Shown in pieces: positions 1-64,000 of a DNA stretch of 64,000 nucleotides. The notes below the pieces were generated by a model. The model made no database searches. It was not told where the DNA came from and saw nothing but the letters and a program-made list of their open reading frames with translations. Source of the stretch: Halothermothrix orenii H 168 (GTDB taxonomy: Bacteria; Bacillota; Halanaerobiia; Halanaerobiales; Halothermotrichaceae). The stretch is taken from contig NC_011899.1 in NCBI RefSeq assembly GCF_000020485.1, forward strand, positions 469,501-533,500, in the 5' to 3' direction. The stretch's first letter is position 1. The number at the start of each line of letters is the position of its first letter. The translations under genes and the position numbers were made by a program.

Positions 1-1
1 T

Positions 2-223
2 ATAATATTACATTTAATTGTGGGAGCAATAACAGTAATAAATGGGATGGTCAATAATTCTTTAGCCCAGTTGATAACATTAATTGGATGGGGAAGTGGA
101 CTTGTTTTATTTTTATCCAAGCATATTATTATAAAAATTACAGTTCCGCTAGTAGTAATTTGTTTGTTGGGTGGTTATTCTGTTATTAATATATTAATTA
201 AAGAAGATTATGAAGTTATATAG
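2..223 (+). CDS. C-terminal end of a membrane protein (5' truncated by window edge)
   Basis: The frame is open from the first bases of the window to a TAG stop at 221-223, so this is most likely the tail of a gene that begins upstream. The visible 73 residues contain two hydrophobic stretches that could span the membrane, separated by a short polar turn with SKH, and end in an acidic tail (KEDYEVI). A GTG at 20 could serve as a start, but no SD site precedes it. A terminator follows about 115 bases downstream. I do not recognise the family. Confidence 0.5.
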   Translation: MILHLIVGAITVINGMVNNSLAQLITLIGWGSGLVLFLSKHIIIKITVPLVVICLLGGYSVINILIKEDYEVI

Positions 224-339
224 TAAACAGAATGAACAATCACAGGCCAGGACACTACTTAATTTTATTGAAAGCTTTTCATAATCCCTGATAGAGGAAA
301 ATCCTTTTAAAAAAAATAAATTAGTAATTTTTTAAAACC

Positions 340-372
340 ACCACAGGGATATCCCCCTGTGGTATAATTTTT
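340..372 (+). terminator. Rho-independent terminator
   Basis: Nine-base arms ACCACAGGG (340-348) and CCCTGTGGT (355-363) form a hairpin that is followed by a run of T residues (368-375). It ends the truncated gene at the window start. Confidence 0.85.
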
Positions 373-478
373 TTTAAATAGTATATTAAATTTGAAAAGG
401 AAATTTTGAAGGTAGCAAGAACTTAATATTATAGAGGTTTATTGATATATATTATTTAACGGGAAAGGAGATATATTA

Positions 479-532
479 ATGTTTGAAATGACTAATCTAA
501 TTTCTAACCATCATTATTTTAATTCCAGGTGA
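479..532 (+). CDS. possible 17-residue small protein or leader peptide
   Basis: ATG at 479 lies 8 bases after a perfect SD (AAAGGAG, 464-470) and opens a 17-codon frame reading MFEMTNLISNHHYFNSR before TGA. The last codons overlap a small CCAGG/CCTGG hairpin (525-538). The quality of the SD is the only support, and codon content is too short to judge. It lies 128 bases before degV and could be a leader peptide, an independent small protein, or chance. The rest of 224-660 shows only the terminator at 340 and AT-rich sequence. Confidence 0.25.
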   Translation: MFEMTNLISNHHYFNSR

Positions 533-660
533 CCCTGGCAATATAATATCTAGATCTACAGATAAGGAATAAAAAAACTTATTTATGCATAGGGATTAAA
601 CAGACCCCATCTTTATTAAAATATCATATAATAAAAATTATAATGAGGAAGTGATTAATC

Positions 661-1518
661 ATGTCAACTAAAATCATTGTTGATAGTGCCTGTGATCTTC
701 CAGATGAAATCCTGGATAAATATGAAATTGAAGTATTGCCCTTTAATATTCATATTGATAACCAATGTTATAAAGATGGTATTGATATAGAGGTTGAAGA
801 GCTTTATGCTGCTATGAAAGAGGGGAAAGTGCCTAAAACATCCCAGGTTAGTCCCGAAGATTTTAAAAGAGCTTTTAGCAGGAATGCAGAGGCAGGTAAT
901 GATTGTATTTATATAAGCTTTTCCGCGAAACTTTCCGGAGCCAATCAGACAGGACAGTTGGTAGCAAAAGAAATCAGGGATAAATATAAAGATGTTAATA
1001 TAGATATTGTGGATAGCAAAGCAGGTTCAGTAGCAACCGGTATTATTGCCTATAAAGCAGCTCTTTTGCTTGAAAAGGGAGTCAGTAGAGAAAAGGTGAT
1101 AGAAAAGATTAAATACTGGGCAGATCATATTGAGCACATATTTATGCTCGATGATTTAAAACCCCTGGTAAGGGGTGGAAGGATTAGTAAAACTAAATTC
1201 TTTGTCGGAAACATACTTAATATCAAGCCTATTTTATGTGTTAAAAACGGAAAAATAGAGTTATTGAAAAAAGTCCGTGGCACCGGAAGGGCCATAAGTA
1301 AGATGATTAATTATGTAAAAGAGAAAAGTTATGATCTAACAGAGCAACTAATAGGAATTGCCCATGCTGATGATTTAGTTCAGGCTGAAGTGTTGAAAGA
1401 AAAGATAGAGGAGCTTGGGGGAAAAATCTTCTGTGTGGAGAAAATTGGAAGTGTGCTGGGAGTTCATCTTGGTATCGGGGGAATTGGTGTCTTCTTTTTA
1501 AATGAGGCCGAAGCCTGA
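661..1518 (+). CDS. DegV family fatty-acid-binding protein
   Basis: A 285-residue cytoplasmic protein of the DegV family, whose members bind a single fatty acid and, in Firmicutes, can feed exogenous fatty acids to the FakA kinase as FakB-type subunits. The N-terminus IIVDSACDLP is the family signature, and the conserved serine/threonine-rich segment (KTSQVSPEDF, about residues 60-70) and FSAKLSGANQT (about residues 93-103) match lipid-contacting parts of the fold. Length is typical. The ATG follows GAGGAAGTG. No fakA-like gene is adjacent. It is monocistronic, with a terminator 75 bases downstream. The family is clear; which lipid it carries cannot be told. Confidence 0.93.
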   Translation: MSTKIIVDSACDLPDEILDKYEIEVLPFNIHIDNQCYKDGIDIEVEELYAAMKEGKVPKTSQVSPEDFKRAFSRNAEAGNDCIYISFSAKLSGANQTGQLVAKEIRDKYKDVNIDIVDSKAGSVATGIIAYKAALLLEKGVSREKVIEKIKYWADHIEHIFMLDDLKPLVRGGRISKTKFFVGNILNIKPILCVKNGKIELLKKVRGTGRAISKMINYVKEKSYDLTEQLIGIAHADDLVQAEVLKEKIEELGGKIFCVEKIGSVLGVHLGIGGIGVFFLNEAEA

Positions 1519-1592
1519 TATATCGTAATGTAGTAGAAGCCCTGGGCCTGAGCTTAAGGAGTGTAGGGTATAAAAATAAATAACGTATATTT

Positions 1593-1625
1593 AGAAACCC
1601 TCATAGCATGGGGGTTTCTTTTTTG
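1593..1625 (+). terminator. Rho-independent terminator of degV
   Basis: AGAAACCC (1593-1600) pairs with GGGTTTCT (1612-1619), followed by a T run to 1624. Confidence 0.85.
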
Positions 1626-1723
1626 TATACAGTAAACATATTTTAATTTTGTTCATTCTATACTCTTAGTTATGTGTAAATCTGTGTTCTGTCTAAATAG
1701 TAATGTCTAAATAAGTAGAATAC

Positions 1724-1752
1724 TTGACAATTACTAATTCCTGTTTTATAAT
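1724..1752 (+). promoter_or_regulatory. sigma-A promoter of tetR
   Basis: TTGACA (1724-1729), a 17-base spacer and TATAAT (1747-1752) match the consensus exactly. Transcription would start near 1759, inside the palindrome at 1751-1766, so a bound repressor would block initiation. Confidence 0.88.
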
Positions 1753-1766
1753 GAATATAAATTCAT
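1751..1766. promoter_or_regulatory. palindromic operator O1, probable TetR site
   Basis: A 16-base perfect inverted repeat, ATGAATATAAATTCAT apart from its centre, overlaps the -10 element and the predicted start point. A second copy of the same layout (ATGAA...AATTCAT) lies at 2365-2380, before the next gene. Location and repetition suggest the binding site of the adjacent TetR protein; this is inferred. Confidence 0.6.
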
Positions 1767-1789
1767 TTAAATACCAGAAGGTGAGTTGG

Positions 1790-2349
1790 ATGCCAAAAAT
1801 AATTAAGGATATTGAGGAACGTATTTTTAATGCAGCCTTAAAACTTTTTGCTGAAAGAGGATATAATAAAGTGAATATGAAAATGGTGGCAAAAGAAGCG
1901 GGTATTGCGGTTGGAACTTTATATAACTACTTTCCCAATAAACTTGGTTTATTTTTGAGTGTGCTGGAAACAAATTTTAAAAAACCTTTGAAAAGCTTAA
2001 CAAATTAATGGAAAATCCTGATAATACAATTTATGATCTTATTGAAATTTTATATGATGAATCCAGCAAGTTAAAGGAAATGGGTAAAGAAATTATTCGT
2101 ACTAATATTTTAGGGAAACAGGAAAACGAAACCATAGAAAACATAAAAAACCGACTCGTCAAAATGCTGGAAGAATTTTTAATGCAGTTAAAAAAAGAGA
2201 GGAAACTTAAGATATCAAAATCAAGAGAGAAGAGATTAATACATTTACTTCTTTTATCAATAATAGATTTTTCAAAAGAATTTCCCTGCGAAAGAGAAGA
2301 AAACATCTCTTTCATTAATGAAATTTTCTGGTCTCTGGCAGGGCAATAA
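1790..2349 (+). pseudogene. TetR/AcrR family repressor, split by a one-base frameshift
   Basis: ATG at 1790 follows AAGGTGAG and gives a standard TetR helix-turn-helix: RIFNAALKLFAERGY, then MKMVAKEAGIAVGTLYNYF (residues 13-53). The frame then runs through KKPLKSLTN to a stop at 2006-2008. The ligand-binding half continues in another frame to 2349. Adding one A to the A6 run at 1979-1984 joins the halves (...NFKKTFEKLNKLMENP...) into one protein of about 186 residues, the normal family length. An ATG at 2008 overlaps the first stop, so the second half might be translated on its own, but without the DNA-binding domain. A homopolymer sequencing error is possible. Confidence 0.85.
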
Positions 2350-2364
2350 TTTTTTTAAATTTAA

Positions 2365-2380
2365 ATGAACGACAATTCAT
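2365..2380. promoter_or_regulatory. operator O2, second copy of the TetR-type palindrome
   Basis: ATGAACGACAATTCAT shares the outer arms and the 16-base layout of O1 at 1751-1766. It lies between the end of tetR and the PAP2-like gene, 51 bases before that gene's start codon, so it may control the downstream pair. Confidence 0.5.
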
Positions 2381-2430
2381 AAAAAGATAGGTAATTTAGG
2401 TTATAAGCTTATCAAGGAGGTAGAGTTTAA

Positions 2431-3012
2431 GTGAAACATAAACTGGCAAAGTGCATTAGTTATTTTACTGTAGTTCCTGTCTTTGCATTTTTTACGCTGC
2501 TCTTATTGTATTATCAAAATTTGATTACAACCAGGTACTGGTTGCTGGTTGGGGTCCTTTTTTTGACAGTATTACCCCTGCTGGCATACTTATTTAAGTT
2601 CTTTATTCCTTCAATTAGAAATGAAGGAAGGGAAGGAGAAAGGAGGCTGGCTTTTTATTTTGGCCTGGGTAGTTATATAATCGGTACCTTCTTTGTCAGC
2701 TTTTCCCCTTCCCCGGTGGTTATTAAAGTATTATTTTTTACCTATCTTGTTTCAGCACTTGTATTAACCTTTATCAACATGTTTTTAAATTTCAGGGCAA
2801 GCGGTCATGCTTGTGGGGTTGCCGGACCGGTGACTATATTAATTTCTTTTCTTGGTAGTAGTGTATGGATGTTTTTATTGTTAATACCGGTTACCTTCTG
2901 GTCAAGATTAACATTAAACAGGCATAGCCTTAAAGAATTAATTTCTGGTGCTCTTGTTGGTTCCTGTTCAACAATTTTTGTTATCTTTTTTTACCTATTT
3001 CTGAGGGGGTGA
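2431..3012 (+). CDS. PAP2-like membrane phosphatase
   Basis: A 193-residue integral membrane protein with about six hydrophobic segments. GTG at 2431 follows AAGGAGG. Two motifs of the PAP2 (type 2 phosphatidic acid phosphatase) superfamily are visible: RASGHACG near residue 123-130, corresponding to PSGH, and SRLTLNRHSLKE near residue 159-170, corresponding to SRx5Hx3D but with Glu for the last Asp. The upstream KX6RP motif is not clear. Family members dephosphorylate lipid phosphates or undecaprenyl pyrophosphate at the membrane. It lies between tetR and a radical SAM gene (76 bases before it), with a TetR-type palindrome in front. The substrate is unknown; a lipid is the likely class. Confidence 0.72.
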   Translation: MKHKLAKCISYFTVVPVFAFFTLLLLYYQNLITTRYWLLVGVLFLTVLPLLAYLFKFFIPSIRNEGREGERRLAFYFGLGSYIIGTFFVSFSPSPVVIKVLFFTYLVSALVLTFINMFLNFRASGHACGVAGPVTILISFLGSSVWMFLLLIPVTFWSRLTLNRHSLKELISGALVGSCSTIFVIFFYLFLRG

Positions 3013-3090
3013 TAGTAAAAAGCCAGGTGAAAATTTTTATTGATAGTGTCTGTGATTTATTACAGAAACTTATAAAAGGGGGCTTAAGTG

Positions 3091-4443
3091 ATGGGAATTG
3101 ATTTTTCTTTTGCCAAAAAATTTGCTGTTGAAAAGGCTTTAAAGCAGGCCATGAAATATGTTGAAAAGGATCCTGAAAAAAACTTTCTTAAGATTTTAGA
3201 TCTGGGTGAAAAACTGGTAAGAAGAGATAACCATAAACGGGGAATAAAAATTTTTAGAGAAAATTATAAAAAGAATCCGGTAATAAAGGAATATGTCAGG
3301 AAATTAAATCATATTGCACCAAGTTACAAGTACGGGCTGTTAATGAACTTTTTTGTTAATGCTGGTTTACTGGGAATTCCATACCAATATGAAATGGCCG
3401 AGAAACTGGGTGTAAAAGTTCCCTGGACTATTCTGATAGACCCGACAAGTGCCTGTAATCTTTCCTGTGAGGGTTGCTGGGCCGGGAAATACGAGAAGGG
3501 AAATTCCCTTGATTTTGATACTATTGACAGGATAATTAATGAAGCCAAAGAACTGGGAATTTATTTTATAGTATTATCAGGTGGGGAACCGACAGTTTAT
3601 CCACATTTATTTGATATTTTTGAAAAGCATCAGGATGTTGGGTTTATGATGTATACAAATGGAACCCTGATAGATGATGATTTTGCGGACAGACTTTTAG
3701 AAACCGGTAATGTGACCCCGGTTATAAGCCTTGAGGGTTTCCGGGAATCCACTGACAGGCGAAGGGGTGAAGGTACTTATGATAAAATAATGTCTGCTAT
3801 GGATAGGTTGCATGAACGGGGTATTATTTTTGGAGCCAGTGTAACAGTAACCCGTAATAATGTGGATGAGCTATTCGGGGATGAGTTTATTGACCTGATG
3901 ATTGAAAAGGGCGTAATATATATGTGGTCATTCCACTATGTTCCGATTGGTAGGAATCCAAACCTGGATTTAATGCTTACTCCCGGGCAAAGGGCCAGGC
4001 TTGCTGATAGGGTAAATCATCTACGGAATACAAAGCCTCTTTTCGTTGCAGATTTCTGGAATGATGGTACTTATACTCAGGGGTGTATTGCAGGAGGAAA
4101 GCGTTATTTTCACATTAACTCCAAGGGAGAGGTAGAACCATGTGCATTTGTTCATTTTGCTATTGACAACATTAAAGATAAGCCTCTAAAGCAAGTTCTG
4201 CAAAACCCTCTGTTCAAATCATATCAAAAGAGGCAGCCTTTCAATGAAAATTTGATGTGTCCCTGTCCCATTATTGATAATCCCCAGGCATTAAGGGATA
4301 TAGTTGAGGAAAGTGGTGCTTATCCAACACATGAAGGTGCAGATAGTATACTGAAAGGAGATTTAGCAAAAAGACTTGATGAAATATCTTCCAGGTGGCA
4401 GGAAGTGTCCAAGCCCATCAATGAAAAGAGGATTAAAGGATAG
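3091..4443 (+). CDS. radical SAM protein with SPASM-like C-terminus
   Basis: About 450 residues. An alpha-helical N-terminal domain of about 110 residues precedes the radical SAM barrel. The CxxxCxxC cluster motif is CNLSCEGC (C122, C126, C129), followed by LSGGEPT, the SAM-binding glycine motif. The C-terminus carries further cysteines (GCIAGG, EVEPCAFVH, LMCPCPI) that could hold an auxiliary Fe-S cluster as in SPASM proteins. GTG at 3088 and ATG at 3091 are alternative starts after AAAAGGGGG; ATG has the better spacing. It probably shares a transcript with the PAP2-like gene and ends at the terminator at 4548. The reaction is unknown; the neighbour hints at lipid or cell-envelope modification, which is speculation. 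Confidence 0.85.
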   Translation: MGIDFSFAKKFAVEKALKQAMKYVEKDPEKNFLKILDLGEKLVRRDNHKRGIKIFRENYKKNPVIKEYVRKLNHIAPSYKYGLLMNFFVNAGLLGIPYQYEMAEKLGVKVPWTILIDPTSACNLSCEGCWAGKYEKGNSLDFDTIDRIINEAKELGIYFIVLSGGEPTVYPHLFDIFEKHQDVGFMMYTNGTLIDDDFADRLLETGNVTPVISLEGFRESTDRRRGEGTYDKIMSAMDRLHERGIIFGASVTVTRNNVDELFGDEFIDLMIEKGVIYMWSFHYVPIGRNPNLDLMLTPGQRARLADRVNHLRNTKPLFVADFWNDGTYTQGCIAGGKRYFHINSKGEVEPCAFVHFAIDNIKDKPLKQVLQNPLFKSYQKRQPFNENLMCPCPIIDNPQALRDIVEESGAYPTHEGADSILKGDLAKRLDEISSRWQEVSKPINEKRIKG

Positions 4444-4547
4444 TAAAGATTTTCAGGACACCAACAGTATTTTACTTTTTTATCTTTTAATTATTTTTAT
4501 GATGGCCGGAAAGCAGGAAAGTCTTCATTAAATATAATAACTTGCTG

Positions 4548-4581
4548 TAATACCCTGATAATTTATCAGGGTATTACTTTT
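4548..4581 (+). terminator. Rho-independent terminator after the radical SAM gene
   Basis: A 14-base perfect inverted repeat, TAATACCCTGATAA (4548-4561) and its complement (4563-4576), is followed by CTTTT. Confidence 0.85.
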
Positions 4582-4583
4582 GC

Positions 4584-4612
4584 AGGAAAATAACAGAAAA
4601 TGTTTAAATATG
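4584..4612 (+). repeat. left copy of 29-base direct repeat flanking the type II R-M pair
   Basis: This segment beginning AGGAAAATAACA matches 7237-7265 at 27 of 29 positions. The two copies enclose the restriction endonuclease and methylase genes and nothing else. They could be a target duplication or a recombination joint. The stretch 4613-4783 between the repeat and the endonuclease gene shows no convincing gene. Confidence 0.65.
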
Positions 4613-4783
4613 TATATAGGGTGTTTAGAAAATATCAGGAAGATCTCAGTAAACAATATTAAGAATTTAATAAAACAAGATTACAACAGGTTTAAGCATA
4701 TTGTTGTTGGTTATAGGACTCTAAGGATTGACTTACAAAGGAATTTACTAATATTTGTAGAATTATAATTATTGGTGATAAAA

Positions 4784-6088
4784 ATGTCTACAAGAAGATT
4801 AACTAAAAATGATAAAGCCTGGAATCAAATTTTTAGTGAGTATAATATTTTACAAAAAATAAGGGAAGAAGAATTTTATAAAATAGAATCAAAACTTATT
4901 AATAAATACAGGCAAAGTAGATTGATGACTAAATTTGACCATACAGCCAATCTCCCAGCTGTATTTAAGCATAATAATTTGAGAATACTTCCAATATCCA
5001 GATCGAGTTATATAATAGGTAAGTTTTCTAATTATAAAAAAGTTGTATATCAGGGTATTGACTCGCCTGAGGCAGTAAGATTTCCTTCTTATATAAAAAG
5101 TATTGACTATAACAATCTTTTTTCTGAAAGTTCAGTTTTACATTGTGCTTACCTTTGTGGTATGATAGATGAACTAATAGGAGAAAAAACATACCCTACC
5201 GTTTCTGGCAGAATGACTACAGATAATTTTTCTTTCAGGGTAAAAAGTATAGAAAACAAAACTTATTATAATCTCAGTGTTAATAAATCCCAGGTTGAAA
5301 TTGATGGAGGTTATGAAAGCAAAAATTATTTAGTTATAATTGAGGCGAAAAATACTGAAGTAGAAGATTTTATTATAAGGCAGTTATATTATCCGTATAG
5401 AGTCTGGCAAAATAAACTTAACAAAGAAGTGATTCCAGTCTTTTTAACATATTCCAATAATACATTTAGTTTTTTTGTATATAGATTTGAAGATATAAAA
5501 AATTATAATTCATTAAAACTTGTAAAACAAAAACATTACATAATCAACCCCAGAAAAATTACTTTAGATGATGTAAAATATGTTTTTGAAAAAACTGAGG
5601 TTATTGATGAACCTGAGGTTCCTTTTCCTCAAGCTGATAAATTTACAAGAATTATTGACCTGCTCACTATTTTGATGAATACAGAAATGTCTAAAGATGA
5701 TATAACAGAAAATTATCAATTTGATGTGAGGCAGACTGATTACTATACAAATGCTGCTATTTATCTTGGCCTGGTCAAAAAAATAAAAGATGGAAAGTTA
5801 ATTAAGTATACATTAACAGGAAAGGCAAGAAGAATAATGATATTACCATATAAAGAAAAGAACATGGCATTAACCGCATGTATTTTAGAACATGAAGTTT
5901 TTAATAGGTGTTTTAAAGTATATTTAAACCATGGTAAATTACCCAGTATAGAAAGTATTGTTGAAATCATGCTAGATAGTTATATCTATAATGTTAGTTC
6001 TATGCGTACTTATAAAAGAAGAGCTCAAACAGTTAGAAAATGGCTTGAATGGATTATTAACCTTACACAGAAAAAAATAAAATCATAA
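4784..6088 (+). CDS. putative type II restriction endonuclease (PD-(D/E)XK)
   Basis: A 434-residue protein that I do not recognise at family level. A likely PD-(D/E)XK nuclease core is visible: D174 in VEIDGGYES and E187-A-K189 in VIIEAKN, spaced as in many restriction enzymes. The C-terminal part (about residues 280-350) looks like a winged helix (FTRIIDLLTILMN... TGKARRI). The strongest support is its neighbour, a convergent adenine methylase gene 37 bases beyond its end. ATG at 4784 sits after a weak GGTGAT; a TTG at 4772 is the other option. Very low GC and the flanking repeats suggest acquisition as a module. The recognition sequence cannot be told. Confidence 0.7.
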   Translation: MSTRRLTKNDKAWNQIFSEYNILQKIREEEFYKIESKLINKYRQSRLMTKFDHTANLPAVFKHNNLRILPISRSSYIIGKFSNYKKVVYQGIDSPEAVRFPSYIKSIDYNNLFSESSVLHCAYLCGMIDELIGEKTYPTVSGRMTTDNFSFRVKSIENKTYYNLSVNKSQVEIDGGYESKNYLVIIEAKNTEVEDFIIRQLYYPYRVWQNKLNKEVIPVFLTYSNNTFSFFVYRFEDIKNYNSLKLVKQKHYIINPRKITLDDVKYVFEKTEVIDEPEVPFPQADKFTRIIDLLTILMNTEMSKDDITENYQFDVRQTDYYTNAAIYLGLVKKIKDGKLIKYTLTGKARRIMILPYKEKNMALTACILEHEVFNRCFKVYLNHGKLPSIESIVEIMLDSYIYNVSSMRTYKRRAQTVRKWLEWIINLTQKKIKS

Positions 6089-6097
6089 AAATTTAAA

Positions 6098-6123
6098 AAA
6101 GCAAGGGCATATACCCTTGCTTT
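6098..6123. terminator. bidirectional terminator between endonuclease and methylase genes
   Basis: AAAGCAAGGG (6098-6107) and CCCTTGCTTT (6114-6123) form a perfect 10-base stem with A- and T-rich flanks on both sides, so it can end both convergent transcripts. Confidence 0.85.
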
Positions 6124-6125
6124 AA

Positions 6126-7046
6126 TTAATAGTTAGTTATTATTAATTCTTTTATTGCTCCCCGTTTGTTTCCAATACAATTTATAGCTCTAATTGCTTT
6201 AACTTCTTTAATATTGAATTTTGAATATAGTTTTTTTATCAATGGAGAGTTTGAATTGCTTAACATGCATTTCCCACCCTGCATATCGATATAATTGAAT
6301 AATTCGTATAACCTTTCCTGATCTTCTTTAGTAAACCCATTTTTTGTATAAGAAGTAAAATTAGAAGTATCTGACAAGGGTACATAGGGAGGATCAAAGT
6401 AAACAAAATCGGCCGGTGTAAATCTATACTTATCTTTTATTATTTCAAAATCGTTTTTAATTATTGTAACGTTTTGTAATAATTGGCTAACAGTCCTTAG
6501 ATTATCTTCATCACATATCCTGGGATTTTTATAATTACCATAAGGTACATTAAATTGACCTTTATTATTCAAACGGTATAAACCATTGTAGCAGGTTTTA
6601 TTAAGATATATAAATCTGGCTGCTTTCTGGATATTGTTAAGCTCATTTACACTCCATAGTTCTTTCCTGGATAGACCTAACTCTCTGGCCTTTCGCGTCC
6701 ATAGTCCTCTAACTTTATAATAATATATTTCATTATTATTTTTTTCATGTTTTTTTAATTCATTAATAAGAGATTCAACAGAATTTTTTATAACTTTATA
6801 TGCATTTATCAGATCATCATTAAGGTCTACTATAATACTTTTTCTTCCGGATATTACATTGTTATTTGCTAATTCAAAAAAAAGAGCTCCGGCACCTACA
6901 AAGGGCTCAAAGTATCTTTCAATATTATCAGGTAATGAATTAAATAAATCAGGAATAAGTTGTCTTTTTCCTCCGGCCCATTTTACAAATGGCTTTGCAT
7001 ATTTTGTTGTTTTCCGGGTTGTATTTGCCTCACATGGTAAGTTCAT
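6126..7046 (-). CDS. D12-class adenine-N6 DNA methyltransferase (Dam-like)
   Basis: A 306-residue methylase that transfers a methyl group from SAM to adenine N6. It has the D12 layout: KPFVKWAGGKRQL (residues 18-30), the SAM-binding motif FVGAGA (49-54), and the catalytic DPPY (218-221). Dam and DpnII-type enzymes share this order. ATG at 7046 lies 8 bases after a perfect AGGAGG, so it is preferred over the upstream ATG at 7070. It is convergent with the endonuclease gene, protecting host DNA from it. A promoter is visible on the minus strand at 7105-7132. Recognition of a GATC-like site is possible for this class but not shown. Confidence 0.93.
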   Translation of the reverse strand: MNLPCEANTTRKTTKYAKPFVKWAGGKRQLIPDLFNSLPDNIERYFEPFVGAGALFFELANNNVISGRKSIIVDLNDDLINAYKVIKNSVESLINELKKHEKNNNEIYYYKVRGLWTRKARELGLSRKELWSVNELNNIQKAARFIYLNKTCYNGLYRLNNKGQFNVPYGNYKNPRICDEDNLRTVSQLLQNVTIIKNDFEIIKDKYRFTPADFVYFDPPYVPLSDTSNFTSYTKNGFTKEDQERLYELFNYIDMQGGKCMLSNSNSPLIKKLYSKFNIKEVKAIRAINCIGNKRGAIKELIITNY

Positions 7047-7104
7047 TATTATATACCTCCTGAGTATCATCCAAAATAACCTTATAAGTTATATTCAATA
7101 TAAT

Positions 7105-7132
7105 ATTATAATATCCTTCAAAACTTACTCAA
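7105..7132 (-). promoter_or_regulatory. promoter of the methylase gene
   Basis: On the minus strand TTGAGT (7132-7127), a 16-base spacer and TATAAT (7110-7105) precede the methylase start by about 60 bases. Confidence 0.65.
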
Positions 7133-7236
7133 AAAATCAGAACAATTGTTTGTATTAACATATATTTCCATATAGTGCTAACTTATAGTATACAAAAAAG
7201 GCAAGATTTTTGGTAGTTATCAAGCACTATGTTAGA

Positions 7237-7265
7237 AGGAAAATAACATAAAATATTTAAATATG
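7237..7265 (+). repeat. right copy of 29-base direct repeat flanking the type II R-M pair
   Basis: Matches 4584-4612 with two substitutions. It lies about 190 bases upstream of the methylase start, beyond its promoter, and marks the probable right edge of the module. Confidence 0.65.
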
Positions 7266-7286
7266 AATTTAAATAAGCTTTTAAAT

Positions 7287-7316
7287 ATACTTCCCATTGT
7301 GGGGGAGTATTTTTTT
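7287..7316 (+). terminator. terminator-like hairpin in the leader of the type I R-M operon
   Basis: ATACTTCCC (7287-7295) pairs with GGGGAGTAT (7302-7310), one G-T pair included, followed by seven T. No plus-strand gene ends just upstream; it may be left over from the arrangement before the R-M pair arrived, or act as an insulator. The rest of 7133-7539 holds only this, the repeat and the promoter. Confidence 0.6.
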
Positions 7317-7361
7317 AAAAAATTGACAGAAGTAAACTTAAAAAACTGATGTTCTGTGACA

Positions 7362-7390
7362 TTAAGCTGTTGCCCTTTTTTTGATATAAT
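7362..7390 (+). promoter_or_regulatory. probable extended -10 promoter for hsdMSR
   Basis: TGATATAAT (7382-7390) is a perfect extended -10 element; the -35 region 17 bases upstream, TTAAGC, is weak. The leader to hsdM would be about 140 bases. Confidence 0.5.
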
Positions 7391-7539
7391 TTAACGTGGA
7401 TTAATCCATATATAGCAGGATTTTTTTACATATTTCCAGAATTAATATATTAAATATACAAATATTAGCATGTTTAATTTACAAAAATGTGGTCAGGACT
7501 AAATTGCTTTATATGTAAGCATTTATGGGAGGGAGAAAA

Positions 7540-9027
7540 ATGTCACAGGAAACACTAACACTTGATAAACTGGAATCTCATCTCTGGGAATCAGCAAACA
7601 TTTTGAGGGGAAGCATTGATTCTTCTGATTATAAAAATTATATCTTTGGTATGTTATTTTTAAAAAGAATAAGTGATGTATTTGATGAAGAATGTGAAAA
7701 GATGAAAGCTGAAGGGAAAGAAGCTTTTATTGATGACCCTGATTTTCATGACTTTTTTGTACCAAAAAGAGCCAGATGGGAGCATATTAGTAAGGTTACA
7801 CAGGATATAGGTTCTCATATTAACAAGGCATTCGAAGTCTTAGAAGAACACAATAAAATGCTGGAGGGTGTTTTAGCTCCGATAGACTTTAATGATAAAG
7901 AGAGATTACCTGACCATGTACTTGAAGAGTTAATACAGCATTTTTCTAAGTACAGTTTGAAAAATAGAGATCTTGAAGATCCTGATATTCTTGGAAGGGC
8001 ATATGAATATTTGATTCGTCAATTTGCAGATGATGCTGGTAAAAAAGGGGGAGAATTTTATACTCCCCGACAGGTAGTCAAATTGCTCGTGGAAATCCTG
8101 GATCCTCGACCAGGGATGAGTGTTTATGACCCCTGTTGTGGTTCTGGGGGTATGTTAATCTATTCCGCTGAACATTTAATAGAAGAAGGCAATGATATAT
8201 CTGAAATATCACTGTACGGTCAGGAAAGAAATTTAAACACCTGGGCTATCTGTAAAATGAACATGCTCCTGCATGGGCTTTATGATGCTAAAATAGCCAA
8301 GGGAGATACCATGCGCGACCCACAGTTTCTTGATAACGGTAAGTTAGACCAGTTTGATAGAGTTATTGCCAATCCCATGTGGAATCAGAGCTCATGGAGC
8401 AAAAAATATCTGCAAGAGACTGAGCCTTTTGGCAGGTTTAGCTATGGTTTTCCTCCTAAAAATTCTGCAGACTGGGTCTGGATTCAGCATATGCTTGCAA
8501 GTGCCAACAAAAAGGGTAAAATTGGTGTAGTATTAGATAATGGTGTGTTATTTAGAGGCAGGTCAGAAGGTAAAATTAGAAAGAAAGTTCTAAAGCATGA
8601 TTTGATTGAAGCTGTTATTGCTTTACCTTCAAACTTATTCTATAATACATCATCTCCTGGATGTATTTTGATATTAAATAAGGATAAGACTGTTGAGAGA
8701 AAAAATAAGGTAATTTTCATATATGCTGAAGAAGATTACAAGGAAGGAAGTAATCAAAACTACCTGAGAGAGAAAGATATTGAAAAAATATTAAATGCTT
8801 ACAAAAACTTTGAAGATATTGAAAGGTATTGCAGGGTAGTCGATATGGAAGAGATTGAACGAAATGATTATAACCTGAATGTCCCCAGATATGTAGATAC
8901 TACAGAACCTGAAGAACCCATTGATGTGCAAGAGGTTATTGATAATTTAAATAAGCTTGAAGAGGAACGGAAGGAAATTGAAGAAGAAATGAATGGATAT
9001 TTGAGAGAGTTGGGATATGATGATTAA
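7540..9027 (+). CDS. hsdM: type I restriction-modification methylase subunit HsdM
   Basis: A 495-residue M subunit that with HsdS makes the adenine methylase core of a type I system. The N-terminal HsdM helical domain (SHLWESANILRGSIDSSDY) is followed by GGEFYTPRQVVKLL (170-183), the SAM motif DPCCGSGG (197-204) and the catalytic NPMW (278-281), where most relatives have NPPF or NPPW. ATG at 7540 follows GGGAGGGAG; an in-frame ATG at 7525 lies before that SD and is less likely. The 3' end overlaps hsdS by 11 bases, which indicates translational coupling. The unusual Met in motif IV may be a natural variant. Confidence 0.95.
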   Translation: MSQETLTLDKLESHLWESANILRGSIDSSDYKNYIFGMLFLKRISDVFDEECEKMKAEGKEAFIDDPDFHDFFVPKRARWEHISKVTQDIGSHINKAFEVLEEHNKMLEGVLAPIDFNDKERLPDHVLEELIQHFSKYSLKNRDLEDPDILGRAYEYLIRQFADDAGKKGGEFYTPRQVVKLLVEILDPRPGMSVYDPCCGSGGMLIYSAEHLIEEGNDISEISLYGQERNLNTWAICKMNMLLHGLYDAKIAKGDTMRDPQFLDNGKLDQFDRVIANPMWNQSSWSKKYLQETEPFGRFSYGFPPKNSADWVWIQHMLASANKKGKIGVVLDNGVLFRGRSEGKIRKKVLKHDLIEAVIALPSNLFYNTSSPGCILILNKDKTVERKNKVIFIYAEEDYKEGSNQNYLREKDIEKILNAYKNFEDIERYCRVVDMEEIERNDYNLNVPRYVDTTEPEEPIDVQEVIDNLNKLEEERKEIEEEMNGYLRELGYDD

Positions 9028-10288
9028 GGACGGGTATAAGGAAGTAAGAATAGGACCCAAAAAATATCATATTCCAAAAGAATGGGAGTTTAGAAATTTT
9101 GGTTTGATTTCCAAATATATTAAAGCAGGTGGCACACCCAAAGCAGATAAAAAAGAGTACTATGGTGGGGAAATATTATTTGTAAAAATTGAAGATATGA
9201 CAAAAAATGGTAAATACATCTATAATACAAAAAGCACAATTACAGAAGATGGTTTAAAAAACTCTTCTGCTTGGATAGTACCAAAAAAATCTTTGTTGTT
9301 ATCAATGTATGGGAGTTATGGAAAAGTGTCTATTAATAAAGTTGAATTAGCTACTAATCAAGCAATATTAGGGATTATTCCATCTGAAGAAGTAAATTTG
9401 GATTATCTATATTATTTTTCTTTAGGTTGCTTAAAACCTTATTTTAAATCATTAGTTAAAGCTACAACTCAAGCCAATTTAACAAAACAAATTGTTAATA
9501 ATACTCCTGTATTATCTCCACCTCTCCCAGAACAGAAAAAAATAGCTGCAATTTTGTCCACCGTAGATAAAGCAATCGAAAAAACAGATGAAATAATTGA
9601 AAAAAGCAAGGAATTGAAAAAGGGATTAATGCAACAATTGCTGACAAAAGGGATTGGGCATAGTGAGTTTAAGGAAGTAAGGATAGGAACAAAGAAAATA
9701 AAGATTCCTGTAGTATGGACTTTAATTAAATTTGGAGAAGTATTTAAAAAAAGAAATGAGAAGGCAAATGTAGAAAAAGAATATAAATATGTGGGTTTAG
9801 AACATTTAGGAACAGGCGAAATCAATTTACTTGGCTATGATAGGAATGGTAATAATAAAAGTAGTAAAAGGTTATTTAAGTCAGGAGATATTCTTTATGG
9901 AAAACTTCGTCCTTATTTAAAAAAAGCTGCCATTACAGATTTTGATGGCATTTGTTCTACGGACATAATTCCAATATATGCAACTAAAAAATCTGTTAAT
10001 AATTATTTAATTTATTTAGTTCATTCTAAAATGTTTGTTGATTTTGCAGTTTCTACTATGGAAGGGACCAATTTACCAAGAACATCTTGGCGAGTAATAA
10101 AGAATTTAATTATACCTTTACCACCACTCCAAGAACAAAAGAAAATAGCGTCTATCCTATCATCAGTAGATGAAAAAATTCAGAAAGAGCAGGAATACAG
10201 AGAAAAGTTGGAGGAGTTAAAGAAGGGCTTAATGCAGAAGTTGTTGACAGGTGAAGTAAGGGTTAAGGTAGAAGATGAGGAGGTGTAG
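9017..10288 (+). CDS. hsdS: type I restriction-modification specificity subunit HsdS
   Basis: A 423-residue DNA-recognition subunit. Two target-recognition domains occupy about residues 20-180 and 230-385, each introduced by a repeat-like sequence (KEVRIGPKKYHIPKEW near residue 8 and KEVRIGTKKIKIPVVW near residue 218) and followed by the conserved coiled-coil region (LPEQKKIAAILSTVDKAIE and LQEQKKIASILSSVDEKIQ). This internal duplication is typical and lets one HsdS bridge two HsdM. Two adjacent ATG codons (9017, 9020) overlap hsdM. The domains are lower in GC than their surroundings, as often seen when recognition domains are exchanged. The bipartite target cannot be read from sequence. Confidence 0.95.
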   Translation: MMIKDGYKEVRIGPKKYHIPKEWEFRNFGLISKYIKAGGTPKADKKEYYGGEILFVKIEDMTKNGKYIYNTKSTITEDGLKNSSAWIVPKKSLLLSMYGSYGKVSINKVELATNQAILGIIPSEEVNLDYLYYFSLGCLKPYFKSLVKATTQANLTKQIVNNTPVLSPPLPEQKKIAAILSTVDKAIEKTDEIIEKSKELKKGLMQQLLTKGIGHSEFKEVRIGTKKIKIPVVWTLIKFGEVFKKRNEKANVEKEYKYVGLEHLGTGEINLLGYDRNGNNKSSKRLFKSGDILYGKLRPYLKKAAITDFDGICSTDIIPIYATKKSVNNYLIYLVHSKMFVDFAVSTMEGTNLPRTSWRVIKNLIIPLPPLQEQKKIASILSSVDEKIQKEQEYREKLEELKKGLMQKLLTGEVRVKVEDEEV

Positions 10289-10291
10289 ACC

Positions 10292-13200
10292 TTGACCAAA
10301 AACTGGGACGAATACCATCGGGTTGAAAAAAGGGCACTCAACTTATTTGAAAGGTTAGGTTACAAGGTTTTCGATATTAACAAGACCATGGAACGCCCTG
10401 CAAGGAATTCAGAACACGAAGTTTTGTTACTGGATAATTTAAAAAAGGGAATCAAGAGAATTAACCCCTGGATTTCCGAAAACAACCTGAATAAAGCTGT
10501 CAATATGATTCGTCCTGCACGGATTAAGGCTACCAATTTGCTGGAAGCCAATGAAATTATATATGAAAGGTTAGTTAAACATGTTTCTGTACTGCAGGAC
10601 CTGGGCCAGGGCAAGAAAAATCAGACGGTTAAATATATAGATTTTGAAGATCCGGATAATAACGAGTTTCTGGTGATGAACCAGTATAAGGTAAAAGGAA
10701 GAGAAAATATTATTCCTGATATAGTTGTCTTTATCAACGGTATTCCGATTGGGGTTATAGAGTGCAAGGTTGATACAATTGACGAACCAGAAGAAAAAGC
10801 CATCGAACAGTTGAGAAGATATCAGAATATCAGGGAATATGACCTTGAAGAAGGTGCCGAACAGTTATTTTATACCAACCAGGTACTGGTGGCAGCCTGG
10901 AAGGATTCTGCTTCAGCCAGTACCATCGGTGCCCCTGCCAGGCAGTTTAAAGCCTGGAAGGACCCCTATCCCAGTACCATAGATAATATAACAAAACTTG
11001 TAGGAGAAGAACCTACAATGCAGGATATTCTGTTATACTCCATGTTTAAGAAGGAACGCCTCTTGGACTTAATACAGAACTTCATTGTTTTTGAGCGGGA
11101 AGGTAATGGAATAGTTAAAAAACTGGCCAGATATCAGCAATACAGAGCTGTCTGTAAAGCTGTTGAGAGGATCAAAAATGCCAGAAAATTAACAGAGAGA
11201 AGCGGTACAGTCTGGCATACCCAGGGTTCGGGCAAGTCCTTAACCATGCTCTTTTTAGCTCTGAAGTTAAGGCGAATGAAAGAACTGGAGAATCCTACTC
11301 TATTAATTGTGACTGACAGAAGGGATCTCGATGAACAGATTACAGGAACTTTTAAAAAATGTGGTTTTCCCAATCCCATCAGGGCTAAAAGTGTAAAGGA
11401 TTTAAAAGAAAAACTCAGACTTGATGCAGGCAAGACCATTATGACTACAGTTCAGAAGTTTCAGGAAAGGGATAATGACAAATACCCGGTCTTAAGTGAA
11501 GATACCAATATCTTTGTGATGGTGGATGAGGCTCATCGTACCCAGTATAAGGATCTGGCAGCCAATATGAGGAGGGCTTTGCCCAATGCCTGTTATCTTG
11601 GTTTTACAGGTACGCCAATAGATAAAAAAGCAAGGAGTACCATCAGGACCTTTGGTACATATATTGACACCTATACCATAGAAGAATCGGTAGAAGATGG
11701 GGCTACTTTACCTATTTTCTATGAAGCCAGGCTGGCTGATTTAAGGGTTGAAGGCCGGGATCTGGATAAGTTGTTTGATAGAATTTTTAAGGATTATACT
11801 GATGAAGAAAAGCAGAAGATTAAAGAAAAACATGCTACAGAAAAAGATATTGCTGAGGCCAGTTCAAGGATTGAAAAGATATGCCTTGATATTATTGAAC
11901 ATTATGAATCCAAAATCTACCCTTTTAAGGCCCAGATAGTAACTGTTAGTAGAGAAGCTGCAGCTAAATATAAGGAGACACTTGATAATTTGAATGGTCC
12001 TGAGTCTGCAGTTATCATTAGTGGAGATAGAACTGATAAAGGATTAATAAAAAAATATATAACAACAGGTGATGAAAGAAAAGAATTAATTAAAAGATTC
12101 AAAGATTATCATGATAGTCTGAAGTTTTTAATTGTATGTGATATGCTACTGACAGGCTTTGATGCTCCTGTTGAACAGGTGATGTATCTTGATAAACCCT
12201 TAAAAGAATATAATTTACTCCAGGCTATAGCCAGGGTAAATAGGCGATATGATAACAAAAACTTTGGTCTGGTAGTCGATTATTATGGAGTTTTTGATCA
12301 TTTGAAAGAAGCACTGGAAATCTTTAATAAAAAGGATATCGAAAATGCTGTTACGCCAGTTAAAGATGAAAAGCCCAGGCTGGAAAGAAATTACAGGGGA
12401 GTAATGAGGCTTTTTGATGGAGTTAATATGGATAATCTGGATCAATGCATCCTTGCCTTTAAAGAGGAAGATCAAAGAATTAAGTTTAAAAATGCCTTTA
12501 AAGCCTTTGCCCGCAGTATGGACATTATCATGCCTGACCCCATTGCTGACCCATATCGTGAGGATTTGAAAAAGCTGGGTAAAATTTATAAGGCAGTACG
12601 CAATCATTACCGGGATAAAAACCTGAATATTAAAGGAGTAGGGGATAAAGTTAAAAAATTAATTGATAAGCATATCATGGCCACTGACATTAAAATCTTA
12701 AGTGAACCTGTATCCATTCTTGACGAAGAAAAATTTGAAGAAACCATTAATGAAATAAGAAATAAAGAAACCAGGGCCAGTGAAATGGAACATGCCATTA
12801 GAAATGAAATTAGTATAAAAATTGATGAAAATCCTGCCTATTATCAATCATTAAAAGAAAGGCTTGAGGAGTTAATTGAAAGAAGAAAGCAGGGTATGCT
12901 TGATTTTGCAGAACAAATAGAAGAGATGAAAGAAATTATAAATGATATAAGAAATGTTAGGTCAAAGGCTGAGAGGTTGGGGCTAAATGAGAAGGAGTTT
13001 GCCCTTTATGAACTTCTGGTTGATGAGTTAGAACCATATTATACAGAGGAAGTGGCTGACCCGCCGGTAAAATATAATGCAGGCAAACAATCACGCACTG
13101 ATATAAAAATCAATGAAAAGGTAAAAAATCTAGCTCAATCATTAATCAACGAACTGGAGGATATGGCTGTATTTGAATGGTATAAAAAGGAGATTGTATT

Positions 13201-13324
13201 AAAGAACATGCGTAGAAAAATCAAACTTTCTCTGGCAGGTTATAAGGAATTTAGGAATAAACTTGACAGTCTTACTACAAAAATTATAAAGCTTGCTCGA
13301 AATATTTTGATGATGATGCTTTAG
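10292..13324 (+). CDS. hsdR: type I restriction endonuclease subunit HsdR
   Basis: A 1010-residue motor and nuclease subunit that translocates DNA and cuts at a distance when the target is unmethylated. The N-terminal nuclease shows PD-(D/E)XK residues D143 and E157-C-K159 (VIECKVD). The SF2 helicase follows: QGSGKS Walker A (311-316), DEAH (412-415), FTGTP motif III and QAIARVNR motif VI. The C-terminal 300 residues are helical and would contact HsdM. TTG at 10292 is the start, placed after GAGGAGG inside the end of hsdS. Length is normal and there is no disruption, so the system looks functional. Confidence 0.95.
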   Translation: MTKNWDEYHRVEKRALNLFERLGYKVFDINKTMERPARNSEHEVLLLDNLKKGIKRINPWISENNLNKAVNMIRPARIKATNLLEANEIIYERLVKHVSVLQDLGQGKKNQTVKYIDFEDPDNNEFLVMNQYKVKGRENIIPDIVVFINGIPIGVIECKVDTIDEPEEKAIEQLRRYQNIREYDLEEGAEQLFYTNQVLVAAWKDSASASTIGAPARQFKAWKDPYPSTIDNITKLVGEEPTMQDILLYSMFKKERLLDLIQNFIVFEREGNGIVKKLARYQQYRAVCKAVERIKNARKLTERSGTVWHTQGSGKSLTMLFLALKLRRMKELENPTLLIVTDRRDLDEQITGTFKKCGFPNPIRAKSVKDLKEKLRLDAGKTIMTTVQKFQERDNDKYPVLSEDTNIFVMVDEAHRTQYKDLAANMRRALPNACYLGFTGTPIDKKARSTIRTFGTYIDTYTIEESVEDGATLPIFYEARLADLRVEGRDLDKLFDRIFKDYTDEEKQKIKEKHATEKDIAEASSRIEKICLDIIEHYESKIYPFKAQIVTVSREAAAKYKETLDNLNGPESAVIISGDRTDKGLIKKYITTGDERKELIKRFKDYHDSLKFLIVCDMLLTGFDAPVEQVMYLDKPLKEYNLLQAIARVNRRYDNKNFGLVVDYYGVFDHLKEALEIFNKKDIENAVTPVKDEKPRLERNYRGVMRLFDGVNMDNLDQCILAFKEEDQRIKFKNAFKAFARSMDIIMPDPIADPYREDLKKLGKIYKAVRNHYRDKNLNIKGVGDKVKKLIDKHIMATDIKILSEPVSILDEEKFEETINEIRNKETRASEMEHAIRNEISIKIDENPAYYQSLKERLEELIERRKQGMLDFAEQIEEMKEIINDIRNVRSKAERLGLNEKEFALYELLVDELEPYYTEEVADPPVKYNAGKQSRTDIKINEKVKNLAQSLINELEDMAVFEWYKKEIVLKNMRRKIKLSLAGYKEFRNKLDSLTTKIIKLARNILMMML

Positions 13325-13335
13325 GAGGGAGTAAC

Positions 13336-14049
13336 GTGCAACAGGTCAGGATAGGTAATACTGTAATTAAATATAATATTGTTCGTACCAATCGTAAAAC
13401 TGTTGGTTTAATAGTGGATCCCGAAGATGGAGTTATCGTTAGATCTCCTGAAAGGCTTTCAGATGATAGGATAAGGAAGCTGTTAAAAAAGAAAGCCAGA
13501 TGGTTGATGGAAAAATTAAGGCTTATAAATGAATTTAAGCCTAAACCTGCATCTTATGAATTTCTAAGCGGAGAAAAATTACCCTATCTTGGCAGGAAAT
13601 ATCGATTAAAAGTAACTAAGGATGATGGAATAAAGAGCGTTAAAGTCAGATTATACCAGGGAAAATTTGAGATCAATGTATCTTCTTCTATCAAAAGGGA
13701 AGAAAAGAGAGATAAAATCAGAAAAGCTTTAATTAAATGGTATAAAGAACATGCGAAAGATAAAATTAATGAAAGAGTCAGGATTTATCAAAATAGAATA
13801 GGAGTAAAACCAAATAATATAATTGTTAAAGAGCAGAAAAAACGCTGGGGAAGCTGTAGCAGTAAAGGTAATATAAATATAAACTGGAGAATTATTATGG
13901 CTCCCATGTCAGTTGTAGATTATATTGTTGTTCATGAACTGGTTCATTTAATACATCCCGATCATTCAGTTAATTTCTGGGAGCTTGTTGAAACTGTGAT
14001 TACGGATTATAGAGAGAAACAGAAATGGTTAAGAATTAATGGACGTGCA

Positions 14050-14061
<12 letters not shown>
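13336..14061 (+). CDS. YgjP/SprT-like metalloprotease of the type I R-M operon
   Basis: A 241-residue protein of the DUF45 (YgjP-like, M48-related) group. The zinc-binding HELVH lies at 200-204, with a probable third ligand in HPDHSVNFW just after; [17 protein letters not shown] upstream is the family's other conserved block. GTG at 13336 follows AGGAGGG, 11 bases after hsdR. Such genes recur as a fourth member of type I R-M operons, so a role linked to HsdR, perhaps control of its activity or turnover, is plausible but unproven here. Its last 12 bases overlap the decayed transposase gene on the other strand. Confidence 0.88.
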
Positions 14062-14988
<927 letters not shown>

Positions 14989-14992
<4 letters not shown>

Positions 14993-15284
14993 TTCGGTTC
15001 CTTTAAGAAGATGCGCACTGCTTTTTTTAATATATCACGCTCTATTTTTATATCACTTAATTCTTTTTTTAGCCTTTGAATTTCTTTCTGTTCAGGGGAT
15101 AACTTTTTTTGCCATTGCCTGGGAAAGCTAAGTCACCTTTGTTTTTGTATTCCCTGCGCCGTCTGATTAAATTATGATAAATGATACCTAGTTCTTTTGC
15201 TATAACTTTACAAGATTTATCTGAGCTAAAACTAAGTTCTACAGCTTCTCTTTTGAACTCTTCTGAATATTTTTTTCTTCCCAT
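14989..15284 (-). pseudogene. IS3-family transposase orfA, frameshifted
   Basis: ATG at 15284 follows AGGAGG and gives [17 protein letters not shown], the helix-turn-helix start of IS3 OrfA. The frame departs at the A7 run (complement of 15104-15110) and stops at 15069. With one more A it continues as [19 protein letters not shown], the expected leucine-zipper-like tail, and ends at the orfB start. Confidence 0.82.
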
Positions 15285-15396
15285 TATGGGCACCTCCTGG
15301 GTTAATTATACCTAAACCCTGTGTCCGACAAATGGAGGGAAGGTCATATAACAATTTTTTAATTTTTTATATCTAAATTATTTGTGGGGTAACCTT

Positions 15397-16227
15397 ATGC
15401 TTAAAAAAACAACATCAATTATAACGGCCTTAATCTCTTTATTATTTTTATTGATGGCGGGTAACGTGATAAAAAAACATTATATACAGATACCGGGTAT
15501 CAACCACGACCAAAAGCTTGAGAAAGTCTATGTAACCAGAGTTTATGATGGTGATACCTTCAGAACTGCCGATGGTGAAAATGTCAGGCTTATTGGTGTC
15601 GATACCCCGGAAATTAATCATGAAGAGGGAACAGCAGAGTATTACGGGCGGGAAGCCCTGGCATATGCCCGCAAACACCTGGAAGGTAAGTATGTTTACC
15701 TGGAGTATGATCAGGACAGGCGGGATAAGTATGGCAGGCTACTGGCCTACGTCTTTCTTACCGATGGTATTTTCTTTAACGCCAGCTTACTGGAAGAGGG
15801 TTATGCCCATTTAATTACCGTTCCCCCGAATATAAAGTATTTATCCCTTTTTAAAAAGACCGTTAAAAAGGCGAGGGGGGAGGGGGCTGGAATATGGTCC
15901 CGGCTTAAAGTAAAAGAGGCCAGCCTTCCAGTTATTGGTTGGGAGGAAGCAGAAAACTATATAGGTAAAGAAGTTATTGTCCGGGGACAGATAGTGGACA
16001 CCTATAATTCTGGTCAGGCCCTTTTCCTTAATTTTGACAGGGAGTACTGGAGGACATTCCGGGTAGTTATCTTTAGTGAAGATTTAAATAAATTCGGTTT
16101 TAACCCGGAGGAATACTTTGATAACAAATGTATTAAAGTTATGGGAAAGGTAAAGGAGTATGAAGGTAAACCTGAGATTATTGTGGATAGTCCTGAAGAA
16201 ATAATGGTTATAAAAAACTGTTTATAG
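15397..16227 (+). CDS. membrane-anchored or secreted thermonuclease with C-terminal OB-like extension
   Basis: A 276-residue staphylococcal-nuclease homologue. An N-terminal hydrophobic segment (residues 7-22) anchors or exports it. The SNase domain covers about residues 42-165 and keeps the catalytic set: D51 and D53 in VYDGDTF, R64, D69 and E72 in RLIGVDTPE, and R114 in KYGR. It cuts DNA or RNA outside the cytoplasm with calcium. The last 100 residues (GKEVIVRGQIVDTYNS... CIKVMGKVKEYEGKPEI) look like an OB-fold nucleic-acid-binding domain as found in many bacterial homologues. ATG at 15397 is preferred over TTG 15382 because GTGGGG precedes it. It stands alone next to the IS. Confidence 0.9.
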   Translation: MLKKTTSIITALISLLFLLMAGNVIKKHYIQIPGINHDQKLEKVYVTRVYDGDTFRTADGENVRLIGVDTPEINHEEGTAEYYGREALAYARKHLEGKYVYLEYDQDRRDKYGRLLAYVFLTDGIFFNASLLEEGYAHLITVPPNIKYLSLFKKTVKKARGEGAGIWSRLKVKEASLPVIGWEEAENYIGKEVIVRGQIVDTYNSGQALFLNFDREYWRTFRVVIFSEDLNKFGFNPEEYFDNKCIKVMGKVKEYEGKPEIIVDSPEEIMVIKNCL

Positions 16228-16317
16228 AGTAAGGTGACCCTGTGTAAAAGAGAAGGTTTTATTTTATAAGGTAATACAATATGCCAGTAACCTTAATCTT
16301 GGTATATGGTAACATCT

Positions 16318-16386
16318 GACACATATTCTGTAATTTCCTGAAGTCCTAAGTATTACAGGAAAGTACAGGGTATGTGTCTTTTTATT
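16318..16386 (+). terminator. long-stem Rho-independent terminator
   Basis: GACACATA (16318-16325) pairs with TATGTGTC (16371-16378); inner arms CTGTA/TACAG and TTTCCTG/CAGGAAA extend the stem. A T-rich tail (TTTTTATTTT) follows. It ends the nuclease gene. Confidence 0.85.
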
Positions 16387-16416
16387 TTCTGTAACCAATA
16401 TATTTACTATTTTGTA

Positions 16417-16445
16417 TTGACAAATATAAGGGACAGGAATATAAT
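16417..16445 (+). promoter_or_regulatory. promoter of the GntR-ABC-metallopeptidase operon
   Basis: TTGACA (16417-16422), 17-base spacer, TATAAT (16440-16445): a consensus sigma-A promoter 89 bases before the GntR start codon. Confidence 0.88.
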
Positions 16446-16459
16446 AGATACATAGTTGG

Positions 16460-16471
16460 TTACTTAAGTAA
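16460..16471. promoter_or_regulatory. palindromic operator, probable site of the GntR protein
   Basis: TTACTTAAGTAA is a perfect 12-base palindrome, flanked as GGTTACTTAAGTAATGAAC, lying about 8 bases after the predicted transcription start. GntR/YtrA-type repressors usually bind such sites in their own promoters; assignment is by position. Confidence 0.6.
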
Positions 16472-16533
16472 TGAACTAAATATGTTTTGTATGAAAAAAT
16501 ACATAATGTCCGGTATTCCGGGGAGTGATAAAG

Positions 16534-16917
16534 ATGGAATTAAAGAATGATTCTAACATACCAATCTATATCCAGATTGCAAATATGATAGAGGATCAGA
16601 TATTGGAGAGGACCCTGGAGGAGGATGAGAAGGTTTATTCGACAAATGAACTTTCTGTCCTGCTGCATGTGAATCCGGCAACTGCCCGCAAGGGTCTTAA
16701 CTTACTGGTTAATGAGGGAATTCTTTATAAGAAAAGAGGGGTAGGTATGTTTGTAAAAAAAGGGGCAGTTGAGATAATTAAATCAAAAAGGAAAACAAGT
16801 TTCTTCAATGAATATATCCCTGAAATAATCAGGGAGGCAAAAAAGCTTGAAATTGGTAAAGATGAGTTAATTGATATGATTAAATCCTGTGAAGGAGGGG
16901 GAGTAGATGATGAGTAA
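16534..16917 (+). CDS. GntR family regulator, YtrA type
   Basis: A 127-residue regulator with the short YtrA architecture: a winged helix-turn-helix (residues 8-75, with IPIYIQIANMIEDQI and VNPATARKGLNLLVNEGIL) and a short helical tail instead of a ligand-binding domain. YtrA-type proteins normally repress ABC-exporter genes downstream and respond to cell-wall-active antibiotics or envelope stress. Here it heads such an operon and overlaps the ABC gene by 11 bases. ATG at 16534 is favoured over GTG 16525 because of the distance to GGGGAG. The palindrome at 16460 is the likely site. Confidence 0.9.
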   Translation: MELKNDSNIPIYIQIANMIEDQILERTLEEDEKVYSTNELSVLLHVNPATARKGLNLLVNEGILYKKRGVGMFVKKGAVEIIKSKRKTSFFNEYIPEIIREAKKLEIGKDELIDMIKSCEGGGVDDE

Positions 16918-17800
16918 CTGGATATTAAACGGGGTTACAAAAAAATTTGAGGATACAACAGCCATAAACAATATATCATTGGAAATTGAAGAAAATAAAA
17001 TTTATGGGCTTATAGGAAGGAATGGTGCCGGCAAAACTACTTTATTAAAATTACTGGCCAACCAGCTTCAGCCTACAGAGGGAATTATTCAAAAGGGGAA
17101 TGTTTCCATCAGAGGCAATGATGAACTGACCAGAAGTATTTGTCTGGCCAGGGATTCAATAAATATAAAAGGAGTAGCGGCATTTACTGTAGATAAAATC
17201 TTAAAGTTTGCCTCTTATATATACCCAAACTGGGATAATGACTACTGTGAAGAACTTATAAATAAATTTGACCTCAATCCTGATAAAAAATACATAAAGT
17301 TATCAAAAGGTATGCATACAGTAGTCGGTATAGTTATCGGGCTGGCCAGCCGGGCTTCACTGACTATGTTTGATGAGCCATATATTGGCCTTGATCCGGT
17401 CTTCAGGGAACTGTTTTATGAATTACTGATAGCTGATTATGAACAGTACAAAAGAACAATTATAATATCATCACACCTGATTAACGAATTTGAAAACCTT
17501 TTTGAACGGGTTTTAATAATTGACCGGGGAAGGGTATTGTTAAACGAAGAACTGGAAGAAATTAGAAAAAAGGCCAGATTAATTTCAGGGGAGAAGTCTG
17601 TAGTTGAGGAGATTTTAAAAGGCAAAAATATATTATATAAACAGGTTATAGGGAAACTGGCAAATTATACTGTCCTTGATGATTTTACAGAGAAAGAATT
17701 ATATGAATATAAAAACAGAAACATTAAGTGGAGTTCTTTGGATCTTCAGAGGTTATTTGTTAACCTGTCAAAAGGGGGGCATATCAGTGAGCAACAATAA
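16907..17800 (+). CDS. ABC transporter ATP-binding protein (YtrB-like)
   Basis: A 297-residue ATPase. Walker A is GRNGAGKTT (near residue 37-45), the signature is LSKGMH rather than LSGGQ, and Walker B is MFDEPYIGLD. The degenerate signature is seen in YtrB-like transporters regulated by YtrA-type repressors. The C-terminal 80 residues form an extra domain typical of this exporter group. The start overlaps the GntR gene and the end overlaps the permease gene, so all three are translationally coupled. It would energise the permease encoded next. Confidence 0.9.
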   Translation: MMSNWILNGVTKKFEDTTAINNISLEIEENKIYGLIGRNGAGKTTLLKLLANQLQPTEGIIQKGNVSIRGNDELTRSICLARDSINIKGVAAFTVDKILKFASYIYPNWDNDYCEELINKFDLNPDKKYIKLSKGMHTVVGIVIGLASRASLTMFDEPYIGLDPVFRELFYELLIADYEQYKRTIIISSHLINEFENLFERVLIIDRGRVLLNEELEEIRKKARLISGEKSVVEEILKGKNILYKQVIGKLANYTVLDDFTEKELYEYKNRNIKWSSLDLQRLFVNLSKGGHISEQQ

Positions 17801-18482
17801 AAATATTAAGAAAGCCCTGTTTGAGGTTGAGAAAACGGCTTTATTTATTGTCCTTATGATTTTAACCATTAATTTAACGATAAATGGGTTGGTTGTGGTA
17901 TTTGATGCTTCTACACCGACAGTTTATTTTAAAAGTCAATTATTTTTTAGTATTTTTATTTCTGGTTTTGTATATTTAATAATTTATGGTATAAACAATA
18001 TTATAACTTCTTTACCATTTCTGGTAAGTTTAAATTGTCCGCGGAAAGTAGTGGCCAAAAACATAATCTTTACTGGATTGAAAAGGAGTTTTATTTTCAC
18101 CCTGTTAATTTTATTTATAAAAGTAATTGTTTTTGGAAGGGTCATTACAGATTCCTATGCAGTAAGTGCCTTTGGGATGGATTTAACTTCCAACACTCCT
18201 GGAGATATATTTGTCATTGCTTTGCTTTTGTATGTAGCCCTGAATTTTATAAACAGTCTGATTACCTTGATTAGCCTGCTCGGAGTTAGATACGGATGGC
18301 AATATGCCTTATCAGTAATCTTTTTTGCCTTTGGTACCCTATTTATATTTTTTAAATCAATAGTTCTTCTGGTTATTTTTGGCTGGCAGTTAAATATGTT
18401 TATTTTATTAATGATTATCTTAATAACCCTGTTTTACTTATTAAATTACAGGCTGATAAAGAATTTTGAATATAAATACTAA
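17787..18482 (+). CDS. ABC transporter permease-like membrane protein
   Basis: A 231-residue polytopic membrane protein with about six hydrophobic segments. GTG at 17787 lies 7 bases after AAAGGGGGG within the 3' end of the ATPase gene; longer reading upstream is overlap only. No family motif is recognisable, but the short cytoplasmic loop after the second segment (SLNCPRKVVAKN) resembles the NCPRR-type motif of ABC-2-like permeases paired with YtrB-type ATPases. It probably forms a homodimeric or heteromeric channel with the ATPase. The substrate is unknown. Confidence 0.75.
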   Translation: MSNNKNIKKALFEVEKTALFIVLMILTINLTINGLVVVFDASTPTVYFKSQLFFSIFISGFVYLIIYGINNIITSLPFLVSLNCPRKVVAKNIIFTGLKRSFIFTLLILFIKVIVFGRVITDSYAVSAFGMDLTSNTPGDIFVIALLLYVALNFINSLITLISLLGVRYGWQYALSVIFFAFGTLFIFFKSIVLLVIFGWQLNMFILLMIILITLFYLLNYRLIKNFEYKY

Positions 18483-18495
18483 AGAGGTGCTCAAG

Positions 18496-18936
18496 ATGCC
18501 AAAAAGAATATATAAATATTTTATTTTTATCATGTCGCTTGTTTTCTTTGTTTTAAGTATCTACTATTTCCAGATGAATGTCTATGAGATAGGTTTAAAG
18601 CCATACAATAATCTAAAAAGTGATAGGATGACAGGTATAGAAGAGTTTTTACTTCATGTTGATAAAGCTTCTAAAGTAATTTTATTGCATAATGCAAAGA
18701 TTGGGGGAGGTTATGTTGAGTTTAAAATAACGGGGGAGGATGGGCGTATAATTGACAAATATCGATTAAGTAGTAATAAATTGATAAACAGAGTTTATAA
18801 CTTGAATAAAGGTATTTATCAATGTACCATTGAGAGGGATGTAAAAAACAGCAGGGAAAATTTCAGATTCTATTATGATAAAAGGTTAATTAGACATGAA
18901 TATCTGAAAAGGGATTATACCACCTCTAACCGGTGA
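18496..18936 (+). CDS. membrane-anchored protein of unknown function
   Basis: A 146-residue protein with one N-terminal transmembrane segment (about residues 8-26) and an external domain rich in beta-type residues (FKITGEDGRIIDKYRL... NKGIYQCTIERDVKN). ATG at 18496 follows GAGGTG. It lies 13 bases after the permease gene and 40 before the metallopeptidase gene, so it belongs to the same transcript. I do not recognise it. It may be an accessory subunit of the transporter or a substrate or regulator of the peptidase. Confidence 0.7.
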   Translation: MPKRIYKYFIFIMSLVFFVLSIYYFQMNVYEIGLKPYNNLKSDRMTGIEEFLLHVDKASKVILLHNAKIGGGYVEFKITGEDGRIIDKYRLSSNKLINRVYNLNKGIYQCTIERDVKNSRENFRFYYDKRLIRHEYLKRDYTTSNR

Positions 18937-18976
18937 ATTTTGCTATATTAGGATTAATTAAAGGAGATGTGATGAC

Positions 18977-20053
18977 TTGAAAAAGTTTTTTATCATTTTA
19001 TTAATGTTTGTTATAGTAGTAATATCGCTTCTTGTCTTTCAAAATGAACGCATGGCCAGTAGACTGAAGCCTCCTCTTGATGAACCATACCTGACTGATA
19101 TTGAAGTAAGTAGAGTCAGGGAAATATATCGGGTTCAGACTACCCTGGGGAATCAGGTCTGGCCGGGTTTTGGTGACTTACATATACCGGTTTTATTGTA
19201 TAATGACAGGTATTATTTTATATTTACAGAAGGAAAACCTTCTCTCTTGTGGAAACCAGTCAGTAGAAACAATGACCAGGAAATTACTTATTACCGTAAC
19301 TTGGTGAAAAATCCACAGGCCTTTGCCGTAAAAATAGGTGACCAGTGGGCCGGTAGTTTTGGGACTCTTAAGAAAGCAAATAAAAGTTATTATCTTGGTA
19401 TAAGGAGTCAACTCCCACCGGTATTAAAAAATCTTTTTCCATATCAGTTGGCGACTTTATCAGATGATTTTTATGTTGCGGCTATTATTCATGAAATGTT
19501 TCACGCCTTCCAGGCTGAACAGTTTCCCGGGAAATTCAGGAAAGCTGGGTATGTATATAATGTTATAAATAAATATCCCTACCATGATGAAAGTATTATT
19601 CAATTATGGAATAAAGAAGGAGAAATGTTAGCCCGGGCTTTAGAATCCAGTGATAAAAAGGAAATAGTTGCCTGTCTTTCTCAATTTATAAAGATCAGGG
19701 AAAAAAGAAGGCAGAAGCTTACCCCGGAATTGATTGAATTAGAAAAAAGAATTGAATGGCTGGAAGGCCTTGCTAAATATGCTGAAATGAAAGCATATGA
19801 GCTTGCTGCCGGTCAAGGCAGAGGAACAGGAATGATAAATTATAAAAAAGGCTTACCATACTGGCAGCAGGAAATAGGAAGATTGAAGAAATTGGGTGAA
19901 GTAAGTATGGGGGATGATTTTCGTTTTTATTTAAGTGGAATGGCCCAGGCACGTTTACTGGATAAACTAAAGTTAGATTGGAAAAAAGAAGTTATGAAAA
20001 ATGACGTTTTTCTTGAAGATATAATCATAAACTATCTTTCAAAATTAAATTAA
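18977..20053 (+). CDS. membrane-anchored putative zinc metallopeptidase (HExxH)
   Basis: A 358-residue protein with an N-terminal hydrophobic anchor (residues 4-21) and an extracytoplasmic body. HEMFH (172-176) is a zinc-binding HExxH motif, preceded by hydrophobic AAII as in gluzincins; E263 or E270 in WLEGLAKYAE is a likely third ligand about 90 residues later. No known peptidase family is evident beyond that. TTG at 18977 follows AAGGAGATG. As the fifth gene of an operon controlled by a YtrA-type repressor, it may act on peptides or envelope proteins during stress. The zinc motif is seen; peptidase activity is inferred. Confidence 0.75.
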   Translation: MKKFFIILLMFVIVVISLLVFQNERMASRLKPPLDEPYLTDIEVSRVREIYRVQTTLGNQVWPGFGDLHIPVLLYNDRYYFIFTEGKPSLLWKPVSRNNDQEITYYRNLVKNPQAFAVKIGDQWAGSFGTLKKANKSYYLGIRSQLPPVLKNLFPYQLATLSDDFYVAAIIHEMFHAFQAEQFPGKFRKAGYVYNVINKYPYHDESIIQLWNKEGEMLARALESSDKKEIVACLSQFIKIREKRRQKLTPELIELEKRIEWLEGLAKYAEMKAYELAAGQGRGTGMINYKKGLPYWQQEIGRLKKLGEVSMGDDFRFYLSGMAQARLLDKLKLDWKKEVMKNDVFLEDIIINYLSKLN

Positions 20054-20071
20054 AGAAAGAGGGGGTTTCAC

Positions 20072-20440
20072 GTGAATTGCCCTTTTTGTGCCATAAGCCA
20101 CAAAGATTATATTGCAGAAAATGAATATGCTTTTGCCATTTATGATAAATACCCCGTTAATAAAGGTCATGCCCTTATTATCCCCAAAAGACATGTAGCC
20201 AGTTATTTTGATATAACTGAAAGGGAGAGGCAGGCTATCTTTAAACTGGTCGACAGGTGTAAAACTTTACTGGATGAGAAATTTAACCCCGATGGATACA
20301 ATATCGGGATAAATGTTGGGAAATATGCTGGCCAGACGGTCATGCACCTCCATGTCCACTTAATCCCCAGGTATAAAGGGGATATTGATGACCCCACTGG
20401 AGGGGTTAGAGGGGTAATACCTGAAAAGAGGGTATATTAA
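20072..20440 (+). CDS. HIT family nucleotide hydrolase
   Basis: A 122-residue histidine-triad protein. The active-site motif HLHVHLIPR is near residues 90-98, and CPFC at the N-terminus with a later His suggests the structural zinc of many Hint-type proteins. Members hydrolyse AMP linked to lysine or other groups, or dinucleoside polyphosphates. GTG at 20072 follows AAAGAGGGGG. It sits 18 bases after the metallopeptidase gene and just before a terminator, so it is read with that operon; it is a housekeeping family and may not share its purpose. Confidence 0.93.
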   Translation: MNCPFCAISHKDYIAENEYAFAIYDKYPVNKGHALIIPKRHVASYFDITERERQAIFKLVDRCKTLLDEKFNPDGYNIGINVGKYAGQTVMHLHVHLIPRYKGDIDDPTGGVRGVIPEKRVY

Positions 20441-20486
20441 AATTAACCCCCTGATCTTATCGGAGACAGGGGGTTAATTGTCTTGC
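20441..20486 (+). terminator. terminator after the HIT gene
   Basis: AATTAACCCCCTG (20441-20453) and CAGGGGGTTAATT (20467-20479) are a perfect 13-base inverted repeat; the tail (GTCTT) is only mildly T-rich. The next 170 bases are AT-rich with no gene. Confidence 0.75.
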
Positions 20487-20658
20487 GGGTCTTAATTTAT
20501 ATAATACTTTATTATAATAATCGAAGTAAAAAAATAATAATAATTAATTCAATTAAATATTTTTATATATTTAAAACAAATATATATATAATAACGAGAA
20601 AATATGATTATTTTAAAGTATACGTATTTTATATTTATCTCACCGGATAATATAGTTA

Positions 20659-20687
20659 TTGACTAATTTTTCGAAATATTTTATACT
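20659..20687 (+). promoter_or_regulatory. promoter of the lacI-riboside-citrate lyase operon
   Basis: TTGACT (20659-20664), 17-base spacer, TATACT (20682-20687). The predicted start near 20694 lies directly before the operator cluster, as expected for LacI-type repression. Confidence 0.85.
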
Positions 20688-20697
20688 TGTAATTGGA

Positions 20698-20730
20698 AAC
20701 GTTAACGGTAACGTTGTCGGTAACGTTAAC
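20698..20730. promoter_or_regulatory. triple LacI-type operator cluster
   Basis: The palindromic core AACGTT occurs at 20698, 20710 and 20722, exactly 12 bases apart. GTTAACG (20701) and CGTTAAC (20724-20730) form a larger inverted repeat around the centre. LacI-family operators contain a central CG in a palindrome of this kind. The cluster lies at about +4 to +36, overlapping the start of transcription. Confidence 0.75.
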
Positions 20731-20763
20731 ATATGTTGTTTTATAGTCTGGGAGGTATAAGTA

Positions 20764-21771
20764 ATGCCTGTTACTATTAAGGATATAGCTAAAAAGGCTA
20801 ATGTATCCGTGACAACTGTGTCCAGGGTCTTAAATAACAAACCCGATGTTAGTGAGAAAACTAAAAGTAAAATTCTAAAAATAATCAATGAGTTGGGCTA
20901 TAATCCGAATGGAGTAGCCAGGGGACTGGTACTAAATAGGACACATACAATTGGACTAATTATCCCTGATATAAGAAACCCATTTTTTCCTGAAGTTGCC
21001 AGAGGTATTGAAGATAAGGCAAAAGAGTATGGTTACTCTGTTATTTATTGTAATACAGATAACAAGAAAGAGGAGGAAAAAAAGGCTGTTGAATTATTGT
21101 TAAATAAAAGGGTGGATGGAATTATTTTATCTCTTTCTATGAATAACAGAGATGAACTGGATAGAATAAAAAAGCAGGGTTGTCCCATTGTACAGATTGA
21201 TAGGAAAGTTCCTGATGCCAATTACCCAACAGTTACAATTGATAATTTAATTTCAGCTTATAACGCTACTAAACATTTGATTAACCTGGGTCATAAATAT
21301 ATTGCTCATATTACCGGTAACCTGGATACTAAAACCGGTCAGGATCGTCTTAACGGTTATAAAAAGGCTATGCATGAGCGAGGTATACATATAAGTCAGG
21401 AATGGATTATAGAGGGTGATTATAGTAAAGAAAGCGGTTATAAAAATATGAAAAGAATCTTAAATTTAAAGAATAGACCAACCGGTATTTTTATTGCCAA
21501 TGATTTAATGGCAATTGGTGCCTATAAAGCAGTATTTGAATCCAAATTAAATATACCTGAGGATATTTCCATAATTGGACATGATGATATTGAACTTGCT
21601 TCTCTGGTAAATCCTGAATTGACAACTATGGCTCAACCTAAATATGAAATGGGCAAACACGCTGCCAGGTTACTAATTCAGGAAATTGAGGGTTCAGACC
21701 AGGATAATAACCAAAACATTCTATTAAATACGGAACTTGTAGTCAGGGGTTCTACAGGGGGAGTTGGTTAA
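20764..21771 (+). CDS. LacI family transcriptional repressor
   Basis: A 335-residue repressor. The N-terminal helix-turn-helix and hinge read VTIKDIAKKANVSVTTVSRVLNNKPDVS (residues 3-30), followed by a periplasmic-binding-protein-like effector domain (GLIIPDIRNPFFPEVARGIE, with HDDIELASLVNPELTT near the C-terminus). It resembles RbsR-type regulators. The ATG follows GGGAGG. It is the first gene of the operon and would repress itself and the rest through the operators at 20698-20730; the inducer is probably the imported sugar or a product such as ribose. The ribokinase gene starts 2 bases after its stop. Confidence 0.93.
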   Translation: MPVTIKDIAKKANVSVTTVSRVLNNKPDVSEKTKSKILKIINELGYNPNGVARGLVLNRTHTIGLIIPDIRNPFFPEVARGIEDKAKEYGYSVIYCNTDNKKEEEKKAVELLLNKRVDGIILSLSMNNRDELDRIKKQGCPIVQIDRKVPDANYPTVTIDNLISAYNATKHLINLGHKYIAHITGNLDTKTGQDRLNGYKKAMHERGIHISQEWIIEGDYSKESGYKNMKRILNLKNRPTGIFIANDLMAIGAYKAVFESKLNIPEDISIIGHDDIELASLVNPELTTMAQPKYEMGKHAARLLIQEIEGSDQDNNQNILLNTELVVRGSTGGVG

Positions 21772-21773
21772 TA

Positions 21774-22694
21774 ATGACAAAGGAGATTCTTGTAATAGGT
21801 AGTTTAAACATGGATTTAATTGTCCAAACTGAAAAATACCCACGTAAAGGTGAAACAGTACCGGGAGAAAATTTTAAACAGGTACCTGGAGGTAAGGGTG
21901 CTAATCAGGCTTTAACTGCTGGTAAGCTGGGTGGTCAAGTAAGGTTTATTGGTTCCTGTGGGAAGGATGAGTATGGTACAACACTTTTAAATAATTTGAA
22001 AAATGGTGGAGTTATTGTAGACGACATTCTCAGGGTTGAAAAAAACACAGGTATTGCCATGATCACGATAGAAAAAGAGGGGTCTAACAGGATTATCTAT
22101 GTTAAAGGGGCCAATGAATATGTTACACCTGATGTTGTAATGAAAATGGAAGATAGATTTAAAAAAGCATCAATTCTTTTGATTCAAATGGAGATTCCCC
22201 TGGAATCAGTTATTAAGGCTGTTGAATTGGCTAAAAAATATCAGATGAAAGTTATTCTTGATCCATCACCTGTACAGGGGCTCCCGGAAAAAATTTTTCC
22301 TCTTATAGATTATATACTACCAAATGAAATTGAATTGGATGAGTTAGTAAAAAATGGATGTCAAATTGAAGAAGAGAAAGCAAAGCACCTCCTGAAACTT
22401 GGCACAAATAATGTAATTGTAACAAAAGGGAAGAACGGGGTTTCCCATTATTATGAAGATAAGGTTGCAACATATGAAAGCTACCATGTTAAAGCGGTAG
22501 ATACAACTGCTGCCGGTGATGCCTTTGCTGGATCATTAGCTTATGGTCTAAGCCAGGGATGGTCACTGGAAAAAACAATTAAATTTAGTAACCTGGTTGC
22601 TGCTAACTCTGTAACAAAACTGGGAGCCCAGAGCTCACTTCCTACATATCAAGAAGTTATGAAATTTGCGAAACATATAAAAAAAAATATATAG
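21774..22694 (+). CDS. rbsK: ribokinase (PfkB family)
   Basis: A 306-residue cytoplasmic kinase that phosphorylates ribose at O5 with ATP. It has the PfkB N-terminal signature with GGKGANQA (residues 39-46), and the C-terminal signature VDTTAAGDAFAGS carries the anion hole and catalytic Asp (GDAF). NMDLI at the start fits ribokinase well. It is directly coupled to lacI and precedes the transporter genes. In this operon it would trap ribose released by the ARH-type hydrolases. Other PfkB sugars cannot be fully excluded. Confidence 0.92.
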   Translation: MTKEILVIGSLNMDLIVQTEKYPRKGETVPGENFKQVPGGKGANQALTAGKLGGQVRFIGSCGKDEYGTTLLNNLKNGGVIVDDILRVEKNTGIAMITIEKEGSNRIIYVKGANEYVTPDVVMKMEDRFKKASILLIQMEIPLESVIKAVELAKKYQMKVILDPSPVQGLPEKIFPLIDYILPNEIELDELVKNGCQIEEEKAKHLLKLGTNNVIVTKGKNGVSHYYEDKVATYESYHVKAVDTTAAGDAFAGSLAYGLSQGWSLEKTIKFSNLVAANSVTKLGAQSSLPTYQEVMKFAKHIKKNI

Positions 22695-22710
22695 GTGAGG
22701 TGTCAAAACG

Positions 22711-23595
22711 GTGTATGAAAGTAGAACTGTAGGACAAAAAAAATTGGAACAGCTAAAACTACTTTTACCAGCACTAATTCCAGTCATATTATTTTCCTTA
22801 ATCCCATTACTCAGGGGAATTTATCTGGGGTTTACTGATTATGTGCTGGGGTCAGATGTAAGTTTTAATGGTTTTGAAAATTACAAATATATGTTGACTG
22901 ATACATATTTCTGGCAGTCTTTTAAAATAGGTTTTGTCTGGACAATAGCCGTAACAGCCGGGCAGATATTACTGGGGTTAGGTCTGGCCATGCTTTTAAA
23001 CGGGGATGTGTTGTTCAGGTCCTGGGCCCGGGTACTTATACTTATTCCCTGGGCAATGCCGCCGGTTATCAGGGGTATTATGTGGAAATTCATGTATCAC
23101 CCTGATACTGGAGCTATAAATTATTTTTTAATGAAATTAAATATAATTGACCAGCCTATAGATTTTCTTTTTAGTTTTGATTATGTAATTCCGGCTGTAA
23201 TTATTGTTGGTATCTGGGGAGGTTTACCACAGGCAGCCATTACCTTACTTGCTGGTTTACAATCAATTTCAGATGATTATTATGAAGCAGCGTGTCTTGA
23301 TGGGGCAAATGGCTGGCATACATTTCGGTATATAACCTTACCACTGTTAAGCCCAGTTATGACAGCAATAACAATTCTGAGATTTATTTGGAATTTTAAT
23401 TCATTTGGATTGGTTTATGTACTTACCCAGGGAGGCCCAGCGGGTATGACCAGGATTCCAACCCTGTTGGCCTATGAAGAAGGATTCAGGTATGGTAATG
23501 TTGGTTATGCTGCAGCTCTGGGAAACGTAATGGTACTTGTAGTAGCAGTACTGATGTTTATGTATCTCAAAAGAAGAATGAGTAAGGAAGTTTAA
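22711..23595 (+). CDS. CUT1-type ABC sugar permease (MalF-like)
   Basis: A 294-residue permease with six predicted membrane segments. The EAA loop that contacts the ATPase reads YYEAACLDGANGWHTFRYITLP (key residues E-A-A then D-G-A near 192-198). GTG at 22711 follows AGGTGAGG, 16 bases after rbsK. It pairs with the next permease and the binding protein. CUT1 systems normally take oligosaccharides or glycosides, not free ribose, which would use a CUT2 system. No ATPase gene is present, so a shared MsmX-type ATPase elsewhere is expected. Confidence 0.93.
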   Translation: MYESRTVGQKKLEQLKLLLPALIPVILFSLIPLLRGIYLGFTDYVLGSDVSFNGFENYKYMLTDTYFWQSFKIGFVWTIAVTAGQILLGLGLAMLLNGDVLFRSWARVLILIPWAMPPVIRGIMWKFMYHPDTGAINYFLMKLNIIDQPIDFLFSFDYVIPAVIIVGIWGGLPQAAITLLAGLQSISDDYYEAACLDGANGWHTFRYITLPLLSPVMTAITILRFIWNFNSFGLVYVLTQGGPAGMTRIPTLLAYEEGFRYGNVGYAAALGNVMVLVVAVLMFMYLKRRMSKEV

Positions 23596-23612
23596 TAAGG
23601 GGGTGAAACAAT

Positions 23613-24446
23613 ATGAATCTAAATATTATTAAAAAAATTGGGAAGAATTTGATATTATTATGTTATTTAATATTTTTAGCATTTCCACTTTTCTGGATGG
23701 TTTCAATTTCTTTAAAACCAACATCAGAAATAAGATCCCTTGTTCCGAAGCTCTGGCCAGAAAATATAACCTTTCAGCATTACATTAATGCTTTTACCGA
23801 ACAACGGATTATTGAAAGTATTTTTAATAGTGCTAAAGTGGGGATTCTAGCTACAATTGGGGTTATATTAATATCTATTCCTGCAGCATATGCCCTGGGT
23901 CGATATAAGACAAAAGTCAATAAAGGTGTTATAGCCTGGGTTATGGTATCTCAGTTATTTCCTGCTATATTAGTAATGATTCCTCTGTTTGTCGTTTTAA
24001 TGAATATAGGTTTAATAGATTCACATATAGGTTTAACCATTTTATATGTTGTCTGGACACTACCCTTTGTCCTTATGATGTTAAAAGGATATGTACAGGG
24101 TATTCCTATAGAACTTGAAGAGGCAGCTGCTGTTGATGGGGCGACTAGATCACAGATTCTTTTTAAAGTTGTTATGCCCCTACTACTTCCGGGAATTGCT
24201 GCTACATCTATATTTGCTTTTATTTCAGCCTGGAATGAATTTTTCTTTGCACTTGTTTTGTTGAAATCTCCTGAACTTCTGACTCTACCGGTAAAACTGG
24301 CACGTTTTACTGGTATGGAGGGGATTGTTCGTCTCGGGCCTCTGGCTGCTGCATCATTTGTCGCCACAATCCCGGCCTTGATTCTTTTTGGTTTTTTACA
24401 GAAGTGGCTGGTTTCTGGACTAACAAGTGGTGCAGTTAAGTATTAA
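23613..24446 (+). CDS. CUT1-type ABC sugar permease (MalG-like)
   Basis: A 277-residue partner permease with six membrane segments and the EAA loop ELEEAAAVDGATRSQILFKV (near residues 168-187). The N-terminal FPLFWMVSISLKP and the tail ending SGAVKY are typical of MalG-like proteins. The ATG follows AAGGGGGTG, 17 bases after the first permease gene. It forms the heterodimeric channel with it. Confidence 0.93.
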   Translation: MNLNIIKKIGKNLILLCYLIFLAFPLFWMVSISLKPTSEIRSLVPKLWPENITFQHYINAFTEQRIIESIFNSAKVGILATIGVILISIPAAYALGRYKTKVNKGVIAWVMVSQLFPAILVMIPLFVVLMNIGLIDSHIGLTILYVVWTLPFVLMMLKGYVQGIPIELEEAAAVDGATRSQILFKVVMPLLLPGIAATSIFAFISAWNEFFFALVLLKSPELLTLPVKLARFTGMEGIVRLGPLAAASFVATIPALILFGFLQKWLVSGLTSGAVKY

Positions 24447-24485
24447 ATAAATTTATAATATTAGAAAAAGGGGGACAAATTAACT

Positions 24486-25781
24486 GTGAAAAAACTATTA
24501 CTTTTGTTAATGGTGGTTAGTTTATTGGCAGGGGTAGCTGCGACAGGGTTGGTTATGGCAAAAGAACCAATTGAAATTAAGTTTGTTAGTCTGGCCTGGC
24601 AAAAGCAATCTATTGAGGCTAATAAAGAAATTGTAGCTGAGTGGAATAGAACTCACCCTGATGTACAGGTAAAATATATTCAGGGGACATGGGGTTCAAT
24701 CCATGATTATATGATTACTGCTTTTGAAACAGGTTCTGTACCTGATGTTTTTCACTATGAATCTGCTGCGATAGTGGGTTTTGCCCAAAAGGGGTATCTG
24801 GCAGAACTTAATTCATTAATGTCTGAAGATTTAAAGAATGACATACTTGATGAAGCCTGGAAGACTACCCAGCTTGAAAATGGTAAAATCTATGGTGTAC
24901 CATTCCTGTGGGAATCTCAGATTACATTATATAACAAAGCCCTGTTTAAAGAAGCCGGGATTACTCCACCAACTATTGATAATCCATGGACCTGGGAAGA
25001 CTTAAGAGAAGCTGCTAAAAAGCTGACCAAAGATACTGATAATGACGGTGAAATTGATCAATGGGGTGTTGGTTTAGGTTTAAAAAGTCCGGCTAAAAAA
25101 ATGCTCAGATTATCTGTGGGCTTTGGTGGAAAGTTCTTTAAAAAGGAAAATGGTGAATATCATGTTGAGGTAGGGGAAGCAGAAAAGAAATTGTTAAAAC
25201 AGTTTTATGCTATGCTCTATGAAGATAAAACAGCTCCTCTATCAGGTATAGGTCAATCAGGTAGTAGTATGATTCCTGGTTTTCTTGCCGGTAAATATGC
25301 AATGGTACCCAGTGTTGGTGTCTGGGCCAGGCAGCAGGTTGTTGTTAATGCCCCTGAAAATTTTGAATGGGGAGTAATTCCCCCAATTAAGGCCAAAACT
25401 CAGGCCCAGGGTGTTGGTACCCAGACTTTAAGTATTCCATCTGCATCTAAATATAAAAAAGAAGCCATGGAATTTATTGAATTTTTCTTGAACACCAGGA
25501 ATATGGCAAGACTGGCAAAAGGAGACTGGATGCTTCCTACCAGAAAATCAACTATGAATTTACCTATGTTCCAGACCGATGAAAATGGCTGGAAGGTTGC
25601 CATGAATTCAGCTAAGTGTCTTGAAGCAGGTCCCTGGCAAAATATACCAGGATTTCCTGAATGGAAAAACAGGGTTGGTAATCCAGTTATTCAGCTATAC
25701 TTAAAAGATAAAATATCATTAGAAGATGCTGCTAAAAGGCTAGAGAGAGAAGGAAACAGGATCCTGCAACGTTATAAATAA
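24486..25781 (+). CDS. periplasmic sugar-binding protein of the CUT1 importer
   Basis: A 431-residue solute-binding protein of the MalE-like family. A signal peptide (residues 1-25) ends near VMA-KEP and has no lipobox cysteine, so the protein should be soluble in a periplasm rather than lipid-anchored. GTG at 24486 follows AAAAAGGGGG. Motifs such as PDVFHYES, GKIYGVPFLWESQITLYNKALFKEAG (about residues 135-160) and GKYAMVPSVG are typical. It captures the substrate for the two permeases. Its gene comes directly before the four ARH genes, linking the transported compound to them. Confidence 0.92.
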   Translation: MKKLLLLLMVVSLLAGVAATGLVMAKEPIEIKFVSLAWQKQSIEANKEIVAEWNRTHPDVQVKYIQGTWGSIHDYMITAFETGSVPDVFHYESAAIVGFAQKGYLAELNSLMSEDLKNDILDEAWKTTQLENGKIYGVPFLWESQITLYNKALFKEAGITPPTIDNPWTWEDLREAAKKLTKDTDNDGEIDQWGVGLGLKSPAKKMLRLSVGFGGKFFKKENGEYHVEVGEAEKKLLKQFYAMLYEDKTAPLSGIGQSGSSMIPGFLAGKYAMVPSVGVWARQQVVVNAPENFEWGVIPPIKAKTQAQGVGTQTLSIPSASKYKKEAMEFIEFFLNTRNMARLAKGDWMLPTRKSTMNLPMFQTDENGWKVAMNSAKCLEAGPWQNIPGFPEWKNRVGNPVIQLYLKDKISLEDAAKRLEREGNRILQRYK

Positions 25782-25799
25782 AGGAGATTGAAATAATCT

Positions 25800-26789
25800 A
25801 TGACAGTAAAAAAAGACAAAGCTCTGGGAGCTTTGGTTGGTCTGGCCGTGGGTGATGCCCTCGGCCAGCCGACTGAAGGAAAAACATGTAATGAGATAAA
25901 GGAAAAATGGGGAAGGATTACAGACTTTTTAGACGATACTCCAGCTGTTAGTGATGATACAGAGTATGCTTTATTTAATGCAAGGTTACTTCTGGATTAT
26001 GGTGAACATCTTGATACTGATAAAATTACAGATGCCTGGGTTAAGGAAATAGCTTCCCAGCACGGGGGATTTAAGGGCGCTGGATTCAGTGAGATGGCAA
26101 CAATAGAGAATTTAAGAAATGGGCTTCGCCCACCTGATTCAGGTAAACACATTCATAGCTGGAGTGATGGACTGGCCATGAGGGTGGCACCCTTCGGTAT
26201 TGTTGCCGCAGGTGATCCTGAACTGGCTGCCCGTTTGGCCAGGATGGATGGGGAAGTTAGTCATGCCGGGGAAGGTATATATGCCGGAATGCTGGTTGCA
26301 GCAACCATTTCTCTGGCAATGACAGAAAAGGATAAGGAAATAATATTTAATACTTCTTTAAATATGATACCTTCTGACTCATGGACGTACAGGGCTGTCT
26401 GCCGTGGAATTAATATTGGTCAAAAGTATTCAAATATCTGGGAAGTTCTTGAACCACTGTATAAAGAGACCGTTTTTGATTGTTACCCCTGGGCTGATTT
26501 AGCACCAGAGGCTTTAGGTTTAACGTATGGCATCCTGACTGTAGCTGATTTTAATTTTGTTGATTCTGTAGTAGGCGGGGTTAATATCGGGAGGGATACC
26601 GATACTAATGCTGCCATTGCCGGGGCTATTGCCGGTGCCTATAATGGCATAGATGTAATACCCCAAAAATGGCAAGGGGTAATTAAACCGAGTGAAGGTA
26701 GGTGCATTCATACAGTAGAAGGAATGGTAATAGATGATATTGCTTTAAAACTGTCTGAACTGGGTGATAAATGGGGGGCCGCTTTATGA
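25800..26789 (+). CDS. ADP-ribosylglycohydrolase family protein, paralogue 1
   Basis: A 329-residue ARH/DraG-fold enzyme; such enzymes use two metal ions to cleave bonds at C1 of ribose. Both metal sites are intact: GLAVGDALGQPTE (14-26) and SDDTEYA (51-57) at the N-terminus, GRDTDTNAA (264-272) at the C-terminus. No signal peptide, so it acts in the cytoplasm. It lies 18 bases after the sugar-binding protein gene and overlaps paralogue 2. The genomic setting (importer plus ribokinase) suggests hydrolysis of an imported riboside rather than removal of ADP-ribose from proteins; that is inference. Confidence 0.92.
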   Translation: MTVKKDKALGALVGLAVGDALGQPTEGKTCNEIKEKWGRITDFLDDTPAVSDDTEYALFNARLLLDYGEHLDTDKITDAWVKEIASQHGGFKGAGFSEMATIENLRNGLRPPDSGKHIHSWSDGLAMRVAPFGIVAAGDPELAARLARMDGEVSHAGEGIYAGMLVAATISLAMTEKDKEIIFNTSLNMIPSDSWTYRAVCRGINIGQKYSNIWEVLEPLYKETVFDCYPWADLAPEALGLTYGILTVADFNFVDSVVGGVNIGRDTDTNAAIAGAIAGAYNGIDVIPQKWQGVIKPSEGRCIHTVEGMVIDDIALKLSELGDKWGAAL

Positions 26790-27829
26790 AATTGATAGAA
26801 AAAAATGCTAAAGGAATAATGATGGGACTGGCAATAGGAGATGCTGTTGGTTGGCCGGCTATGTTTCAGCGGTCCCACCTTTTACCCGGCTGGACCAGAA
26901 GACTTCGTCGGGAAATAGAGGATGAAGCTGAAAAATATAATATTATTCGTCCATCAGTACCATTTTCATTAAACCGGCCGCCACAAAAATTCGAAATTTC
27001 ACCGGGTGATGATACAGAATGGGTATCTTTTACTGCAAAAATGATAATAGAGAGTGAGGGGAAGTGCGACCGGGGTTTTGTTATAAATAAATGGAAGAAT
27101 TTAATGGAGAATAAGGACATGGTTAAGGGGAGTATGAGCGTGATGGGGGCATTAACTAATATTGAAAGAGGTAAATATCCACCAGTATCTGGCCATGACA
27201 ACCCTCATTTTTTTGATGATGCTGCCTGTGTCAGGTCAATACCATTTGGTATTGCCTTTGCCGGTAAGCCTGAATTAGCTGCAGAAAAAACTGTTGTTGA
27301 TGCTGAAGTCACCAATTCTGAAGATGGACTGTGGGCAGCCCGGGCAATGGCAGCTGCTACTGCTGTTGTAGCTGCCGGTGGTTCCTGTGATGAGGTATTA
27401 AATGAAGCACTTAGCTTATTACCCAGAAAGAGCTGGATTAGGCGAAAAGTTACAGAGGCCCTTAGTCTTGTCAGAAGAAGGTCTATTTTTGCTGCTATTC
27501 CTTTGCTCGCTGACAGGGTAACCGGTAGCATTTATAGTTATGGTACGGCAGCACCTGAAACCCTGGCTTTAACCCTTGCAATTTATAGTAAAAGCAAAGA
27601 AGATTACATTAAGGGAATTATGGCAGCAAACTGTATAGCCCGGACTGCTGATTCTGTTCCTGCTTTAGTAGGAGCCTTATCAACCGGTCTTGCTGGAGGG
27701 GAAAATATACCGGATAGCTGGTTAAACAGTATTAATAAATTGCGAGGTATATGTATTCCTTCATTAAAAGATACTGATTATATTGAAATCATTAATGATT
27801 TAATTGAGATAGTTAAATCGATGGATTAA
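26786..27829 (+). CDS. ADP-ribosylglycohydrolase family protein, paralogue 2 (metal site degenerate)
   Basis: A 347-residue ARH-fold protein. GLAIGDAVGWPA (14-25) and GDDTEWV (74-80) are kept, but the C-terminal motif is ARTADS (285-290), so the first Asp of the usual GRDTDT or GGDTDT is lost and one metal ligand is missing. A 30-residue insertion follows the first motif. ATG at 26786 overlaps the stop of paralogue 1 as ATGA and is preceded by GGGGGG, so the two are coupled. It could be an altered-specificity enzyme, a non-catalytic partner, or an enzyme with one metal. Confidence 0.85.
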   Translation: MKLIEKNAKGIMMGLAIGDAVGWPAMFQRSHLLPGWTRRLRREIEDEAEKYNIIRPSVPFSLNRPPQKFEISPGDDTEWVSFTAKMIIESEGKCDRGFVINKWKNLMENKDMVKGSMSVMGALTNIERGKYPPVSGHDNPHFFDDAACVRSIPFGIAFAGKPELAAEKTVVDAEVTNSEDGLWAARAMAAATAVVAAGGSCDEVLNEALSLLPRKSWIRRKVTEALSLVRRRSIFAAIPLLADRVTGSIYSYGTAAPETLALTLAIYSKSKEDYIKGIMAANCIARTADSVPALVGALSTGLAGGENIPDSWLNSINKLRGICIPSLKDTDYIEIINDLIEIVKSMD

Positions 27830-27867
27830 TATGTATAATTGTATAATAAGTAAGGAGTGCTGTCTAT

Positions 27868-29199
27868 ATGAAAATAACCTGGATTAAACCGGAAGATAAA
27901 ATAGAATATGAGTTAGAGCAGTCCCGCCAGGAAGGAAAAGATATTTCTACAATACAAAATAAATGGAAAATATTAAAAGAGGAAATATCTGATACTAAAC
28001 TATTAAGACAAAAAGCCCTTAATTTATTAGATGAAATTGACTCCCTTCCTTATGAAACAGATCTGTATAAAGAAGAACCTGTAAGATTGATTGAAATTAA
28101 GGAAAAGAGTAAACAGTTAGATTATAGTAATAGGCTTTCCCTGGATGAAGAAGAGTTATTTGATAAAATTCTTGGTGGATGGCTCGGTAGAACTGCCGGC
28201 TGCCTTCTGGGAAAACCTGTCGAAAAAATAACACGTTACGGTATAAGGGAAATACTAGAATCAATAGATAGCTGGCCTCTTAATGATTATTTTACTGCCT
28301 GTGGCGTACCTGATGAGTTGCTCACTAAATATCCCTGGAACAGACATGGTGGTAAAGAAAGCCTGAAGGAAAACATAGTTTGTATGCCTGAAGATGATGA
28401 TTTAAATTATACCATGTTAAATCTCCATATCGCAGAAACATATGGATTTGATTTTACCGTTGATAATATTGCAGAGGCCTGGTTGCATAGTTTACCAGTT
28501 ATGACTGTTTTTACAGCAGAAAGAGTAGCTTATTTTAATTGCCTGAATCTAATTAATCCTGCAGAGGTAGCCACTCATCATAACCCTTACCGGGAGTGGA
28601 TTGGTGCCCAGATCAGAGCTGATCTGTGGGGCTGGATGGCTGCCGGAAACCCGGTAAAAGCAGCTGAACTGGCCTATAGAGATGGCTCTTTTACCCATGT
28701 TAAGAATGGGGTTTATGGTGAAATGTTTGTTGCAGCTACCATAGCTGCTTCATTTTTAACAGACAATCCTCTGGATGCTGTTAAAATGGGATTAGCTGTA
28801 ATACCACAGAAAAGCCGTCTTGCAAGGGCGATTCGTTTTGCTATAAATTTACCCCGGAAAACAGAAGACTGGGGAGAAGCAGTAGATATTTTATATAAAA
28901 AATACGGTCACTATCACTGGGTACATACAATAAATAATGCTGCTTTACTTACTGCTGCTATAGTATACGGCAAAGGTAATTATGAAAAAACAATTTGTTT
29001 AGCTGTTATGGGGGGTTGGGATACGGATTGTAATGGAGCTACCGTTGGTTCTATATTAGGCACCCTTCTGGGAGCTAAACGTCTTCCGGATAAATGGATT
29101 AAACCCCTAAATAATAGAATCCGCAGTAGCCTTAAGGGTTTTGATAATGTCAGAATAGATGAACTGGCTAAGAGAACATTTAACTTAGTTGATCAATAA
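27868..29199 (+). CDS. ADP-ribosylglycohydrolase family protein, paralogue 3 with N-terminal extension
   Basis: A 443-residue ARH-fold protein with an extra helical domain of about 95 residues in front. The catalytic core follows: GGWLGRTAGCLLGKPVE (103-119), PEDDDLNYTML (174-184) and GGWDTDCNGAT (382-392), so the metal ligands are present in a variant form typical of a distinct ARH subgroup. The ATG follows AAGGAGTG, 38 bases after paralogue 2. The separate architecture argues that it attacks a different bond or substrate than paralogues 1 and 4, rather than being a recent duplicate. Confidence 0.9.
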   Translation: MKITWIKPEDKIEYELEQSRQEGKDISTIQNKWKILKEEISDTKLLRQKALNLLDEIDSLPYETDLYKEEPVRLIEIKEKSKQLDYSNRLSLDEEELFDKILGGWLGRTAGCLLGKPVEKITRYGIREILESIDSWPLNDYFTACGVPDELLTKYPWNRHGGKESLKENIVCMPEDDDLNYTMLNLHIAETYGFDFTVDNIAEAWLHSLPVMTVFTAERVAYFNCLNLINPAEVATHHNPYREWIGAQIRADLWGWMAAGNPVKAAELAYRDGSFTHVKNGVYGEMFVAATIAASFLTDNPLDAVKMGLAVIPQKSRLARAIRFAINLPRKTEDWGEAVDILYKKYGHYHWVHTINNAALLTAAIVYGKGNYEKTICLAVMGGWDTDCNGATVGSILGTLLGAKRLPDKWIKPLNNRIRSSLKGFDNVRIDELAKRTFNLVDQ

Positions 29200-29227
29200 T
29201 AAAAGATAAGGGTAGGTGTTGTTTCTA

Positions 29228-30208
29228 ATGTTTAATATAAATGAATTTAAAAAAGATGATGATTTAAAATTTGATCGTGCCCTTGGAGCTATGATAGGAC
29301 TGGCTATCGGAGATTCCTTCGGGGATGCCTCCAGAACTGAAAAAAACCATAAACGTTTTGGTATAACCATGGATTTTGATGAGGGTGCCTCCTGGAGTAC
29401 AGATGATACAGAATTTGCCCTGTTGACAGCTCATACCTTAATAGAAGTACAGGGAAATTTAACTATAGAATCAGTAAAAGAGTCGTGGCAGAAATATGTC
29501 ATTCCCCAGGATGAATTATATCGTGGCGGTTCAAGTGAAATTGAGGCAGCAGTTAATATTAAAAGGGGTATAAACCCACCCGAATCTGGAAGGTTCAATG
29601 CTTATAATATTAGTGATGGTGCCGCCATGAGGGTAACCCCAATTGGAATTGTTTGTGCTGGTGATCCAGAAAAAGCTGCCAGAATGGCAGAAGTTGATGC
29701 CTGTATTAGTCACTGGCGTGATGGAATCTGGGGTGCTCAGGCAGTAGCTGCTGCTATAGCTATGGCAATGGTTGGTGCTTCAGTTGATGAAATTATATCA
29801 GCTGCCTATAAGGTTATTCCCGAAGACTCCTGGTTTAAATATGCGTTTAAAAAAGCCCTTAGAATTGTTGAAAGTTCTAATTCGATAGAAGAAGCATGGA
29901 CCCCACTCCATACTGAACTCTGGTCAACTTATAAAGCTGCAGTTCCTGAAGCTATTTCCCAGGCCTTTGCCTTATTTAAGCTTTCAGAAGGTGATTTTCG
30001 TAAAGGTGTCATTTATGCCGGTAACTTTGGCCGTGACGCAGATACAATAGGAGCTATTGTTGGAGCCTTAAATGGAGCCTTAAATGGGGCGGAGGAAATT
30101 CCGGAAAGATGGAAAGAAAAAACACGCTATCCAACAGGAACCTGTTTAGCCTTTACAGAAGGAATGGATGTTGTCAAGATCTCTAAAAAGCTTGCTGAAT
30201 TAATTTAA
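29228..30208 (+). CDS. ADP-ribosylglycohydrolase family protein, paralogue 4
   Basis: A 326-residue ARH-fold enzyme similar in length and motifs to paralogue 1: GLAIGDSFGD (24-33), STDDTEFA (57-64), GRDADTIGA (268-276). All metal ligands are present. The ATG at 29228 is favoured; a GTG at 29216 overlaps the SD (AAGGGTAGG). It is 28 bases after paralogue 3 and 22 before citC, with no terminator or promoter between, which ties the ARH block to the citrate lyase block. Confidence 0.9.
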   Translation: MFNINEFKKDDDLKFDRALGAMIGLAIGDSFGDASRTEKNHKRFGITMDFDEGASWSTDDTEFALLTAHTLIEVQGNLTIESVKESWQKYVIPQDELYRGGSSEIEAAVNIKRGINPPESGRFNAYNISDGAAMRVTPIGIVCAGDPEKAARMAEVDACISHWRDGIWGAQAVAAAIAMAMVGASVDEIISAAYKVIPEDSWFKYAFKKALRIVESSNSIEEAWTPLHTELWSTYKAAVPEAISQAFALFKLSEGDFRKGVIYAGNFGRDADTIGAIVGALNGALNGAEEIPERWKEKTRYPTGTCLAFTEGMDVVKISKKLAELI

Positions 30209-30230
30209 TATTTAACCGGGGGTTTTTTCT

Positions 30231-31310
30231 GTGTCAATATGGAACCTGCGAAAGGAAATTCTTTATCCACCTGTAGATGATATGACAGAAGTGGCAACAT
30301 TTCTTAATGGACTCAATCTTGAACTGGAAGAAAGGCTTGATTGTATTCTCGTCCTTAGAATAAATAACAGGGTTGTTGGTACCGGGGGCCTGGATGGGAA
30401 CATTTTGAAATGTGTGGGGGTGGACCCTGAGTTTCAGAATCAGGGTCTTTTAAATACTATTGTAAGTGAGTTGAAACATATATTGTACAGAAAAGGGTAT
30501 AATAGTCTTTTTGTTTATACCCCGGAACACCAGGTTGTAAGATATAAGAATCTCGGGTTTGTTGAAATTGAATCAGTTGGGGATTATCCCGTTTTAATGG
30601 AAGATAGTATGGAGGGGTTTAATGGTTTTATACGTAGTTTAAAGAAAAAAACACAGAGAATTAATTTAGATTTAAAAAAAATAGAAGTGGCATCCCTTGT
30701 TATGAACTGTAATCCCTTTACTAAAGGACACCTCTATTTGATTGAAAAAGCAGCCAGGGAACGTGATATTGTTTTTATCTTTTTGTTGACAGAAGATCGT
30801 TCCCTTTTTCCTGCTAACATTAGATATGAACTGGTAAAAAAGGGTACTAAACACCTTGATAATGTTATTGTTTTCAGGGGAGGGGATTATATATTATCTT
30901 ATACTACTTTTCCTGATTATTTTATAGGTTCCCAGAGAGGTGAAGAAAAAGCCAGGCGGTATGCAGAACTTGATGCCAGAATATTTGCCCGACATATTGC
31001 CCCTGCCCTTAACATTAACCACCGTTATGTGGGGAGTGAACCTTACTCATCTATAACTGCGATTTACAATCAGGTTTTGAAAAAGGTCCTCCCATTATAT
31101 GGTATTAGTTTATGTGAAGTGAAAAGGAAAAACTATAAAGGACAGCCTATAAGTGCTTCACGTGTAAGGAGGTATCTGGGAGAAGGCAATTATAAAAAAG
31201 TAAGGGATCTGGTACCAGAGGTAACCTATAAATTTTTACAGAGTCCTGGAGCCCAAAAAATTGTTGATTACCTCCAAAATAAGTTCAGGGGGGATAAAAA
31301 TGGAAATTAA
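30231..31310 (+). CDS. citC: [citrate (pro-3S)-lyase] ligase
   Basis: A 359-residue enzyme that acetylates the thiol of the citrate lyase prosthetic group with acetate and ATP, turning the lyase on. A GNAT-like N-terminal domain (residues 15-125, with VGVDPEFQNQGLLNTIV) precedes the nucleotidyltransferase domain, whose motif NPFTKGH is at 161-167. GTG at 30231 follows a weak GGGGG. It starts 22 bases after ARH paralogue 4, and its end overlaps citD. Confidence 0.93.
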   Translation: MSIWNLRKEILYPPVDDMTEVATFLNGLNLELEERLDCILVLRINNRVVGTGGLDGNILKCVGVDPEFQNQGLLNTIVSELKHILYRKGYNSLFVYTPEHQVVRYKNLGFVEIESVGDYPVLMEDSMEGFNGFIRSLKKKTQRINLDLKKIEVASLVMNCNPFTKGHLYLIEKAARERDIVFIFLLTEDRSLFPANIRYELVKKGTKHLDNVIVFRGGDYILSYTTFPDYFIGSQRGEEKARRYAELDARIFARHIAPALNINHRYVGSEPYSSITAIYNQVLKKVLPLYGISLCEVKRKNYKGQPISASRVRRYLGEGNYKKVRDLVPEVTYKFLQSPGAQKIVDYLQNKFRGDKNGN

Positions 31311-31584
31311 GAGAACTGCAAGTGCCGGAACAATGGAATCATCAGATATAATGATAACTGTAAAACCGTCAAATAATGGTATAAAAATTGAACTTAAAAG
31401 TGATGTAGAAAAACAATTTGGGAATCAGGTCAAAAAAATTATTAAAAATACTATAGAGGGGATGGGGGTAAAAAATGTGTATATTCGTGCTCAGGATAGA
31501 GGAGCACTGGATTATGCAATAAAGGCAAGAACCAGGACAGCCCTGGAGAGGGCCAGCAAGGGGGCTGAAGAGATTGAAAAATAA
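31300..31584 (+). CDS. citD: citrate lyase acyl carrier protein, gamma subunit
   Basis: A 94-residue acyl carrier subunit. AGTMESSD near residues 9-16 holds the serine that carries the phosphoribosyl-dephospho-CoA prosthetic group. ATG at 31300 follows AGGGGGG; an upstream frame start is excluded by overlap with citC. The end overlaps citE by 11 bases. It shuttles the acetyl and citryl groups between CitF and CitE. Confidence 0.93.
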   Translation: MEIKRTASAGTMESSDIMITVKPSNNGIKIELKSDVEKQFGNQVKKIIKNTIEGMGVKNVYIRAQDRGALDYAIKARTRTALERASKGAEEIEK

Positions 31585-32458
31585 ATTAAGAAGAAGTATG
31601 CTCTATATTCCGGCCAATAATCCAGGTATGATCCAGGATGCTTTCATTTATGGTGCAGATGCTATATTGTTTGATCTTGAGGACTCTATTACTCTGACAG
31701 AAAAGGATGCTGCCCGTTATCTCCTCTGTAATGCCCTTCAAGAACTGGATTTTGGTCAGGCAGAGATTGTGGTCAGAATTAACCCCCTTAATACAGAATA
31801 TGGCAGGAATGATTTAGAAGTAATAGTACCGGCAAAACCTGATGCTATCAGGGTACCAAAGGTTGAAACAGGTGAGCAAATAAAAAAGATAGATAGTTTA
31901 TTAGGGAAATTAGAAAGAAAAGCCGGGATAACTCGGGGTAGTATAGAAATTATGGCTATGATAGAGACAGCACGGGGTGTTTTAAATGCCCGGGAAATTG
32001 CCAAGGCTTCTCCAAGAATTACTGCGTTGAACCTGGGAGCGGAAGACCTGACTGCAGATCTGGGTGTCAGGAGAAGTGATGAGGGAATTGAATTATTATA
32101 TGCACGTTCTCAGATTATTTATGCAGCTGCAGAGAACGGAATTGATATTATTGATACCGTATATAGTGATGTTGAGAATATTACTGGTTTAAAAGAGGAA
32201 GCTATCATGAGTAAAAGACTGGGGTTTACAGGCAAATCTGTAATTCACCCCAAACAAATAGAAATTGTTAATAGTGTATTTACCCCTTCCACAGAGGAAA
32301 TAAAGGAAGCAGAAAAAATTGTAAAACGGGCACTTGAAGCAGAAAAAAGGGGGTTTGGTGTGGTGACTGTTGATGGAAAAATGGTTGATATACCTGTTAT
32401 AGAGCGGGCTAAAAAGCTGCTTGACCGGGTAGAATCAATAAGGAGGGCTAGTAATTGA
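31574..32458 (+). CDS. citE: citrate lyase beta subunit (citryl-ACP lyase)
   Basis: A 294-residue HpcH/HpaI aldolase-family subunit that splits citryl-ACP to oxaloacetate and acetyl-ACP with Mg. LRRSMLYIPANNP at the start, FDLEDSI (residues 34-40), VRVPKVE and AMIETARGVL are family motifs; the Glu and Asp metal ligands are present. TTG at 31574 is inside citD and gives the expected N-terminus; an internal ATG at 31598 would cut off LRRS. Its stop overlaps the start of citF. Confidence 0.92.
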   Translation: MKNKLRRSMLYIPANNPGMIQDAFIYGADAILFDLEDSITLTEKDAARYLLCNALQELDFGQAEIVVRINPLNTEYGRNDLEVIVPAKPDAIRVPKVETGEQIKKIDSLLGKLERKAGITRGSIEIMAMIETARGVLNAREIAKASPRITALNLGAEDLTADLGVRRSDEGIELLYARSQIIYAAAENGIDIIDTVYSDVENITGLKEEAIMSKRLGFTGKSVIHPKQIEIVNSVFTPSTEEIKEAEKIVKRALEAEKRGFGVVTVDGKMVDIPVIERAKKLLDRVESIRRASN

Positions 32459-33948
32459 GGGAGAATACAATTCCTGAAAGGGTAGGTTCATTTAAAAATC
32501 TTCGTTCCTATAGTTATATAAAGCCAGAAAGGAAAAGTAAAATTATTGGTAGTTTAGAGGAAGCAGTAAATAAGGTTAACCTCAGGGATGGTATGACAGT
32601 TTCTTTTCACCATCATTTTCGTGACGGGGATCTAATATTAAATCAGGTTATGGATATTATTGCAGACAAAGGTGTGAAAAATCTTACCCTGGCTGCTACT
32701 TCTCTGAGAAAAAACCACGATGAAATAATTAAACACATTAAAAGTGGAGTTATTAAAAAGATATATACTTCTGGTCTAAGGGGGAAATTGGGTGAAGAAA
32801 TTTGCCGGGGACTTATGGATGAACCTGTTGTTATTTATTCTCATGGTGGTAGGGCGGGTGCTATAGAGAGTGGTAATTTAAAGATTGATGTTGCCTTTAT
32901 TGCTACTCCTGCAGCAGACAGGTGGGGTAATGCAAATGGAGTGGAAGGCACCTCTAACTGTGGCTCCCTTGGTTATACCATGGTTGATGCTAAGTATGCT
33001 GAAAAAGTTGTAGTAATAACTGATAATTTAATTGAGTTTCCACCAGAACATATTTCAATATCACAAGAGAATGTTGACTGCGTGGTTGAGGTTGATAAAG
33101 TAGGAAATAGTGATAGAATTGAAACAGGTTCTCTAAGAAAGGTTTCCAGGCCTAAGGATTTGTATATTGCCAAAAACGTTGCCAGGGTAATAAGTAATAT
33201 CAAGTATTTTCAGAATGGATTTTCGCTCCAGACAGGGTCAGGGGGGATCTCCCTGGCAGTTACTGATTTTATACAGGAGTTAATGCAGGAAAGAGACATT
33301 AAAGGTAGCTTTATCCTGGGGGGGATTACCGGGGCACACACAGATTTACTAAAGAAAGGTTTATTTAAAAAAATATTTGATACCCAGACCTTTGATCTAC
33401 AGGCAGTAAAATCACTTAGAGAAAACAGAAACCATATGGAAATAGATGCATCATTATACGCTAGCGCTTTTAATAAAGGTTCACTGGTTAATAATCTCGA
33501 TTTTGTTGTGCTCAGTGCCCTTGAGGTAGATACTGATTTCAATGTAAATGTGTTAACCGGTTCAGATGGATTTTTCCGCGGGGCATCAGGGGGACATTGT
33601 GATACAGCTTATGGTTCTAAAGTAACAATTGTGGTTGCCCCATCAGTCAGGGGAAGAATTCCAACGATTCGTGATAAAGTAACTAACATTGTTACCCCCG
33701 GGAAAACAGTAGACGTAGTTGTTACTGAAAGGGGTATATGTGTTAACCCTGAACGTGAGGATATACTTAAAGATTTAAAGAATGTAAAGGATATAGAACT
33801 AATTGATATCCATGAATTAAAAGATAAAGTAGAATCTCTGACCGGCAAACCTGAACCACCTTTATATGATGAAAAGATTACTGGCTTGATACAGTACCGG
33901 GATGGGACTATAATAGATGTAGTTAGAAAAATCTCTGACAGATATTAG
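32455..33948 (+). CDS. citF: citrate lyase alpha subunit (citrate:acetyl-ACP transferase)
   Basis: A 497-residue CoA-transferase-like subunit that exchanges acetyl for citryl on the acyl carrier protein. TTG at 32455 follows AAGGAGGG and overlaps the citE stop. Motifs such as TVSFHHHFRDGD (about residues 48-59), SHGGRAGAIESG and LQTGSGGISLAV are typical of CitF. Length is normal. It is adjacent to citXG with 21 bases between. Confidence 0.93.
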   Translation: MRENTIPERVGSFKNLRSYSYIKPERKSKIIGSLEEAVNKVNLRDGMTVSFHHHFRDGDLILNQVMDIIADKGVKNLTLAATSLRKNHDEIIKHIKSGVIKKIYTSGLRGKLGEEICRGLMDEPVVIYSHGGRAGAIESGNLKIDVAFIATPAADRWGNANGVEGTSNCGSLGYTMVDAKYAEKVVVITDNLIEFPPEHISISQENVDCVVEVDKVGNSDRIETGSLRKVSRPKDLYIAKNVARVISNIKYFQNGFSLQTGSGGISLAVTDFIQELMQERDIKGSFILGGITGAHTDLLKKGLFKKIFDTQTFDLQAVKSLRENRNHMEIDASLYASAFNKGSLVNNLDFVVLSALEVDTDFNVNVLTGSDGFFRGASGGHCDTAYGSKVTIVVAPSVRGRIPTIRDKVTNIVTPGKTVDVVVTERGICVNPEREDILKDLKNVKDIELIDIHELKDKVESLTGKPEPPLYDEKITGLIQYRDGTIIDVVRKISDRY

Positions 33949-33969
33949 GATTAAAAAGGGGTTATACTA

Positions 33970-35373
33970 ATGGAGGAATTATTAAAAGGTAGAGAGGATA
34001 GAGTTAGACAACGTAATAATTTTATCAAATCATTTAAATATAAAGACCCAGTTTCTTTTGTATCATTAACAGTTAATATTCCTGGCAGGAATAAATTAAC
34101 TCAATTTGCCAGAGATTTATTTATAGAAGCCCTAAACAGTCTGCGGTTACATTTATTTATTAAGGGAATTACAAACTGCCAGAAAAAAATTATAAAAAAT
34201 AAAGCCGGTTGGACTGGTTTTGTGGCTGTTCCCATTGAGCCTGAAAAATTGAAAAAAATATGTATCTCTATTGAGAAAAACCATTTTATAGGTAGGTTAT
34301 TTGATTTAGATGTATTTGATATAAAAAACCGGTATTATTCAAGAAAAGATTGTGGGCTATCTGATAGAAGGTGTTTTTTATGTGACCGGCCTGCTAAGGA
34401 ATGTATCAGGGTAGGAAGGCACGATTATAGGGAGATTGAATTTAAATTAAGTAAGTTAGAAAAATATTTTTATAAAATGAAATTAAAAAGAGAAGATAAT
34501 TTTACTAAAGTAATAGGTAATCTCGCTTTTGAAGCTATAATGAAGGAGTTAATGGTTACTCCAAAACCTGGGTTAGTTGATGCCCAGAGTAGTGGTAGCC
34601 ATAAAGATATGAATTTTGATTTGATGGTAAAAAGTGCGGAGAGTCTTAAACCGTTTTTCTCTAAGTTTGCCATGTTAGGCATTAAACTGGGAAGACATAG
34701 TAAAAACCCACTTACTCGACTAAAAGAGGTTGGACTTGAAGCAGAAGAAAAAATGTTTTCAGTTACAAACGGAATTAACACCCACAAGGGTGTTATTTTT
34801 TCTCTCGGACTGTTAACAGCAGCAACAGGCTATTTTTATAAAAAAATAATATTTAGTGATTATGATTTAGCAGAGAATTTGTGTCACATAGTTTCTGACT
34901 GGGTCAGTGGTATTTCTGAAAAAGAACTTAAAAAGAATCAAAATGAAGGAAATACTCACGGGCAGGTCGTGTATAATGAATATGGATTTAAGGGGGCCAG
35001 GGGTGAAGCTGAAGATGGGTTTCCCAATATTATAAATGTAGGTATACCAGCATATCGCAGGGCAATAAAGAGTAATCTGAGTGAAGAGCTGGCGGTTCTA
35101 TCTGTATTAATAAATCTAATGGCCCATGTAAATGATACTAATATTCTTTATAGATCGGGATTAGATACATTAAATGAAGTTAAAAGCCTGTCTAGAGAGA
35201 TAATTTTTTCCGGTGGGGTGGGTACACCAGAAGGCTGGGAAAGATACAAAAAACTTATTAACTTTGTAGAGAAAAAGAAAGTTAGTCCAGGAGGATCTGC
35301 TGATTTACTTATATTGACTATATTTCTTAATGAGCTTGAAGAAAAGAAGAGTTTAATATTCACCACTAGTTGA
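33970..35373 (+). CDS. citXG: CitX-CitG fusion for citrate lyase prosthetic group synthesis and attachment
   Basis: A 467-residue bifunctional protein. Residues 1 to about 175 are CitX, which attaches phosphoribosyl-dephospho-CoA to CitD, with GRLFDLDVFD (about 117-126) and the cysteine-rich CFLCDRPAKECIRVGRH. Residues from about 185 are CitG, which joins ATP-derived triphosphoribose to dephospho-CoA through an alpha-1,2 ribosyl bond, with MVTPKPGLVDAQSSGSHKDM and NTHGQ. Such fusions are known. It ends the operon; no citrate transporter or CitAB pair is nearby. Confidence 0.9.
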   Translation: MEELLKGREDRVRQRNNFIKSFKYKDPVSFVSLTVNIPGRNKLTQFARDLFIEALNSLRLHLFIKGITNCQKKIIKNKAGWTGFVAVPIEPEKLKKICISIEKNHFIGRLFDLDVFDIKNRYYSRKDCGLSDRRCFLCDRPAKECIRVGRHDYREIEFKLSKLEKYFYKMKLKREDNFTKVIGNLAFEAIMKELMVTPKPGLVDAQSSGSHKDMNFDLMVKSAESLKPFFSKFAMLGIKLGRHSKNPLTRLKEVGLEAEEKMFSVTNGINTHKGVIFSLGLLTAATGYFYKKIIFSDYDLAENLCHIVSDWVSGISEKELKKNQNEGNTHGQVVYNEYGFKGARGEAEDGFPNIINVGIPAYRRAIKSNLSEELAVLSVLINLMAHVNDTNILYRSGLDTLNEVKSLSREIIFSGGVGTPEGWERYKKLINFVEKKKVSPGGSADLLILTIFLNELEEKKSLIFTTS

Positions 35374-35589
35374 TTAAGTTATGTGTCGATTACAGAACTA
35401 ATAATAATATTTAACAATATAATAAAAATATTTCATTCCAGAAAAGAAAAAAATATGGTAAAGTTAATAACAAACAAATGTTAGAATACTAACTATTATT
35501 ATTGTTTATTTAAATACCTGCTGACAGATTTAAAAGGAATTAAAATAAATAACCACTTTAATTTGAATTAATTAAATATAAATCAAGAT

Positions 35590-35619
35590 AAAAGAGCAGT
35601 TTTTAACTGCTCTTTTTTT
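35590..35619 (+). terminator. terminator of the 14.7-kb lacI-to-citXG operon
   Basis: AAAGAGCAGT (35591-35600) pairs with ACTGCTCTTT (35606-35614 onward), followed by a T run to 35619. No other terminator was seen from 20764 to here. The rest of 35374-35723 is AT-rich without a gene. Confidence 0.88.
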
Positions 35620-35723
35620 AATGTCCAGGAAATTATAAAGGATAATTTATTTATATGGTAAAACTATATATTAAGTATTATTATATAAAAAATATTTAAA
35701 AAGTTAAAATGGAGTGAGAACAG

Positions 35724-36437
35724 ATGGCTGATGGGAGTAGAATACTGGTAGTTGATGATGAACAGGAAATAAGGGAATTACTAAAAAGTTATCTGGAGAG
35801 GGAAGGTTATGTTGTCGATACTGTTAAAGATGGGAAAACAGCCCTTTTCCGTGTATCAAACCAGGACTATAACCTGGTTATTCTGGATATAATGCTACCC
35901 GATACAGATGGGGTTGAGGTTTGTCGCACTATCAGGGAGATAACCAATATTCCCATTATTATGCTTACTGCCCGGGATAGTGAAGTAGATAAAGTACTGG
36001 GATTGAGGATAGGAGCCGATGATTATATTACAAAACCCTTTCTACCCGGTGAACTGATAGCCCGGGTTAAAGCTCAGTTGCGACGATTTTTTGTTCTCGG
36101 TAGTGAGGGTGATGCCCGGTCCCGGAAGATGGTTAAGTTTGGTGACCTGAAGATAGATTTTGATGGATACCGGGTTTATAAAAGGAATAAAGAGGTACAG
36201 TTGACCTCAACTGAATTTAAAATACTTTTACTCCTGGCCCGGGAACCCGGGAAGGTTTTTACCAAGAAGCAGATTTTTAATAAGGTGTGGGGGGATGATT
36301 ACCTGGAGGCCGATAACAACGTCATGGTACATATAAGAAGATTGAGAACTAAAATAGAAGATGATCCCAAAAATCCTGAATTTATCGAGACTGTCTGGGG
36401 GATTGGTTACAGGTTTGCCGGTGATGAAAATGACTGA
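35724..36437 (+). CDS. OmpR/PhoB family response regulator
   Basis: A 237-residue response regulator. The receiver domain has D11-D12, the phospho-acceptor D55 in VILDIMLPD, the T in MLTARD and K in TKPF. The C-terminal winged helix (about residues 130-235) reads VQLTSTEFKILLLLAREPGKVFTK and ends WGIGYRF. The ATG follows GGAGTGAG. It overlaps the histidine kinase gene, and the ABC genes start 156 bases after that, so it probably controls them through the repeat at 37502-37528. Confidence 0.95.
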   Translation: MADGSRILVVDDEQEIRELLKSYLEREGYVVDTVKDGKTALFRVSNQDYNLVILDIMLPDTDGVEVCRTIREITNIPIIMLTARDSEVDKVLGLRIGADDYITKPFLPGELIARVKAQLRRFFVLGSEGDARSRKMVKFGDLKIDFDGYRVYKRNKEVQLTSTEFKILLLLAREPGKVFTKKQIFNKVWGDDYLEADNNVMVHIRRLRTKIEDDPKNPEFIETVWGIGYRFAGDEND

Positions 36438-37425
36438 GAAACGGTTTCTGGCCATGACAGGGTTGGTATTGATCCTGGCTTTATTCTTGCTGGATTCAAA
36501 CCATGTCACGAGACAGATAATACTCATATTAACCGTGGTAATATGGTTATTCTTTATCCTTAAGAGCAGGCATGAGGAGAGGATAGTTGATATTGTAAAT
36601 GAACAGCTTTCAGATGTCCTGAATGGGAATCTCAACCGGAGAATCCTTGTAGATAGCAAGGGTAAATATTCCGATTTCGTGGTCAGGGTAAATGAATTGA
36701 TAGATAAACTTCAGGATGAAGCCATTAAAAATAAACAATATGAGGCAAGTTTTAAAAGGGTTATGTCCAATATATCTCATGATATCAGGACCCCTCTGAC
36801 ATCCATTCTGGGTTATGCCGAGGCCTTAAAGGATGGTTTAGCTGAAGATGATGAGGAAAGAGAAAAGTACCGGGAAATAATGGTCATGAAAGCCAGGAGG
36901 TTAAAAAAACTGGTTGATAAATTATTCTTTCTGGCCCGGCTTGAGGCCGGGGAAGAAGAGCTGGACTTTAAGGTTTATGACCTGGCTGAAGTGACCAGGG
37001 AGTGTATAATAGACTTCTTGCCCCGGATAAATAAAGAAGATTTAGAATTAAAGACCGAAATACCGGAACAAGAATGCCTTATTTATGCCGATCACCTGGC
37101 CCTTGAACGGATGATAGATAATCTTATCAGTAATTCGATTAATTATGGTAAAGAGGGAGGAATTATCGGGGTTAAACTTTTTCGACAGGAACAGAAATAT
37201 GTCTTGCAGGTCTGGGATAAAGGGCCGGGGATAACAGAAGATAAACTCCCCCACATATTTAATCGTCTTTATGTTGGAGATAAATCAGTTGAAAGACAAA
37301 TATCCGGGAGTGGACTGGGACTTGCTATAACCAGAAGGCTTATCGAAAAACATAATGGCAGGATTACGGTAGATAGTAAACCATATGAAAAAACCATATT
37401 TTCCCTCCATTTTCCGGCCATATAA
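36424..37425 (+). CDS. sensor histidine kinase with short extracytoplasmic loop
   Basis: About 333 residues. Two close membrane segments (about residues 8-24 and 30-47) leave almost no external sensor, the intramembrane-sensing type often found beside BcrA-like exporters. The dimerisation box SNISHDIRTPLTS has H119; the ATPase domain shows NLISNSINYG (N box), WDKGPGI and GSGLGLAI. ATG at 36424 or 36430 overlaps the regulator gene. It would phosphorylate the adjacent response regulator, probably on sensing an antimicrobial peptide or transporter state. Confidence 0.92.
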   Translation: MKMTEKRFLAMTGLVLILALFLLDSNHVTRQIILILTVVIWLFFILKSRHEERIVDIVNEQLSDVLNGNLNRRILVDSKGKYSDFVVRVNELIDKLQDEAIKNKQYEASFKRVMSNISHDIRTPLTSILGYAEALKDGLAEDDEEREKYREIMVMKARRLKKLVDKLFFLARLEAGEEELDFKVYDLAEVTRECIIDFLPRINKEDLELKTEIPEQECLIYADHLALERMIDNLISNSINYGKEGGIIGVKLFRQEQKYVLQVWDKGPGITEDKLPHIFNRLYVGDKSVERQISGSGLGLAITRRLIEKHNGRITVDSKPYEKTIFSLHFPAI

Positions 37426-37501
37426 CCCTTTTTTACTAATTTAATCATTAATAATAAAACTTATAACATACTGGCTGGAGATAATACCATATGAAAGAAA
37501 A

Positions 37502-37556
37502 TTAAGATAATCTTAAGAATTTGTTAAGGAGTAATTAATAGTTACTGATATATAAT
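37502..37556 (+). promoter_or_regulatory. activator-dependent promoter with 11-base-phased TTAAG box
   Basis: TTAAG occurs at 37502, 37513 and 37524, exactly 11 bases apart, the layout used by OmpR/PhoB-type regulators. The last copy touches the -35 position, where GGAGTA is a poor hexamer, and TATAAT lies at 37551-37556. This suits activation of the ABC genes at 37581 by the adjacent response regulator. Confidence 0.75.
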
Positions 37557-37580
37557 GGTACCAGTAAAGGGGGGATAAAT

Positions 37581-38501
37581 ATGGAAACAATTATAGAGAC
37601 AAAGAATTTATCAAAACACTTTGGTACAGAAAAAGCGGTGGATAGAATTAATATTACCGTGAAGAAGGGGGATATCTACGGCTTTCTGGGTAGAAATGGA
37701 GCCGGGAAAACGACAACCATCCGTATGCTACTGGGTCTAATAAAACCGACCGGGGGTCAGATAAAAATATTTGGCCAGAATTTATATACCAATAGAAGCA
37801 GGATCTTGAAAAGGATTGGCTCTACCATTGAATTTTCCGGGTTTTACAGTAATCTTTCAGCCGTCGATAACCTGAGAATTAATGCTGCCCTGATAGGGGT
37901 CCAAAAGAAAGAGGCCATTGCAGAGGCCCTGGAGATCGTGGGGTTATATGATGAGCGCAACAAAAAAGTCGGTAGTTTTTCCCTGGGTATGAAGCAGAGG
38001 CTGGGAATTGCCCGGGCTATTCTCCATGACCCTGAGTTATTAATCCTGGATGAGCCGACCAATGGACTGGATCCGGTTGGTATTAAGGAAATAAGGAAAT
38101 TAATTAAGACCCTTGCTGAACAGAAGAATATTACAATATTTATGTCCAGCCACATCCTGAGTGAAGTCCAGCAGCTGGCTACAACTATTGGTATTATCCA
38201 TGAAGGTCGCCTCATGGAAGAAATTAATTTCAGTGAATTGAGGAAACGAAACCGTAAATACCTGGAGTTAAAGGTCTCTGATGATGCAAAAACAGCTATG
38301 CTTATGGAACGGGAATTTGATATTACCGATTATGAAATTTACCCGGAGAGGGTTGTCAGGGTTTATTCATGCCTGGAGCTAGCCGGTAAAATAAATACCT
38401 GTCTTGTTAAAAACGGGATAGAGGTCAGTAGAATAAGGCTCAGTGAGGATAACCTTGAGGATTATTTTGTCAAAATAACAGGGGGTGAGGTAATTGACTA
38501 G
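37581..38501 (+). CDS. BcrA-type ABC transporter ATP-binding protein
   Basis: A 306-residue ATPase. Walker A is GRNGAGKTTT (near residue 39-48), the signature is FSLGMKQRLGIARA, Walker B is LLILDEPTNGLDP, and the switch His is in MSSHIL. The long C-terminal domain is typical of bacitracin- or lantibiotic-type self-protection transporters (BcrA, NisF). The ATG follows AAAGGGGGG. It overlaps the permease gene by 8 bases. Together with the two-component genes just upstream it forms a drug- or peptide-resistance module. Confidence 0.93.
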   Translation: METIIETKNLSKHFGTEKAVDRINITVKKGDIYGFLGRNGAGKTTTIRMLLGLIKPTGGQIKIFGQNLYTNRSRILKRIGSTIEFSGFYSNLSAVDNLRINAALIGVQKKEAIAEALEIVGLYDERNKKVGSFSLGMKQRLGIARAILHDPELLILDEPTNGLDPVGIKEIRKLIKTLAEQKNITIFMSSHILSEVQQLATTIGIIHEGRLMEEINFSELRKRNRKYLELKVSDDAKTAMLMEREFDITDYEIYPERVVRVYSCLELAGKINTCLVKNGIEVSRIRLSEDNLEDYFVKITGGEVID

Positions 38502-39228
38502 ATTATTATATACTGAACTACTGAAAATGAAAGGGTCCCGAATGTTTATTATCGGTCTTCTGGGAGGAGCCGTATCCCCGGTCCTGACCTTTTTTATGTT
38601 ATTAAGCTACCGGCAGCAGAGTCCCGATAGAGTAGTTGCCCTTGAAGAATTTTTTGACCAGACCTATCTTTTTATTGCAGTTCTGGTAGGGACCATGCTT
38701 TTTGCCCTGATTACAACCTATTTGTACAACCGGGAATATGAAGAAGACACCCTGAAAAATCTTCTGACCATACCGGTAGGACGGGGCCAGCTTATTATAA
38801 GTAAAATGGTAATTCTCCTGGGCTGGGTTGAGGTTATAATGGTCTTTGCATACCTGATGGTAATTGCCCTGGCGGTTGCCGGGAGTTTTTCTGAAATTAC
38901 TTTAAAGGTAATGCTGGCAGGACTGGGTAAATACCTCCTTACTGGACTTTATCTCTATATGCTGACACCGGTTATTATTTTAATAACCCTGGTCTTTAAA
39001 AGCTATGTACCACCCCTTGCCTTCAGTATAGCAGCATCACTGGGTACTTTGATAGTTATGCAGTCAAAGTATATTTCACTATATCCCTGGTCTATACCTA
39101 TTGTACTAACAAAGAAGTTTGATGGCCTGGAATACTCCATTGAAACCAGTTTGTTAATACTTATAGGAGTCTTTGTAACCGGGATACTTGCAAGTATTGT
39201 TTACTTTGTTAAAACCGATATAAACTAG
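38494..39228 (+). CDS. BcrB-type ABC transporter permease
   Basis: A 244-residue ABC-2-type membrane protein with six hydrophobic segments. LLYTELLKMKGSRMFIIGL at the start and NREYEEDTLKNLLTIPVGRGQL (about residues 79-99) are typical of BcrB/NukE-like permeases. TTG at 38494 follows GGGGGTGAGG within the ATPase gene. It forms the exporter with that ATPase. Confidence 0.88.
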   Translation: MTRLLYTELLKMKGSRMFIIGLLGGAVSPVLTFFMLLSYRQQSPDRVVALEEFFDQTYLFIAVLVGTMLFALITTYLYNREYEEDTLKNLLTIPVGRGQLIISKMVILLGWVEVIMVFAYLMVIALAVAGSFSEITLKVMLAGLGKYLLTGLYLYMLTPVIILITLVFKSYVPPLAFSIAASLGTLIVMQSKYISLYPWSIPIVLTKKFDGLEYSIETSLLILIGVFVTGILASIVYFVKTDIN

Positions 39229-39263
39229 AAGGGAAAAATAGGATGCAAACCCATCTGGACGTG

Positions 39264-39292
39264 TTGACCTAAGTTAAAAAGTAGTGTATAAT
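39264..39292 (+). promoter_or_regulatory. promoter of the NifX-like/ferredoxin pair
   Basis: TTGACC (39264-39269), 17-base spacer, TATAAT (39287-39292), 56 bases before the start codon. Confidence 0.85.
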
Positions 39293-39348
39293 TTATATAG
39301 TTATGAACAAATGCCAAAAACCATTAAATTACAGGGAGGTTTTTAATA

Positions 39349-39741
39349 ATGTCTTTAACAATTGCCTGTGCAACTGATGATGGAGTAAACTTTATTAACA
39401 GACATTTTGGAGATGCTGATTACTATTACATTTATAATCTAACACCAGAAGGAGCTACCTTTATTAAAAAAGTTGAAAACACAACAGGAGAAGAAGAAGG
39501 GCATGCCGATCCTGAAAAGGCCCGTAGTATTGTCAAAATATTGAAAGAAAATGAAAACGTCCAGGTCGGAGTTTCCAGAAAATTTGGGCCCAACATAAAA
39601 CGGGTTAAAAAGCATTTTGTTCCTGTTTTAGTTCAGGCCAGTGAAATTGAAGAAGGTCTTAAAGAACTTCAGTCCAATTATGATTATATAATGGATTTAT
39701 GGCAAAAAGGGGAAGGAAGGGAACATCTGGTCTTAAAATAA
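39349..39741 (+). CDS. NifX/NifB-like (dinitrogenase Fe-Mo cofactor biosynthesis domain) protein
   Basis: A 130-residue protein of the small RNase-H-like family typified by NifX and MTH1175. TIACATDDGVNFINRHFGDADYY and the C-terminal half with GVSRKFGPNI are characteristic. Members bind iron-molybdenum or iron-sulfur clusters. No nitrogenase genes are in the window, and this family is common in non-fixing anaerobes next to ferredoxin and ParA/MRP genes, so a general cluster-carrier role is more likely. The SD is GGGAGG. It is read with the ferredoxin gene 24 bases downstream. Confidence 0.9.
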   Translation: MSLTIACATDDGVNFINRHFGDADYYYIYNLTPEGATFIKKVENTTGEEEGHADPEKARSIVKILKENENVQVGVSRKFGPNIKRVKKHFVPVLVQASEIEEGLKELQSNYDYIMDLWQKGEGREHLVLK

Positions 39742-39765
39742 TAAATGACAAAGAGGTGATTAAAT

Positions 39766-40215
39766 ATGTTATTTGGGAGAGGACAGGGCCCGGGCTCCGG
39801 TGGCGGTCGAGGTGCTGGCCGGGGTTCCGGACGGGGCTCAAAAAATGGTGGTCGGGGTATGGGAAGAGGCTCCGGCTATGGTCTGGGACCGGGTGGGAAC
39901 TGTGTCTGTCCTGAGTGTGGACATAAAGTTCCCCATCAGCGCGGGGTTCCCTGTTATGAGATGAAATGTCCGAATTGTGGTGGGCAGATGGTACATGAGG
40001 GACTGGATGTTTCTGGTTCTCCTGACAGAAATAATGAAAACATGGTTAATACCCCGGTTATAGATGAAAATAAATGTATCGGATGTGGTAATTGTGTAGT
40101 TGCCTGCCCCTTTAAGGCTATTAAAATTGAAAATGGTGTAGCTAAAATAATGTCGGATAAATGTCGAAACTGTAGAAAATGTGTACGGGTTTGTCCTAAG
40201 TCAGCTATTAAATAA
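39766..40215 (+). CDS. Gly/Arg-rich zinc-ribbon and 2[4Fe-4S] ferredoxin protein
   Basis: A 149-residue protein in three parts: a Gly-Arg-Ser low-complexity head (residues 4-44, many GRG and GSG units), a four-cysteine ribbon (CPEC...CPNC, about residues 48-71), and a bacterial ferredoxin domain with CIGCGNCVVACPF and CRNCRKCVRVCP (about residues 104-146) for two 4Fe-4S clusters. The head is encoded by a locally GC-rich stretch that stands out in this genome. Coupled to the NifX-like gene, it probably delivers electrons or clusters in an ORP/MRP-like maturation system. Confidence 0.9.
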   Translation: MLFGRGQGPGSGGGRGAGRGSGRGSKNGGRGMGRGSGYGLGPGGNCVCPECGHKVPHQRGVPCYEMKCPNCGGQMVHEGLDVSGSPDRNNENMVNTPVIDENKCIGCGNCVVACPFKAIKIENGVAKIMSDKCRNCRKCVRVCPKSAIK

Positions 40216-40225
40216 AAACATGTTT

Positions 40226-40264
40226 AAAGCCCTGAACAGCCAGTCTGGTTGAACAGGGCTTTTT
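40226..40264 (+). terminator. terminator of the NifX-like/ferredoxin pair
   Basis: AAAGCCCTG (40226-40234) pairs with CAGGGCTTT (40254-40262), followed by TT; a smaller hairpin may form in the 19-base loop. Confidence 0.8.
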
Positions 40265-40379
40265 AACGTCCTTTTAATCAGGGTATTATACATAAGTTAT
40301 TTTGTGAATATAATTTTTCGGTATCAAGAAATTTACATTTAAAAATAAGACGCCGAAGTCAATTTGTTTTTTAGCCAGG

Positions 40380-41678
40380 TTAATATACCTTTTCAAGAAA
40401 CTTAACAATACTCTCGACCAGGTTATCAGCCAGAGGTAGATCAGGGTTGTTGTAGGTCATGTAGTTTTGCCTGGGGTCTTCCGGTGCTTTTTTCAGGACA
40501 TGGTTCATTCCCTCGATGAGGACCAATTTTGCTTCTGGATAGGCTTTTTTAAGAATATTAGCTTCTTCCTTTTTGACCTGGATATCATTTGTTCCGTGAA
40601 TCAAAAGGACCGGGATATCAAGTTTAGCTATCTCTTCAGCCGGGTCATATTTGATATAGGAGATAAGAAAAGGCTGGTTTAAGGGATGAAAGATAGAATA
40701 GAGTTTCTGGTTGACCTGGCTTACCGTCTGCCCCTGTTTCAGTTTATCCAGAATATCCAGGGCTTCCTGGTATAGATCATCATTAAGGCTTATTAGTTGA
40801 TATTTTAAGACCTTATCAATGGAACGACCGGCTCCGGCCAGAGATATAAAGGCATCGGCCTCGGCGCGGCGGGCGGCGATCATTCCCACCAGGGACCCCT
40901 GGCTGAGTCCTAAGACAGTTACTCCGGTAAATCTTTTATCTTTCTTCAATTTTTTAACCCAGCCAGTCGCGTCATTTATAAAGTGTTCAAACCTGATGTC
41001 AGAAGGGCTATTAATGGCTCCTTTGCTCTGACCGGTTCCCCTTTTATCATACCTGACAGAAGCAAAACCGGCCCTGGCCAGGTCCTGGCTTAGCATCTTA
41101 AGGCAGTTATTGGTAGCACCAGGTGAATTACCATTCCGGTCTGTTATTCCAGAACCGGCAATTATAAGTATTACCGGGGATTTTTTGTTAGAATGGGGTA
41201 ACTGGAGGGTACCATATATGGTACCGGTCTCTGTTTTCAGGCTAATGGGTTCAGTCCCGGTATCATTATCTTTTGATCTGGTTTCGGATTCATCGGTTGT
41301 CTTTTTATTTAGATAAAAGGTTCCCCGGGCTGAACCCTGGGTATATTTTCCTTTAATTCTGGCTCCACTGACTTTACCATTGAAGAAACCGGTTATATTA
41401 GCTGGTAGCTCCATATAGAGGTCAGGGTGATTATATTTTACATTCTTCAGGGCATAGTTTTTAACCCCCTGGGCGGGAATATCAATGGTAGCCAGGTAAC
41501 CACCATTATTATCAGGTTTAATATGAATGGTAATGTCCAGTGTCTGCCCCTTGACATTAATAGCTCCCTTCCAGGTTCCTGAGATGGTCTCCTGGGCTGT
41601 AGCCTGGTGGGTGAATACCAGGGATATGCAGAGTAAAAAAATTAAAAGTGACATCCTTTTAATAATCTTTTTTAACAT
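40380..41678 (-). CDS. exported alpha/beta hydrolase
   Basis: A 432-residue secreted protein. A signal peptide (residues 1-29, ending ATA-QE) is followed by a beta-rich N-terminal domain of about 100 residues (ISGTWKGAINVKGQTLDITIHI...), then an alpha/beta hydrolase: IIAGSGITDRNGN with the oxyanion region, the nucleophile in GLSQGS, the acid in HGTNDIQ and the catalytic His in GMNHVLKK. This matches the group annotated as esterases or acyl-peptide-hydrolase-like enzymes. It acts outside the cytoplasm on an unknown ester or amide. It lies 33 bases after the DUF4153-like gene, in one operon. Confidence 0.87.
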   Translation of the reverse strand: MLKKIIKRMSLLIFLLCISLVFTHQATAQETISGTWKGAINVKGQTLDITIHIKPDNNGGYLATIDIPAQGVKNYALKNVKYNHPDLYMELPANITGFFNGKVSGARIKGKYTQGSARGTFYLNKKTTDESETRSKDNDTGTEPISLKTETGTIYGTLQLPHSNKKSPVILIIAGSGITDRNGNSPGATNNCLKMLSQDLARAGFASVRYDKRGTGQSKGAINSPSDIRFEHFINDATGWVKKLKKDKRFTGVTVLGLSQGSLVGMIAARRAEADAFISLAGAGRSIDKVLKYQLISLNDDLYQEALDILDKLKQGQTVSQVNQKLYSIFHPLNQPFLISYIKYDPAEEIAKLDIPVLLIHGTNDIQVKKEEANILKKAYPEAKLVLIEGMNHVLKKAPEDPRQNYMTYNNPDLPLADNLVESIVKFLEKVY

Positions 41679-41711
41679 AACTTAACGCCTCCTTAAATAT
41701 AGGGTAAAGAA

Positions 41712-43463
41712 TTATTTAACCTTTAAAAGCAGGTAAAGATCAGTACTGTATATGTTTATTTTATCAGGGTCTGATTTATGTGCACTCCCGGATATGTGGG
41801 CAATAATAACTTTTACTTTAACTTTTCCATTTTCCTGAATCAGGGTGTAGTCATTGGGCTTGAGGTTTTCTTCTCCTTTTTCTTTCACTACTTTATGGAG
41901 CCGGGAGAAGAGTGGTAACAGGGGTTTATGATAGACTTCCTGCCCCCTGTGGTTGATTAAAAGATGATAATCTTCCTTATTATATTTTACGGTTATATCA
42001 CTGTCCGATTCATGTAGTTTCAGGTCTTTGGACTTTAAGTGGAAGAGATAATCATAACCGCTGACCCTGATAGGCTCCCTGTTTTCATATGTTTTATGGG
42101 AGAAATATTTATAACTTTCGTAATAATTACCACTATAGGAGAAGCCAAATAGCTCTTCCATATTATCTGTTGTAAACCCTTCAGGTAGGTAATTTAGATC
42201 ATCGAGATCATGGTTATTTTTAAAATAACTTATGATGGAGTTAATCTCCTTCTGGTCATTTTCTGAAATTACTTTATCGGTTTTAATTATTCTGTTATCC
42301 CTTATCATACGGTACCGGGACAGGATAGCGGCAAAGCGCTTATTCTGGCTATATCTTGAGATGGAAAAACTACTCCAGGGACCGATTACGGCCAGAACCA
42401 TAATAATAGCCAGAGACAGGGGAAGTATGATATTTCTTTTTTTACTGGATAGTATGTAATAAACCATAATCCCCAGGATCCAGAGACCGAGAAGGACCAC
42501 ATAATACCTGTTTTCAGTAACCCCGTAAGCATTAATCCTTTTGCCGATGGAGACAAACATCATTATCAATAGGGGGATATTCGTTACCGGGAACCACTTT
42601 ATAAACTGTTTGACCCATTTTTTGTAGAGCAGAGGGTGGATAAAAAACATAACTACAGTACTTAGCGCAGAATACCAGAGGACCAGGTGAGCAACAAGAC
42701 CCCGGGGCCACTGGGCTGTTATTAAGATTTTGATAAAGTAAATGTACAGAATTCCTGTGTAGATGGTGATTAGGGGCATTACTATGTATAATAAAAGAAT
42801 TTCAAAAAAGGTGGGATAATCATCAGGGTTTATTTTTTGACCCTGTTCTGGTACTCCCCCCAGAAAGAAGACCGGGGCAAAAATACCTGCTGTTATTAAC
42901 CACGTATTTAAATAGAATCTATGAGAAACAGGGATATCTAACAGGGCATTTATGGTTAAGAAAATAGCCGAGAGTCCCAGATAAAGGATTACAGAGTAAA
43001 TAATTGTTACCAGAACCCTGATAAATAATTTTACCACATACAATTCAAAGTTTTCCCTCTTATAGAAATAAGGTATTACCAGAAATAGCAGGTATAAGGC
43101 CAGGTTAAAGGCTAAAAACCTGGATGTAGTTACGGTTTCGGTACCCTTTGATAAAAAGAAGAAGTAAAGAATGAGGGCAACAGCCCCTGTAAACCTGATT
43201 AGATTCCTGGTGCCTGCTTTAAGCCCCTGCCATCTCCTGAAAAGGAGGTTAATACATAAAAAGAGGGGAAACCCCAGAGAAGAGGTCATAACTAACCGGG
43301 AAAATAGCCTTACAGTATTTTTATCAAAATCATATAAATATTCATTTGCTAATATAATCATCAAAATAGTAGTGATAGTTGTAAAGAGCGTTGGTAGTGG
43401 AAAGCGTTTAATACTACGGGTCAGGCTGGTTAAAACATGTCTAAATAACTTTAGTTTTTTCAA
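41712..43463 (-). CDS. DUF4153-like multi-spanning membrane protein
   Basis: A 583-residue protein with about twelve hydrophobic segments in the first 380 residues and a soluble C-terminal domain of about 190 residues. The pattern (SLTRSIKRFPLPTLFTTI at the start, FILVRVLVTIIYSVILYLGLS-type helices) fits the DUF4153 family, whose function is unknown. TTG at 43463 lies after AGGAGGCGG on the minus strand. It is the first gene of an operon with the exported hydrolase. A transport or envelope-sensing role is possible but unsupported. Confidence 0.75.
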   Translation of the reverse strand: MKKLKLFRHVLTSLTRSIKRFPLPTLFTTITTILMIILANEYLYDFDKNTVRLFSRLVMTSSLGFPLFLCINLLFRRWQGLKAGTRNLIRFTGAVALILYFFFLSKGTETVTTSRFLAFNLALYLLFLVIPYFYKRENFELYVVKLFIRVLVTIIYSVILYLGLSAIFLTINALLDIPVSHRFYLNTWLITAGIFAPVFFLGGVPEQGQKINPDDYPTFFEILLLYIVMPLITIYTGILYIYFIKILITAQWPRGLVAHLVLWYSALSTVVMFFIHPLLYKKWVKQFIKWFPVTNIPLLIMMFVSIGKRINAYGVTENRYYVVLLGLWILGIMVYYILSSKKRNIILPLSLAIIMVLAVIGPWSSFSISRYSQNKRFAAILSRYRMIRDNRIIKTDKVISENDQKEINSIISYFKNNHDLDDLNYLPEGFTTDNMEELFGFSYSGNYYESYKYFSHKTYENREPIRVSGYDYLFHLKSKDLKLHESDSDITVKYNKEDYHLLINHRGQEVYHKPLLPLFSRLHKVVKEKGEENLKPNDYTLIQENGKVKVKVIIAHISGSAHKSDPDKINIYSTDLYLLLKVK

Positions 43464-43493
43464 ATTAATCCGCCTCCTATTATTTAATCCATA

Positions 43494-43522
43494 AATTTAG
43501 TTACCAGGACTGGCCATATCAA
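43494..43522 (-). promoter_or_regulatory. promoter of the DUF4153-hydrolase operon
   Basis: On the minus strand TTGATA (43522-43517), 17-base spacer, TAAATT (43499-43494), about 30 bases before the TTG start. The 43464-43757 gap otherwise shows no gene. Confidence 0.55.
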
Positions 43523-43757
43523 AAATAACATTAAAAGGAACATTTATTAACATAATCCATAATTCTTTAACTATAAATTCTCGCAATCTGGAGTAAATCC
43601 TTCAGTAAAATCTTAAAAGGACTTCCCTGATTAAATAAAGTTAATTAATTTTAATAAAAATGGGAAGGATATTAATAACTAATGTTTAAATTTATATAAT
43701 AGGGTAATATTAAAACATAAACCCTGGCTACATAAATATATTAAAGGAGGAGTTATT

Positions 43758-44192
43758 ATGCCAAACTTAAAATTTTCCGTTACTTCAAAAAGTGAAAATC
43801 CAACCAAGACTGTAGTAGAAGCGAGGGACTTTAAAATTGTAATTGATGAGCCTGAAAACCTGGGTGGTACCAACGATGGACCCAACCCGGTTGAGTATGT
43901 ACTGGCTGCCCTGTCAGGTTGTTTAAATGTAGTTGGTCACCTTGTGGCCAAAGAAATGGGTTTTGAACTTAAGGGTATTGAATTTGAACTTGAAGGGGAT
44001 TTAGACCCTGCCAAATTCTCTGGCCAGGATACCGATACCAGGGCTGGATACCAGGAGATCAGGGTTAATATTAAGCCTGATACTAATGCTGATGAGGACA
44101 CCCTGAGTAAGTGGTTAGAGGCTGTAGAAACTCGCTGCCCGGTAAGTGATAATCTGGCCAATGCTACTCCGGTCAAGATTTCTTTAGGCTAA
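43758..44192 (+). CDS. OsmC/Ohr family protein
   Basis: A 144-residue OsmC-fold protein. The two redox cysteines of peroxidatic members are present as AALSGCLNVVGH (C near residue 55) and TRCPVSDNL (C near residue 126), and the Glu/Arg-type surroundings match the YhfA-like branch. Members reduce organic hydroperoxides with thiol donors. The ATG follows AAAGGAGGAG. It is monocistronic with a terminator about 105 bases downstream. Confidence 0.9.
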   Translation: MPNLKFSVTSKSENPTKTVVEARDFKIVIDEPENLGGTNDGPNPVEYVLAALSGCLNVVGHLVAKEMGFELKGIEFELEGDLDPAKFSGQDTDTRAGYQEIRVNIKPDTNADEDTLSKWLEAVETRCPVSDNLANATPVKISLG

Positions 44193-44297
44193 ATATTTAG
44201 ACGGGTTGTACATACTGTGATAAATAGTATGACTGGCTAATTAAAATTATAAAATAATTAGCTATTAAAACCTGAATATATATCTATAGATTAAATT

Positions 44298-44336
44298 AAA
44301 CCCTGAATGTGGTATTACCATGTTCAGGGTTTTTGT
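44298..44336 (+). terminator. terminator after the OsmC gene
   Basis: AAACCCTGAATGTGGTA (44298-44314) pairs with TACCATGTTCAGGGTTT (44316-44332), two wobble-type mismatches, followed by TTG and TT. The remaining 44337-44608 is AT-rich with no gene. Confidence 0.8.
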
Positions 44337-44608
44337 TATAAATAAATGTCGAAAAAAGACGAAGAAATTGTAGAAAAATAGAGGATTTAAGAAGTAAAAA
44401 TCGAATTATATCAATATAGAAAAAATAAACATATTTGTTAAAAATTAATGCAAAACGTGGTATGTAGGGGGTGAAATATCAAAAAAATACACAAAATTAT
44501 TTCAAATCGTAATAAAAAGATGAACAAGATGATTTAGGGTTTTTCAGGTCAGTAGGAAAACAGTAAGAACCAGGTTATAACTGACATCTATACCAGGAGG
44601 GATAACAG

Positions 44609-46585
44609 TTGTTAAAAAGTATTAAAGGCAAAATGATGTTACTTATCGGAGTGGTTATTTTAGTTCTTGTTGTAACCAATTCATGGTTTTCTTTCAATCA
44701 GTCCCGGGATGTTTTATCAAATTCCCTGTTTATGATGGCAGAAGATAGTGCCCAGAAACAGGCTGAGGTAATAACAAAATGGGTGAATAATGTAGTTCAA
44801 CAGCTTAAACTTTTGACCAAAACTGAAAGTATCAGGAGTATGGACTGGGAGAGGCAGGCCCCGATATTAAAAAGGGCTGCTGAACAAAACGAAGGGGTAG
44901 TATCCTTTTATGTAATTAATAAACAGGGGATTTACCGTAATGAATTCGGGTCTGGTGATGTTTCTGACCGGGAATATTATAAAAAGGTCAGGCAAACAAG
45001 GGATCTGGTAATCTCTAAACCGATGATTGACAGGTCAACGGGTCTCGAGACGGTAGCAATTGTCTATCCTATATTTGATGAAGCAAATAACATGATCGGG
45101 GTACTCGGGGTTGATCTGGAATTATCGTACTTACATGAACTTGTAGAGGATATGAGACTTAACGGTTATGGCTATGGGTGGATTATCAGTGATGATATGA
45201 CTACCATTGCCCATCCAGAGGAAAAGTTTTTGGGCAATCAGGATATTTTTAATGGTGATAAAGATTTAAAGATGATTGCTACCAAAATGGCAGCAGGTAA
45301 GAAAGGGTCAGATACATATACATTAAATGGTGTTGAAAAAGGACTTGCTTATGCCCCCATTGAAATAACCAACTGGTCAGTAGCTCTCTGTGTAAACCTT
45401 GATGATATTCTGGCTCCGGTAAATGTGGTCAGGAGAACAAGTATCTGGATAGGTATTATTGCTATTATTATAGGATTAGCTCTTAGTTATTTTATGGCCG
45501 GTTATTTTGCTAATCCAGTTACTGAAGTTACTTCATTTGCCAGGACGATTGCTGAAGGTGATTTAACAGTTAGAAAATCAGGTTCCTATATAAATCGAGA
45601 TGATGAGATTGGAACCCTGGCCCAGGCTTTTAACCAGATGCTGGCATATTTCCGGGAAATGATTGGTACAGTTCAGGAATCATCCCAGCAGGTTGCTGCA
45701 TCCAGTGAGGAGCTTTCAGCGGCCAGTGATCAGGTCGGTGAGAGTGCTGAACAGGTTGGTAAAGCCATTCAGGATGTAGCCTCCGGCGCTGAAGAGCAGG
45801 CAGCCCAGCTCAATGAAACCAGTAGTAATGTTGAGGAGATGATTCAGCAGATAAGATATGTCAGTAAAGATGCTGACCGGATGGAAAGTGCTGCTAAAGA
45901 TGTTATGAAGAATATCGAGGAGGGATCAGAGTCAGTAGAGAGGTCTATTGGTGAGGTTAACAATGTGAGAACTGATACAACTGAAGTTGCTGGAATTATT
46001 CAGTCCCTGGGGAAAACTTCTGAAGAGATTGAAGATATTATAGAAATTATAAGTAATATTGCTAATCAGACCAATCTCCTTGCCCTGAATGCAGCCATTG
46101 AGGCGGCCCGGGCCGGAGAAGCTGGAAGAGGTTTTAGTGTTGTAGCTGATGAGATCAGGGATCTGGCTGAAGAAACTACTACCTCAACAGAACGGATTTC
46201 TGATTTAATAAGGAGGATTCAGCAGAATGTCTCTGCAGCTGTAGACAGGATGGATAAAAATATCGACACTGTAGAGGGTAGTGTTGCTGCCATCGAGGAA
46301 AATGGTCAGGTCTTTAACGAGATTAAAGAGGTCACTAAAAACCTCATCGAGCTTATAAATCAGGTCAGTTATAATACCAGAGAACTGGCCAAAAACAGTG
46401 ATGAAGTCTCCAGTGCTATTCAGGAGGTAGCGGCTGTAAGCCAGGAAGCTGCTGGAAATGCTGAGGAGGTTGCTGCTTCAAGTGAAGAACAGCTGGCGGC
46501 CACTGATGAAATAGTATCAGGAGCCAGAGAACTGGCCAGGGTTGCTGATGAGCTTGCCCGGGCGGTTGATATATTTAAGATTTAA
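44609..46585 (+). CDS. methyl-accepting chemotaxis protein with Cache sensor
   Basis: A 658-residue receptor. First membrane segment at about residues 8-28, an extracytoplasmic double-Cache domain (about 35-275, with [21 protein letters not shown] and [12 protein letters not shown]), second membrane segment at about 281-302, HAMP (about 303-356), and the signalling domain ending in a heptad-rich tail. The hairpin tip [19 protein letters not shown] (about 482-500) is strictly conserved and contacts CheA/CheW. TTG at 44609 follows CAGGAGGG. It is a lone receptor; no other chemotaxis gene is in the window. Its ligand is unknown, though Cache domains often bind small organic acids or amino acids. 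Confidence 0.95.
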
Positions 46586-46663
46586 AATTTAATAAATAGG
46601 AAAATAGAACCTTTTTATAAAATAAATCGTAATTACTAAATGATAGAAAAGATTGATTCCGTT

Positions 46664-46698
46664 AACCCCCTGTACAGATAAATGTTCAGGGGGTTTTT
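46664..46698 (+). terminator. terminator after the chemotaxis receptor gene
   Basis: AACCCCCTG (46664-46672) pairs with CAGGGGGTT (46687-46695), followed by TTT; inner ACA/TGT extends the stem. Confidence 0.85.
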
Positions 46699-46781
46699 AT
46701 ATAAAATAATTAAATAATTTTTTGAAAAATAGCAGGAAAAATAATGCAATAACTCTAAATATATATATAGGTGACAATAAA

Positions 46782-46809
46782 TTTTGGTTATTTTACCGAA
46801 AAACCAAAA
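46782..46809. repeat. inverted repeat in the 46.6-47.1 kb intergenic region
   Basis: TTTTGGTT (46782-46789) and AACCAAAA (46802-46809) form an 8-base hairpin with a 12-base loop. No T run follows; purpose unknown. Confidence 0.4.
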
Positions 46810-46893
46810 ACATCTATATAATTGCTGGAAAAGTGGGGTGATGATTAAATATTAGATAGTTTATTTAATAAATAAACTAACGTTTTTCTATAC

Positions 46894-46999
46894 TTGAAAG
46901 TGTATTTAGCAACATTGAAAGTATATTTAGGGAACGTTGAAAATATATTTAATACATTAAAGGTAAATTTAATATATATTAAAGGTTAATATTAAGGAC
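46894..46999 (+). repeat. five degenerate repeats phased at about 21 bases
   Basis: TTGAAAG (46894), TTGAAAG (46915), TTGAAAA (46937), TTAAAGG (46957) and TTAAAGG (46979) each begin a unit containing a TATTTA- or AAATTTAAT-like second half. The spacings are 21, 22, 20 and 22, about two helical turns. The array ends about 110 bases before the MFS gene and may be a regulator-binding array. Confidence 0.55.
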
Positions 47000-47105
47000 C
47001 AGGCCTTGTTTAATGTTAAACAATGTTGTCTAAAAAATAAAATTTAAAAAAGGAAATTTTATTTTAATTCTTTAAGGAAATAAAACATTAAAGGGGGTAT
47101 ACAAA

Positions 47106-48434
47106 ATAGGAGTTACAAAATTATCTACCAGAGATAAGTGGACTTTGGTGTTATTGGTGTTGATGTCTGTCTTCTTGTTTGTGGATCAGAATGCTATGAA
47201 CCCGATAATTAACGATTTGGTGGCTGAATATGGGGTTGGTGAAGATAAAATTGGGATTATCGGGTCAGCCTTCATTATACTGGGGGCAGTTGTAAGCCTT
47301 ATTTTTGGTTATCTGGCTGATAAAAAGAGCCGGAAGATGTTACTGGCCTTTGTTGTCCTTGTCGGGGAAATACCATGTTTTTTAACCGGTTTTGAGTATT
47401 TCACCCGGACTTATGAACAGTTATTAATATTAAGAATATTGACTGGATTGGGAATAGGAGGTATCTTTCCCCTGACCTTTTCCCTGATCGGGGATTATTT
47501 CCCCGCTGGACAGCGTGGCATAATAAATGCTATGGTAACAACAGCCTGGGGAGTAGGTCAGATCCTGGGACAGACCCTGGCTGGTTTTTTATCAGGTCCC
47601 TATGGCTGGAGATTACCTTTTATTATAGCAGCTGTCCCCAATTTTGTCCTCGTTCCTTTGTTTGTTTTGGTGGCCCGGGAACCGAAACGTGGGGCCCAGG
47701 AAGAAGAATTATCAGAAGTAATAGAACAGGGTCTGGAGTACAGGGAAAAGATAAAGTTTTCGGATTTGAAAGAAATATTTAAAAATAAGACAAATATATT
47801 GGGTTTCCTGCAGGGGATTCCTGGTTCCCTTCCCTGGGGGTTAATCCCCTTCTTCATAGTTCCCTTTTATGAACTACATAAGGGTTTTTCCCGTGGTATG
47901 GCCACCATTTTGAGTCTCTTCCTGGGGATAGGAGCTACCGTAGGAGGTATCTTTGGTGGCTGGATGGGTGATAAAATTTATAAAAAATCTCCCAGGATGC
48001 TACCGGTTTTTAATGCTGTTTTCATATTACTCGGGGTAATCCCAGGATTTTTTCTCATGGGACTCAATTATGGCTCTGACCCCGGGTGGAATGAGTTAAT
48101 ACTTCCACTTATTTTCAGTTTCTGTACCGGGGTTGTAGTTTCTTTGCCGGCCCCCAATATTAAATCTATTTTGATTAATGTAAACCCTCCAGAACACCGG
48201 GGTACTGTTTTTTCGATACATAATCTGACCGATAGTCTGGGACGTGGTGTTGGTCCCCTTATCGGTGGGTTTCTGGTTGTATCCCAGGGTTATCAATGGA
48301 CTATGTATTTTGCTGTTTTTGCCTGGATTCCCTGTGGCCTTATATATTTATGGATGTACCGTACTATAGATAATGATCTGGATACACTCAGGGGTTATCT
48401 GAAAAGAAAACGGGAGAAAATTATCGGGATGTAA
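47106..48434 (+). CDS. MFS transporter with possible ATA start codon
   Basis: A major facilitator superfamily transporter of about 442 residues with twelve predicted membrane segments and the loop 2-3 motif GYLADKKSRK. The first standard start in frame is TTG 47145, which would place the first membrane helix at the very N-terminus with no SD. A strong SD, AAGGGGG (47091-47097), instead points to ATA at 47106, giving GVTKLSTRDKW before the helix. The coordinate given assumes that start. It precedes a GH1 glycosidase gene by 115 bases, suggesting sugar or glycoside uptake; the substrate is not shown. Confidence 0.85.
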   Translation: MGVTKLSTRDKWTLVLLVLMSVFLFVDQNAMNPIINDLVAEYGVGEDKIGIIGSAFIILGAVVSLIFGYLADKKSRKMLLAFVVLVGEIPCFLTGFEYFTRTYEQLLILRILTGLGIGGIFPLTFSLIGDYFPAGQRGIINAMVTTAWGVGQILGQTLAGFLSGPYGWRLPFIIAAVPNFVLVPLFVLVAREPKRGAQEEELSEVIEQGLEYREKIKFSDLKEIFKNKTNILGFLQGIPGSLPWGLIPFFIVPFYELHKGFSRGMATILSLFLGIGATVGGIFGGWMGDKIYKKSPRMLPVFNAVFILLGVIPGFFLMGLNYGSDPGWNELILPLIFSFCTGVVVSLPAPNIKSILINVNPPEHRGTVFSIHNLTDSLGRGVGPLIGGFLVVSQGYQWTMYFAVFAWIPCGLIYLWMYRTIDNDLDTLRGYLKRKREKIIGM

Positions 48435-48549
48435 GAATGTCAGGGACTAACTAAATTGAGTAGTTAAAAGTATCTGATTTAGTAAGAAACTTCCTGCAAC
48501 TATAATTGTTTAAAAGGTAAATGCCAATATCATCTGAAGGGGGTTAATT

Positions 48550-49848
48550 ATGTCATTAAAACTACCACAGGATTTACTGCTCGGGGCAGCAACTTCAGCC
48601 CTGCAGATTGAAGGAGGAGATAAAAATAATAACTGGTATCAGTGGTGTGAAGAGGGACACATTAAAGATGGGAGTCATTGCCTTAATGCCAACGATCACT
48701 GGAATAGATACCGCGAAGATATTGAACTTATAAAAAAACTGGGTCTTGAAACCTATAGAATGGGGCTGGAGTGGAGTCGAATAGAGCATCAGCCCGGTAA
48801 ATTTAGTAAGGAAGGAATCGAACATTACCGTGATGAAATTACCCTTCTCCTTGAAAATGGGGTTGTTCCCCTGGTGACCCTTCATCATTTTTCTCACCCC
48901 CTGTGGCTTGTTAATAAAGGGGGCTGGGGGAATAAAAAGGTAGTTGATTATTTTAAGCGGTATACAGAGTATGTAGTCGAAAATCTGGGGGATCTGGTGA
49001 GTGACTGGATTACCATTAATGAACCCAATGTCTTTCTCTATAATGGATATGTTGAAGGTATCTGGCCTCCGGGAAAAAACAATATTTTTTCTATGTTCAG
49101 GGCCATGAAGAATATGATAAAAGCCCATATAGTCTCCTATAAGACTATTCATCAGGTCAGGTCTAAACATAATTTTGAGGGAGAAACAAGGGTTGGAGTT
49201 GCCAACCATGTCAGACTGTTTGACCCGGCTGGAAATAAAAAAATACATGGAATACCGGCCCGCCTCCTTGATTACTTTTTTCACCGCCTGGTTATGGAAG
49301 GAATGGCCAGGGGAAAGTTTATGTTTCCCATCGGTACCGGGGGACACCCCCTGGGGGAGGGGAGGTATTATGACTTTATCGGGATTAATTATTATACCAG
49401 GGATATTATTAAGTTTACCCTGAATCCGGCCTCCCTGTTTGCCAGGATGGAAGTTAAGGAAGGAGCAGATACCAGTGACCTCGGCTGGGAAATATATCCT
49501 GTGGGCCTGAAGAGGGTCTGTCGTAAATATTATGAGGAATATCAGGCCCCTGTATTTATTACCGAAAACGGTATTTGTGATAAGGGGGATACCAAAAGAG
49601 GGCACTTTATCTATGACCATTTAAAAGAAGTAGTAAAGCTGATTAATGAAGGTATTCCCGTTGAGAGGTATTATTACTGGACTTTGATAGATAACTTTGA
49701 ATGGATTGAAGGTGAAAGTGCCCGGTTTGGCCTGATCCATAATGATTTTAAAACTCAGAAACGATCCATCAGGATCAGTGGTTATTTTTATGGGAAAATA
49801 TGCAAGACAAAAGAGATTACCCCCGAAATGGAGAGAATTTATCTTTAA
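48550..49848 (+). CDS. GH1 family beta-glycosidase
   Basis: A 432-residue cytoplasmic GH1 enzyme that hydrolyses beta-glucosides or beta-galactosides with retention. LGAATSALQIEGG (residues 11-23) is the family start motif, the acid/base is E158 in TINEPN, and the nucleophile is E339 in ITENG; GLEWSRIEHQPG is also typical. The ATG follows GAAGGGGG. It is slightly shorter than most GH1 enzymes (about 450). The MFS gene upstream may import its substrate. It overlaps the convergent MATE gene by 4 bases at its end, without a visible terminator between. Confidence 0.95.
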   Translation: MSLKLPQDLLLGAATSALQIEGGDKNNNWYQWCEEGHIKDGSHCLNANDHWNRYREDIELIKKLGLETYRMGLEWSRIEHQPGKFSKEGIEHYRDEITLLLENGVVPLVTLHHFSHPLWLVNKGGWGNKKVVDYFKRYTEYVVENLGDLVSDWITINEPNVFLYNGYVEGIWPPGKNNIFSMFRAMKNMIKAHIVSYKTIHQVRSKHNFEGETRVGVANHVRLFDPAGNKKIHGIPARLLDYFFHRLVMEGMARGKFMFPIGTGGHPLGEGRYYDFIGINYYTRDIIKFTLNPASLFARMEVKEGADTSDLGWEIYPVGLKRVCRKYYEEYQAPVFITENGICDKGDTKRGHFIYDHLKEVVKLINEGIPVERYYYWTLIDNFEWIEGESARFGLIHNDFKTQKRSIRISGYFYGKICKTKEITPEMERIYL

Positions 49849-51251
49849 TTATCAATATCCAGATTCTGGTCTACCTCACTCCCTGTCAAAGGGGGTTTTT
49901 TCTTTATTACCTTTTTCTGCCATTTGCCAGTTAGATACATTATAAAACCTACCAGTGAGATTATGGCATTACTTAATACCATGGCATACCAGACTGAAGA
50001 TGAGCCCCAGTCAGTATATTTTTTAAATAAAATAATCAGGGGTATTCTTAAAGCCCATAAACGTCCGGTCATTATAAACATAGCCATCAGGGTATGGCCA
50101 GATCCCTGAAAGGTACCTACAAAGATCTGGAAAAAACCCATTAGGGGTAGTGATAATGATATCAACCTCAGATAAAATGTCCCCTGGGATACTATGGCAG
50201 GTTCAGTATTAAAGGCCCTGATGATAGTGGGGACAAAAGGATAGAGAATAATCCCTCCCGATGTTAATAAGACAGTGGTAAGGACAGCACTTGTTTTTAC
50301 GGCCTGTCTGGCCCTTTTAATCTGGTCAGCCCCCAGGTTTTGACCGACAATGGTGGCCAGAGCATTTCCAATACCCATGGCAGGCATAAGGATTACTGAA
50401 TTAATCCGGTTTCCGATACCGAAGGCAGCCAGGGTTGATTTTCCAAAAGAAATAATAAAGGCATTCAGGAAGATGAACCCCAGGGCTGCAGATGACTGGC
50501 CCAGGGAAGAAGGCAAACCTATTTTTATAATCTTTTTTAATAGATTGGGTTTTAAAATCAGGTGTTTTAAATGGAGTTGAATACCTGTTTTCCGGTAAAA
50601 CAGGGTATATATGGCGTAGATGGCAAAAACACTTCTTGAAAATATTGTGGCCAGGGCAGCTCCCCTTACTCCCAGGTCTAATCCAAAAATAAAAATGGGG
50701 TCAAGGACCATATTCAGGGCTACAGATATGGCACTGTATTTCATGGGGGTAACAGTATCTCCCTGTCCCTGTTTGATGGAAGTAAAGGCTAAAAAAAGAA
50801 AAATGGCCGGCATTCCGGCAAATATAATCTTTAAATAATTTGAGGCCAGCTCCAGGAGCCTGCCTTCACCACCCATCATTTTTATAATAGGTTCAGCCAC
50901 AAATAAACCGATAATACCAATTATGATTGAAAAGTAGAGGGAAAAAGAAACAATCTGTCCACTTACCCTGGTGGCATTTTCTTTATCATCAGCTCCGGTA
51001 TACTGAGAAATCAAGGAAGTTCCGGCAATATTGATTCCGAAACCCAGGGCCAGGAGAAAAAATACTATTGGCCAGATAAGGGTAATGGCAGCCACTTCAG
51101 TTCCACCGAGCTGTCCAACCCAGTAAGTATCAGTTAGATTATAAATGGTCTGGATAAGATTGTTTAACATGATCGGGCCTGCCAGGGCCAGGATGGCTTT
51201 AACTATGTTTCCTTTAATAATAAGGTCTCTTTTTTCTTTATATGTATCCAT
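49845..51251 (-). CDS. MATE family multidrug/sodium efflux transporter
   Basis: A 468-residue membrane protein with twelve predicted helices in two related halves. LAGPIMLNNLIQTIYNLTDTYWVG (about residues 17-40) and the second-half equivalent IGLPSSLGQSSAALGF mark the MATE (MatE) repeats. It exports cationic drugs or metabolites in exchange for sodium or protons. ATG at 51251 follows GAGGAA. It is divergent from the M23 peptidase gene; the 500-base gap between them is very AT-rich with TGTATATA-like repeats and no gene except the promoter at 51633. Confidence 0.93.
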   Translation of the reverse strand: MDTYKEKRDLIIKGNIVKAILALAGPIMLNNLIQTIYNLTDTYWVGQLGGTEVAAITLIWPIVFFLLALGFGINIAGTSLISQYTGADDKENATRVSGQIVSFSLYFSIIIGIIGLFVAEPIIKMMGGEGRLLELASNYLKIIFAGMPAIFLFLAFTSIKQGQGDTVTPMKYSAISVALNMVLDPIFIFGLDLGVRGAALATIFSRSVFAIYAIYTLFYRKTGIQLHLKHLILKPNLLKKIIKIGLPSSLGQSSAALGFIFLNAFIISFGKSTLAAFGIGNRINSVILMPAMGIGNALATIVGQNLGADQIKRARQAVKTSAVLTTVLLTSGGIILYPFVPTIIRAFNTEPAIVSQGTFYLRLISLSLPLMGFFQIFVGTFQGSGHTLMAMFIMTGRLWALRIPLIILFKKYTDWGSSSVWYAMVLSNAIISLVGFIMYLTGKWQKKVIKKKPPLTGSEVDQNLDIDN

Positions 51252-51632
51252 TAAGGGGCTTCCTCAGGGAAAAAGCTTTTTGTAAAAAACATTATACAGG
51301 AAGATAGTGTGTATATAACTGGACAGTACTGTATGTATAAAAACTGTATATAAAAAATATATAAAGATATTGTACATATAAATTTGATATATTTTGATAT
51401 GTACTATTGGTAACATTGTATATATATATTTTGAAGTAATTCTATCAATATGTCAAATTTGTTACTTCATTTTTACCCATTTTTATTCAATAAGTTTATA
51501 TTCAATAAGTATCACCTTTAATTATCGCAAATTATCCTGGGGGGATTAAATAATAACACCTTAAATTAATTATGTTAAAATTTAACTGGTTAATTAAAGT
51601 CTATTGTTTAAAATATGGAAAAAAACTATTCC

Positions 51633-51661
51633 TTGACGTATTATCTTATGTAAGTTACAAT
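51633..51661 (+). promoter_or_regulatory. promoter of the LysM/M23 peptidase gene
   Basis: TTGACG (51633-51638), 17-base spacer, TACAAT (51656-51661), 100 bases before the start codon. Confidence 0.75.
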
Positions 51662-51760
51662 AAGCTATAGTAAGGGGAAAAGGTTGTCTGGATATGGTTA
51701 ACGGGCTTTTTTATACCTGATATTTTACAGGGGTCAATACAATAATAGGGGTTGGTATTT

Positions 51761-53020
51761 TTGAAACGAATATTTGTCATACTTTTCATATTAGTTGTTA
51801 TATTGACAGTGCCTACCGTAAACTACCTTCAGGGAGAACATGAATCAGATAATGGTGAAAGTATTGTTGCTGGTAATAGCAGTCAGATTGGTCACAGTGA
51901 AAACACCCCTGTATCTGATAGTTCAACTTTAAAAGATACCGGGACAGGTATTGATAAGGTTAATAATAGCAATCATATAATAAATAATAATTCTGATAGT
52001 AATATTGATTCCAGAAATAATAATAATAATAAAGTTAATTCCAGTAATAAAGCCAGTTCTGGTTTGAATGAGAATAATTTTTCTGCTGGATCTGATGGAA
52101 TCAGAGATGATAATGATGACGACAATGACAGTTTTGTTAATAATGGGAAAGTTAATGAGGGAGTTAATACTGATGGTAAGGTAAATAAGTCATCAACTGA
52201 TTTAAAAGTTGAGATTACAGGTGTTGGCGGTCCGGACAACCTGCAGCCAGGAAAAAATAACAATGATGACCGTGTATTGGTTGGAGAGGCCCGGCCCAGG
52301 ATTGAACTGCCCCTTATGGACAGGATAAAAAAACACAGGGTCAGGAAGGGTGACACCCTGTGGACAATTGCCCGGAAATATGATATAGATATTGATACCC
52401 TTATCGGGGGCAATGATATTACCAATATGAATAGAATAAAACCTGGAGACGTTTTGAATATATTACCTGTTAAAGGGATTTTATATAAAATCTCGCCAGG
52501 GGAGTCATTATGGGAGATTTCACGTAAATTTGACGTCAGTATGGACAGGATTGCAGAGGCCAATAATATTCAGAATCCGGACCTTGTTCAGATAGGGACT
52601 CTACTCATATTACCTGGAGCTAAACCAGAATTTAGTTACCAGGACAGGCTTAATAGTAAGTTAATTAAACCGGTTCATGCCCGAATTTCTTCCTATTATG
52701 GTATGAGGTGGGGAAGGATGCATGAGGGAATCGATTATGCTGTTCCCACTGGAACCAGAATCAGGGCAGCCAGTCACGGAAAGGTGGTTTATAGTGGTTG
52801 GGCCCGTGGTTATGGTCTGACTATTATCATTGAACACCGCAAGGGTTTTAGAACCCTGTATGCTCATAATTCTAAACTCCTGGCCCGGAGTGGAGAATGG
52901 GTAAACAGGGGAGAGGTTATAGCCCTTTCGGGTAATACCGGACGCTCAACAGGCCCCCATCTTCATTTCGAAGTTCAGGTCAATGGAAGGCCCGTTAATC
53001 CACTTAATTATTTAAAGTAG
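51761..53020 (+). CDS. LysM-M23 cell-wall metallopeptidase
   Basis: About 419 residues. A signal peptide or anchor (residues 3-22) is followed by a 130-residue Asn/Ser/Asp-rich linker, two LysM domains (about 190-235, HRVRKGDTLWTIARKYDI; about 243-287, YKISPGESLWEISRKFDV) and an M23 peptidase domain (about 305-419) with zinc residues in HEGIDYAV and HLHFEVQ. It binds and cuts peptidoglycan stem peptides or acts as a divisome activator. TTG at 51761 has the right distance from AGGGG; TTG 52752-type upstream choices such as 51752 are too close. The long low-complexity linker is unusual in length. Confidence 0.92.
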   Translation: MKRIFVILFILVVILTVPTVNYLQGEHESDNGESIVAGNSSQIGHSENTPVSDSSTLKDTGTGIDKVNNSNHIINNNSDSNIDSRNNNNNKVNSSNKASSGLNENNFSAGSDGIRDDNDDDNDSFVNNGKVNEGVNTDGKVNKSSTDLKVEITGVGGPDNLQPGKNNNDDRVLVGEARPRIELPLMDRIKKHRVRKGDTLWTIARKYDIDIDTLIGGNDITNMNRIKPGDVLNILPVKGILYKISPGESLWEISRKFDVSMDRIAEANNIQNPDLVQIGTLLILPGAKPEFSYQDRLNSKLIKPVHARISSYYGMRWGRMHEGIDYAVPTGTRIRAASHGKVVYSGWARGYGLTIIIEHRKGFRTLYAHNSKLLARSGEWVNRGEVIALSGNTGRSTGPHLHFEVQVNGRPVNPLNYLK

Positions 53021-53090
53021 GACCAGATTAAATATTTATAGTTAAAACAAACAAAGTAGAGAACAGGTTAAAAGTAAATACCTCTATGTA

Positions 53091-53135
53091 AAATAGACCC
53101 GGTTGTCAAAATGCTGACCGGGTCTATTTTTTTAT
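53091..53135 (+). terminator. terminator after the M23 peptidase gene
   Basis: AAATAGACCCGGT (53091-53103) pairs with ACCGGGTCTATTT (53117-53129), a perfect 13-base stem, followed by a T run. Confidence 0.9.
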
Positions 53136-53254
53136 TTCAGGTAAATTTGTTAAGTAGAGTATGTATCGATAATTATGTTAAGAATAATTATGTTAAGAAT
53201 TAAGAAAATTGTACAGTATGGGAATTATATTCTTTTGAATTAAACCTGTTTACC

Positions 53255-53283
53255 TTGACAAACTAAATGGTAAGTGTTATTCT
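53255..53283 (+). promoter_or_regulatory. promoter of the copper ATPase gene
   Basis: TTGACA (53255-53260), 17-base spacer, TATTCT (53278-53283). Transcription would begin near 53290, inside the operator, giving an untranslated leader of about 205 bases. Confidence 0.85.
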
Positions 53284-53293
53284 AAATACGAAA

Positions 53294-53312
53294 TATACCC
53301 TATAGGGGTATA
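53294..53312. promoter_or_regulatory. CsoR-type copper operator
   Basis: TATACCCTATAGGGGTATA is a near-perfect palindrome with the C-run/G-run and TATA flanks known for CsoR-family copper sensors. It lies at the predicted start of transcription of the copper ATPase gene. No csoR gene is in the window. Confidence 0.75.
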
Positions 53313-53497
53313 AGGTATTCCGCAAAACATATTGTATTTTATATAACAAAGGTTAATTAGGAGTATTTTGAATTGCTAAGGGATTCAAGTTAAAAAAATA
53401 TTATTAGTAAAAATTTGTCAGGGAAATAGTAGAGTTATAGGGGCCATAAGTTTATTAATAATTAATATCTGTTATTGAAAATAAAGGGGTGAAATAA

Positions 53498-55978
53498 ATG
53501 GCGGAAGAAAAAACGAAAAAATCCACTCTTGAAATAGAGGGAATGAGCTGTGCCAGTTGTGCTCTCAATGTTGAAAAAGCCCTGGAAAAAGCTGAAGGTG
53601 TAAAGATGGCCAGGGTTAATTTTGCCTCAGAAAAGGCCTATTTAGAATATGATCCAGAGATGGTTGATGAGGAAAAACTGGCCGAGGTAGTGAGAGCAAC
53701 CGGCTATGATGTTAAGGATGAAAAAGAAAGGGTTACCCTTGATATTGGAGGTATGACCTGTGCTGGATGTGCTGCCACAGTGGAGAAAGCCTTAAAAGGA
53801 ACTGAAGGGGTCTATGAGGCCAATGTTAATATTGCTACTGAAAAAGGAACTGTAGAGTATGACCCTTCAATATTAACAAAAAATGACTTAAAGAAAGTTG
53901 TAGCTAATTCTGGTTATGAAGTTATTGGTTTCGAAGGTGATAATAGGGAAGTAGAACAGGATGATGACCTGAGGAAGGTAGAAGAAGCCAGGTGGAAGAT
54001 GTGGGGAACCTGGGCCTTTACAATACCGATTATAGCCTGGATGATTCCTGAAATGTTTTTTGGAATTACCTGGCCAGGTCAGACGATTTTTAACCTGGGA
54101 ATGATTTTACTGGCCGTCCCACCTTTATTTATCTTTGGAAGAAAAACCTTTAGAACAGCCTACCGGGCTGTAAGTCATGGTGGAGCCAATATGGATGTGC
54201 TTATTGCTATGGGAACGGGAGCAGCATTTATAACCGGACCGGCAGTCTTTTTCACGCCGATAGCCAATTATGCCGGGGTTGCTGCCATGATTATGGCCTT
54301 TCACCTTACGGGAAAATATATTGAAGAAAATGCCAAAGGAAGGGCTTCCCAGGCTATCAAAAAGCTTCTGGAACTCGGGGCTAAAAAGGCAACTATTCTC
54401 GAAGATGGTGAGGAAAAAGAAGTACCTGTTGAGGAAGTAAAACCCGGGGATTTAATGCTGGTAAGGCCGGGTGAGAAAATACCAACCGACGGAGAGATAA
54501 TAGAGGGTAGAACAACCATTGACGAATCTATGGCAACTGGAGAATCAATGCCGGTTGAACGTAAAAAAGGTGATGAAGTTATAGGGGCCACTGTTAATCA
54601 GAATGGATTAATTAAAGTCAAGGCCACCAGAGTAGGTAAGGATACATTTCTTTCCCAGGTCATTAAAATGGTTGAAGAGGCTCAGGGAACCAAAGTCCCC
54701 ATTCAGGAATTTGCCGACAGGATTACCGGCATTTTTGTCCCGGCTGTTTTAATTACAGCTACTCTGACTTTTATTCTGTGGTTAATTTTCCCCGGTTTTT
54801 TCAGAGAGATTGGATTCTGGGCCCAGGATTATCTACCCTGGGTAAACCCGGAACTGGAAACATTTACCCTTGCTATTTTTGCAACTATTGCAGTCCTGGT
54901 TATAGCCTGTCCCTGTGCCCTTGGATTAGCAACCCCGACCGCCCTTATGGTAGGGAGTGGTATGGGGGCCGAAAATGGAGTTTTAATCCGTAATGGAGAG
55001 GCTATCCAGACGATGAAGGATGTTCATACCATTGTATTTGATAAAACGGGGACGATAACAAAAGGGCAACCAGAAGTAACCGATATAATAACGGCCCAAA
55101 ATTATTCCCACCGTAAGCTTCTGAAACTGGCAGCTGGTGTAGAAGCCGGCTCAGAACATCCTCTGGCTATTGCTATTTTAAATAAGGCCCGGGAAGAAAA
55201 TGTTAAACCCCCGGAGATTAAAGGTTTTGAATCTATAACTGGAAAGGGTGTTAAAGGCAGGATAGATGGTGAGAATGTCCTGGTCGGTAGCAGGCGACTT
55301 ATGGAAGAAAATGATGTTGATCTTTCTGGTTTTATTAGGGATTTGAACCGTCTTGAGGAGGAAGCCAAGACGGCGATTATAGTGGCAAGGGAAAAAGAGG
55401 TTATCGGTATTGTTGCTATTGCTGATGCCCTCAAGGAAGACTCGATTAAGGCCATCAGGGAATTAAAGGAATCAGGTTTAAAAACAGCCATGATTACCGG
55501 AGATAACGAAAGGACTGCCAGAGCCATTGCCCGTAAAGTCGGGATTGATTATGTGGTAGCCGGTGTTTTACCTGATGGGAAGGTAGAAGAAATCAGAAAA
55601 TTACAGAGGAAGTCCGGGGTTATTGCCATGGTTGGTGACGGTATCAATGATGCTCCGGCCCTGACCCAGGCAAATGTAGGGATTGCCATTGGTACAGGTA
55701 CTGATATTGCTATTGAGTCTTCAGACATTACCCTGGTCCGTGGTGATCTGTCGGCTGTGGTCACTGCGGTTAAACTCTCCCGGGCGACCTTCCGGAAGAT
55801 AAGGCAAAATTTATTCTGGGCTTTTATATACAATACTATAGCTATCCCAGTCGCCATTGCTGGTTTGTTACATCCGGTTATAGCTGAAATTGCCATGGCT
55901 ACCAGTTCAATTACGGTAGTTACCAATGCCAATCTCTTACGGAGGGTTAATATAAAACCTGATTATATGAAAAATTAG
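53498..55978 (+). CDS. copA: Cu(I)-exporting P1B-type ATPase
   Basis: An 826-residue membrane pump that exports Cu(I). Two N-terminal metal-binding domains carry GMSCASC (C18, C21) and GMTCAGC (C88, C91). The transport site is C471-P-C473 in the sixth membrane helix; the phosphorylated Asp is D515 in DKTGT; TGES-type TGESMP and GDGINDAP are present, as is the HP motif (SEHPLA). The final helix has the second copper site (MATSS). The ATG follows AAAGGGGTG. A CsoR-type operator and promoter lie 190-240 bases upstream. No copZ chaperone gene is adjacent. Confidence 0.95.
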
Positions 55979-56168
55979 TCACGGCTAACCTGGTTTGCAC
56001 TATGGAAGAAACAACCTGGCTGGTCCGGGTATAAAATAAAATATCTTGGTAAATTAAATCTGGTTAATTATAATAAAATTTAATGATAAAAGGTGAAAGA
56101 TATTAATAAGCAGGGGAGGTTTTTTTGATTTTATAGTGAATAATTATAGTTGAAGGAGTTGGTTTTTA

Positions 56169-58781
56169 GTGAAGAAAAAGCTTTATTTGCTGGATGGACA
56201 AAGCCTGGCCCACAGGGCTTTTTATGCATTGCCCCTGCTTTCAACTTCCCGGGGGGAGTATACTAATGCTGTGTTTGGATTTACCAGGATGTTATTAAAA
56301 CTACTTGACGAGGAAAAACCTGATTTAATTGCGGTTGCCTTTGATAAAAAGGCCCCTACCTTCCGACATAAGGAATATAAAGAATACAAGGCTCATCGCA
56401 AAAAGATGCCGGAAGAATTAAAACCACAGCTGTCTTTAATTAAAGAAGTACTTAAATCTTTTAGTATTCCCATTATTGAAATTGAGGGTTTTGAGGCCGA
56501 TGATATTATAGGGACAATGGCACGAAAGGGGGAAGAGGAGGGATTTGAGGTCGTTATTGTAACCGGTGACCGGGATGCCCTCCAGCTGGTTACAGAAGAT
56601 GTTTCTGTAATGTATACCAAAAGAGGCATATCAGATATTGTAAGGTATGATTTAAATAAGGTAAGGGAAAGGTACGAACTGGAACCTCAACAGCTTATCG
56701 ATATGAAGGGTTTGATGGGAGATAGTTCTGACAATATTCCCGGTGTTCCTGGTATCGGTGAAAAGACGGCCATAAAGTTATTAAAGGAGTTTTCTTCACT
56801 GGAAGAGATCCTTGACAATATTGATAAGGTCTCCGGTAAAAAGCGGAAGGAAAACCTCCAAAAATATGCTGATCAGGCCCGGCTTAGTAAGAGACTGGGT
56901 GAAATAAAGGTTGATGTTCCCCTGGATGTAGAACTTGACGAGTGCCACCTTGGTAAGTTCCATAAAAAGAACATCAGGGAGTTATTTGAAAGACTTGAGT
57001 TTGCCAGTCTATTGAACAGGTTTAAAGAGAAAACGAGTATTAGTATTGATGATATCTCTGTAAAAGAACTGGACAGGAAGGGGCTTGAAAATATCTGTGA
57101 TAAAGCCCGGAATTTGGGAAAATTGGGGTTAACCTTAAGGCTTAATAATTATACTACCCCTGTCCGGGCTCATGCCAGCCAGGGAATAATTTCCCTGGGG
57201 GAAGGAAACCTTTACATCTTTACTGATATAAATGAGGCCATAAGTATTTTAAAACCTATTTTGACAGATATTAGTGTTAAGAAATATATTTTAAATTCCA
57301 AGGAATGTACTGTATTTTTAAAAAAACACGATATCGAGTTAGAAGGGCTTGTTTTTGATCCTTTACTGGCATATTACCTCCTCAAACCATCGGGTAAACT
57401 ACCCGGCCTCAGGGACTTACTGGATCAGGAGTTAAGCCTGTCTCTACCTGAGGACATAAAAGAAGATAATCTGTATCTTGTTTTCATGGATAATATCTTC
57501 AAACTGGCTGAGGGTATGGTTCCTAAACTTGAGGATATGGAGCTTATAGAATTATTTAATGATATTGAAATACCTTTAATTACAGTTTTAGCAGAACTGG
57601 AGTATAATGGTATCAAAGTTGATGCTGAATACCTTGAAAGCCTTTCCCGAAAATGGGAAGAAGAACTAAATGGACTGGAGAGTAAAATCCATGAGCTTGC
57701 CGGTGAAAAGTTCAATATTAATTCACCCAAACAGCTCGGGGGAATTCTCTTTGAAAAACTGGGGCTCCCGGTGATAAAGAAAACAAAGACTGGTTATTCT
57801 ACAGGGGCTAAGGTCCTGGAAAAGCTGGAAGATAAACATCCGATAATACCCTTGATTTCTGAATACAGGCAGCTTATGAAGTTGAAGTCAACCTATGTTG
57901 ATGCCCTGCCTCCGATGATTAACCCCGATACCGGGCGGCTCCACACCAGTTTTAATCAGATGGTTACTGCAACCGGGAGGTTAAGCAGTACTGAACCCAA
58001 CCTTCAGAATATTCCTGTAAGGACTGATGAGGGTCGAGAAATTAGACGGGCCTTTATTACAGAAAATGAAGACTGGGTCCTTCTGGCAGCAGATTATTCC
58101 CAGATAGAATTGAGGGTACTGGCCCATATCAGTGATGATGAAGGTTTAAAGGCAGCCTTTAACACCGGTCAGGATATTCATACCCAGACCGCCAGTGAGG
58201 TTTTTGAAGTTGAACCTGATGAAGTAACTCCAAATATGAGGCGGCATGCCAAGGTTATTAACTTCGGTATTGCTTATGGAATGAGCCCGTATGGACTGGC
58301 CCGGGACCTGGGTATTTCTAGACAGGAGGCCAGTGATTATATAAATAAATATTTTGAGAGGTTTACCGGGGTAAAAGATTATATGGAAAGGGTTGTAACT
58401 GAGGCCAAAACTAAAGGTTATGTAACCACTATTTTTAACCGGAGACGGTATATTCCCGAAATTAATAGTCGTAATTACCACCGGCGTTCATTTGCTGAAA
58501 GAACAGCAATAAATACTCCCATTCAGGGTACTGCTGCTGATATTATGAAACTGGCCATGATAAAAGTTTATAATCGTCTTAAAGAAAATGGCTCCCCGGC
58601 CCGGATTTTACTCCAGGTTCATGATGAGCTAATTCTTGAGGTGCCCCGGGAGGACCTTACTGAAATGGCCCGGATTGTTAAATCAGAGATGGAAAAAGCA
58701 GTTGATATGAAAGTCCCACTTGTGGTTAACTTGGAGAGTGGTCCCAACTGGCTTAATAAAGAGGAATTAGATATAGAGTAA
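56169..58781 (+). CDS. polA: DNA polymerase I
   Basis: An 870-residue family A polymerase for gap repair and Okazaki fragment processing. Residues 1 to about 290 are the 5'-3' nuclease (YLLDGQSLAHRAFYALP, FEADDIIGTMA, GLMGDSSDNIPGVPGIGEKTA). The middle domain lacks the exonuclease DxE motif: LTLRLN stands where FDTET is expected, so proofreading should be absent, as in Taq and Bacillus enzymes. The polymerase domain has DYSQIELRVLAH (motif A), RRHAKVINFGIAYGMSPYG (motif B) and VHDEL (motif C). GTG at 56169 follows GAAGGAG. mutM starts 14 bases later, a known conserved pairing. Confidence 0.97.
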   Translation: MKKKLYLLDGQSLAHRAFYALPLLSTSRGEYTNAVFGFTRMLLKLLDEEKPDLIAVAFDKKAPTFRHKEYKEYKAHRKKMPEELKPQLSLIKEVLKSFSIPIIEIEGFEADDIIGTMARKGEEEGFEVVIVTGDRDALQLVTEDVSVMYTKRGISDIVRYDLNKVRERYELEPQQLIDMKGLMGDSSDNIPGVPGIGEKTAIKLLKEFSSLEEILDNIDKVSGKKRKENLQKYADQARLSKRLGEIKVDVPLDVELDECHLGKFHKKNIRELFERLEFASLLNRFKEKTSISIDDISVKELDRKGLENICDKARNLGKLGLTLRLNNYTTPVRAHASQGIISLGEGNLYIFTDINEAISILKPILTDISVKKYILNSKECTVFLKKHDIELEGLVFDPLLAYYLLKPSGKLPGLRDLLDQELSLSLPEDIKEDNLYLVFMDNIFKLAEGMVPKLEDMELIELFNDIEIPLITVLAELEYNGIKVDAEYLESLSRKWEEELNGLESKIHELAGEKFNINSPKQLGGILFEKLGLPVIKKTKTGYSTGAKVLEKLEDKHPIIPLISEYRQLMKLKSTYVDALPPMINPDTGRLHTSFNQMVTATGRLSSTEPNLQNIPVRTDEGREIRRAFITENEDWVLLAADYSQIELRVLAHISDDEGLKAAFNTGQDIHTQTASEVFEVEPDEVTPNMRRHAKVINFGIAYGMSPYGLARDLGISRQEASDYINKYFERFTGVKDYMERVVTEAKTKGYVTTIFNRRRYIPEINSRNYHRRSFAERTAINTPIQGTAADIMKLAMIKVYNRLKENGSPARILLQVHDELILEVPREDLTEMARIVKSEMEKAVDMKVPLVVNLESGPNWLNKEELDIE

Positions 58782-58795
58782 AAAGAGGTGGTATT

Positions 58796-59620
58796 TTGCC
58801 TGAATTACCGGAAGTGGAAACGGTAGTTAGAGGTTTAAAGGAATTAATAAAAGGGGTTAAAATAAATAAAGTTATCATTAGAGAGACGAAGTTGCTTGTG
58901 TATCCTGACCCCGATACTTTTATCGACCTTGTAGAGGGGAGCCGGGTAATTGATGTTTTAAGAAGGGGTAAATATATATTAATAAAACTTGATAATAACA
59001 GGTTCCTGGTTTTCCATCTCAAGATGACCGGCCAGCTGGTAGTGTATGAAAGAAATAATAAATATGATAAACATACCCATTTTGTTTTTGAACTTGAGGA
59101 TGGTCGGGACCTGAGATTTAATAATATGAGAAAGTTCGGGCGGGTTTATCTGGTAACAAAAGGGGAATTTGATAAAGCCGGATCCCTGGCCGATCTTGGT
59201 CCAGAACCCCTGTCAGATGAGTTTACTGTAGATGAATTTGCCGATATAATAAAAAGGAGAAAGGGCAATATAAAGGGCCTCCTGCTCAATCAAAAATTTA
59301 TCGCTGGTCTGGGTAATATTTATGCAGATGAAGCCCTCTTTGAGGCCGGTATATCACCTGAAAGGAAGGCTGACTCCCTTGATGATAGTGAAATAGAGAG
59401 ACTGTACCATGCCATCCGCAAAGTCCTGAAGATGGGAATTAAGTATGGTGGCACATCAATGAAGGATTATGTAAATGCCCGGGGTCGAATAGGTGAATTT
59501 CAGAATAAATTAAAAGTTTACCGTAAAACCGGAGAAGAATGTGTAAACTGTGGCCATGAAATTCAAAAAAAAGTCATCAGGGGAAGAAGTAGCCACTACT
59601 GTCCTGGATGTCAGAAGTAA
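58796..59620 (+). CDS. mutM: formamidopyrimidine-DNA glycosylase
   Basis: A 274-residue base-excision repair enzyme that removes 8-oxoguanine and formamidopyrimidines and nicks the strand. PELPEVETVVRGL at the start provides the catalytic Pro2 and Glu3 after loss of the initiator Met, KYIL carries the conserved Lys (near residue 60), and the zinc finger CVNC...CPGC ends the protein. TTG at 58796 follows AAAAGAGGTGG and is fixed by the required PE start. It follows polA by 14 bases. Confidence 0.97.
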   Translation: MPELPEVETVVRGLKELIKGVKINKVIIRETKLLVYPDPDTFIDLVEGSRVIDVLRRGKYILIKLDNNRFLVFHLKMTGQLVVYERNNKYDKHTHFVFELEDGRDLRFNNMRKFGRVYLVTKGEFDKAGSLADLGPEPLSDEFTVDEFADIIKRRKGNIKGLLLNQKFIAGLGNIYADEALFEAGISPERKADSLDDSEIERLYHAIRKVLKMGIKYGGTSMKDYVNARGRIGEFQNKLKVYRKTGEECVNCGHEIQKKVIRGRSSHYCPGCQK

Positions 59621-59683
59621 TCACATTTATTCTGCCTCCTTCATATAAATGTAGGGTAATGATACAAAATTGGGGGGGCAGCT

Positions 59684-60343
59684 ATGGAATTCTGGACAGT
59701 TTGTATCCTGGCTATTGCTATCAGTGTTGATGGTTTCAGTGTGGGATTGACCTATGGCTTAAGAAAGATTAAATTTGATCTAATCCCCCTGTTAATAAAC
59801 AGTGTGATTTCTGCCCTTGCAGTCTACATTACCGGTACTCTGGGAAACAGCCTGGCCGGTTTAATTGAGCAGGAAATGGCCGAAACCCTGGGTGGAATCA
59901 TGCTTATAATTGTAGGGGGCTGGCTTGTTTATTCCAATATAATAGATTATAATAGAAATAACTCCTCACCTAAAAAATTGATACATAAAGATAGTGAGGG
60001 GGCTCAACTGGTCTGGTCTTTAAATTTAAAACCCCTGGGGATTATTATTAATATCCTCAGGGAACCGGTAAAGGCTGACTTTGATAATTCAGGCTCCATA
60101 AATCAGTTTGAAGCATTGATGCTCGGCCTGGCTCTGGCTTTAGATGCAGTTGGGGCCGGGTTAGGGGCCGGACTGGCCGGTTTTTTTAAACCATATATTT
60201 CACTTATTATCGGGGTTATGACCCTGTTGTTTTCCGGGGTTGGTTTTTACCTGGGAAGCCTGCTTGATGGTATGTTACCGGGTAAGCTTGAGGTGATGCC
60301 CGGCCTTGTTATCATGTTTCTAGGTTTTTTAAGATTTTTTTGA
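59684..60343 (+). CDS. ytaF: YtaF-like membrane protein
   Basis: A 219-residue protein related to manganese exporter MntP, with six membrane helices in two inverted halves; each half keeps an Asp in the first helix (ISVDGFSVGLTYG, LALDAVGAGLGAG). The central loop has DFDNSGSINQFE, which matches a calcium-loop pattern (DxDxSGxIxxxE) seen in this family. In Bacillus it is listed as a sporulation protein, but function is unknown. It lies between mutM (63 bases) and coaE (14 bases), an order common in Firmicutes. Confidence 0.88.
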   Translation: MEFWTVCILAIAISVDGFSVGLTYGLRKIKFDLIPLLINSVISALAVYITGTLGNSLAGLIEQEMAETLGGIMLIIVGGWLVYSNIIDYNRNNSSPKKLIHKDSEGAQLVWSLNLKPLGIIINILREPVKADFDNSGSINQFEALMLGLALALDAVGAGLGAGLAGFFKPYISLIIGVMTLLFSGVGFYLGSLLDGMLPGKLEVMPGLVIMFLGFLRFF

Positions 60344-60357
60344 AGGAGGATTGAGCC

Positions 60358-61311
60358 TTGATAATTGGGCTAACCGGGGGAATTGCCTCTGGTAAAAGTA
60401 CAGTAAGTAATATTTTGAAGGAACTGGGTGCCTGTATTATTGATGCTGACAGGATTGCTCATAAAATATTAAAAAAAGGCCAACCTGGTTGGAGAGGTGT
60501 TGTCGGTTACTTTGGTACAGATATTATTGATGATAAAGGTGAAATAGATAGAAAAAAACTTGGTAAACTGGTTTTTAATAAACCTGAAGAAAGAAAAAAA
60601 CTGGAAAAAATAACCCATCCAATAATTATCTCACAAATTAAAGATGAAATAGTTTCTCTCAAAAATAAATGCAATTTAATTATTCTTGATGCCCCACTTT
60701 TATTTGAAGCCAACCTGGACAGGCTGGTGGACCGGGTCTGGGTGGTTTATGTTGATCGGGACATACAGCTTAGACGTTTACAGGAACGGGATGGGCTTAG
60801 CCGGGAAGAAGCCATTTTGAGGATAGAAACCCAGATGCCGCTTAAAGAAAAGGCCAGACTGGCTGATATTGTTATAGATAATAATGGGAGTATTAAAAAA
60901 CTAAAAAAACAGGTAATAAAACACTGGAGGGAGTTAAAGATGAAGAGGATAGCTTTGATTGCTCATGATGAAAAAAAAGATGATATAATTGAGTTTGCCA
61001 GAAAACATTATGACCTTTTAAAGAAATGTAAACTTATTGCAACCGGGACTACCGGGAAAATGATTATTGATAAGGTTGGCCTTGAGGTTGAGAGAATGCT
61101 CTCTGGACCACTGGGTGGCGACCAGATGATTGGCTCCAGGGTAGCTCAGGAGAAACTGGATGGTGTAATCTTTTTACGGGATCCCCTTACAGCCCAGCCT
61201 CATGAACCTGATATTACAGCCCTGTTAAGGGTCTGTGATGTTCATAATGTACCCCTGGCTACTAACCTGGCAACAGCTGATTTGATTTTGCACAAACTAC
61301 TGGAAGAATAA
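60358..61311 (+). CDS. coaE-mgsA: dephospho-CoA kinase fused to methylglyoxal synthase
   Basis: A 317-residue two-domain protein. Residues 1 to about 193 are dephospho-CoA kinase, the last step of CoA synthesis, with Walker [10 protein letters not shown] (residues 6-14), DADRIAH and LDAPLLFEA. Residues 195-317 are a full-length methylglyoxal synthase, which converts dihydroxyacetone phosphate to methylglyoxal: [29 protein letters not shown] and [12 protein letters not shown] with its catalytic Asp residues. There is no stop between the two. A strong internal SD, GGAGGGAG (60926-60933), precedes ATG 60940, so a separate synthase may also be made. TTG at 60358 follows GAAGGAGG. Confidence 0.92.
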
Positions 61312-61494
61312 CTGATATTGAATTTTAGATCTTTAAAATTGATTTATGGAATAAAACTGATAAATGTTAGTTTTTTCACTTATAAATATAAAAATTTTGT
61401 GACCTTGACGGGAACAGGGGTGACAATCATACAGGTATCTACAGCTATAATATTATATTTGTAGATAAACAGGCTCTTTTATAAAAATTCATGT

Positions 61495-61523
61495 TTGACA
61501 AGAAAAATTCATTAGTGTATAAT
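61495..61523 (+). promoter_or_regulatory. consensus promoter in the leader region of the peptide-binding protein gene
   Basis: TTGACA (61495-61500), 17-base spacer, TATAAT (61518-61523). No gene starts within 480 bases, so it should make a long leader or a separate RNA that ends at the terminator near 61911. Confidence 0.85.
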
Positions 61524-61529
61524 TTTATA

Positions 61530-61916
61530 GTAACATAGGTTAGCCAGAAGGAAAAAAATATATGATAATTTTATTATAAAAAAGAAGGATTATTCCAGTC
61601 CACCTAGAATTTTTATAGTAAGAATAACATAAGATTTAAATAAAAGTAAAATATAAGTGAATAGTTCAAAATGACTATAATACAAAAGGGTTATAATGAT
61701 TATTATGCTTGAAATATCAGTTCAGTTAGCTGTTAAGATATCTGTTAAAATTCTCAATAAAAACATAAAATACTTCTATCTATCTGCCCTGAAATCGAAA
61801 AAGAAACATAATGCATGTTATGTATTCTAACTTATATAAGTTTTTTCTAACACGTCTATATAGCTATATTTATTATATAATATAGCTATAAAATACATCT
61901 TGTTAAGATGTTTTTT
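61530..61916 (+). ncRNA. possible leader or small RNA between promoter and terminator
   Basis: The stretch is bounded by a perfect promoter (61495-61523) and a terminator (61895-61916) and has no convincing coding frame. It contains inverted repeats ACATAA/TTATGT (around 61801-61825) and TATAGCTATA/TATAGCTATA (around 61858-61890). It may be an untranslated leader with an attenuator or an independent RNA. I recognise no riboswitch class. The rest of 61312-61494 shows no gene. Confidence 0.35.
61895..61916 (+). terminator. terminator or attenuator upstream of the peptide-binding protein gene
   Basis: ACATCTT (61895-61901) pairs with AAGATGT (61905-61911), followed by six T. It lies about 100 bases before the start codon, in the same direction as the gene. 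Confidence 0.7.
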
Positions 61917-62013
61917 GGATTTACCTGAAAGGGGGTGAATTGGGGAGTAGTTAGTAGGTAAAGTAGGTATTGGTCTGCTTTGATTAAAATAATAAAGAGG
62001 AGGTTTTCATTTA

Positions 62014-63819
62014 ATGAGTAAGAGAGTAGGTGTTTTATTACTTACACTTCTGTTAGTTTTTTCTGTTTTTGGTGTTGTTGATGCTGTAAATAATCCAGAT
62101 ACTTATGTCCATGTAACTATCGGTGACCAGTCAACTCTTGACCCACATTATTCATATGATACCGGTAGTAGTGAATTAATATATCAGGTATACGAAACTT
62201 TAATCGACTATAAAGGTTCCAGTGTAACTGAATTTAAACCTTTACTGTCTACCAAAGTGCCTTCTGTTGAAAATGGTTTAATTAAAGATGGTGGTAAAAC
62301 CTACATCTTCCCAATTCGTCAGGGTGTTAAATTTAGCAATGGTAACCCCTTAACACCTGAAGATGTTGAGTACAGTTTTGAAAGGGCTTTAATTTTAGAC
62401 CGTGCTTACGGTCCTATCTGGATGTTCTATGAACCATTATTTGGTCTTGGTTCCCTTTCTGATCTGACCAAGAAGGTTGTTGGTGTAGAAGATCCTAAAA
62501 AATTAACTCCTGAACAGTCAGCTAAAGTATATGCTGAAATTGATAAGAAAATCGAAGTCGATGGTAATAACGTTGTTTTCCATCTGGAAAATCCCTATCC
62601 TCCATTCTTAAATATCCTGGCCAAAGGTGCTTCCTGGGCCAGTATACTTGATAAAGAATGGTCTATTGAGCAGGGAGCATGGGATGGAAGTCCTGAAACC
62701 ATTGCTAAATACCATGACCCTGTAAAAGAAGATGACCCACTCTTTAATAAGATGATGGGTACTGGTCCCTTTATTCTCGTTGAATGGGTGAATGGTGACC
62801 ATGTTATCTTCAAACGTAATGATAATTACTGGCGTGAGCCTGCTAACTTCAAGACTGTAATTATCAAGAACGTTGATGAGCCTACCACCCGTATCTTAAT
62901 GCTGAAACGTGGTGACGCTGATTCTATCTCCCTAGATTACCAGTACTTCAACCAGATCGAAGGTGTTGAAGGAATTAAGATTACCAGAGGTATTCCAGTT
63001 CTTCAGAACATGACCATGTTATTTAACTGGGATATCAATTCCAAGGGTAACGAATATATCGGAAGCGGTAAGCTCGATGGTAATGGTATACCTCCTGATT
63101 TCTTCACAGATGTCCATGTAAGAAGAGCTTTCAGCTACTGCTTCAATTATGAAGCATTCATTGAACAGGTAAGGGACGGCCAGTCCATGAAATTACGTGG
63201 TCCAATTGTTAGCCCCTTACTCGGTTATGACGAAAATTCACCTGTTTACAAACTTGACCTTGAAAAGGCTGAAGAAGAATTTAAGAAAGCCTGGGATGGT
63301 AAGGTCTGGGAAAAAGGATTTGAACTTACCATTACCTATAATGCTGGTAACATGGCCCGTAAGACAGCTGCAGATATATTCAAGACCTATATAGAACAGA
63401 TTAATCCCAAGTTTAAGGTTAATACCCAGGTTGTTCAGTGGTCAACATTCCTGGATCAGTCACACAGGGGTCTCCTGCCATTACAGATCGGTGGCTGGTT
63501 AGCTGACTTCCCTGATCCCCATAACTTTGTACAGCCCTTTATCCACTCACAAGGTTATTATGCCGGTAAACGTGGTGAAAATTACCAGAAATGGGCTGTT
63601 GAAGTTGGAATCGATGACCTCATTGAAAAGGGTATAACTACTCAGGATAAAGAAGAACGTGAAAAGATCTATAAGAAGTTACAGCAGATGTCCCACGACT
63701 ATGCTATCGATGTCTGGATTGACCAGCCATTAAGTGCCAGGATTGAAAGAAGCTGGGTTAAAGGCTGGTATCCTAACTCCATGCGTCCCGGACAGGACTT
63801 CTATATCCTGGATAAATAA
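62014..63819 (+). CDS. family 5 oligopeptide/dipeptide ABC binding protein
   Basis: A 601-residue solute-binding protein of the OppA/DppA family. The signal peptide (residues 1-24) ends near VDA-VNN with no lipobox cysteine, so the protein should be soluble in a periplasm. DQSTLDPHYSYDTGSSELIYQVYETL (about residues 38-63), FPIRQGVKFSNGNPLTPEDVEYSFERAL and GTGPFIL are family motifs. The ATG follows AGAGGAGG. Smoother codon use than its neighbours suggests high expression. Permease and ATPase genes are not seen before the window ends. Some relatives bind oligosaccharides, so peptide specificity is likely but not certain. Confidence 0.93.
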   Translation: MSKRVGVLLLTLLLVFSVFGVVDAVNNPDTYVHVTIGDQSTLDPHYSYDTGSSELIYQVYETLIDYKGSSVTEFKPLLSTKVPSVENGLIKDGGKTYIFPIRQGVKFSNGNPLTPEDVEYSFERALILDRAYGPIWMFYEPLFGLGSLSDLTKKVVGVEDPKKLTPEQSAKVYAEIDKKIEVDGNNVVFHLENPYPPFLNILAKGASWASILDKEWSIEQGAWDGSPETIAKYHDPVKEDDPLFNKMMGTGPFILVEWVNGDHVIFKRNDNYWREPANFKTVIIKNVDEPTTRILMLKRGDADSISLDYQYFNQIEGVEGIKITRGIPVLQNMTMLFNWDINSKGNEYIGSGKLDGNGIPPDFFTDVHVRRAFSYCFNYEAFIEQVRDGQSMKLRGPIVSPLLGYDENSPVYKLDLEKAEEEFKKAWDGKVWEKGFELTITYNAGNMARKTAADIFKTYIEQINPKFKVNTQVVQWSTFLDQSHRGLLPLQIGGWLADFPDPHNFVQPFIHSQGYYAGKRGENYQKWAVEVGIDDLIEKGITTQDKEEREKIYKKLQQMSHDYAIDVWIDQPLSARIERSWVKGWYPNSMRPGQDFYILDK

Positions 63820-63875
63820 TATCCTTTTATCGAGTTTGATTTAGAAATGTAAAAGATATATCTACAGTAATTAAC

Positions 63876-63897
63876 GCCAGGGGGGTAACCCCCTGGC
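63876..63897 (+). terminator. GC-rich hairpin after the peptide-binding protein gene
   Basis: GCCAGGGGG (63876-63884) pairs with CCCCCTGGC (63889-63897). No immediate T run follows, so it may be a partial terminator or a 3' stabiliser that limits transcription into downstream transporter genes. Confidence 0.65.
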
Positions 63898-64000
63898 AAT
63901 TCTATGAAAATAACTTTTTTATGAAATAATACCATTTATACGAAAAATGTATTAAATTGAATATGTATTAATATTTAATCTTGTTTAATTATGTTAAAGT

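Follow-up and report, generated by a model that had tools for sequence, protein, structure and literature searches.

The 64,000-nucleotide stretch of the Halothermothrix orenii H 168 genome analysed here (the window) contains a run of 14 genes on the forward strand between positions 20764 and 35373, with intergenic gaps of at most 39 bases, in which genes for a LacI-family regulator, a ribokinase, an ABC sugar importer and four tandem proteins of the ADP-ribosylglycohydrolase (ARH) family PF03747 lead into citC, citD, citE, citF and a citXG fusion (Table 1). The run is read as a single catabolic operon whose importer brings in a ribosyl conjugate, from which the ARH proteins would free ribose and citrate or a close analogue, with ribokinase and citrate lyase finishing the pathway. 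Taken together, operon and pathway are judged slightly better than an even bet. On this favoured reading, the genes would encode an as yet undescribed import-and-cleavage pathway for a ribose-containing compound.

Table 1 Features of the ARH and citrate lyase gene run (window positions)
Feature	Position	Strand	Evidence
Promoter-like site TTGACT-17-TATACT before the operon	20659..20687	+	Consensus scan, 10/12; weak evidence alone
LacI-type operator, two overlapping palindromes, AACGTTAACGGTAACGTT / AACGTTGTCGGTAACGTT	20698..20727	+	4 matches vs 0.03 expected
LacI-family repressor, RbsR/PurR/CytR subgroup	20764..21771	+	NCBIfam RbsR, PurR and CytR all ~300 bits, below cut-offs
Ribokinase (rbsK)	21774..22694	+	TIGR02152 324.9 bits, above cut-off 299.65
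ABC sugar importer permease A	22711..23595	+	57-80% identical to ARH-cluster permease elsewhere
ABC sugar importer permease B	23613..24446	+	Comparison with ARH clusters elsewhere
Importer sugar-binding protein	24486..25781	+	Best PDB relative 6rjy, E 4.6e-22; 51-74% identical to ARH-cluster binding proteins elsewhere
ARH1, PF03747 hydrolase, complete active site (flap Glu, S/T-D-D, D-x-D-T)	25800..26789	+	Motifs invariant or conservative in 16/16 orthologs
ARH2, PF03747 without flap Glu and first Asp of D-x-D	26786..27829	+	17 orthologs
ARH3, PF03747 hydrolase, ~100-residue N-terminal extension, complete metal site (E, D-D-D, D-T-D-C/S)	27868..29199	+	21/21 orthologs
ARH4, PF03747, complete metal site, invariant Arg replacing catalytic flap Glu	29216..30208	+	20/20 orthologs
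citC, citrate lyase ligase	30231..31310	+	TIGR00124 303 bits, above cut-off
citD, acyl carrier subunit, prosthetic-group motif GTMESSD intact	31300..31584	+	TIGR01608 above cut-off; alignment
citE, lyase subunit, divergent	31574..32458	+	TIGR01588 362.9 bits, below cut-off 443.4
citF, transferase subunit	32455..33948	+	TIGR01584 684.8 bits, above cut-off 501.45
citX-citG fusion, prosthetic-group synthesis and transfer	33970..35373	+	PF03802 residues 1-163, PF01874 residues 184-453
Bidirectional terminator-like hairpin 3' of the operon	35590..35616	.	12 pairs with T tail; strong

Within the window, a LacI-type operator occurs solely ahead of the first gene of the run, and an operator-like palindrome was also found upstream of a LacI gene encoding a 63% identical protein in genome G032. 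The first-pass annotation had placed ARH4 22 bases before citC with no signal between them; the coordinates agree, citC starting 22 bases past the ARH4 stop codon, and the window scan detected no terminator-like hairpin, promoter-like site or operator in this gap. The span it had given, 28100-35373, ends correctly but begins inside ARH3, the real unit being the full run. A Halanaerobiales MAG from a different family (G022) has all 14 genes in identical order, and in 12 further genomes from two other groups cit genes directly follow the ARH block, so the arrangement is more than chance.

The importer and the ARH1-2-3-4 block, with order kept, were found in at least 21 genomes of Halanaerobiales, KSB1 and Bacteroidota/Ignavibacteria; this number is a lower bound, a contig scan with two short peptides having given five loci and sampled searches more. 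The co-occurrence survey suggested in the first-pass annotation upheld a link between the two gene sets, with citrate lyase genes directly downstream of the block in 14 of the 21 genomes and elsewhere in the genome in five. The remaining two are fragmentary MAGs whose contigs stop before citrate lyase could show, and no block genome was shown to be without citrate lyase where the sequence permits assessment. CitF was present without the block in 120 surveyed genomes (32 KSB1, 86 of the Bacteroidota class and 2 Halanaerobiales), so citrate lyase does not need the ARH block; the block implies citrate lyase, and not vice versa. In the sampled Bacteroidota class 11 of 15 block-bearing genomes had CitF versus 86 of 376 lacking the block (Fisher P 7.5e-5), and in KSB1 4/4 versus 32/78 (P 0.034), related genomes not being independent in either comparison.

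The CitF of the window groups with Halanaerobiales CitF proteins that are not ARH-linked (54-55% identity) and shares no more than 37-42% identity with the CitDE-fusion-type CitF joined to the block elsewhere, while the window ARH4 groups with blocks whose citDEF genes lie elsewhere. Two different citrate lyase lineages are therefore joined to the same ARH block, and the union arose at least twice. Only 48% of bootstrap trees recovered one common origin for the joined state in Bacteroidota/KSB1. That chance or hitch-hiking put the block beside the citrate lyase genes is hardly credible: the block has clearly spread horizontally, being found in few genomes of three phyla, but the 14 direct junctions share order and strand and involve both lyase lineages, and chance adjacency and simple hitch-hiking were rejected on the latter ground.

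All four ARH genes score 137-203 bits against PF03747 (cut-off 26.2), are the only members of this family in the H. orenii genome, and fall far below the cut-offs of the NCBIfam DraG and Tri1 models. The two-metal ligands T/S-D-D and D-x-D-T/S are present in ARH1, ARH3 and ARH4 but not in ARH2: its orthologs lack the first D-x-D Asp, and several of them lack one residue of the D-D pair as well. At the flap position, occupied by the catalytic Glu41 in the known ARH3 (PMC7050489, PMC8319183), ARH1 and ARH3 have Glu (16/16 and 21/21 orthologs), ARH4 has Arg (20/20) and ARH2 has Met, Leu or Ile (17/17). Judged by these residues, ARH2 is probably a pseudoenzyme or partner subunit. The AlphaFold model of ARH4 (pLDDT 86) has MJ1187 (E 3.8e-10) and the known ARH3 (E about 5e-9) as its closest folds, with a TM of about 0.7.

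The citrate lyase (EC 4.1.3.6) subunit set CitD, CitE and CitF is present, citE giving a strong match, as are the prosthetic-group Ser motif of CitD and the CitC, CitX and CitG functions. The first-pass annotation had proposed that one or more ARHs could recycle or remove this group, or repair CitD, by cleaving the alpha(1''-2') ribosyl bond of the group or its precursor. CitG forms an alpha(1''-2') bond, and the analogy drawn with the poly(ADP-ribose) bond cut by ARH3-type enzymes is sound. Among the known enzymes, ARH1 and ARH3 act selectively on alpha-1''-ribosyl linkages (PMC7050489). The junctions with citrate lyase in 14 genomes and the presence of CitXG in the same Halanaerobiales operons also speak for such a role. 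It nevertheless fits poorly and is very improbable: 120 genomes have CitF without the block, and an ABC importer accompanies the block in every case, including the five genomes with citDEF elsewhere. Further, no CitX or CitG was seen beside the ARHs outside Halanaerobiales (several KSB1 and Bacteroidota loci end at a contig edge), the CitDE fusions have Arg or Lys aligned with the classical CitD attachment Ser and a Ser one position later, and ARH3-related genes occur in riboside-type operons without cit genes.

One of the latter, locus L039 of G032, contains a CUT1 importer, an ARH3-like gene, a ribokinase and an IU nucleoside hydrolase. Together with the ribokinase and the RbsR/PurR/CytR-like LacI of the window, this sister operon points to a riboside theme. 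The window importer, with two permeases and a family 1 binding protein akin to oligosaccharide binders, is of the CUT1 type; its binding protein matched 22 PDB sequences at E<=1e-10, the closest (6rjy) being an arabino-oligosaccharide-binding protein.

Riboside import had been named in the first-pass annotation as a competing idea, and it fits better than the CitD role once extended by citrate as a product. Without that extension, the other half of the riboside would be something else, and citrate lyase would be co-expressed because free or metabolic citrate shares the niche. This we consider unlikely, although it has more to commend it than the prosthetic-group role: combinations of importer, ARH and kinase without cit genes are common (L035, L036, L038 and L039), E. 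coli yegTUV is a comparable combination (PMC10819704), and citDEF is non-adjacent in 5 of 19 genomes. Within Halanaerobiales, the ARH neighbours at L035, L037, L038 and L040 are other ARH subtypes. Against riboside import alone, a tighter link is suggested by the fact that one and the same block was united twice, independently, with different lyases and by the presence of CitF in every block genome that could be assessed; in addition, the operon contains no separate citrate importer. Where cit operons lack ARH genes they adjoin other importers, such as the tripartite tricarboxylate transporter in G005; a search covering this transporter family alone, through TctA, did not find it in H. orenii or in four further genomes that have the joined block.

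The lyase might also act on a related riboside-derived acid, such as citramalate, malate or a substituted citrate, and not on citrate itself. CitE, the C-C lyase subunit, scores 363 and 340 in the two ARH-linked Halanaerobiales operons, below the citE cut-off of 443 that the Tct-linked CitE of G005 (470) exceeds. Profile scores do not gauge specificity, however, CitF exceeds the citF cut-off in the window and in G022, and CitC, CitD and CitXG are orthodox; this alternative is accordingly rated as rather improbable.

In the favoured explanation, the CUT1-type importer would take up a ribofuranosyl-containing compound, and cytoplasmic ARH1 and ARH3, perhaps with ARH4, would cut its alpha-ribosidic bonds through their two-metal sites, with ARH2 as a putative non-catalytic partner. 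Ribokinase would convert the ribose to ribose 5-phosphate, and the non-ribose part, predicted to be citrate or a closely related hydroxy acid, would be split by citrate lyase to acetate and oxaloacetate (or the matching oxo acid). The RbsR-like LacI protein may repress the entire run from the single operator. Three points are inferred: that the imported compound is what the ARHs cleave, that it is also the source of the acid, and the identity of the acid. Several observations count against this explanation: four ARHs exceed the need for one ribosyl-citrate bond, ribokinase lies inside the operon in only two Halanaerobiales among the genomes with the block, G022 has TctA genes elsewhere in its genome, five genomes have citDEF apart, in G059 and G062 beside aconitase, isocitrate dehydrogenase-like or malic enzyme genes so that it may serve central metabolism there, and citrate use is listed in the published description of the H. 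orenii genome (PMC2626281).

Ribocitrin is a ribose-citrate compound, and as a guess a ribosyl-citrate of this kind would fit as substrate. In the literature found it appears solely as a tentative Streptomyces metabolite (PMC13136089, citing Takashio 1982). A previously undescribed pathway for a natural ribofuranosyl-citrate, abundant enough in anaerobic sediments that three phyla share the importer and four ARH-fold alpha-ribosidases supplying ribokinase with ribose and citrate lyase with citrate, is put forward tentatively and is doubtful at present; if true, the ARH family in these bacteria would comprise catabolic glycosidases and not erasers of ADP-ribosylation. Literature searches found no paper that meaningfully joins ADP-ribosylglycohydrolase with citrate lyase, none on catabolism by ARH and nucleoside hydrolase, and none naming ribosyl citrate or a ribosyl-citrate catabolic pathway.

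Very many bacterial ARH-family genes are without a target protein, and this operon makes a catabolic role a concrete proposition that can be tested: a fixed set of four ARH subtypes is framed by a conserved transporter, a kinase and a product-consuming enzyme. ARH hydrolases and citrate lyase, each well studied, become linked. Should the product other than ribose be citrate, this would suggest that a ribose-citrate compound occurs in the environment and is used by a route absent from current pathway maps.

Like the classical citCDEFXG operon of Klebsiella and E. coli, represented here by G005 with TctABC, the operon has all structural and prosthetic-group genes in orthodox order, but a CUT1 sugar importer, four ARHs and a ribokinase, with an RbsR-like repressor, take the place of the usual citrate transporter; in addition, CitX is fused to CitG and CitE is divergent. 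In E. coli yegTUV, whose function is unknown, genes for a nucleoside-type transporter, an ARH and a PfkB sugar kinase likewise make up one operon (PMC10819704), but with one ARH, an MFS transporter and no citrate lyase. The G032 operon shares the 63% identical LacI, the similar operator, the CUT1 importer, an ARH3-like protein and the ribokinase, and differs in having one ARH, a nucleoside hydrolase and no citrate lyase. The ARH/DraG family (DraG, ARH1, ARH3 and MJ1187) resembles the operon proteins in fold, as seen in the ARH4 model, and in the two-metal motifs of operon ARH1, ARH3 and ARH4, whereas identity is only about 20%, the genes are sited in an import operon with no ADP-ribosyl transferase partner within it, the loop that holds adenosine/diphosphate in known ARH3 is S-D-G in operon ARH1 and ARH4, and the operon set includes an ARH4 with Arg for the flap Glu and an ARH2 without the site.

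The window makes up 64 kb of the single 2,578,146-base contig of its genome, and its 14-gene run encodes, in order, LacI, ribokinase, two permeases and the sugar-binding protein of a CUT1-type ABC importer, four tandem ARH/DraG-family (PF03747) proteins (ARH1 to ARH4), and the citrate lyase products of citC, citD, citE, citF and citXG. Successive intergenic gaps are 2, 16, 17, 39, 18, -4, 38, 16, 22, -11, -11, -4 and 21 bases. The first-pass annotation had placed ARH4 22 bases before citC with no signal between; the measured gap agrees, and no terminator-like site was found in it. With a palindromic LacI operator that occurs once in the window, this uninterrupted junction and a hairpin after citXG, the layout is best interpreted as a single operon controlled by one repressor. 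The LacI protein is closest to RbsR, PurR and CytR.

Coordinates of features in the window and in related loci, and genomes carrying the importer-ARH block
Feature	Position	Strand	Remarks
LacI operator	20698-20727		Before LacI gene
14-gene run	20764-35373	+	LacI to citXG
ARH2	26786-27829		Within the run
Terminator-like hairpin	35590-35616		Strong, T tail; 3' of last gene
DNA adenine methylase-like gene	6126-7070	Opposite to 7525-13324 genes	Named from translation only
Type I restriction-modification-like genes	7525-13324		HsdM, HsdS, HsdR-like; named from translations only
IS3-type transposase-like ORF	14050-14925		Final part out of family; perhaps truncated
Sister operon, G032	L039:5400-13000		
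cit operon, G007	L125:932-16000		
Block genomes, Halanaerobiales			G000 (window genome), G022
Block genomes, KSB1			G060, G062, G136, G138
Block genomes, Bacteroidota class			G059, G061, G274, G385, G623, G633, G636, G675, G705, G728, G736, G773, G782, G784, G827

A Halanaerobiales MAG of another family (G022, L034/L049) carries all 14 genes in identical order; compared with the window, identity is 72 % in ARH4, 74 % in the binding protein, 78-80 % in the permeases and 42-61 % in the cit genes. A scan of genome contigs with ARH4 detected relatives in KSB1, Ignavibacteria and one Melioribacter MAG, and the block count increased when the search covered 82 KSB1 genomes and roughly 390 from the Bacteroidota class. 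The block, consisting of the importer and ARH1 to ARH4, was found in 21 genomes in total, and its genes run importer, binding protein, ARH1, ARH2, ARH3, ARH4 wherever the contig covers them.

Co-occurrence of ARH genes with citrate lyase in other genomes was surveyed as the first-pass annotation had proposed. Citrate lyase genes begin directly 3' of ARH4 in 14 of the 21 block genomes, as the complete citCDEFXG set (G000, G022) or as a CitD-CitE fusion (CitDE) with CitF (G060, G136, G138, G061, G385, G633, G705, G728, G736, G773, G623, G636); an aldo/keto reductase gene intervenes in G773, and citF is interrupted by the contig end in G623 and G636. CitF lies at a separate site in five others (G062, G059, G274, G784, G675) and was not found in G782 and G827, whose contigs stop at ARH4 or short of it. 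Within the class, CitF occurs in 11/15 block genomes vs 86/376 without the block (one-sided Fisher test, P 7.5e-5, with both truncated citF genes scored absent), and within KSB1 in 4/4 vs 32/78 (P 0.034). Both P values are inflated by genome relatedness; stronger evidence comes from the direct ARH4-citrate lyase junctions.

The window CitF shares 54-55 % identity with its counterparts in G005 and G007, two Halanaerobiales whose cit operons lack ARH genes, and just 37-42 % with the block-joined CitF of KSB1 and Bacteroidota. In the CitF tree, G005 and G007 form a fully supported group with the window and G022, on long branches. In the window and G022, CitD and CitE are separate and accompanied by CitC and CitXG, whereas the block-joined citrate lyase of KSB1 and Bacteroidota has the CitDE fusion. 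The ARH4 tree places the window and G022 together with G062 and G059 (100/99), in which citDEF is not adjacent to the block. Together, the CitF tree and identities, the architectures and the ARH4 tree indicate that one block became joined separately to two citrate lyase lineages, and these two unions are the chief ground for supposing that the ARH and citrate lyase functions belong together.

This linkage, suggested in the first-pass annotation, is confirmed and greatly extended; the mechanism attached to it, ARH action on the citrate lyase prosthetic group, was not supported and is kept as a minor alternative. If the ARH proteins served citrate lyase, citrate lyase should demand ARH, but the opposite was observed: CitF occurs without the block in 120 surveyed genomes (32 KSB1, 86 of the class, G005 and G007) and is present in every assessable block genome. 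The importer is also invariably part of the block, and no CitX or CitG adjoins the block outside Halanaerobiales within reach of the contigs. Within the CitD domain, the CitDE fusions carry Arg or Lys where the classical prosthetic-group attachment Ser aligns, and an invariant Ser follows one residue on (L051, L052, L068, L069, L101-L104, L127-L134).

ARH1 and ARH3 retain all metal ligands and the flap Glu, equivalent to Glu41 of human ARH3, in every ortholog. ARH4 retains the metal ligands and has Arg at the flap Glu position in 20/20, and ARH2 has lost the flap Glu as well as the first Asp of D-x-D. Because Glu41 is required for activity in human ARH3 (PMC7050489, PMC8319183), ARH1 and ARH3 are likely the catalysts, ARH4 is uncertain as a catalyst, and for ARH2 the probable role is that of a pseudoenzyme or a partner. 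ARH2 is conserved, with an ARH fold, no catalytic site and the FDD and TEW motifs retained, and always lies between ARH1 and ARH3, with which it may pair. The predicted model of ARH4 has the ARH fold (pLDDT 86); Foldseek with this model also matched chloroplast Orf2971/Ycf2-FtsHi motor chains (8xks_Q, 8xqw_G), both apparently with the ARH fold. The loop that holds the adenosine and diphosphate in ARH3 is S-D-G in ARH1 and ARH4 of the block, a hint that their ligand may differ from ADP-ribose.

The window operon is proposed to be an ARH-containing riboside-import operon feeding citrate lyase. On the simplest joint reading, a ribosyl conjugate would be imported and hydrolysed by the ARH proteins, ribokinase would take the ribose, and citrate lyase would take the acid part; given the divergent CitE, this acid may be a compound other than citrate. 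In KSB1 and Bacteroidota (L101-L104, L126-L135), the importer is preceded by secreted hydrolases of PF00144 (beta-lactamase family) and, at several loci, by an alpha/beta hydrolase bearing a Por secretion tail; speculatively, these would suit an extracellular ester-bearing substrate.

Cit operons are accompanied by an importer of their own substrate, as in G005, where the tripartite tricarboxylate transporter TctABC adjoins citCDEFX. In G007, a cit operon comprising citG and citC-D-E-F-X adjoins an ABC importer of the oligopeptide type, together with two AAT/C45-family proteins, and the substrate may be a citryl amide, e.g. a citrate siderophore. By comparison with G005, the place of TctABC in the window is occupied by the CUT1 importer, four ARH proteins and ribokinase, and TctA was absent on searching the window genome. 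Halanaerobiales also have ARH, importer and ribokinase gene sets without cit genes, among them the sister operon of G032, which lacks cit and encodes a CUT1 importer, an ARH3-like protein, ribokinase, an inosine-uridine nucleoside hydrolase and a LacI sharing 63 % identity with the window protein, with a similar operator (AGCGTTACCGTTAACGCT).
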